DNA of 23,638 nt from a virus. The stretch spans positions 1 through 23,638 of the IMG/VR virus record IMGVR_UViG_3300025687_007376, one strand, 5' to 3'. Each line of letters opens with the position of its first letter. The first letter of the stretch is position 1. Below are positions 1-23,638 of this stretch, piece by piece. Position numbers and translations under genes: made by a program. The notes beneath the pieces are model-generated. The model searched no databases. It was not told the origin of the DNA and was given only the letters and a program-made list of their open reading frames with translations.

Positions 1-1
1 C

Positions 2-40
2 ACCGACCTCATCAACGCAATCGGAGTGGCAATCCCATGA
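2..40 (+). CDS. C-terminal end of an upstream structural-type protein (partial)
   Basis: Only the last 12 codons lie in the window, reading TDLINAIGVAIP followed by TGA. This end resembles the last residues of the next gene (LVSDLAAAIP), so the two are probably tandem paralogs with the same C-terminal element. The stop codon overlaps the ATG of a 20-codon mini-ORF (ATGA at 37-40). The rest of the gene lies to the left. Function is inferred only from the neighbour. Confidence 0.55.
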   Translation, partial: TDLINAIGVAIP

Positions 41-99
41 CCTACACAAACCACGACCTTTTAGTCACTGCCACTAATCAAACGGAGGTGTTGCGATGA
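37..99 (+). CDS. 20-residue mini-ORF between two structural genes
   Basis: This short ORF starts at an ATG overlapping the preceding stop (ATGA, 37-40) and ends in a TGA overlapping the start of the next gene (ATGA, 96-99). It would encode MTYTNHDLLVTATNQTEVLR. It fills the gap with a four-base overlap at each end, which is typical of translational coupling. It has no recognisable domain, and it may only carry ribosomes to the GGAGGT site of the next gene, or be chance. Confidence 0.3.
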   Translation: MTYTNHDLLVTATNQTEVLR

Positions 100-881
100 G
101 CTGGATTATTACGGGAACTCAGAAGCTGGATCCTGACGCGGCTTTCTACATTGACCGCGTGGAGGCAGCAGATGGACAGTCGCTAGAGGAAGGAGTCAAG
201 CTTGCTTACAGCACGTTTGTGTCTGGTTGCAAAACGGATGGAATTTGGGATGCAATCAAAGCATCGTGTGTTTTGGCGGGTGCTAGGACGTTGAGCGGGG
301 CGTTGGTTCCGCTTGTAGGTACTGCGCCGACTAACTACAACTTCGTGGCTGGGGATTACAACCGTTCGACGGGACTGGTTGGGGATGGAAGTACAAAGTA
401 TCTAAATAGCAATCGAGCTAATAATGCTGATCCGCAGAACAGCAATCACAACGCTTTGCATATTTCAACTGCCAATAGCTCTGATCCGGCTATTTTTATG
501 GGAGATGGCACTGGCGTGACTGCGGGCAACAATAGAATTGTGTTCGCTTCTACAGCCAGCGCCAATTTACATTTTGATTCCCGAAGTGGTGCAAATGGTG
601 CGGTGCTGAATGTGTACTCTGCCAATCCTACGGGTTTTGTTGGGCACTCTCGCAGCAGTTCGTCTCTAGCATCTTTTCGCGTTGTGAATACAACTACTTC
701 TCACTCAATGGCATCAGTTACGCCTACCGCAACTAATGTCCATGTATTTTCTAGGGAGCTTGGAAGCATCCCGACTAACGCCCGCATCGCTTTCTACTCC
801 ATCGGCGAATCCCTAGACCTCGCCCTTCTTGATGCCCGCGTCACCACGCTGGTGAGCGATCTCGCGGCAGCGATACCTTGA
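96..881 (+). CDS. Phage structural protein, probably tail- or fibre-associated
   Basis: The 261-aa product is rich in Ser, Thr, Asn, Ala and Gly, has few charged residues and no transmembrane segment. This composition suits a beta-rich virion adhesin or LamG-like surface protein. The C-terminus (FYSIGESLDLALLDARV, then LVSDLAAAIP) is a short helical end that I recognise from phage minor structural and tail proteins, probably a trimerisation or attachment element. The start is supported by GGAGGT six bases before ATG. It is the last + strand gene before the coding direction reverses, as expected at the edge of a virion module. A LamG or fibre role is inference; structural nature is moderately sure. 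Confidence 0.6.
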   Translation: MSWIITGTQKLDPDAAFYIDRVEAADGQSLEEGVKLAYSTFVSGCKTDGIWDAIKASCVLAGARTLSGALVPLVGTAPTNYNFVAGDYNRSTGLVGDGSTKYLNSNRANNADPQNSNHNALHISTANSSDPAIFMGDGTGVTAGNNRIVFASTASANLHFDSRSGANGAVLNVYSANPTGFVGHSRSSSSLASFRVVNTTTSHSMASVTPTATNVHVFSRELGSIPTNARIAFYSIGESLDLALLDARVTTLVSDLAAAIP

Positions 882-904
882 GACCGACCCATTAGTGTGC
901 CCGA

Positions 905-1159
905 CTACTGAGCTTGCAGCTCACAGCGATAAGTGCCGACTTTGACACCCTCTAGCTCATCAGCAAGCGCGTAAAGGTCGGCGGCGTCCACCACCAGTTC
1001 GTACCAGCCATCGCCATGAACCTCGCAGGAATACTTGGCTGCGATTTCTCGGATTGCGGCGGCAATGGCGGGCGACTAGTGCCACTCCTCAGGCTTGCCG
1101 CTGGCTGCTCGGTTGAACGCCCAGAACACCTCTTGGGCTTGCGATGAAAGTTCAGACAT
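905..1159 (-). pseudogene. Small 84-codon gene interrupted by an in-frame amber codon
   Basis: Reading leftward from ATG at 1159, the frame gives 27 sense codons (MSELSSQAQEVFWAFNRAAS and on to EEWH), then TAG at 1078-1076. It continues with 56 more sensible codons, including IAAAIREIAAKY and DGWYELVVDAADLYALADEL, to TAG at 907-905. The two halves share one frame and together look like the small hypothetical proteins with an MSELS start and an AAAIR helix common in cyanobacteria and their phages. Either the gene has decayed, or the amber is read through, or it is a sequencing error. No good restart codon is visible just after the amber. Confidence 0.5.
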
Positions 1160-1173
1160 AGAAGTGGTAATGA

Positions 1174-1749
1174 TTACGACGGAGGAGCTACGTTCTCCCA
1201 AGGGCTTGGCTCGACGCGAGGAGCAGGGCTTTTAGGTTGAGTGGCAGCTGCCTGTTGTAGTTGGAAATATTGAAGAGCTTGTTTGTGTTGAATGAGCTCT
1301 GAGCTCAGTTGCTGCGTCTGAGCTTCTGCCCACTTACGTGCGTTCGCAGTCAACTCATCGAGTGCTGACTGTGAGTGAGGGAAGGCGAAAACTACGCCGC
1401 CCCCTTGCTTAACAGTAATCTTCTGCCCGTTAGTCGTTTCGGCGAGACCGGTCAGAAATGAATGAGCGCGTGCTGCGGAGATGTTTGCGATCATTCCGAG
1501 TTGGATGGGGTCGACAACACCTTTGTTGGCTTCGTAAAGAGCAGAGAAGCAAGAGGTTACCCGCGTGGCAGCCTCGTCGTTCTGGCGCTGACGGAGAACT
1601 CTCTCACGACCGATCCCTGCTCCTCCGATAAGGCCGCCAGCGAAAGCGAGAGAGGCACCGACAAACTGAGGCGCAGTAATCGCAGTGGTTACGCCAACAG
1701 CAACCGTGGCCGCCACTGCGAGTGTGAGGTTAGGGTTTAGACGGATCAT
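1174..1749 (-). CDS. Membrane-anchored protein with winged-helix-like domain
   Basis: The 191-aa product begins with two hydrophobic segments (about residues 8-28 and 32-47, the second glycine-rich), which suggests a short membrane hairpin. Residues about 65-125 fit a small winged-helix domain: a helix (CFSALYEANKG), a second helix pair (PIQLGMIANIS, then AARAHSFLTGLAE) and a wing (KQGGGVVFAFPH). The rest is Gln- and Ala-rich, probably coiled, with a Pro-rich end. It overlaps the primase stop by 20 bases and is the last gene of the leftward unit. Similar membrane plus winged-helix proteins occur in cyanobacteria. The function is unknown; replication complex anchoring is only a guess from position. 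Confidence 0.65.
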   Translation of the reverse strand: MIRLNPNLTLAVAATVAVGVTTAITAPQFVGASLAFAGGLIGGAGIGRERVLRQRQNDEAATRVTSCFSALYEANKGVVDPIQLGMIANISAARAHSFLTGLAETTNGQKITVKQGGGVVFAFPHSQSALDELTANARKWAEAQTQQLSSELIQHKQALQYFQLQQAAATQPKSPAPRVEPSPWENVAPPS

Positions 1750-4507
1750 GTTTTTGGAAAGCTGTGTTCCAGTGACTGTTGTTCATATCCTGAGCGAACT
1801 CCACCGGGCTGGGGAGGCGGTCAGGGCCTTTTGCTGCACGATCGGATTGTAGGTCATATGCCTTAATCCGGAGCCCTTTGATTCCGGCAACTCCATCGTT
1901 TAAGACTATCTTCACATTCGGAAGCTTGAGAATGTTCACCAGAGCTTCCTTTGTTCTCTCGACGAATCGGTGCTTAGCTGCAGGTTTGTAGCCACAGGAC
2001 TTACAGAAGTTTGCGTAGCTGGGATACAAGGCACCGTAAGCGTTTGCCACATACATGCCTTTCTCCGCCTCATCAGTGTTGGGCTTCCGTGCGCCCATGC
2101 CAACAGGGGAGATTGTGTTTGGAGCGTAGAGGCAGCAGTCGTGGAGCCAAGCCACGAATTGGTTGTTGAAGAGTAGGGCCTCGATGTTGGTGCGGTTTAG
2201 GGAAGGAACATGCTTCGTGGGGTTGGCCAGCACATCCTTCATCTTTGCGTACTCCATCGACAGAGCCCAAGTCACGATGCCACTCATCTCGGGCACAAAA
2301 GCACCTTCGATTCGATCCTCGAAGACGCTGATTAGTTCCTTACGAAGGCTCGGGTCAACGACTTTGTCCATGACAATGGTTAAGCGCCGACGCTCGAGAC
2401 CACTACTTGAGTCGTTGGAGGTGATGTGTTCATTACTAGCGATACAGACCAAACACTCGGGTTTGAAGCTGATGATCTCCTTTCCATACTTTCTCTCGGC
2501 TCGCAGGGTGTCGGAGGCAGACGTAAGCTTTTTAAGCACGTCCATGCGCTTGTTGTAGTTTGATTCGTCTGTTAGAAGCAGAAGCTTCTTCCCGATCAGG
2601 TTGTAGCTCTCGAATTTATTTGTCTCAATAACCTCCAGGCTCGATGTGTGAGTTCCGTGGAAACCAGCCAAAGCAACCATAAGTTGCTGCATGGTTGATT
2701 TACCGGTGCCACCAGGACCAACCAAGTGGAGGAATCTTTCTCCTGCCGTGTAACCGGTTAGTAGGGCTCGAGCGAACGCTTGGATTAAAACTTCCTGGCC
2801 CTTATCAAGGGAGGTCGTAATCCAACGCATGAACTCCGGGCATTGTGCTTTGGCGTTGTACTCGTAAGGGAGTTTGTGACGCAGGTAAAGACTTTTGTGC
2901 TGACCTTCGTCGAATTCAAGCGTCGTGGTGTCGAGCACACCGTTTTTGAAAGGGATGAACCCACGCGATTTTGTCCAAACACTCCGGCGCCCTCCGTCTG
3001 CTGACTTAAGGAGTTTCGCCTTGAGGATGGAAAAGACGCTGTTGATCATCGCCGCGTTGTATTTCGCGAGCACACCAGCGGTTACGAACGAATCGAGCGC
3101 CTTAACGATCCTTCTCTTTATGTGCTGCTCGTCTTGGTAGTACCAGATATCTTGATCGTCATCGTAGTGATAAAACTGATCCAGATAACTATCGTATATA
3201 AACTGGTCGCCTTGATTCGTGACAATAATGTCAGCTACGTCATTCTCGGAGAACTCTCGGTTCCGGGTGCCACCCTGGAGACTGACGAGCTGACTCGGTG
3301 TAGAAGGAACATTCATGGCCTGTTCTTTAGTTTTAACTTTTGATTTTGGTTTTGATGTTGATGTCTCAGGCTCTGGTGAGCTGAGGTCAAATTCAGACAT
3401 GTCGAGGACAGCGTTGATTGCTGCCTCACGTTTGGCCTCCTCGAGTGCTGCTTTGACCTCTTTTGAGGCGTGGGTATCAAAGACAGATCGGCTGATGCGT
3501 CTGATCTTTTTCCATGTGCCCAACTCACCGAGCTCCGAAGCTAGTGAGACTGCAGGTTGAAGCTCCTCGGGGTTCCTGATGGAATTCAGGATGCGCTCGA
3601 ACTTACCATCGATGTCGTGTGGGTAACCATAGATGTTATAGAACGCATCGTGTGCGACTGTCAAGGGTGAGACGCACAAAGCTATGTCGTGCGTCGTGCA
3701 CCAGTTCGACCATCCGAGGAGTTCCTTGAAAATCGCAGCCATCGTCGAGCTGCGATCACCGACTTCTTCCCCTTCGAGCACAGAGCGGACTGTGTTCGAC
3801 GCAAGCCGAACCAAGTCCATTCCGTTCTCGCGGATGGTTACTTGGTTGAAGTACTCGATCGGTTCTCCACCTGAATCGCTTTCATCCGGAGGAAGCGCAG
3901 CGAAAGCTTGGATCGCCTCGTTGACTTTGGCTGTCGGGATAAACCGCCCTGGCTTGGCGAAAATTGCTTCCGGGTTTTTTGGTCCGTAGAAGAGGTTTGG
4001 GATCGTCGTCGCTCGGACATCAGACCCAGGGATTTGAGCGTAGATCTGTTTGCAGAACCATTGGTAAAAACCAGGGTTGATGACCGTAGTTTCAAGACCG
4101 AAGACCAACCGGAAGCGTGGCCAACCCTCCGATGTTGAAGGGCTGTAATAGCCAAGGGTTAAATACTTTTTACAAATATCGAGTTCTAATGCTTGTTCTA
4201 CCGTCAGTTCTTGCTTCTGAACTTTGTTCCCACTCTCATCTTTATGGTCGGCCTGATTGTCAATGTCAACAATGATTAATCCGGCTTTTATAACTCCAGT
4301 CTGATTCTTTTGTCGCTTGCCGTCTTGTAAATGCCACGCGCAGAGACCTGCTTGCTTACCTAGGACCTCTCCTAGTTCGTTCGTATCGAGCTCGCAGGCG
4401 TCCCAGCCTGAGTTAAACGCTGAAAAGTTTCCGCCACTAGCGATTTTGCCCAGCTCGGGATCGAGGTGAGGGACGACCCCGAGGTTTACAGAGCAAATGA
4501 ACTTCAT
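1730..4507 (-). CDS. Primase-helicase, AEP-like primase fused to D5/P4-type SF3 helicase
   Basis: The 925-aa protein would prime and unwind DNA at phage replication forks. The N-terminal region has an archaeo-eukaryotic primase-like core: IIVDIDNQ at 78-85 as the hhhDhD metal motif and YSPSTSEGWPRFRLVF at about 121-136. A linker (about 360-410) rich in Ser, Pro and Lys follows. The C-terminal half is a D5/P4 helicase: Walker A LVGPGGTGKST at about 593-603, Walker B-like LLLLTDES about 45 residues later, and a sensor region with IASNEH and ERRRLTIV. It lies next to a RecB-like nuclease in the same direction. The ATG overlaps the stop of a six-residue leader (ATGA). The helicase assignment is sure, the primase part likely. 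Confidence 0.88.
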   Translation of the reverse strand: MKFICSVNLGVVPHLDPELGKIASGGNFSAFNSGWDACELDTNELGEVLGKQAGLCAWHLQDGKRQKNQTGVIKAGLIIVDIDNQADHKDESGNKVQKQELTVEQALELDICKKYLTLGYYSPSTSEGWPRFRLVFGLETTVINPGFYQWFCKQIYAQIPGSDVRATTIPNLFYGPKNPEAIFAKPGRFIPTAKVNEAIQAFAALPPDESDSGGEPIEYFNQVTIRENGMDLVRLASNTVRSVLEGEEVGDRSSTMAAIFKELLGWSNWCTTHDIALCVSPLTVAHDAFYNIYGYPHDIDGKFERILNSIRNPEELQPAVSLASELGELGTWKKIRRISRSVFDTHASKEVKAALEEAKREAAINAVLDMSEFDLSSPEPETSTSKPKSKVKTKEQAMNVPSTPSQLVSLQGGTRNREFSENDVADIIVTNQGDQFIYDSYLDQFYHYDDDQDIWYYQDEQHIKRRIVKALDSFVTAGVLAKYNAAMINSVFSILKAKLLKSADGGRRSVWTKSRGFIPFKNGVLDTTTLEFDEGQHKSLYLRHKLPYEYNAKAQCPEFMRWITTSLDKGQEVLIQAFARALLTGYTAGERFLHLVGPGGTGKSTMQQLMVALAGFHGTHTSSLEVIETNKFESYNLIGKKLLLLTDESNYNKRMDVLKKLTSASDTLRAERKYGKEIISFKPECLVCIASNEHITSNDSSSGLERRRLTIVMDKVVDPSLRKELISVFEDRIEGAFVPEMSGIVTWALSMEYAKMKDVLANPTKHVPSLNRTNIEALLFNNQFVAWLHDCCLYAPNTISPVGMGARKPNTDEAEKGMYVANAYGALYPSYANFCKSCGYKPAAKHRFVERTKEALVNILKLPNVKIVLNDGVAGIKGLRIKAYDLQSDRAAKGPDRLPSPVEFAQDMNNSHWNTAFQKHDPSKP

Positions 4508-4609
4508 GGGTTGTCGCTGAGCATTTCTAGTATGGCCTGATAACGGGCAGGCGAACCCTAAGAAAAGGTGAAGAACCCTCTTCTAGTCAGCCGTCTGGTG
4601 GAATTGATT

Positions 4610-5389
4610 CTACGCCTGTGGGTTTAGTTCGTAGTAATTTTTTAAAACCTGAAGCCAACTCTCACAATCCTTCTCAACTTCCTCTGTACCAAACGTAAAA
4701 ATTTGGGTGTTGAATTCTGGTATTGCAGTAGTAACGATAATTTGTGTCTTGACTATATTAATTCCTAAGCAGGACTCCGCTGCGAGTTTGTAAGCGGCGA
4801 GTTGTAACCTTGTCTTCTTAGTTTTAAATACGCCAGAGATTAAAGCTTTCTTCGTTTTCTCATCGAGATTTTGACTCTTGTTGGGGAAGCGGGCCGAGTA
4901 AGGTCCGTTGCTCGTCTTGAAGTCTGCGAGAACGATTTCCGCATTTGCGTTCATGTAGATGAGGTCACAGCAGCCTGCGTAACCATGACCTGTGTCATCG
5001 TTGTAGTAATGAATTCTACCTACACCGTCGTCACCAACATACTTCGCCCATCTTGGCTGATTAAATGGTTTCTCACTCCAAAGGACTCGACCACCTTCGA
5101 GCAGATTGTCCAATAGTTCTGGTACTCCGTTCCAGTAAGGTTTGTACTGTTCGGATGGAATTACTCTAAGACCACGGAGATAGTCCTCTACACTGTTATG
5201 TATCCATGTTCCTCTAGTCGCTGCAGCATCAGCAACTCCTGGATTCATTAAGTTCCAGTGCGCCAGTTTTTTACGCGTGGCTTCCGACTGAGTGGCGCTG
5301 AGTACCGAGGTGACTGAAGGCAGCGGTTTAGGTACACCGGCACACAGATAGTGCCTTAAACCGTTAATCGTTACGCGTGTATCGGACAC
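4610..5389 (-). CDS. PD-(D/E)XK exonuclease, RecB/Cas4-like
   Basis: The 259-aa protein has the ordered motifs of the RecB-like PD-(D/E)XK nucleases: RGTWIH (59-64, metal-binding His), SEKPF (about 105-109), GYAGCCDLI (136-144, catalytic Asp 142), ADFKTS (155-160, the DxK pair) and QLAAY (196-200). Such single-domain phage nucleases process DNA ends in recombination, replication or host DNA breakdown. I see no Cas4-type iron-sulfur cysteine cluster. The start is GTG at 5389 with no strong ribosome site. It follows the small acidic gene by about 26 bases and precedes primase-helicase, so it belongs to the replication unit. Confidence 0.85.
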   Translation of the reverse strand: MSDTRVTINGLRHYLCAGVPKPLPSVTSVLSATQSEATRKKLAHWNLMNPGVADAAATRGTWIHNSVEDYLRGLRVIPSEQYKPYWNGVPELLDNLLEGGRVLWSEKPFNQPRWAKYVGDDGVGRIHYYNDDTGHGYAGCCDLIYMNANAEIVLADFKTSNGPYSARFPNKSQNLDEKTKKALISGVFKTKKTRLQLAAYKLAAESCLGINIVKTQIIVTTAIPEFNTQIFTFGTEEVEKDCESWLQVLKNYYELNPQA

Positions 5390-5415
5390 AATGATCGTGT
5401 CAATTTGTTTTTATC

Positions 5416-5742
5416 TTAGAACGAAGTTGGGAATGTGTTTCCACTGCTTTCGTTGTCATCTTCGTCCTCATCGTCATCATTGCTGATGAAGAATTCCTGT
5501 TTTTGGTACTGATACTCCTTGTTTCTCTGCTCAAGCTCAGACATCAAGCAAAGTGCTGCTGAAAAACCTTCAATAGTAATTTCAGCGCAGTCCTCAGGTG
5601 TCCGAGCTTTACCCTGGTAATCAACGCATTCGGTAAGGAGCTGTTGACCGACTAAAAGTGCTGTGATCTTATCCAGCGCACTATTTTGCTCCTTCTGCAA
5701 CTGAATTAACTGATCAAGTTTATCGAGCAATCTCCTGCTCAT
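5416..5742 (-). CDS. Small acidic coiled-coil protein, unknown function
   Basis: I chose ATG at 5742 because it overlaps the stop of the upstream gene (ATGA, 5742-5739). A GTG nine codons upstream would create a longer overlap. The 108-aa product begins with a heptad-like helix (RRLLDKLDQLIQLQKEQNSA) and ends in a strongly acidic stretch with about ten Asp or Glu in a row (about residues 88-99) followed by Ser, Asn and Thr. Acidic tails like this occur in DNA-mimic and DNA-binding-partner proteins, but no family is recognised. It lies between a methyltransferase-like gene and a nuclease gene in one leftward unit. Confidence 0.6.
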   Translation of the reverse strand: MSRRLLDKLDQLIQLQKEQNSALDKITALLVGQQLLTECVDYQGKARTPEDCAEITIEGFSAALCLMSELEQRNKEYQYQKQEFFISNDDDEDEDDNESSGNTFPTSF

Positions 5743-6275
5743 AACTTTAAGTTTTGAGGACGGTGCCACCCTACTTCAAAATCTACTTCTGTCTTGCTTG
5801 TAGGAGCAGTACCCTTCTGGAATACAAACCATGCGGAGGTCACAGGATCTTTTGAGTTTGTACCATCCGCACGGAATGCTGGTCGCGGGCTCAATATCTT
5901 AATGTTTGTGAGTGATGCTTCCTGTAAGAAGTCTTCACGAGCTCTCGTGGGCTCTAAAAAAGTAAGTCTGTCAAGGATGCACACGCCTCTCGTAGCTACC
6001 TGTAACCCACATTCAGTTATCCACTTTGTATAGTCTTTCATACCCTGTGTGATGGCTATGACCCAGTCGACGTTTTGTTTTTGGTTCTGCCACCATTCGA
6101 GGTTGACGATGTCTTCCTCTGATCTACCGATCTGGATGTCGGACACACAGTCCGCTTTGACCTGCTCAGCCAGCTCACCCGTGGGATCGAATGGCAAAAG
6201 AACCCTACCCTCGATGAGATTTGAATTACGGATAGGATCGTAGATGTAGCGAGGGACTCGGTAAAAGCCAGACAT
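5739..6275 (-). CDS. Methyltransferase-like protein lacking the NPPY catalytic motif
   Basis: The 178-aa product resembles the Rossmann core of phage and cyanobacterial N6-adenine-type DNA methyltransferases. It has FDPTG (29-33) where motif I normally holds DP and G residues, a C-terminal half with LDRLTFLEPTRAREDFL (101-117), SPRPAFR (129-135) and PVTSAWFVFQKG (144-155). In active members the strand ending at about residue 75 carries NPPY/F; here it reads DWVIAITQG, so the catalytic motif is missing. It may bind DNA or SAM without methylating. Its start codon overlaps that of nblA on the other strand (CATG, 6273-6276), and its stop overlaps the next gene. The family assignment is by eye and moderately sure. 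Confidence 0.55.
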   Translation of the reverse strand: MSGFYRVPRYIYDPIRNSNLIEGRVLLPFDPTGELAEQVKADCVSDIQIGRSEEDIVNLEWWQNQKQNVDWVIAITQGMKDYTKWITECGLQVATRGVCILDRLTFLEPTRAREDFLQEASLTNIKILSPRPAFRADGTNSKDPVTSAWFVFQKGTAPTSKTEVDFEVGWHRPQNLKL

Positions 6276-6507
6276 GTCAGAACAGTTGTTGAATAAGCTG
6301 CGTTCTCATATGACTCTTGAGCAGCAGTTTACCCACCGATCTTTTTTGGATGGGCTTAACAAGCTCAACTCTGAGGAGAAGAAGGAGATACTTGAGATTG
6401 TATATGCAAATTATTTGATCCGGGGAAGAATCCTAGAGAACATTATTAAGTACTGTATTACGCACAATGTTGATCTACCTTCTTTCGGTGATCTCATCGA
6501 CCTGTAG
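6274..6507 (+). CDS. nblA: NblA phycobilisome degradation protein (phage-encoded)
   Basis: The 77-aa product matches NblA by pattern: LEQQFTHRSF (15-24) for the conserved LEQQF-RSF start of helix 1, a middle segment (LNSEEKKEILEIVYANYLIRG as two short helices) like the NblA stretch that ends in LY and a conserved arginine, and ENIIKY like the family's LLK helix end. NblA is a small helical dimer that binds phycobiliproteins and delivers them to Clp protease, dismantling the light-harvesting antenna. It is a lone + strand gene among leftward genes. A second ATG at 6310 (MTLEQQF) would give 65 residues, closer to the usual 55-65, and would relieve the overlap with the divergent gene. Neither start has a clear ribosome site. 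Confidence 0.82.
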   Translation: MSEQLLNKLRSHMTLEQQFTHRSFLDGLNKLNSEEKKEILEIVYANYLIRGRILENIIKYCITHNVDLPSFGDLIDL

Positions 6508-6515
6508 GTAGGCGC

Positions 6516-6544
6516 AAAAAAAAGGACGCTTGTAAGGCGTCCTT
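6516..6544 (-). terminator. Intrinsic terminator of the SSB-like / polymerase unit
   Basis: Read leftward, the transcript has an 8-bp stem AAGGACGC/GCGTCCTT (arms 6537-6544 and 6522-6529) with a 7-base loop, followed at once by eight T residues counting the stem end (6523-6516). It lies about 36 bases after the stop of the 276-aa gene and just after nblA on the other strand. It therefore separates that unit from the genes leftward. Confidence 0.9.
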
Positions 6545-6580
6545 ACCTCCTTACCTGATGTTCAGGCTTTCGTCCGTATT

Positions 6581-7411
6581 TTAGAAATCCAGACCTGCAG
6601 CTTTTAATGCTGCTTTCTGTTCCTCAGAAAGATCTTTCTTGGGGGAACCTTTTTTTGCGGTCGGAGGTTCAGATGCCTCTGCCTTGGCGGAGGGATCGCC
6701 TGCACCTGCGGGGAGTGCAGAAAGCGCAGCAGGTGCTGCCCCCTCTAAGCGCCGTGGGTTAGCTTCCATAAAAGCTTCCTTGATAGCTGCATGATCCTCC
6801 CCGAGAGGTAGCTCAACCAGATTGCTACCGGGGATCCCACTTCGTAAAGCAGCAGCCACCAGGTCTCCTGAGCCGCCCTCAAGCCACGCCCCAATATCCT
6901 CGATGAGCTTACGCTCCTCGTCATTTTGAGCGGGCCGGTCTTTGAATTCGAGAGCGTTGTAGTTGATCTTTGCCCCATCTGCGCCTGTAACAGGATCCCT
7001 TTCGTTGAAGGACTTCTGTACAAATTTAGTCGAGGTAATTACCTCACCAACATTAATACGGTTGTTGTAGAGCGTTTGGAAGTACGAGATAAAGTTCTTT
7101 TGACTCGACTTGCCACTAATGATGCTTGTACATACACAGCGTGGCGGAAGCAGACGATGAGAAGGTGTAACACCAATGTAACTAATCCGAATAAACTCTT
7201 CATGCGAGCGCATGCCGAGGTTACCGAAGTACGGCGTAAACCCAAGAAGGATGAACTCAATGGGTATGCCGTTGTCATTTGAATCAGTGATGGCCGCGTC
7301 AGGATCAGTATCGGATTTCCAACGGCGAGCTTGAAGATCGACGCGGAGCGTGTGCGGCGGGACCTGGCAGAGAATTTCATCAGCCGAAAATTTGCCTGCA
7401 ATAAAAACCAT
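6581..7411 (-). CDS. 276-aa conserved-type hypothetical, possible SSB partner
   Basis: The product has a folded N-terminal part (about 1-200) with beta-strand-rich stretches (IPIEFILLGFTPYFG, then ISYIGVTPS) and a low-complexity tail of Ala, Pro and Lys (about 225-265). It ends in a short helix closing with AAGLDF. The layout, a globular domain plus disordered tail ending in an acidic-hydrophobic tip, recalls ssDNA-binding proteins. It lies directly after the SSB-like gene, nine bases apart, and before the terminator. No catalytic motif is visible and I do not recognise the family. A role at replication forks is inferred from neighbours only. Confidence 0.7.
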   Translation of the reverse strand: MVFIAGKFSADEILCQVPPHTLRVDLQARRWKSDTDPDAAITDSNDNGIPIEFILLGFTPYFGNLGMRSHEEFIRISYIGVTPSHRLLPPRCVCTSIISGKSSQKNFISYFQTLYNNRINVGEVITSTKFVQKSFNERDPVTGADGAKINYNALEFKDRPAQNDEERKLIEDIGAWLEGGSGDLVAAALRSGIPGSNLVELPLGEDHAAIKEAFMEANPRRLEGAAPAALSALPAGAGDPSAKAEASEPPTAKKGSPKKDLSEEQKAALKAAGLDF

Positions 7412-7420
7412 GGCCGTAAA

Positions 7421-8068
7421 TCAGAGAGAGAAGTCCAGTGAACCGAGAGCAGCCGTAGAGACGCGACCCTTATCTGGGTCTGCCGCTTTGGCGGGTGCAG
7501 CTTTCTTGCTGCGCGGGAGGTAGAGAACTTTCTCTACTCCATAGTTAAGGTACTTACGATCTTCCTTTTCGGAAGTACTTACGCGACCCACAGCGATGGT
7601 TGGAGTGCCTGGAGCAAGCTCAGCGAGTTGTCCGGAGAGAGCATCCCAAGCCGTCAGCTTGAACCAAGAAGTTTCACCCTTCTCGTCTTGCCAAGCCAGG
7701 GATCGATTGGTAACAGTGTTGTCGCCTAACTGAGTTTCCTCAGTCGTAGGACCAAGACCACCTGTGGATACAAAAAGGTTTACCGCCAGGAGATCATCCC
7801 AGTTGTCTTTGCCGACAACAAGCATGGGCTGCATTTGCAGGACACCATCCGGGGTGCTCTTGGTAGGACCGATTGCAAGTACAGTCTCTTTTTCTTTAAG
7901 GGTTTTGAGTAATTTTCCGACGTAGTGGTCCTCTTTCATTGAAAGTTGGACCTTAGTTGAGACCCGTCGATCGCTCGAGGGAAGGGACTCAGCTAAGACA
8001 TGCGCGACTTTGTTTTCGTCGATGTCTGCAGCGTCAGTGATCCTTAGACCTAAGGTGAAAATGTTCAC
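7421..8068 (-). CDS. Probable single-stranded DNA-binding protein with two OB-fold-like parts
   Basis: The 215-aa product seems to hold two beta-barrel-like halves. Residues about 95-190 follow an SSB pattern: NLFVSTGGLGP, NRSLAWQDEKGETSWFKLTA (SSB-type lA...WF.v), WDALSGQLAELAPGTPTIAVG (SSB-type wg..A..l.kG..v.v.G), then a Tyr-containing last strand. A Lys-Ala-Pro linker and the tip SLDFSL follow, similar in arrangement to the flexible SSB tail. It would protect ssDNA at forks and recruit partners. The start is GTG at 8068, overlapping the HNH/HTH gene by 35 bases. Assignment is by pattern, without alignment. Confidence 0.6.
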   Translation of the reverse strand: MNIFTLGLRITDAADIDENKVAHVLAESLPSSDRRVSTKVQLSMKEDHYVGKLLKTLKEKETVLAIGPTKSTPDGVLQMQPMLVVGKDNWDDLLAVNLFVSTGGLGPTTEETQLGDNTVTNRSLAWQDEKGETSWFKLTAWDALSGQLAELAPGTPTIAVGRVSTSEKEDRKYLNYGVEKVLYLPRSKKAAPAKAADPDKGRVSTAALGSLDFSL

Positions 8069-8684
8069 GGTTTAGAGTTCGGTAAATCGTTGAGCGGTGT
8101 ACTTTAAGTGCCTTGGCTATCTCTTTAGCAGGGACGCCTTGGCCTGAGAAGGCTAGTACCAAATTCGTGTCTGCGTCGCTAAGTTTTGATGCCTTCATCT
8201 TCTTGTAAGAATTGTGGTACGGATTTATGCATAGACGGTTACCACATGAAGGTTTCACACAACCATCTTTGTTGATCTCAAGGTAATCCAGTATCAAGGG
8301 ACGCACGTAGTACCTTTGACCTAGCGTATAAACCGTCGGGGATCCGTTAACGAATTTACCGATCCACTCGTCACATTCGTTGTGGCTGAACTCACTGAAC
8401 GCCAGCCTCCTGAAGAGCGTCGCCAAAGGGACCTCCTCAATCTCTTTGTAATCCAGCTGAAAGGACTCCCCATGAAGAGCCCGAGCTATGTCCGAAGCTT
8501 GTGCTTGCGCGTGGCCTGCGTCATTAGCTGTTATAGCTAACTCTATACGCTTTGATCTTTTCGTAATTGTTAGGCAGTGACTAATACACGTCATTTGGCA
8601 TGAACTGATCTGCTGCCTCCAGGATTCGACGCCTGTCTTCTTCATTCGCAGCAAAAATGGGGTACAGCTTAAGCCATACCCCAA
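8034..8684 (-). CDS. HNH-like nuclease domain fused to C-terminal helix-turn-helix
   Basis: Residues about 104-160 resemble phage HNH (homing-type) endonucleases: CDEWIGKF, then GCVKPSCGNRLCINPYHNSY, which matches the family's H-C-N-x-x-C-x-N-P-x-H loop. The first His is missing, reading VKPSC instead of LHKC, so activity is doubtful. Residues about 170-205 form a resolvase-like helix-turn-helix (GVPAKEIAKALKVHRSTIYR). The combination suggests a DNA-binding protein from a homing endonuclease lineage. The longest frame starts at TTG (8684) behind GAAGGA. ATG codons at 8645 and 8594 are alternatives, and if used, the inverted repeat at 8659-8682 would be upstream. The 3' end overlaps the SSB-like gene by 35 bases. 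Confidence 0.65.
   Translation of the reverse strand: MGYGLSCTPFLLRMKKTGVESWRQQISSCQMTCISHCLTITKRSKRIELAITANDAGHAQAQASDIARALHGESFQLDYKEIEEVPLATLFRRLAFSEFSHNECDEWIGKFVNGSPTVYTLGQRYYVRPLILDYLEINKDGCVKPSCGNRLCINPYHNSYKKMKASKLSDADTNLVLAFSGQGVPAKEIAKALKVHRSTIYRTLNREHFHLRSKDH
8659..8682. repeat. 24-bp imperfect inverted repeat
   Basis: GGGGTAcaGCTT is followed directly by AAGCcaTACCCC, so 10 of 12 positions pair around the centre between 8670 and 8671. It sits at the 5' end of the HNH/HTH gene and could be an operator bound by a dimer, perhaps by the HTH protein itself. No T tract follows on either strand, so it is not a standard terminator. Confidence 0.5.
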
Positions 8685-8727
8685 GGCGTCCTTCTAGCAG
8701 ACGTTTGATGATCTTCATCTGTAACAC

Positions 8728-8751
8728 CCAGCTACCTTTAAGCGTAGCTGG
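8728..8751 (-). other. Stable hairpin after the three-repeat protein gene
   Basis: Arms CCAGCTAC (8728-8735) and GTAGCTGG (8744-8751) form a perfect 8-bp stem with an 8-base loop, about 16 bases past the stop of the leftward gene. Neither side has a T tract, so it may be a 3' end stabiliser, a processing site or a weak terminator. Confidence 0.5.
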
Positions 8752-8767
8752 TTCTACAGCTTTAGGA

Positions 8768-9586
8768 TCAGATACCTAAGTAAGCAGCAGCTCCACCACC
8801 AATCATGGAAGAGCGCTTGGCAATTTCCCTCATTTGAGCATCAGAGACACCCTGTGCTCGGAGGGCTTCAACGTCTTTCATACCGAAACCTGCACCGCCA
8901 GCTGAACCGGGATCGTAGGTGGAGGTGATGGTTTGCGTCCTGCTAGGTGCCACGTTTAACTGAGCGGCAGCCTTGGGACCAACCATCGGTGCCTGAGCGG
9001 CCAGCGTCCGGATAGTATTCTCGTCGACACCCTTCGCACGAAGAGCCTTCACATCCTTCATACCAAAACCGCCAGCTCCGTATTTGGTGTAGTCAAATAA
9101 GCCAGGCGTGGTGGACTCGTAACCTTGAATACCCAGAACTTCCTGTGCACCGGGACCAATGTTGTACAGGTTTGGGCGTTGGCTTTGAACCCAGCTCTTG
9201 ATGCTTTCCGGGTCGTAACCAGCGTCGATCGCTGCGTAGTAGTCCTTCAGACCAAATCCTTTCTCACCGATGTCCTCAACACCGACACCACCAACAGTGC
9301 CGAAGTATGTCTTGAGAGCTGCTTGAGGCGGAGCTGCTGGAGGCGGAGCAGACACAGCGCTTGCAATTTCAGGAGCCAGTTCGAATTCGACAGTACGAGC
9401 CGGTTCGGCTGCAGCTTTAAAGGTCGCTGTGGAAGGACTACGCCCTTTTAACTGCGAGGTGATTTTGAATGATGGGAATAGACCTTCAAAACCAGTCGCT
9501 TCTCCGTTCTCATCCTCAAAGAGACCAGCCAGGTCGATTCCTAGCTTAGATCCTGCCTTACGGAGTCCCTCTTTGGTGACGGCCAT
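8768..9586 (-). CDS. Protein with three GFGMKD-type repeats, unknown function
   Basis: The 272-aa product contains a repeat of about 41-44 residues three times: about 110-153 (GFGLKDYYAAI to LGI), 172-212 (GGFGMKDVKALRAKGV to LNV) and 232-272 (GAGFGMKDVEALRAQGV to YLGI). Each repeat is predicted as helix, turn, helix ending at a conserved Gly-x-x-Ala-Ala. An Ala/Pro linker lies at about 72-92. The start follows AAGGT by a suitable gap, and the gene has its own promoter. Cyanophage genomes often carry such repeat proteins, perhaps structural, but I cannot name a family. Placement inside a replication region argues against assuming a virion role. Confidence 0.75.
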   Translation of the reverse strand: MAVTKEGLRKAGSKLGIDLAGLFEDENGEATGFEGLFPSFKITSQLKGRSPSTATFKAAAEPARTVEFELAPEIASAVSAPPPAAPPQAALKTYFGTVGGVGVEDIGEKGFGLKDYYAAIDAGYDPESIKSWVQSQRPNLYNIGPGAQEVLGIQGYESTTPGLFDYTKYGAGGFGMKDVKALRAKGVDENTIRTLAAQAPMVGPKAAAQLNVAPSRTQTITSTYDPGSAGGAGFGMKDVEALRAQGVSDAQMREIAKRSSMIGGGAAAYLGI

Positions 9587-9637
9587 TTTTCTACCTTAAG
9601 AGCTGAGAACCTCGTGAAGAGGCAAACCTATCTCATC

Positions 9638-9666
9638 AGTATAAAGTAAATTGACCTTATTTTCAG
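9638..9666 (-). promoter_or_regulatory. Sigma70-type promoter for the three-repeat protein gene
   Basis: On the - strand CTGAAA (9666-9661, 4 of 6 to TTGACA) is followed after exactly 17 bases by TATACT (9643-9638, 5 of 6 to TATAAT). The -35 overlaps the stop codon of the upstream gene. The start codon at 9586 is about 45 bases past the expected initiation site, with AAGGTAG as ribosome site. Confidence 0.55.
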
Positions 9667-10013
9667 TTAGCGCCGAAAAACTCTCGAATTACAGGATCCA
9701 ACTCGTCAGGATTTTGTCTGGGTACGTCCGGTGCCTTGGCTTGCTTCGGTTGCTCAAAGGTCTTAAAACCTGAAAACACAGGAGCAGCTCTGTACTGACC
9801 CTGTGGCTTTTCGAACGTCTTGAAACCGGTAAAGGGACTTACTGCTTGAGCGTTACCGAATAAGCGAGCGCCATCTTGCTCCCTTTTCCGCTCAACAGGA
9901 GACTTACTTCCTAGAGTGCGGAGGTCCGGGAAGTAACGAAGCAGACTCGAGGTCTCCTTCTCCGGACTAGCCAAGGAAAGTCCGAAGAAGTCACCTGCAA
10001 ATCTAGTAGCCAT
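9663..10013 (-). CDS. Short protein with duplicated GFKTFE motif, unknown function
   Basis: The 116-aa product is hydrophilic and probably mostly disordered. It carries a duplicated linear motif, PFTGFKTFEKPQ (about residues 60-71) and VFSGFKTFEQPK (about 79-90), about 19 residues apart. Twin copies of a short aromatic motif in a disordered chain suggest binding to a repeated or dimeric partner. GAGGTGA and AGGTAG lie upstream of the ATG. It sits between the KOW-like protein and the three-repeat protein. I do not recognise a family. Confidence 0.65.
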   Translation of the reverse strand: MATRFAGDFFGLSLASPEKETSSLLRYFPDLRTLGSKSPVERKREQDGARLFGNAQAVSPFTGFKTFEKPQGQYRAAPVFSGFKTFEQPKQAKAPDVPRQNPDELDPVIREFFGAN

Positions 10014-10037
10014 CTACCTGAGTCACCTCTTCTAATT

Positions 10038-10931
10038 CTACTTATTCTCAATGAAAAATCTTTTTAGATCAAAGCCGGGACCCACGGCCCCCTTTAATAC
10101 GCGCATAGTCATCTTGGCCTTTTCGTGGCAAGTAAAGTACTGTGCTTTATCTTTTTCTGACGTATAGCTTACTAAGTTTCTTCGTTCTTTATCAAGACAG
10201 CTACTCACGTACATAGAGTCTTTTATAATTACCCACACCTCTTGGAAACGCAGGAGAGGCATTGCCTTGGTCTCTTCGAGAGTGTACAATCTCGACCTTA
10301 AGACTACCTTTTTAGTTGATTGTTTGACTACATAGTTTTTGTCTTTAGTCAGCTTCTTTTGTGTTTCTTTACATTTTTCTTTACTCCCTCCGTCCAGCGT
10401 TTTCTTGAGCTTACGGGCGTTGTTTGCTGCCTCTAGAGCACTTTTGTAGACCTCGACAGTTAGGCAGATTGTGGAGTCAGTTCGTAAGCAACCTACATAG
10501 CCTTCTTCTGTCTTAGCTGTGAATATCTCTTTCGTGTCTGACACATCTAGATTCAAGATCTGGACACCAGCTTGTTTCTTTCCCTTAGCCTCCGACGGCT
10601 TTTTACTTTTAATTACGGGAGTCTTCTCTTGCTTAAGCGTCTCGCCGACGTGCAACGAGAGTCTGCTTTGCTCGTGCTCCGCCGTGGACTTGAAGCCATC
10701 CCACAAGACGTTGGCGTAATGGCGACGGTCGCCGCGAGCGTTCGTCTTGACGAAGACTTCTTTGACCGTCCCCTTCCGTGCGTCGGTAGAGATATGGCGC
10801 ACAAGATCAGTCTTCTTCTTATCCGTGAAGTCCCCGATGAACGTGATGTTTTTATGAGTTTCCGTAACCCGATCACCCACCTTGAACTTGCTAGGGGAAA
10901 GAGGTCTGGTGCGCTTAGCCGTCTTGTTCAT
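10038..10931 (-). CDS. Lys-rich protein with N-terminal KOW/SH3-like segment
   Basis: The 297-aa product is strongly basic. Residues about 14-95 resemble a KOW/SH3-like barrel: KFKVGDRVTETHKN, RKGTVKEVFVKT and YANVLWDGFKSTAEHEQSRL, the pattern seen in small nucleic-acid- or protein-binding beta barrels. A Lys/Ser linker follows (about 98-118) and then a C-terminal domain of unknown type (about 120-297) with several Cys. The ATG overlaps the DNA polymerase stop (ATGA, 10931-10928), so the two are translationally coupled and may act together, for example as a processivity or template-binding factor. That role is inference. Confidence 0.7.
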   Translation of the reverse strand: MNKTAKRTRPLSPSKFKVGDRVTETHKNITFIGDFTDKKKTDLVRHISTDARKGTVKEVFVKTNARGDRRHYANVLWDGFKSTAEHEQSRLSLHVGETLKQEKTPVIKSKKPSEAKGKKQAGVQILNLDVSDTKEIFTAKTEEGYVGCLRTDSTICLTVEVYKSALEAANNARKLKKTLDGGSKEKCKETQKKLTKDKNYVVKQSTKKVVLRSRLYTLEETKAMPLLRFQEVWVIIKDSMYVSSCLDKERRNLVSYTSEKDKAQYFTCHEKAKMTMRVLKGAVGPGFDLKRFFIENK

Positions 10932-12823
10932 TTGTCTGACCAGTTGCCCCCGTGGCTAGCGTCAGCCTTAGCTGGCACTTCCTTCAGGATTGTCTCCGCT
11001 GCTTCTTTCATGCAGCGTTCAAGGGTGAGTTTATACTCTTCGACCTTATCGGTTTCGACTTCCAAGACAATTTCGTCATGTACACAAGCGATTAGGTTCA
11101 CACCCTCTGTGAGGTAGGGGTTTAGTTTCGCTAGAGACAGCTTGAGTATGTCTGCGCCCGCCCCTTGGATGAGTGTGTTGGCACAAGCAGTCATTGTCGC
11201 GTCGTCGTAGCTCAGTAGACGCCTCCGACCCAGAGGCGTCCTCACATAAGTCCAACCGTCTTCGACCATGGCCGCTCTCTCGCGGTGCCATTGCTTCAGG
11301 CGAGGGTAAGCATTGTGGAACGCTGTGTGCGCTACCTTAGCTTCCGATAACGTTATGACTTTGCCGCTTTGAGCTGCGTAGGTCTTGTATTTTCTGAAAC
11401 CCATTCCATACAGCAATGCGAAGTTTAGTGTCTTTCCTTCCTGCCTTTGGTGCTTCTGTACTTCTTCCAGTGGCACCTTATAGATCAAACTCGCAGTCAC
11501 CGTGTGGAGATCGTGCCCTTCTTTGAAGGCTTTGATCATCTGAGGTATACCAATTAACTCCGCACCTAGCCTGAGCTCGATTTGAGAGAAGTCGCAGATG
11601 ATCAGTTCGTAACCAGGCGTGGCCACGAAGCAACCTCTGAACTCAGAGCTTCTAGGGATCTGTTGCGCGTTGATTGCGAACTGACTCTTTACTTGTTTGG
11701 CACTCGTCTTCTTGGCGCCACTTGAGGTGAAGCGCCCGGAGTTTGCTCCGTACTGATTGTATCCGGAATGAATTCTTTTAGTGATTGGGTTGATGTTTGC
11801 TATGAGTTTCTCAGCGTGCTCAAGGCGTGTCTCAACCTTAGTGCGTTTCCTATAAAGGTTTAGAAGCGGGTCATCGCTGTCGAATTCCGCGAGCTGCACC
11901 TGGTTAAGCGTGCTTTTTCCAGTTCCTGGGTTAACTGGTAGTTCAATGCCAAGAGCCTGGAAGCATTTGGTGCACTGGACTCCAGAGCCTGGATTAAACT
12001 CCTTCTTTTGTTTCTTTCCGATTGCCAGGGAGCCATCTTCTCTTCGGGGTAGTTTGAGTTCGGCAGGTAGGGAGCTGTCTAGCTCTGTGCAGAACTCTAA
12101 CGTTATCTCATTTAACTCTTTTTCAATAGAGCTTCTTAGTTCTATTAGCTTAGTAACATCGACGTTAAATCCTCTGTGACACATTGCTGCCACGGGGCGT
12201 ATGCACTTCGATTCGAGTGAGTAGACATCAAGCAAGGATTCTTCTGCAAGTTCCCGGAGCTGATCGGCTGCGATCTGAGGGAGTAAATCAACGTCCTTAG
12301 CCGCGTAAGTTATCTGCTCGATGTCGAGGTCAGGCTTACTCCAGTCCGAAACCTGCTGCTCCTTAGAAATCTCTAACTCGAGTCTCCTTTCTACGACAGC
12401 TTTTAAAGAGCAGGAAACGTCTGCGAAATAAGCTTTTTGAGCCTGTGGGCTGATGCGCTTCTCTTTAAAGCCAGCCCTTAGGCACCGCTCAGCTATGTAT
12501 GTGTCGAAGATTTTACCCTTGAAGTCGATTCCGAGACTTAGCAGGAACTGCAAGTCGAAATTAAGGTTATGACCTAAGAGCATTTCTCTGCTCTCGATCA
12601 GCTCTTTAAGACCCTTAGTGGTACTCAGTTTGAAGAAATCAATTACGTAGACGTTTCTGTCTTTTAGTTTCTCGTCAGTTGAGCACAACTGGAGCAGTCT
12701 CGGCTTAGCAACATGAGGACAAAGTCCAGTCGTCTCGAAGTCAAGGCATAGCTTAGGAATCTGGTGCAGCTCGTCTAAAGCATCTTTGAAATCCTGATCT
12801 TCTGTGAGGTAGGTGATTTTCAT
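10928..12823 (-). CDS. polA: DNA polymerase I, family A, with 3'-5' exonuclease
   Basis: The 631-aa enzyme replicates phage DNA. The 3'-5' exonuclease domain shows Exo I LCLDFETTG (Asp28, Glu30), Exo II LLGHNLNFDLQF (about 87-98) and Exo III YAAKDVDLL. The polymerase domain shows motif A CDFSQIELRL (Asp about 411), motif B GKTLNFALLYGMGFRKY (about 464-480, with RQE before it) and motif C ACVHDEIVLE (about 578-587). There is no 5'-3' exonuclease domain, as in many phage PolA enzymes, and the length is usual for the phage group. The start is the first ATG, directly behind an intrinsic terminator and without a clear ribosome site. The stop overlaps the next gene. Confidence 0.96.
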   Translation of the reverse strand: MKITYLTEDQDFKDALDELHQIPKLCLDFETTGLCPHVAKPRLLQLCSTDEKLKDRNVYVIDFFKLSTTKGLKELIESREMLLGHNLNFDLQFLLSLGIDFKGKIFDTYIAERCLRAGFKEKRISPQAQKAYFADVSCSLKAVVERRLELEISKEQQVSDWSKPDLDIEQITYAAKDVDLLPQIAADQLRELAEESLLDVYSLESKCIRPVAAMCHRGFNVDVTKLIELRSSIEKELNEITLEFCTELDSSLPAELKLPRREDGSLAIGKKQKKEFNPGSGVQCTKCFQALGIELPVNPGTGKSTLNQVQLAEFDSDDPLLNLYRKRTKVETRLEHAEKLIANINPITKRIHSGYNQYGANSGRFTSSGAKKTSAKQVKSQFAINAQQIPRSSEFRGCFVATPGYELIICDFSQIELRLGAELIGIPQMIKAFKEGHDLHTVTASLIYKVPLEEVQKHQRQEGKTLNFALLYGMGFRKYKTYAAQSGKVITLSEAKVAHTAFHNAYPRLKQWHRERAAMVEDGWTYVRTPLGRRRLLSYDDATMTACANTLIQGAGADILKLSLAKLNPYLTEGVNLIACVHDEIVLEVETDKVEEYKLTLERCMKEAAETILKEVPAKADASHGGNWSDK

Positions 12824-12829
12824 GAGGTT

Positions 12830-12855
12830 AAAAAAAGGGGCGCCTAAGACGCCCC
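12830..12855 (-). terminator. Intrinsic terminator directly upstream of the polymerase start
   Basis: Read leftward, GGGGCG (12855-12850) and CGCCCC (12842-12837) form a 6-bp G/C stem with a 7-base loop, followed by seven T (12836-12830). It lies 20 bases past the stop of the 270-aa gene, and the polymerase ATG begins at 12823, only six bases beyond the T run. It should end the AAA+/VWA operon, with polymerase made by read-through or a hidden promoter. Confidence 0.88.
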
Positions 12856-12874
12856 GTAACTTTACTTGACTGGT

Positions 12875-13687
12875 TTACGCAGCATAGAGGCGCCTTTCGC
12901 GAAGTCGAGTGCTCCACCGATGGCTGATGAAATCCGTAATGTCTCCCCACTCATTCGCTACCTCGATACCTTTGGAGGTTAGGGAAACAGCGTAGACCGT
13001 CCGACGCAGTCGCTTGCTGTTGTTGGTCAGATCCTTGTCTTGGCTACCAAATTCGATAGTCTCCTTCAGGTTTACCAGACCCCATTCTTTAAGCAAAGCC
13101 ACCCCGTCACGCATGGAGCTATACATTGGCGAAGCGTGGTAGCAAGCGTTGCGAGGGACGCTGCTGCTTTGCACAAGGGTGCGGTAGTGACCATCCGCGT
13201 CCTTAATGAAGCCCTTAAAGCACTGGGAGTCAGGGCTCACTGAGCCTCGGTATGCCATCGAGTTGACCGAGCTGGTGGCAATCTGACGAAGAGTCTTGGT
13301 CTGACCTCCCTTGAGATTGTCGAGGATCATCGCGGCACCGACTGCCTTAATCGTCGACATGTGGCACAACGCATCGATTGCCTGCGAGGGCAAGTCGATT
13401 TCGTTTGTCAGCTCAATTTGGGAGAGCTTCTTTGCTTCGCTCCTCTTCGTGCCCTTTTTGGTGGGAAGCTCGACACCCTCGATGGCGAAACGTGCAGCGA
13501 GTGATGCAAGCGTCGGGTTTTTGGTCTCGACACTGATGTTAAAGAGCTTCTTAGCATCGATCATTCCGAAGTCCACGTGGTCGGCCACGTCAACTACGAT
13601 TGAATCAGTGCGACCTGCTGCGCTGAATAGCGCCTTGGCTTCGTTTTTATCGAGAACAGTGTCGCCAATTTTGAACTTGAAGTTCAT
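12875..13687 (-). CDS. 270-aa protein with probable winged-helix C-terminal part
   Basis: The C-terminal third (about 190-270) resembles a winged helix: GVALLKEWGLVNLKETIEFG as recognition helix and strand, then RRTVYAVSLTSKGIEVANEW as wing and last helix. The N-terminal half has the basic stretch KKGTKRSEAKK (about residues 77-87) and small helices, without recognised motif. It is the last gene before the intrinsic terminator. An ATG starts it with no strong ribosome site. It could be a transcription regulator or a DNA-binding replication factor; no family is recognised. Confidence 0.65.
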   Translation of the reverse strand: MNFKFKIGDTVLDKNEAKALFSAAGRTDSIVVDVADHVDFGMIDAKKLFNISVETKNPTLASLAARFAIEGVELPTKKGTKRSEAKKLSQIELTNEIDLPSQAIDALCHMSTIKAVGAAMILDNLKGGQTKTLRQIATSSVNSMAYRGSVSPDSQCFKGFIKDADGHYRTLVQSSSVPRNACYHASPMYSSMRDGVALLKEWGLVNLKETIEFGSQDKDLTNNSKRLRRTVYAVSLTSKGIEVANEWGDITDFISHRWSTRLRERRLYAA

Positions 13688-13770
13688 GTAATGAAGGGCG
13701 GGACGCGCTGAGCCTATCCTTACTATGCACTAGCTGGTGAATACTCAAGATTTTTTTTAGGATTCAGTCA

Positions 13771-14196
13771 CTAAGCTGCACGTTCTAGCACCTCCTTTAC
13801 CAAGCTCACTTCTTCATACCAGTAAATAAAGTCGTCTACTATCTGCATGGACATTAATTCGAAGTCTAACTCAGTGAGTATCAACGACTTCTCGATGTCC
13901 TTGTTGTTGGCGAGTTTCGAGACACCGTAGTTCCTGTGTAGGAACCCTGAGAGCAGGATTGAGTAGTCGACGGCTTTATTGTTAACCAGCCTCGTTGCAT
14001 TGAATATCTCGTTACTTCGCACATATATAAATACCGCTTCTCGGAACCTAAACAGTATGGATTCAGTTTCTTCTATATCATTGTATGTGTTGAATAACTG
14101 TTCTGCTATCCAGTCTTCCAGCTCGAATCTTTCGTTGCGGGGAGAGTACTCGGCTTCGAGTCTTCTGATAGCGGCAGCTTCAGACTGTTTGCTCAC
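13771..14196 (-). CDS. Acidic helical protein downstream of the VWA gene
   Basis: The 141-aa product is acidic and almost wholly helical by composition, with Leu, Ile and aromatic residues spaced as in helix bundles (for example LFRFREAVFIYVRSNEIFNA). It starts with GTG behind GGAAAG and follows the VWA gene by 53 bases. No motif is recognised. Its position suggests it is an accessory to the AAA+/VWA module or an adaptor for it, but this is only context. About 80 bases without a gene follow it. Confidence 0.6.
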   Translation of the reverse strand: MSKQSEAAAIRRLEAEYSPRNERFELEDWIAEQLFNTYNDIEETESILFRFREAVFIYVRSNEIFNATRLVNNKAVDYSILLSGFLHRNYGVSKLANNKDIEKSLILTELDFELMSMQIVDDFIYWYEEVSLVKEVLERAA

Positions 14197-14249
14197 CTTT
14201 CCGCTTTCGTCTTGAGCACAATCTAAGACTGCCGCTCAATAATGACGAC

Positions 14250-15791
14250 TCACCTCAAAGCATTTTGAAACAGTTCTGCACTCCTAGGGTTATCTGTTAC
14301 GTCTACAGTGTGCACGTAGTCACTGAATTCTTTTAGAATACTAGCCTTTCTGCCGATACAGAAGCTGTTCCACTGAATCCCATTGGCTTCTTTAAAAGCT
14401 TTGAGGCGACGGATAAACGGGTCAGAGACCTCGGCGTTGCCGTCGGTAATCATCAGAACATCTGCTTTTTCCAGCATGTTCACTTTGTTCAGCGCGTGGT
14501 CGATAACGGCGTAGAAGGATGTGCCCCCTCTTGTCGTCCACGTCATGACGAAATTAAGTAACTTCTCGTTGTCTGAGCGATTGCTTTCCAGGTAGATGCT
14601 TTTTTGTACGATGTTGTCAAAGAGATGTATGTGAGTCTCTCGCTTTTGCTTGAGGCATTCCTCGGCCACAACGTAGGTAATTGCTTTAGACCAGAGCTCT
14701 GACTCACCCGACATCGAACCGCTGATGTCGATATACATAACCACTGGGCCTTTGTCGAGCTCTTTGATTTTTGCCTCGTAGTCCTTGGTTAGAAGCGTCT
14801 TTTGGCTGTACTTAAGGGCAAACAAGGCCTTGCCTTGCGTGGTAGCGGCTAGTGCTATCTCTGTAGGGAACGCCTGCGTCACGGCATCGGAGAACTTGGC
14901 ACCGACGATATCGCTGTAGCTACTCTGTGCTTTCCGAGCTCTTTTCCGATCTGCCCAAGCTTGCCGGAGTGCTCCCAGTTTGCGCGTGAGTTCCTTGAGA
15001 GCCGGGTTTGCCTGAAGCTTCTTGGCGAGTCTTCGCTTCTGCTCGAGGTCGTTGAGTGCTAGACCGTTACCGGTTTCAGTTCCCGCGAGCTGGCTCATGG
15101 CTTCCGAAGTTTCGTCGGAAGCTCGTTGGGCCTTGTCCATTGCTTCACTGACCTGAGGCTTGATGGACTCACTGGCCTGGCGCATTAGCTGCTCAATTTT
15201 TGCTCCAAGCTCTTTTCCTTCCTGGCGAAGTTTTGCTGCTTCCTCGTTGTTACCTGCCTTCTTAGCCTCGAGAAACTTCTCCCGAAGTTCTTGTAGGTCA
15301 CCCGCCGCGTTCGCTAGAAGCTCACCGTCAAGAGAACCCTCAGTTATCTGAGTTTCGATGACTTTGCTCAGCTCGTTGATGATGTTTACGGCGTTGTTAC
15401 CAGCGTTGAACTGATCGCCCACGGAAGTAGCGATTAGCCGTGGCCACGCTGGGGCTTCAGTGATCTGAATAAACAGGTTTACCCAGAAAGCTGATTCAGG
15501 CTTGTAGTTGGCTGGGAACGAAGGGTTTAAACCGTTCTGTTTTGCACGAAAGTAGTCTTCGATTTCGTCCAGATTGATGATTGTTGTTACCTGACCTCCG
15601 TTGTACAAGAAGTCGTACAACTCTTTCCCGAATCGGGATAGTTGATTGATGTTGTAGCGGTCCTCTATGTATTTGACGATTGGTCTAGCGTCGCGAACAA
15701 AGTCTTCCCAAAGAAAGTCTGTCAGCGCGGACACCGCAAGAACCAAGGGTTCGTTATTAACGAGGCGAAGAAACTCTCGATTTACATTCAT
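14250..15791 (-). CDS. VWA-domain protein, ViaA/CoxE-like partner of the AAA+ ATPase
   Basis: The 513-aa product has an all-helical N-terminal region (about 1-340) with a heptad- and Gln/Glu/Lys-rich coiled-coil section (about 160-245). It ends in a von Willebrand A domain (about 345-513) with MIDAS residues DISGSMS (Asp about 354), a Thr-containing loop TTRGGTSF and LMITDGNAEV. This layout matches ViaA and the CoxE/CobT-type partners of MoxR ATPases, which bind clients and stimulate the ATPase. The ATG overlaps the ATPase stop (ATGA, 15791-15788), so the two are co-translated. The target in the phage cycle is unknown. Confidence 0.88.
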   Translation of the reverse strand: MNVNREFLRLVNNEPLVLAVSALTDFLWEDFVRDARPIVKYIEDRYNINQLSRFGKELYDFLYNGGQVTTIINLDEIEDYFRAKQNGLNPSFPANYKPESAFWVNLFIQITEAPAWPRLIATSVGDQFNAGNNAVNIINELSKVIETQITEGSLDGELLANAAGDLQELREKFLEAKKAGNNEEAAKLRQEGKELGAKIEQLMRQASESIKPQVSEAMDKAQRASDETSEAMSQLAGTETGNGLALNDLEQKRRLAKKLQANPALKELTRKLGALRQAWADRKRARKAQSSYSDIVGAKFSDAVTQAFPTEIALAATTQGKALFALKYSQKTLLTKDYEAKIKELDKGPVVMYIDISGSMSGESELWSKAITYVVAEECLKQKRETHIHLFDNIVQKSIYLESNRSDNEKLLNFVMTWTTRGGTSFYAVIDHALNKVNMLEKADVLMITDGNAEVSDPFIRRLKAFKEANGIQWNSFCIGRKASILKEFSDYVHTVDVTDNPRSAELFQNALR

Positions 15792-16972
15792 GTTGAAATA
15801 CCCGAGATCGAGGTGATTACTGATTGTGAGGAGGACTCGATTGCTTGTATGAGCTTTGTAGCTGATTGTCTAGCACTCGCAGAGATTCTGTATTGCCCTG
15901 ATTCCAAGATGTTGTCCAGCTTGGTGTTAAGTGTCTCTAAATCTTTGTGCATCTTCCGGAGCTTGCTGACAATCTTGCTCAGGTCATCGATGTTCTTCGA
16001 ATCCTGAGCATGGAGAGCGTGGTATTCAGTGAGGATACCGTTGTGAGCTCTCTTGATGCTTTCGAATAACCTTTCAGCAGTAGGAACCGCTTGTTCTAAG
16101 ACTTCCTTGATAGCCGAGATGTCATCGTGCGTCTGGTAGACAATGTGTACGAGCGACCTGTGGAGATGCTCCGGGTGCAGCTCGTCATCTCCTTGAACAA
16201 CAGCCCAACCTCTGAGGAACTTAAGTATCTGCACCCTCCTCCGATCGCTGATGGTTATCCCCCGCGTGGCTAGAAGGTCGACAACTTGAGTGAATGAATC
16301 GAGAAACTCATCGCTTACTCCTACATCCTCTACTTCTAGTTGAAGAGTTTGAAGATCCTCGAATGTGAGTTCTGAGACAATTTCTGGTCTCTTGTTCAGG
16401 TTGAGCGCCCACGCATCTAAGCACCGTCTGGATGTTGGCTTCTTCAAGAGTTCGACCGTCGGCCTAAACAGAAAGCGATCGCAGAAAGCCTGAAGCGATT
16501 CTTCTTGAGGAAAACTGTTCGTAGCCGCGACAATCGACTGGACAGGAGTCTCTAGAACGTAACGCCCGTTGTTGAAAGTTCTCTCGTTGAGGATTGTCAG
16601 TAGAGAGTTGAGTACGGCAGAGCTGCCTCTGAAAAGCTCGTCAAGGAAAGCAATGTTGGAGCTTGGAAGGTAACCCTCAACGTCTCTAACGTATTCGTCT
16701 TTCAAGAGACGCGAGACCGCGACAGGCCCAAACAACTCCGATGGGTCTGTGGTGGGGGAGAGAAGGTAACCGAAGAACTTCGAACCCTTAAAACCATTTG
16801 AGACTGCGCGGACGAGTTCAGACTTACCTGTTCCAGGTAGCCCGAACAGGAAGCTGTTCTGTTTGGTGATTAAAGAGGCCAAGAGACCGTCAATCACATC
16901 CTCACGCTCGAGGAAACTTGTGTTCAAGCTGGAGCGAAACTTTTGGAGATTGGAGAAAAGGGCGTCGTTCAT
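15788..16972 (-). CDS. MoxR-family AAA+ ATPase, RavA-like
   Basis: The 394-aa ATPase carries Walker A GLPGTGKS (44-51), a RavA-like stretch TTDPSELFGPVAVSRL (74-89), Walker B FLDE (109-112) followed by AVLNSLLTILNERTFNNG, sensor 1 AATN (149-152) and a C-terminal lid. Residue order matches RavA very closely, including the DP-E-FGP loop. MoxR proteins with a VWA partner act as chaperone-like remodelling hexamers, for example in metal-cofactor or complex maturation. The C-terminal third is helical and longer than the core. The start is ATG three bases after the helical protein gene. CobS-like ATPases are close alternatives. Confidence 0.9.
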   Translation of the reverse strand: MNDALFSNLQKFRSSLNTSFLEREDVIDGLLASLITKQNSFLFGLPGTGKSELVRAVSNGFKGSKFFGYLLSPTTDPSELFGPVAVSRLLKDEYVRDVEGYLPSSNIAFLDELFRGSSAVLNSLLTILNERTFNNGRYVLETPVQSIVAATNSFPQEESLQAFCDRFLFRPTVELLKKPTSRRCLDAWALNLNKRPEIVSELTFEDLQTLQLEVEDVGVSDEFLDSFTQVVDLLATRGITISDRRRVQILKFLRGWAVVQGDDELHPEHLHRSLVHIVYQTHDDISAIKEVLEQAVPTAERLFESIKRAHNGILTEYHALHAQDSKNIDDLSKIVSKLRKMHKDLETLNTKLDNILESGQYRISASARQSATKLIQAIESSSQSVITSISGIST

Positions 16973-16975
16973 TGT

Positions 16976-18193
16976 TTAAAAGTCGAGTTCGGAGGTTGTC
17001 TCGGCGGTGATTTGTTTGACCTCGTCTAATAGGTCATCTAGGTTTGTTGTCTGTGCTGTAACAAGCTCAACTCTCTGGTTAAAGAGAGATTGAAGATGTT
17101 TCGCTCGCTGTTGATAGACATCCTGCTCTACGAGCAACTCGTGGTGGAGTGAATCAAGCTGCTCGATACTCTCTGCGGTGTTGATTTTTGTGAGAAGGTC
17201 TCGATAGGTGCTCGATAGTGCGAGTGACTTTTTAAGAGCATCGAGCCCATCGCTGGAATCACGGGCAGCCACAATTGAGTTCAATTCCTTTCTGATCTCA
17301 CTTTTGAGATCTGCGTAGTCCTGGAAAGCTTGGAGCTTTACCTTTTCGGACCCAGCTTGAAGTCGAACTCCCACGGCCAGTAAGTCCTCGGAGAGTTTAG
17401 AAAGCTTTGTGAATCCTGGGCAATGACGCGTAATCAAGCTCAAGCTTTCTGCGGTGATCTGCCAAGAACCTCTTCGTTTTGAGCCACCGGTTTGTCGCTC
17501 GCCGACCTTCGACGAGATACGAACGTCTAGATCATCAAGAAGCTCAGCTGCTTTTGCAAGTGCTCGATCTGCAGCTCCGTCTCTAGCTGCTTCAAGTACT
17601 TCGTTGGTGTTGATCGCTGCTGCTTCCTCGATCGCTGAGGCCAGAGAGTGTTGGTCTCTGCTTTCAGAAACAGAAAGACTTACAGGATTCGGCCCTACTA
17701 CAAATACTTTGATCGGGTTCTCAAACTCTTGCTTGGTAGGGAAGATCGACAAGTACGCTTCTTTAGCGAGCTTGAACCCTTCGGAGTCGTTACGAAACAG
17801 GGGTTCGAGGAACCCTTCGACGGTAACGCTCCAGCGTGTGTACTCCTCGAGCCAAAGCTCATTCAGTTGAGCGTTATACCTCGCGGCGTCAGACCTGATC
17901 TTTTGGATGCGTTCCATCGCATCCTCGAAGTGGTCACCATGTAGGAAGTGAACGTCTCCGTTGTGGATGGTGCACTCGTCGTAGAGCTTACGTTGCTCTA
18001 TCCTCAGAAGATTGAGAAACTCCTTGAGCTTCCCAGAGAGCGTGGGTCGTACAGAGACGGACTGCTGTTTCTCAAGAATGTCGACAACTGTATCGGGTAG
18101 ATGCAGATCGGCAAACTTAATCTGTGTGCTTTGTCGAACTGAAGCGCTCACTGAGCAGTGAAGAAGGAAGATGCTGTCAGTCATGTCAGTCAC
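16976..18193 (-). CDS. Large helical protein of the AAA+/VWA module, possibly DUF3150-like
   Basis: The 405-aa product has an N-terminal part (about 1-170) with short strands and an amphipathic helix set (FLNLLRIEQRKLYDECTIHN, later LAKEAYLSIFPTK), then long coiled-coil regions (about 190-230 and 290-390). It ends in SELDF. It resembles the large helical proteins often found next to CobS/MoxR and VWA genes in phages and plasmids (the DUF3150 type), but this is recalled, not aligned. The start is GTG at 18193 overlapping the stop of the coiled-coil gene (GTGA); ATG at 18184 is an alternative. Its place directly before the ATPase points to a scaffold or client adaptor. Confidence 0.7.
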   Translation of the reverse strand: MTDMTDSIFLLHCSVSASVRQSTQIKFADLHLPDTVVDILEKQQSVSVRPTLSGKLKEFLNLLRIEQRKLYDECTIHNGDVHFLHGDHFEDAMERIQKIRSDAARYNAQLNELWLEEYTRWSVTVEGFLEPLFRNDSEGFKLAKEAYLSIFPTKQEFENPIKVFVVGPNPVSLSVSESRDQHSLASAIEEAAAINTNEVLEAARDGAADRALAKAAELLDDLDVRISSKVGERQTGGSKRRGSWQITAESLSLITRHCPGFTKLSKLSEDLLAVGVRLQAGSEKVKLQAFQDYADLKSEIRKELNSIVAARDSSDGLDALKKSLALSSTYRDLLTKINTAESIEQLDSLHHELLVEQDVYQQRAKHLQSLFNQRVELVTAQTTNLDDLLDEVKQITAETTSELDF

Positions 18194-18615
18194 TTGAGGC
18201 GGCGGAAGACGGCGGTGATCTTGTCTGTGACGAGGTCTACAGCTCCGGTGATCTCGAGTTGTTTGATCAAGCTATCTCGCTCGATCTTGGCGATCTTTAA
18301 CTTTCGTTCTAAGTCAGCAATCTTCTCGTTGAGTTTGTCGAGCTTCGCGTGTGGTGACGGCGAGCGATCGATCCGGACGACGATATTGGTCCGAAACTCG
18401 GGGAACTTGAAGAGTGACTCCTCACCTCTGAAAACCGAGAGGTCGATCCCCTTGCTCTCAGCTTTGTAGAGCATCGACGTGAGGTTTGCTCGAGAGGCTT
18501 CATACTCCTTTCCGAAACCTTCGTTCAGTTCGGCGAGTGCGTTGTCGCATGCGTCGTATCTCTCGGCACTGATGAGACCCTGAGTGATCAAGTCTTGCGT
18601 GGTGATCTTTTGCAT
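18190..18615 (-). CDS. Small coiled-coil protein, first gene of the AAA+/VWA operon
   Basis: The 141-aa product starts MQKITTQDLI. An ATG at 18681 would add 22 residues but lies over the -10 of the promoter, so I reject it. Residues about 92-125 form a clear coiled coil (KLDKLNEKIADLERKLKIAK). The middle holds SLFKFPEFRTNIVVRIDRSP, maybe a short beta hairpin. The stop overlaps the GTG of the next gene. It probably acts with the helical protein and the ATPase. I recognise no family. Confidence 0.65.
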   Translation of the reverse strand: MQKITTQDLITQGLISAERYDACDNALAELNEGFGKEYEASRANLTSMLYKAESKGIDLSVFRGEESLFKFPEFRTNIVVRIDRSPSPHAKLDKLNEKIADLERKLKIAKIERDSLIKQLEITGAVDLVTDKITAVFRRLK

Positions 18616-18623
18616 TTGATTTG

Positions 18624-18673
18624 ATGCAGAGGATTTGCACCACGTTGAGGGCCTGTGCCGCCCATGCAGAGGA
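18624..18673. repeat. Pair of 10-bp direct repeats at the operon promoter
   Basis: ATGCAGAGGA occurs at 18624-18633 and again at 18664-18673, exactly 40 bases apart, which is close to four turns of B-DNA. The second copy touches the -10 element and the first lies in the leader just before the first gene. This spacing fits a pair of operator half-sites for one regulator on one face of the helix. Confidence 0.45.
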
Positions 18674-18701
18674 ATGTACATCGCTCAGCTCACCCTGTCA
18701 A
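18673..18701 (-). promoter_or_regulatory. Strong sigma70-type promoter of the AAA+/VWA operon
   Basis: On the - strand a perfect TTGACA (18701-18696) is followed after 17 bases by TACATT (18678-18673, 4 of 6 to TATAAT). Expected initiation is at about 18666, leaving a leader of about 50 bases before the ATG at 18615. This is the best promoter-like site I found in the window. Confidence 0.75.
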
Positions 18702-18730
18702 CCGTTTTCTCTGGATTTATCTCTTGCTAG

Positions 18731-18842
18731 TTGTTGCTATATCAAACGCAACTTTTCTTAATTAGAAAACTTTTTCCGATAAAGACACTAGCAACAAAAC
18801 TAAGCATGGTTTGCACTTTTTAAATATGTCGTGCACCTTTTA
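18731..18842. promoter_or_regulatory. A/T-rich repeat region upstream of the operon promoter
   Basis: The non-coding stretch 18702-18872 is A/T-rich. Inverted 9-mers TTGTTGCTA (18731-18739) and TAGCAACAA (18789-18797) flank a 49-base A/T-rich segment, and TGCACTTTTTA (18812-18822) recurs as TGCACCTTTTA (18832-18842), 20 bases apart. These could be regulator sites or iteron-like origin elements; the sequence cannot decide. Confidence 0.35.
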
Positions 18843-18872
18843 CTGTACGTTTGCTGTTGCTCCTTCAAAGAG

Positions 18873-19403
18873 TTAGAGGAGTCCCTTACAACGCGAGACC
18901 TTCTTATCACCGTTGTAGCGCCCCGTATGCCTGTAGCTCACGAGAGGGGCATCAGTCATCTCAGTGAAGATGATCTGCCCGCAGCGCATGCCCGGCCAGA
19001 GCGGTAACGGTGAGAATTGCTTCGCGTTCTTGAATTCGAGGGTAAGGACAGAGTCGTTGAAACCAGGGTCGATGTAGCCTGCGAGGAGATGCTCTAAACC
19101 GGCGCGGGCCAGCGAAGACTTCAGTGCAAACTGCGCCGCGATGTTATCCGGGATGTTGAATGTCTCCGCCGTTTCGGCCAGAACGAACTCGTTCGGCGCT
19201 AACAAGAAAGGGCGATCCTTCGTGCAATCGGAGATGTCCTTAGGTAGCAACCCAACGTCCTCCACCTCGATGTAGAGGTTAGAACCGAGTGTTACGTCCA
19301 GGCTTGCCGGATTAAGGAGCGTGGGCTCGAACGGAGTAATCATCCCTCCTTCGCAGAGAGCCTTAATCCTCCAATCAGGGAGCACCACAGGGTTTAGAGA
19401 CAA
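18873..19403 (-). CDS. dcd: dCTP deaminase
   Basis: The 176-aa enzyme deaminates dCTP to dUTP, feeding thymidylate synthesis in the infected cell. The dUTPase-like fold is clear: SLDVTLG (34-40), FVLAETAETFNIP (73-85), KSSLARAGL (95-103), GYIDPGFNDSVLTLEFKN (109-126, catalytic Glu123 in LEF) and GMRCGQIIF (138-146). The C-terminal tail HTGRYNGDKK closes the active site in this family. Whether it also has dUTPase activity, as in bifunctional relatives, cannot be told. The start is TTG at 19403, and the length is usual. It follows the MarR-type gene by 11 bases, in the same direction. Confidence 0.93.
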   Translation of the reverse strand: MSLNPVVLPDWRIKALCEGGMITPFEPTLLNPASLDVTLGSNLYIEVEDVGLLPKDISDCTKDRPFLLAPNEFVLAETAETFNIPDNIAAQFALKSSLARAGLEHLLAGYIDPGFNDSVLTLEFKNAKQFSPLPLWPGMRCGQIIFTEMTDAPLVSYRHTGRYNGDKKVSRCKGLL

Positions 19404-19414
19404 CTGAACAGAGG

Positions 19415-19732
19415 CTAACCCAATCTGCTATGGATCTCGTCGAACAGTTGCCTACCTTTGTCGGTGAGCTTCACGAAATTAATTCGCTGATCTTTCGCCC
19501 AAGGCTCCCGACTAATCAAGCCCATACCCGGTTCTCCTTTCTGCGTGGTGTCGCTCAGGATGCCACAGTTCCTACTGACAGTCGACTTTGGGATGTTTAG
19601 GCGTAGCGGGATGTCTGCCTGCAGCAGTCCTTCGGAAGACTCTCCGATTGCCAAGAAGATTTGAAGTGTTGTACAGGAAACTTCGCGAGGATTGTACCTA
19701 GCAAAGGGCTCTATGACTCGAGACAGGAGCAT
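19415..19732 (-). CDS. MarR-type winged-helix transcription regulator
   Basis: The 105-aa product has the MarR layout: a first helix with LQIFLAIGE, a helix-turn-helix LLQADIPLRLNIPKSTVSRN (37-56), then a helix and wing with GLISREPWAKDQRINFVKLT, and the final helix DKGRQLFDEI. The TVSR and KLTDKGR signatures are typical. It would bind DNA as a dimer and may control the adjacent dcd and early genes. ATG start, overlapping the preceding small gene by 22 bases. The closest candidates for its binding sites are the repeats near 18624-18842, which is inference. Confidence 0.82.
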   Translation of the reverse strand: MLLSRVIEPFARYNPREVSCTTLQIFLAIGESSEGLLQADIPLRLNIPKSTVSRNCGILSDTTQKGEPGMGLISREPWAKDQRINFVKLTDKGRQLFDEIHSRLG

Positions 19733-19947
19733 GGTTTGATCGATAATAATTTGCTATCAAGTTCATGAAACTGAGCTAGTGATCTTTCGATCTCTGCCCG
19801 CATGGAGTCAGATGTCGTGAGCAAGCTCAATTGGTGCCTCGTGGCTAACGCATTCAGTGCCCGTCGAAGTGTCAGCAGCTCGTCCTTCGTGAACTGAATT
19901 GACTGCTCCATCGCGAGAGTGCTCGGCGTTGTGATGACCGTAGACAT
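19711..19947 (-). CDS. Small helical protein, unknown function
   Basis: The 78-aa product is a helical, heptad-like protein (FTKDELLTLRRALNALATRH, then MRAEIERSLAQFHELDSKLL) without recognised motif. It begins at ATG 19947 and overlaps the MarR-type gene. A second ORF in another frame (20005-19808) overlaps it; this one has the more protein-like composition over its full length. Confidence 0.5.
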   Translation of the reverse strand: MSTVITTPSTLAMEQSIQFTKDELLTLRRALNALATRHQLSLLTTSDSMRAEIERSLAQFHELDSKLLSIKPCSCLES

Positions 19948-20005
19948 TTTGACAGAAAGTTAAAGAAGTCAGAGATACAAACAGGGCTGCGAGGATCGTT
20001 TTCAC
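19808..20005 (-). CDS. Possible short exported peptide
   Basis: The 65-aa ORF opens with MKTILAALFVSLTSLTFCQ, a good signal-peptide-like segment: one Lys, then about 16 hydrophobic residues, but no proper lipobox. The rest is His-, Glu- and Asp-rich. Its GTG overlaps the stop of the preceding gene (GTGA, 20005-20002), which favours translation. It overlaps the 78-aa ORF in another frame, so only one of the two may be real over the shared part. Confidence 0.35.
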   Translation of the reverse strand: MKTILAALFVSLTSLTFCQNVYGHHNAEHSRDGAVNSVHEGRAADTSTGTECVSHEAPIELAHDI

Positions 20006-20187
20006 TTGTTGAGGTCTTCGAGGATTGGTAGCAGACGGTTAGCTAGTTCGACAGCGGCTTTCGACTTAGAGCCCTTCACCACTGCCAGCAGAGTCTGCGG
20101 AGAGATGTTCATAAACGTAGCAGTCTTCTGTGAGATCTGTGAGTTAATCGTCACCGTGACTGGGCTGGTCATGGGAGGGCTCGCCAT
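20002..20187 (-). CDS. Small protein with possible helix-turn-helix, unknown function
   Basis: I use ATG at 20187, because the longest frame begins with TTG at 20274 and its N-terminus is fully inside the neighbouring gene. ATG at 20172 is also possible. The product of about 61 residues has NSQISQKTATFMNISPQTLL and a basic helix KGSKSKAAVELANRLLPILE, which could be a small HTH or helical hairpin. No family is recognised. The stop overlaps the GTG of the exported-peptide ORF. Confidence 0.45.
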   Translation of the reverse strand: MASPPMTSPVTVTINSQISQKTATFMNISPQTLLAVVKGSKSKAAVELANRLLPILEDLNK

Positions 20188-20401
20188 CTTCGTAACCGAG
20201 AACAACGTAGTCGTTTGTGGCGTCAACAAACGCCAGTAGTTGTAGAACTTCTTCAGCTCTGCTCTCGGGGACAATGATTGTTCCCCTCTTGCTATTGATT
20301 GCCTTGAAGTTCAGACCAAGATCAAGGAGCTTCTGCTTTAACTTGGCTCGGCGCACACGAGCCGGGTAAGGGTATTCGACCCTCAACCGTCTGTATGACA
20401 T
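20144..20401 (-). CDS. Small basic protein, unknown function
   Basis: The 85-aa product has a basic N-terminus (YPARVRRAKLKQKLLDLGLN), a beta strand RGTIIVPESRAEEVLQLLAF and an acidic, His-containing C-terminus (EDGEPSHDQPSHGDD). The alternation of basic helix and strands suits a small nucleic-acid-binding fold. It has an ATG start and overlaps the next small gene by about 40 bases. The stop region encodes the unusual PSHDQPSHGD tail. No family is recognised. Confidence 0.6.
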   Translation of the reverse strand: MSYRRLRVEYPYPARVRRAKLKQKLLDLGLNFKAINSKRGTIIVPESRAEEVLQLLAFVDATNDYVVLGYEDGEPSHDQPSHGDD

Positions 20402-20453
20402 ACCAAGAGAAACAAAGGCTGATGATACAAAAGATCACAGGGAAATGTCTCAT
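20322..20453 (-). CDS. 43-residue membrane-peptide ORF in the gap before the 85-aa gene
   Basis: ATG at 20453 opens a frame reading MRHFPVIFCIISLCFSWYVI, one strong hydrophobic segment of about 17 residues, followed by 23 polar residues to TGA at 20324-20322. It starts 12 bases after the preceding gene and overlaps the 85-aa gene in another frame. Small membrane peptides of this type occur in phages (lysis, superinfection exclusion), but chance is possible. Confidence 0.3.
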   Translation of the reverse strand: MRHFPVIFCIISLCFSWYVIQTVEGRIPLPGSCAPSQVKAEAP

Positions 20454-20465
20454 GGTTGTTGTCAA

Positions 20466-20771
20466 TTAGATGCTGTTGTTTGGGGCGCCCCGCGAAGCGG
20501 GTTGGTTCAGAAGTTTGCTGAGCGCGTCCGGACACACGAGTAGACGAACCTGCCAGTGCAGGATTGCCTTCCCGTTCTCGATCACTTCGATCAAGCCCAG
20601 ATCGCTGAGTCTCTTAAGCGCGTTGCTGTAGCCGTGGTTCCGGTTGGAGATCCCTCTCCCCACGGTGAAATAGGAACCAGCCGAAGCCTTCTCCTGTGTG
20701 ATCGCTCTACGCAGGATGTTCCGGTGATTGCAGTTCAGGCGTGGGAGCATAATTTGCTCGGATGCAGCCAT
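20466..20771 (-). CDS. Winged-helix DNA-binding protein
   Basis: I use ATG at 20771, preceded by GAGGTGG eight bases away; a GTG four codons upstream lies over that site. The 101-aa product has NHRNILRRAITQEK as first helix, a turn, SNRNHGYSNALKRLSDLGLI as recognition helix and VIENGKAILHWQVRL as wing, which matches small winged-helix regulators. It overlaps the end of the zinc-ribbon gene by about 65 bases. It may act as an early regulator. Confidence 0.65.
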   Translation of the reverse strand: MAASEQIMLPRLNCNHRNILRRAITQEKASAGSYFTVGRGISNRNHGYSNALKRLSDLGLIEVIENGKAILHWQVRLLVCPDALSKLLNQPASRGAPNNSI

Positions 20772-21288
20772 CGGGGAGTCCACCTCGTTTGAGAATTTCC
20801 AGGTCTTCCGGCAGCATTATGCCAAGACCAGGGTCAACCATGCGCCTGCAGACGCTTAGATCTTCGGGGATCATGTTGTGTCTCAGTGAGAGGCACTCGC
20901 GCAGGTCATCCCAGACCCACAGAGGTAGATCCTCCGCTGAGTCATAATCGTCGCTGCCTATGGGTCGGTAGTGCCATGCGGTTCGTGTTCCGCTGCTGTC
21001 TACTTCTACAAGTTCGTAGCCATAGTCATAGAGAATGTGCTCATTGAACTTATCGATAAAGCTCCAGAAGCTGCGATCGAAGATCAGAGCAATCACTGGT
21101 CGATCTTTCTCAGGCAGCGTGGGTTTCTCGAGCAGATACTCGCATTTATCTGCCCAGTTGCCACAATCAGTGCATTCAAGAGCTGACCAAGCGAAGTGAA
21201 AGACTCGATGCTGAGAGCCACAGTGCGGGCAGTAGATAAACTTTCCCGCTGTCTTTGAAGCTCTAGTCCTGTTAGTTACTTTGAGCAT
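20707..21288 (-). CDS. Zinc-ribbon protein, unknown function
   Basis: The 193-aa product begins with a zinc ribbon: CPHC (Cys20, Cys23) and CTDC (Cys39, Cys42), 16 residues apart, as in small TFIIB- or DnaJ-type ribbons. The body is acidic with many Trp and Tyr (PLWVWDDLRECLSLRH), and it ends in a Pro-rich tail. The start is ATG, with no clear ribosome site. It is divergent from a + strand ORF at 21339. Conserved phage zinc-ribbon proteins bind nucleic acid or RNA polymerase, but this one has no named family I recognise. Confidence 0.65.
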   Translation of the reverse strand: MLKVTNRTRASKTAGKFIYCPHCGSQHRVFHFAWSALECTDCGNWADKCEYLLEKPTLPEKDRPVIALIFDRSFWSFIDKFNEHILYDYGYELVEVDSSGTRTAWHYRPIGSDDYDSAEDLPLWVWDDLRECLSLRHNMIPEDLSVCRRMVDPGLGIMLPEDLEILKRGGLPDGCIRANYAPTPELQSPEHPA

Positions 21289-21338
21289 GACGAACGAAGT
21301 GATTGGGTAAGTTAAACTGGTACAAAGGGCGATAGGCA

Positions 21339-21659
21339 GTGGACTACAGAACGTTTGCTTTTGAGGTTCCCCGGCGTTTAGCTGGTGATGTAGAACTGCC
21401 TGGTGAGTTGAATGCTTTGCGTAATCTCCTACTGAAAGGTCAGCTTGTTGATGATGAAGGGAATGCAGTAGTCGTTACTCCCGATGGAAGCTTCGAGCTA
21501 GTCCCTTCTGACTCGCCTTGGAGCATCCGTGGGTCTGCCTCATCTATAGACCCCTCTGTACAACTTCTGTATCAGTCCAAGCGACCTGAGTTCACAGGTC
21601 GGGCTCCCGAAGCTGCGTTAGATGAGGCTCTTTCTAGGTATTCACAAGAGTATCGGTAA
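21339..21659 (+). CDS. Lone + strand ORF, hypothetical
   Basis: The 106-aa product from GTG at 21339 has a protein-like composition (LPGELNALRNLLLKGQLVDD, then APEAALDEALSRYSQEYR) with a Pro/Ser-rich middle. It is the only apparent + strand gene between 6507 and the right edge. About 20 bases upstream TGGTACAAA resembles an extended -10. It converges with the ORF at 21787-21572, whose tail it overlaps. No family is recognised. Confidence 0.5.
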   Translation: MDYRTFAFEVPRRLAGDVELPGELNALRNLLLKGQLVDDEGNAVVVTPDGSFELVPSDSPWSIRGSASSIDPSVQLLYQSKRPEFTGRAPEAALDEALSRYSQEYR

Positions 21660-21787
21660 CTCGATCGCTGACAATAGACAGCACCACGAGCACCGTTGCT
21701 CAAATAGCTGTCTGAGTTGTGAGCATAAGTAATACCCACGCCAGTGAACATCTGAACGCAGATTGTAGTTGTGCAAAGGAAGTTCAT
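21572..21787 (-). CDS. Possible small exported protein
   Basis: The 71-aa ORF starts at an ATG overlapping the stop of the preceding gene (TAATG) and reads MNFLCTTTICVQMFTGVGIT then YAHNSDSYLS, a signal-like start with moderate hydrophobicity. Its C-terminal third lies opposite the + strand ORF, so one of the two may be false. No family is recognised. Confidence 0.35.
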   Translation of the reverse strand: MNFLCTTTICVQMFTGVGITYAHNSDSYLSNGARGAVYCQRSSYRYSCEYLERASSNAASGARPVNSGRLD

Positions 21788-21999
21788 TAGAACATTCCCC
21801 GCGAATCGATGTGAGCCTGAATGTCAGCATCGGAAGGCTCCCACCCTTCGATCCACTCGAGTGCAGGGATAACCTCTTCTTCGAGCTTGTCGATGATGTC
21901 ACCTGGCAGCATCCCGCTCACTAGGAGATGCTTGAAGCGCCGCGCAGCGTGGTAAGCAAGCGAGTGTGCAGATTGTTCGTAGACGTTGTAAGCGACCAT
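21787..21999 (-). CDS. Small acidic protein, unknown function
   Basis: The 70-aa product is mainly helical (HSLAYHAARRFKHLLVSG, then IIDKLEEEVIPALEWIEGW) and ends in SDADIQAHIDSRGMF. It has an ATG start and sits 42 bases after the cysteine-rich gene. It looks like the many short conserved genes of cyanophage early regions. No motif is recognised. Confidence 0.6.
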   Translation of the reverse strand: MVAYNVYEQSAHSLAYHAARRFKHLLVSGMLPGDIIDKLEEEVIPALEWIEGWEPSDADIQAHIDSRGMF

Positions 22000-22041
22000 G
22001 ATGATGTGATAAGTGAGTGTGTTGTGTGAGTTGGCCCTGCG

Positions 22042-22764
22042 TCAGCAGGTAGTCGTTACATGCTTCGCGCCAGACCCGTGAGCCTCTACGAAGATGTCCG
22101 CTTTTGCACCATCGCAAAGGCTGCAAGTGGCGCATTGGGCTTGCGAGTTCTCAGCCGTAGCCGGACATAGCTTGCCACTGTAGGCAACGGTTCCCTTGGG
22201 AATGACAGCGAACGTATTCCAGCCGTGGGCGCTAGCGTTCATGTAGTCAGACAGACCATCGCAGGATGCCTGAAAGAATCCCTTGCACCACTGCGCCCAA
22301 GGCTCGCGCCATTGATGTGTGTAGCCCGTATGGCCTGCTGCACACTCGTTGAGTGTGGCGAACAGGATCGGCGAGACGAGTGCAGGATCCCCGTAGGCTC
22401 CCCATCGGATCTTGCGACCTTCCAGCATCTTAGGAGTGAGGTCAGACAGTTTGCCATAAACGCCACGCTTGTATGCCTTCCAGATACTTAAGGGAGCCTG
22501 GCCTACGTTGACGTAGCAAGAACGGCCAACGAGTTTATCTAGTTCGGGGTCGTAAGTACCACGGTGTGGGCATCGACCACAGATACTAAAGTCGTCACCT
22601 TCGATTACAGCTTCGACAGGATTAACGTCATCCCGAAGAATCCAGACCTGACACATGTTGCCGGTCTTGCGATTGGTCGTCTTCATTGTCATGATGACAA
22701 CGAAAGGTTTGCCGTCGATGGGCGAAACACCCCGCTGAAGAACGTAGCCTTTGTAGTTAGTCAT
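22042..22764 (-). CDS. Cysteine-rich conserved phage protein
   Basis: The 240-aa product resembles a widespread phage and bacterial hypothetical family that I recognise by the sequence of motifs NRKTGNMCQVWILRDDVNPV, then GDDFSICGRCPHRG (about 56-69) and SCYVNVGQAPLSIWKAYKRG (about 82-101). CGRC and CATCSLC (C-terminal) suggest metal or Fe-S binding. No biochemical function is known to me. The ATG follows the preceding stop by two bases, so it is in an operon. The family may carry a DUF number, which I do not give from memory. Confidence 0.8.
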   Translation of the reverse strand: MTNYKGYVLQRGVSPIDGKPFVVIMTMKTTNRKTGNMCQVWILRDDVNPVEAVIEGDDFSICGRCPHRGTYDPELDKLVGRSCYVNVGQAPLSIWKAYKRGVYGKLSDLTPKMLEGRKIRWGAYGDPALVSPILFATLNECAAGHTGYTHQWREPWAQWCKGFFQASCDGLSDYMNASAHGWNTFAVIPKGTVAYSGKLCPATAENSQAQCATCSLCDGAKADIFVEAHGSGAKHVTTTC

Positions 22765-22766
22765 GG

Positions 22767-23144
22767 TTAGTTTGCGTAGCGTTTAATGATTCCAGCCACT
22801 GTGTACGGGTCACAGATGGGTGAGCTTCCGTTGTACTGAAGTATCCACTCAGGCTTAAGACTCCAGTCGTTAATGTCTTCGGGAGAGTGAATCTCGCTAA
22901 ATGCTTTGTCCCAAGCTTTAGCTAGTTTGATTACTTCATGCACGGACCTGTTTAGGTGACCGCAAGAGTAACCAGTCTCGAGATGAGTGATAGCCCAGTA
23001 GCACTTACTCTTCTGAACTAATCCCAGCCTTCCATCCTTTAATGGTCTGTGTACCGCGAGCGATCTACCGATCCACTTAGTTTCTACCTTGCAGTCGTAC
23101 CTTTCTCCGTGTTTGTAGCATTTGAGAGTTACAGTGTTAGTCAT
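22767..23144 (-). CDS. Conserved-type hypothetical, 125 residues
   Basis: I choose ATG at 23144, behind GAGG, over the TTG at 23153. The product begins TNTVTLKCYKHGERYDCKVE, with a short Cys-rich start, then KWIGRSLAVHRPLKDG and ITHLETGYSCGHLNRSVHEV, perhaps a small mixed alpha/beta fold. It overlaps the stop of the previous gene by eight bases. No family is recognised. Confidence 0.65.
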   Translation of the reverse strand: MTNTVTLKCYKHGERYDCKVETKWIGRSLAVHRPLKDGRLGLVQKSKCYWAITHLETGYSCGHLNRSVHEVIKLAKAWDKAFSEIHSPEDINDWSLKPEWILQYNGSSPICDPYTVAGIIKRYAN

Positions 23145-23325
23145 TGTCCTCAAGAAGATGGGGGTAATACTCCTTAACCTCAGCGATAACTTCTTCGTCC
23201 GAAAAGTTCTCTAAGTTGCTTGCAATCTGCTCCGCTGCCATACGGCACAGATCTTTAATGTCCATGCCGTCGACAATCTCCCAGGCGTAATCGTCGATTA
23301 GTTTGTCTCTTTGTTCAGGGGTCAT
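23137..23325 (-). CDS. Small helical acidic protein, 62 residues
   Basis: The product reads PEQRDKLIDDYAWEIVDGMD, then DLCRMAAEQIASNLENFSDE and VIAEVKEYYPHLLEDND, two to three helices. I recognise this type (AWEIVDGMD followed by a YYPHLLE end) as a common short conserved protein in cyanophage genomes, of unknown function. ATG start, two bases after the preceding stop. Confidence 0.75.
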   Translation of the reverse strand: MTPEQRDKLIDDYAWEIVDGMDIKDLCRMAAEQIASNLENFSDEEVIAEVKEYYPHLLEDND

Positions 23326-23327
23326 GA

Positions 23328-23516
23328 TTAGAACTCGATGTGTTGAAGAAAAGGATCAAATGTCATCTCTCTAATGTCTTCCACAGTCATTAGGTCTTTA
23401 GTAGCCCAATCGCCACCAGGATGATCCGGTGTGGTGTTAATTAGCTGGATCAGATCCTGTTCATAAGCACGAACAAGGCGACGCATAAACTCACGAGAGA
23501 CTTTCAAAGTAGTCAT
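23328..23516 (-). CDS. Small hypothetical protein, 62 residues
   Basis: The product (KVSREFMRRLVRAYEQDLIQ, then MTVEDIREMTFDPFLQHIEF) is helical and ends in an acidic-hydrophobic HIEF tip. ATG start, with the stop two bases from the next gene, so it is co-transcribed with its neighbours. No family is recognised. Confidence 0.7.
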   Translation of the reverse strand: MTTLKVSREFMRRLVRAYEQDLIQLINTTPDHPGGDWATKDLMTVEDIREMTFDPFLQHIEF

Positions 23517-23518
23517 AA

Positions 23519-23638
23519 TCAGCGCATGAATGAGTTACGTTCGGCAGCCGTGTAGCACTCTTTGCCCCAGTCATTATCATCATCGAGCTCACTATCTTGC
23601 TCGAATGTGTGATACTGCTGCCACCATTTAAGTATGTT
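23519..23638 (-). CDS. C-terminal part of a small protein (partial, runs off the right edge)
   Basis: The frame is open across the right edge and ends at TGA (23521-23519). The visible 39 residues include NILKWWQQYHTFEQDSELDD and NDWGKECYTAAERNSFMR. It lies two bases before the next gene, so it belongs to the same leftward operon. The start lies beyond the window; nothing more can be said of function. Confidence 0.65.
   Translation of the reverse strand, partial: NILKWWQQYHTFEQDSELDDDNDWGKECYTAAERNSFMR

Follow-up and report, generated by a model that had tools for sequence, protein, structure and literature searches.

Phages and mobile elements commonly encode pairs of a MoxR-type ATPase and a VWA protein. 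Such pairs are often annotated as metabolic (CobST) or assembly functions, and experimental data are few.

For p618/p892 of the Acidianus two-tailed virus (ATV), biochemical experiments support a function as a chaperone during tail growth (PMC4124505). An assembly role has been proposed for the MoxR-VWA pair of the group 2.2 jumbo phages (PMC7824862), a pair has been reported in haloviruses (PMC7911831), and many tailed viruses carry CobST, for which a role in relation to cobalamin has been proposed (PMC8651126). Cellular relatives act on metabolic complexes, such as RavA-ViaA on fumarate reductase and CbbQO on rubisco (PMC10585395, PMC3893208, PMC4660213), and the MoxR-vWA ternary conflict systems are characterized by effector turnover (PMC7159879).

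Here we analyze a 23,638-base virus fragment from IMG/VR (the window, which refers to this whole stretch of DNA) with a cassette that is a variant of the known MoxR-VWA kind, not previously described in the literature searched. An initial annotation of the same DNA regarded the role of such pairs in phages as unestablished, which is too strong given that the pairs of ATV, jumbo phages and haloviruses had already been reported, one of them with biochemistry. Like p618/p892, the cassette combines a viral RavA-subfamily MoxR protein with a VWA partner. In contrast, the ATV pair belongs to an archaeal virus, is a virion component and functions in extracellular tail growth; moreover, no DUF3150-like partner has been reported for ATV in the literature searched. 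That literature, the search of which was incomplete, contained no description of a replication module with a fixed RavA-type pair and a partner like hel405 (see below).

Organization of the cassette

The genes cc141, hel405, moxR and vwa lie in the same direction on the minus strand, from 18615 to 14250, and are joined in this order by a GTGA overlap, 3 bases and an ATGA overlap. The positions of all four genes in the initial annotation were confirmed, as were its junctions, which can be read directly in the sequence. The vwa gene is followed by d141, d270, a terminator (12855-12837) and the gene for a family A DNA polymerase (polA). No Rfam families or tRNAs were found in the window.

18673..18701, minus strand: promoter TTGACA-17-TACATT (10/12 consensus; hexamers kept in relatives)
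18616..18672, minus strand: leader with the conserved block TGCATGGGCGGCAC(A/C)GGCCC..AACG(T/C)GGTGC (kept in relatives)
18190..18615, minus strand: cc141, 141-aa helical hairpin protein without known family (AF2, family searches)
16976..18193, minus strand: hel405, virus-only partner, possibly DUF3150-like, by fold only (alignment, AF2, Foldseek)
16979..16984, minus strand: codons of the C-terminal Asp404-Phe405 tip of hel405
15788..16972, minus strand: MoxR AAA+ ATPase, assigned to the RavA subfamily, 394 aa (bpMoxR and RavA structure matches)
16820..16843, minus strand: Walker A, MoxR residues 44-51 (sequence, homologue alignment)
16637..16648, minus strand: Walker B, MoxR residues 109-112 (sequence, homologue alignment)
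14250..15791, minus strand: VWA protein, 513 aa, ViaA-like from residue 193 on (ViaA model, VWA_CoxE)
14715..14729, minus strand: MIDAS DxSxS, VWA residues 355-359 (invariant in 42 homologues)
13771..14196, minus strand: d141, 141 aa, variable, usually after the VWA gene (65/76 contigs)
12875..13687, minus strand: d270, 270 aa, precedes polA (71/76 contigs)
12837..12855, minus strand: intrinsic terminator, 8-bp stem followed by T7 (terminator scan)

The dedicated promoter claimed initially is statistically unremarkable, as the scan of the window yielded 6 promoter-like sites against 9.7 in shuffles, i.e., no enrichment. Both hexamers are nevertheless unchanged at every position in five relatives, of which two have the same sequence here, and the spacer between them differs among the same five. 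It is this conservation that argues for the promoter, for which the raw scan alone would be insufficient. The core of the leader block occurs a single time in the window. The additional genes of 141 and 270 aa ending at a terminator, also part of the initial annotation, correspond to d141 and d270, which are followed by the strongest-scoring terminator of a scan that found 14 in total against 13.8 in shuffles.

The MoxR ATPase and the VWA protein

The best Pfam match of the ATPase is bpMoxR (1.2e-54), and the RavA structures 6q7l/3nbx are matched at 5e-35. The protein contains a Walker A motif (GLPGTGKS, residues 44-51), a Walker B motif (FLDE, residues 109-112), the sensor Asn152, Arg131/Arg166 and Arg244/245, and these key residues are invariant in 34 diverse homologues, with the exception of Leu45 and Leu110. 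The Walker motifs had been placed at exactly these residues. With Walker A/B, sensors and Arg residues of a MoxR AAA+ protein of the RavA subfamily present, the sequence supports the identification of the ATPase as a RavA-subfamily MoxR protein with a VWA partner. The VWA protein matches the ViaA model (2.6e-15; VWA residues 193-480) and VWA_CoxE (1.2e-5). Its MIDAS, expected at about residue 354, was found as D355, S357, S359, T424 and D450, all invariant in 42 diverse homologues.

Orthology to RavA-ViaA was rejected, as the matches are partial and the scores far below the equivalog cut-offs: 132 bits against 681 for the RavA model, and 57 bits against 500 for the ViaA model. The alignments extend over residues 7-294 of the ATPase (RavA 9-300) and 193-480 of the VWA protein (ViaA 150-456), and for the C-terminal triple-helical/LARA part of RavA we found neither a match past RavA residue 300 nor a Pfam hit in the ATPase. 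These partial matches suggest that the pair probably works like RavA-ViaA, yet is not RavA-ViaA. The RavA-ViaA-like machine of the initial annotation therefore stands as a MoxR/RavA-subfamily ATPase with a VWA partner, and not as a RavA-ViaA orthologue. With the E. coli system it shares the AAA+ core, a partial ViaA match in the VWA protein and an ATPase gene directly before the VWA gene; it differs in the lack of a match to the LARA-bearing C-terminal part, in the unmatched N-terminus of the VWA protein, and in the presence of two extra virus-only partners and a replication-module context.

As CobST is common among tailed viruses (PMC8651126), a cobaltochelatase-type helper that boosts cobalamin synthesis of the host was considered. 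This is extremely improbable, since the ATPase is of the RavA/bpMoxR type, with a match of only 0.0027 to the CobS-like phage family, and the VWA protein is ViaA-like and does not match the CobT domain.

The partner proteins hel405 and cc141

Searches of Pfam, PHROGs, NCBIfam, PADLOC and PDB sequences with hel405, cc141, d141 and d270 gave nothing usable; weak coiled-coil and urease-gamma matches were rejected. The AF2 model of cc141 (pLDDT 94) consists of two long helices (5-53 and 89-122), and its search against viral folds gave no significant match.

For hel405 (AF2 pLDDT 80.5), Foldseek against viral folds identified a DUF3150 phage protein (probability 1.00, E 4.8e-5, TM-score 0.29-0.38); TM-scores in this search are low (0.22-0.38). 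The top eight matches are clearly separated from the remainder (probability 0.98-1.00, against 0.30 for the next), and the DUF3150 protein is the sole informatively named one among them. The idea of a relation to DUF3150 had been recorded before this result was obtained. Profile comparison by hhalign gave E-values of 0.018 and 0.082, no better than decoy families, none of 36 hel405 members matched DUF3150 (PF11348) in Pfam, and no phage DUF3150 sequence bridging to hel405 was found. Given the insignificant profile comparison and the low TM-scores, we do not claim DUF3150 membership; the predicted structure of hel405 may resemble DUF3150, by fold only. It does share a genomic feature with DUF3150, in that its gene adjoins MoxR and VWA genes. 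A PDB fold search with hel405 gave no significant match, and relatives were found neither in annotated phages nor, by a pattern scan of limited sensitivity, in bacterial genomes.

The C-terminus of hel405 is strongly conserved. The last residue is Phe in 97/97 unique sequences, 95 of which end in Asp-Phe, and a second, partly overlapping set ends in DF in 51/52 cases. In the alignment, D404 (94%) and F405 (100%) stand behind a poorly conserved acidic tail. A nearly invariant tip on a variable acidic tail is the pattern of a short docking motif, judging from this alignment.

Conservation and linkage to the replication module

IMG/VR scans with three cassette proteins returned 32, 44 and 33 loci. 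A search for the same gene order across phages, put forward as a check in the initial annotation, recovered it in more than 100 IMG/VR contigs. Across 76 non-redundant contigs the order is nearly constant: cc141-hel405-moxR-vwa-(d141)-d270-polA-p297-hnh-p215-p276. Adjacent pairs were counted for hel405-moxR in 71, moxR-vwa in 72, cc141-hel405 in 68 and d270-polA in 70 of these contigs, and the non-adjacent cases are mostly cut by contig ends. This order is far beyond chance. Contigs fetched by the polymerase alone, and thus not selected on the cassette, contained hel405, moxR and vwa in 37/37 cases when at least 6 kb upstream was required. In further loci fetched with the hel405 profile, hel405, moxR and vwa were consecutive in 57/57.

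Besides the polymerase, the neighbours on the replication side include an SSB-like protein (p215), an exonuclease, a primase and a dCTP deaminase.

10928..12823, minus strand: family A DNA polymerase with 3'-5' exonuclease, always adjoins the cassette (PF00476, 6.9e-64)
7421..8068, minus strand: p215, SSB-like, conserved C-terminal GS(L/I)(D/N)FSL (PF00436, 8.7e-4, below cut-off)
6581..7411, minus strand: p276, conserved module protein with linker and GL(D/E)(F/V) tip (locus comparison, C-terminal alignment)
4610..5389, minus strand: replication-module exonuclease (phrog_298, 5.9e-25)
1730..4507, minus strand: primase-helicase, D5-like (D5_N, 1.5e-10; DUF5906, 1.3e-17)

In one widespread phage group, the DNA-replication gene block thus contains the cassette as a fixed element, and the system is a real and conserved one that is specific to a single phage lineage. 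It sits in the leftward replication block, apart from the rightward structural genes. Its fixed place in this block suggests that it probably acts on the DNA-copying machinery of the phage and is not an optional extra.

The constancy of the locus also bears on a role in conflict, either as counter-defence or as a MoxR-vWA ternary system of a kind that serves superinfection exclusion. The cassette shares with these systems the logic of a MoxR protein, a VWA protein and a third protein, its top Pfam match is the MoxR protein of ternary systems, and its own promoter lies upstream. The ternary systems, however, show effector turnover (PMC7159879), whereas the architecture of the cassette is constant across the examined loci and lacks effector domains. 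Moreover, it gave no match to a VMAP, iSTAND or beta-propeller third component, and PADLOC gave no relevant match. We therefore consider a conflict system highly unlikely; inactivation of host defence, one of the examples offered in the initial annotation, found no link in these data.

Comparison with the S-EIV1 lineage

S-EIV1 is a freshwater cyanobacterial virus. The cassette phages are represented by contigs of about 66-87 kb, with 69% identity to Synechococcus phage S-EIV1 in the capsid, 53% in the terminase and 47% in the portal protein, and from this kinship their host is probably a cyanobacterium. At maximum HMM sensitivity, moxR, vwa, hel405 and cc141 are absent from S-EIV1, which also lacks matches to d141, d270, p215 and p276, and its polymerase is only 22% identical to that of the cassette lineage. 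No match to moxR was obtained in any of 13 contigs that encode an S-EIV1-type capsid, including seven with lengths of 70-126 kb, using a query that does match in the window as a positive control. All searched cassette contigs of at least 60 kb carry the sister capsid type. In the cassette lineage, several genes on the tail side lack an S-EIV1 counterpart. Together, the sequences define two sister lineages with a common head module and different replication modules. The link of the cassette to the replication module and its absence from relatives that share the head module were both missed in the initial annotation.

As the cassette is absent from head-sharing relatives with another replication module, it travels with the replication genes and not with the head genes, which speaks against a general requirement for it in assembling heads. 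The main rival to a replication role is a chaperone for virion (tail) assembly, similar to p618/p892 and as proposed for the group 2.2 jumbo phages. Within the literature searched, experimental data on a viral MoxR-VWA pair exist for ATV alone (PMC4124505, PMC7824862), and the tail-side genes that differ between the lineages make the argument against tail assembly less firm than that against head assembly. On the other hand, S-EIV1 lacks the cassette and still produces particles, its capsid, portal and terminase being homologous, its close relatives also lack moxR, and the cassette is located outside the structural genes. We consider a tail-assembly chaperone unlikely on balance.

Parallels in plasmids and other phages

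In seven lineages of conjugative plasmids, DUF3150 genes form clusters with genes for a MoxR-type AAA protein and a VWA protein. In five of these lineages, bet or recT and the gene of a lambda-type exonuclease adjoin the set (four of the five also have an annotated ssb), and in one of the seven a toprim-domain gene follows the DUF3150-AAA-VWA set. In Aphanizomenon phage CL131, MoxR and VWA genes immediately precede a beta-clamp gene. These separately arisen neighbourhoods, including that of the cassette, point to DNA replication or recombination.

The gene sets of conjugative elements of the SXT/R391-like, IncC and related types resemble the cassette in having a MoxR-type AAA protein, a VWA protein and a DUF3150-like partner beside replication/recombination genes, and their partner protein has an aromatic C-terminal tip, as does hel405. 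They differ in that the plasmid AAA is of the CbbQ/NorQ/CobS type and the VWA protein often CobT-like (in scans of four AAAs and four VWAs, all were CbbQ/CobT-like or generic, and not RavA/ViaA), in that their tips lack the conserved Asp, and in that a kinship between hel405 and DUF3150 is supported by fold only. The nearest annotated phage homologues are those of Moorella phage MTATph1 (MoxR 33% over 88%, VWA 25%), where a DUF6744 gene lies upstream and no relative of hel405 or cc141 was found; conversely, DUF6744 was undetectable in four cassette phages. The genes upstream of the polymerase in PA-SR01, similar in size, were rejected as a parallel cassette as they show no AAA or VWA homology.

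The nearest cellular relatives target metabolic complexes (PMC10585395, PMC3893208, PMC4660213) and the host is probably photosynthetic by the kinship with S-EIV1, so that remodelling of a respiratory, photosynthetic or carbon-fixation complex of the host could be envisaged. We regard this as quite unlikely, considering the strict and universal linkage to polA, unlike the patchy occurrence of auxiliary metabolic genes, the two virus-only partners, and the location of the related plasmid sets beside recombination genes.

Proposed mechanism

The best-supported mechanism is that the four-gene cassette forms a RavA-subfamily MoxR-VWA machine with two dedicated partners that remodels replication/recombination complexes of the phage, to which we assign a probability of roughly 0.45. 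The MoxR protein would assemble as an ATP-driven ring, with the VWA protein as its substrate-binding adaptor, the MIDAS metal of which grips an acidic ligand. As a dedicated adaptor or first substrate, hel405 would, through the Asp-Phe tip on its flexible acidic tail, bring the motor to phage replication/recombination complexes (SSB, polymerase, exonuclease), which the motor might then remodel or recycle. The anatomy of the cassette is well supported; complex formation, docking through the tip and a target in DNA replication are what we infer.

Several points run counter to the replication reading: gene neighbourhood is no proof of function, a kinship of hel405 with DUF3150 finds no significant profile support, some tail genes also differ between the two lineages, and the plasmid AAAs and VWAs belong to another subfamily (CbbQ/CobT-like). 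The fixed place in the replication module, the tip-bearing virus-only partner and the existence of the S-EIV1 lineage without the cassette make a role in replication or recombination directly testable, with the latter lineage as a natural comparison for the cassette phages. SXT/IncC elements spread antibiotic resistance, and the same question arises for their DUF3150-MoxR-VWA genes, which have received little study.

C-terminal tips in the replication module

In MoxR-VWA systems, an acidic residue of the target completes the MIDAS metal site, as reported for NorQD, and the VWA finger is thought to occupy the pore of the MoxR ring (PMC9976466). By analogy, the hel405 tip may dock on the MIDAS of the VWA protein, or on a site common with SSB. 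Similar C-termini occur elsewhere in the module: p215 ends in GS(L/I)(D/N)FSL, with Phe at position -3 in 116/116 sequences, and p276 ends in GL(D/E)(F/V) in most sequences. A more specific reading, which we put forward as doubtful, is that a C-terminal hydrophobic-(D/E/N)-F tip, present in hel405 (DF), p215 (GS(L/I)DFSL) and p276 (GL(D/E)F), is what the MoxR-VWA motor recognizes when it acts on the replisome or recombination complex, with the Asp of the tip as MIDAS ligand. If true, this would be an ATP-driven counterpart of SSB-tip docking, and the DUF3150-MoxR-VWA sets of SXT/IncC elements would follow the same principle; the plasmid DUF3150 proteins have the aromatic C-terminal tips YFF, FYF and FWF.

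Further features of the window, of related contigs and of comparison loci

Features of the window and of related contigs
Window 8034-8588: helix-turn-helix protein (HTH_7, 1.8e-7)
Window 8768-9586: p272, repeat-containing protein with GFGMKD motifs
Window 18616-18672: conserved leader, from the promoter to the start of cc141
G032:C1:25773-27880: interrupted capsid gene (example)
L114 16597-18204: large Nol-like carbamoyltransferase gene of contig G001

Within the leader upstream of cc141, the helical hairpin protein of the cassette, lies a GC-rich block containing an ATG; the leader could be a regulatory site or encode a leader peptide. In nearly all relatives the helix-turn-helix gene directly precedes the gene for the SSB-like protein p215, and the two frames overlap.

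Between positions 8254-11793 of the IncC plasmid pAR060302, three proteins have acidic-aromatic C-terminal tails that resemble SSB-type docking tips: Bet (SYY), Exo (FYW) and DUF3150 (YFF). In Aphanizomenon phage CL131 (1605-5785), a gene for the DNA polymerase III beta clamp comes immediately after the MoxR and VWA genes.

In three IMG/VR contigs (G023, G029 and G032) the capsid gene is split by approximately 1 kb between about codons 37 and 38, the pattern that an intron or an intein-like insertion would give; the capsid flanks on either side retain 82-92% identity.

Some relatives encode two or more copies of the p272-type repeat protein; in G001 one lies close to the terminase and portal genes (4674-5927). 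Glycosyltransferases are also encoded elsewhere in G001 and, together with the carbamoyltransferase, are probably auxiliary genes.
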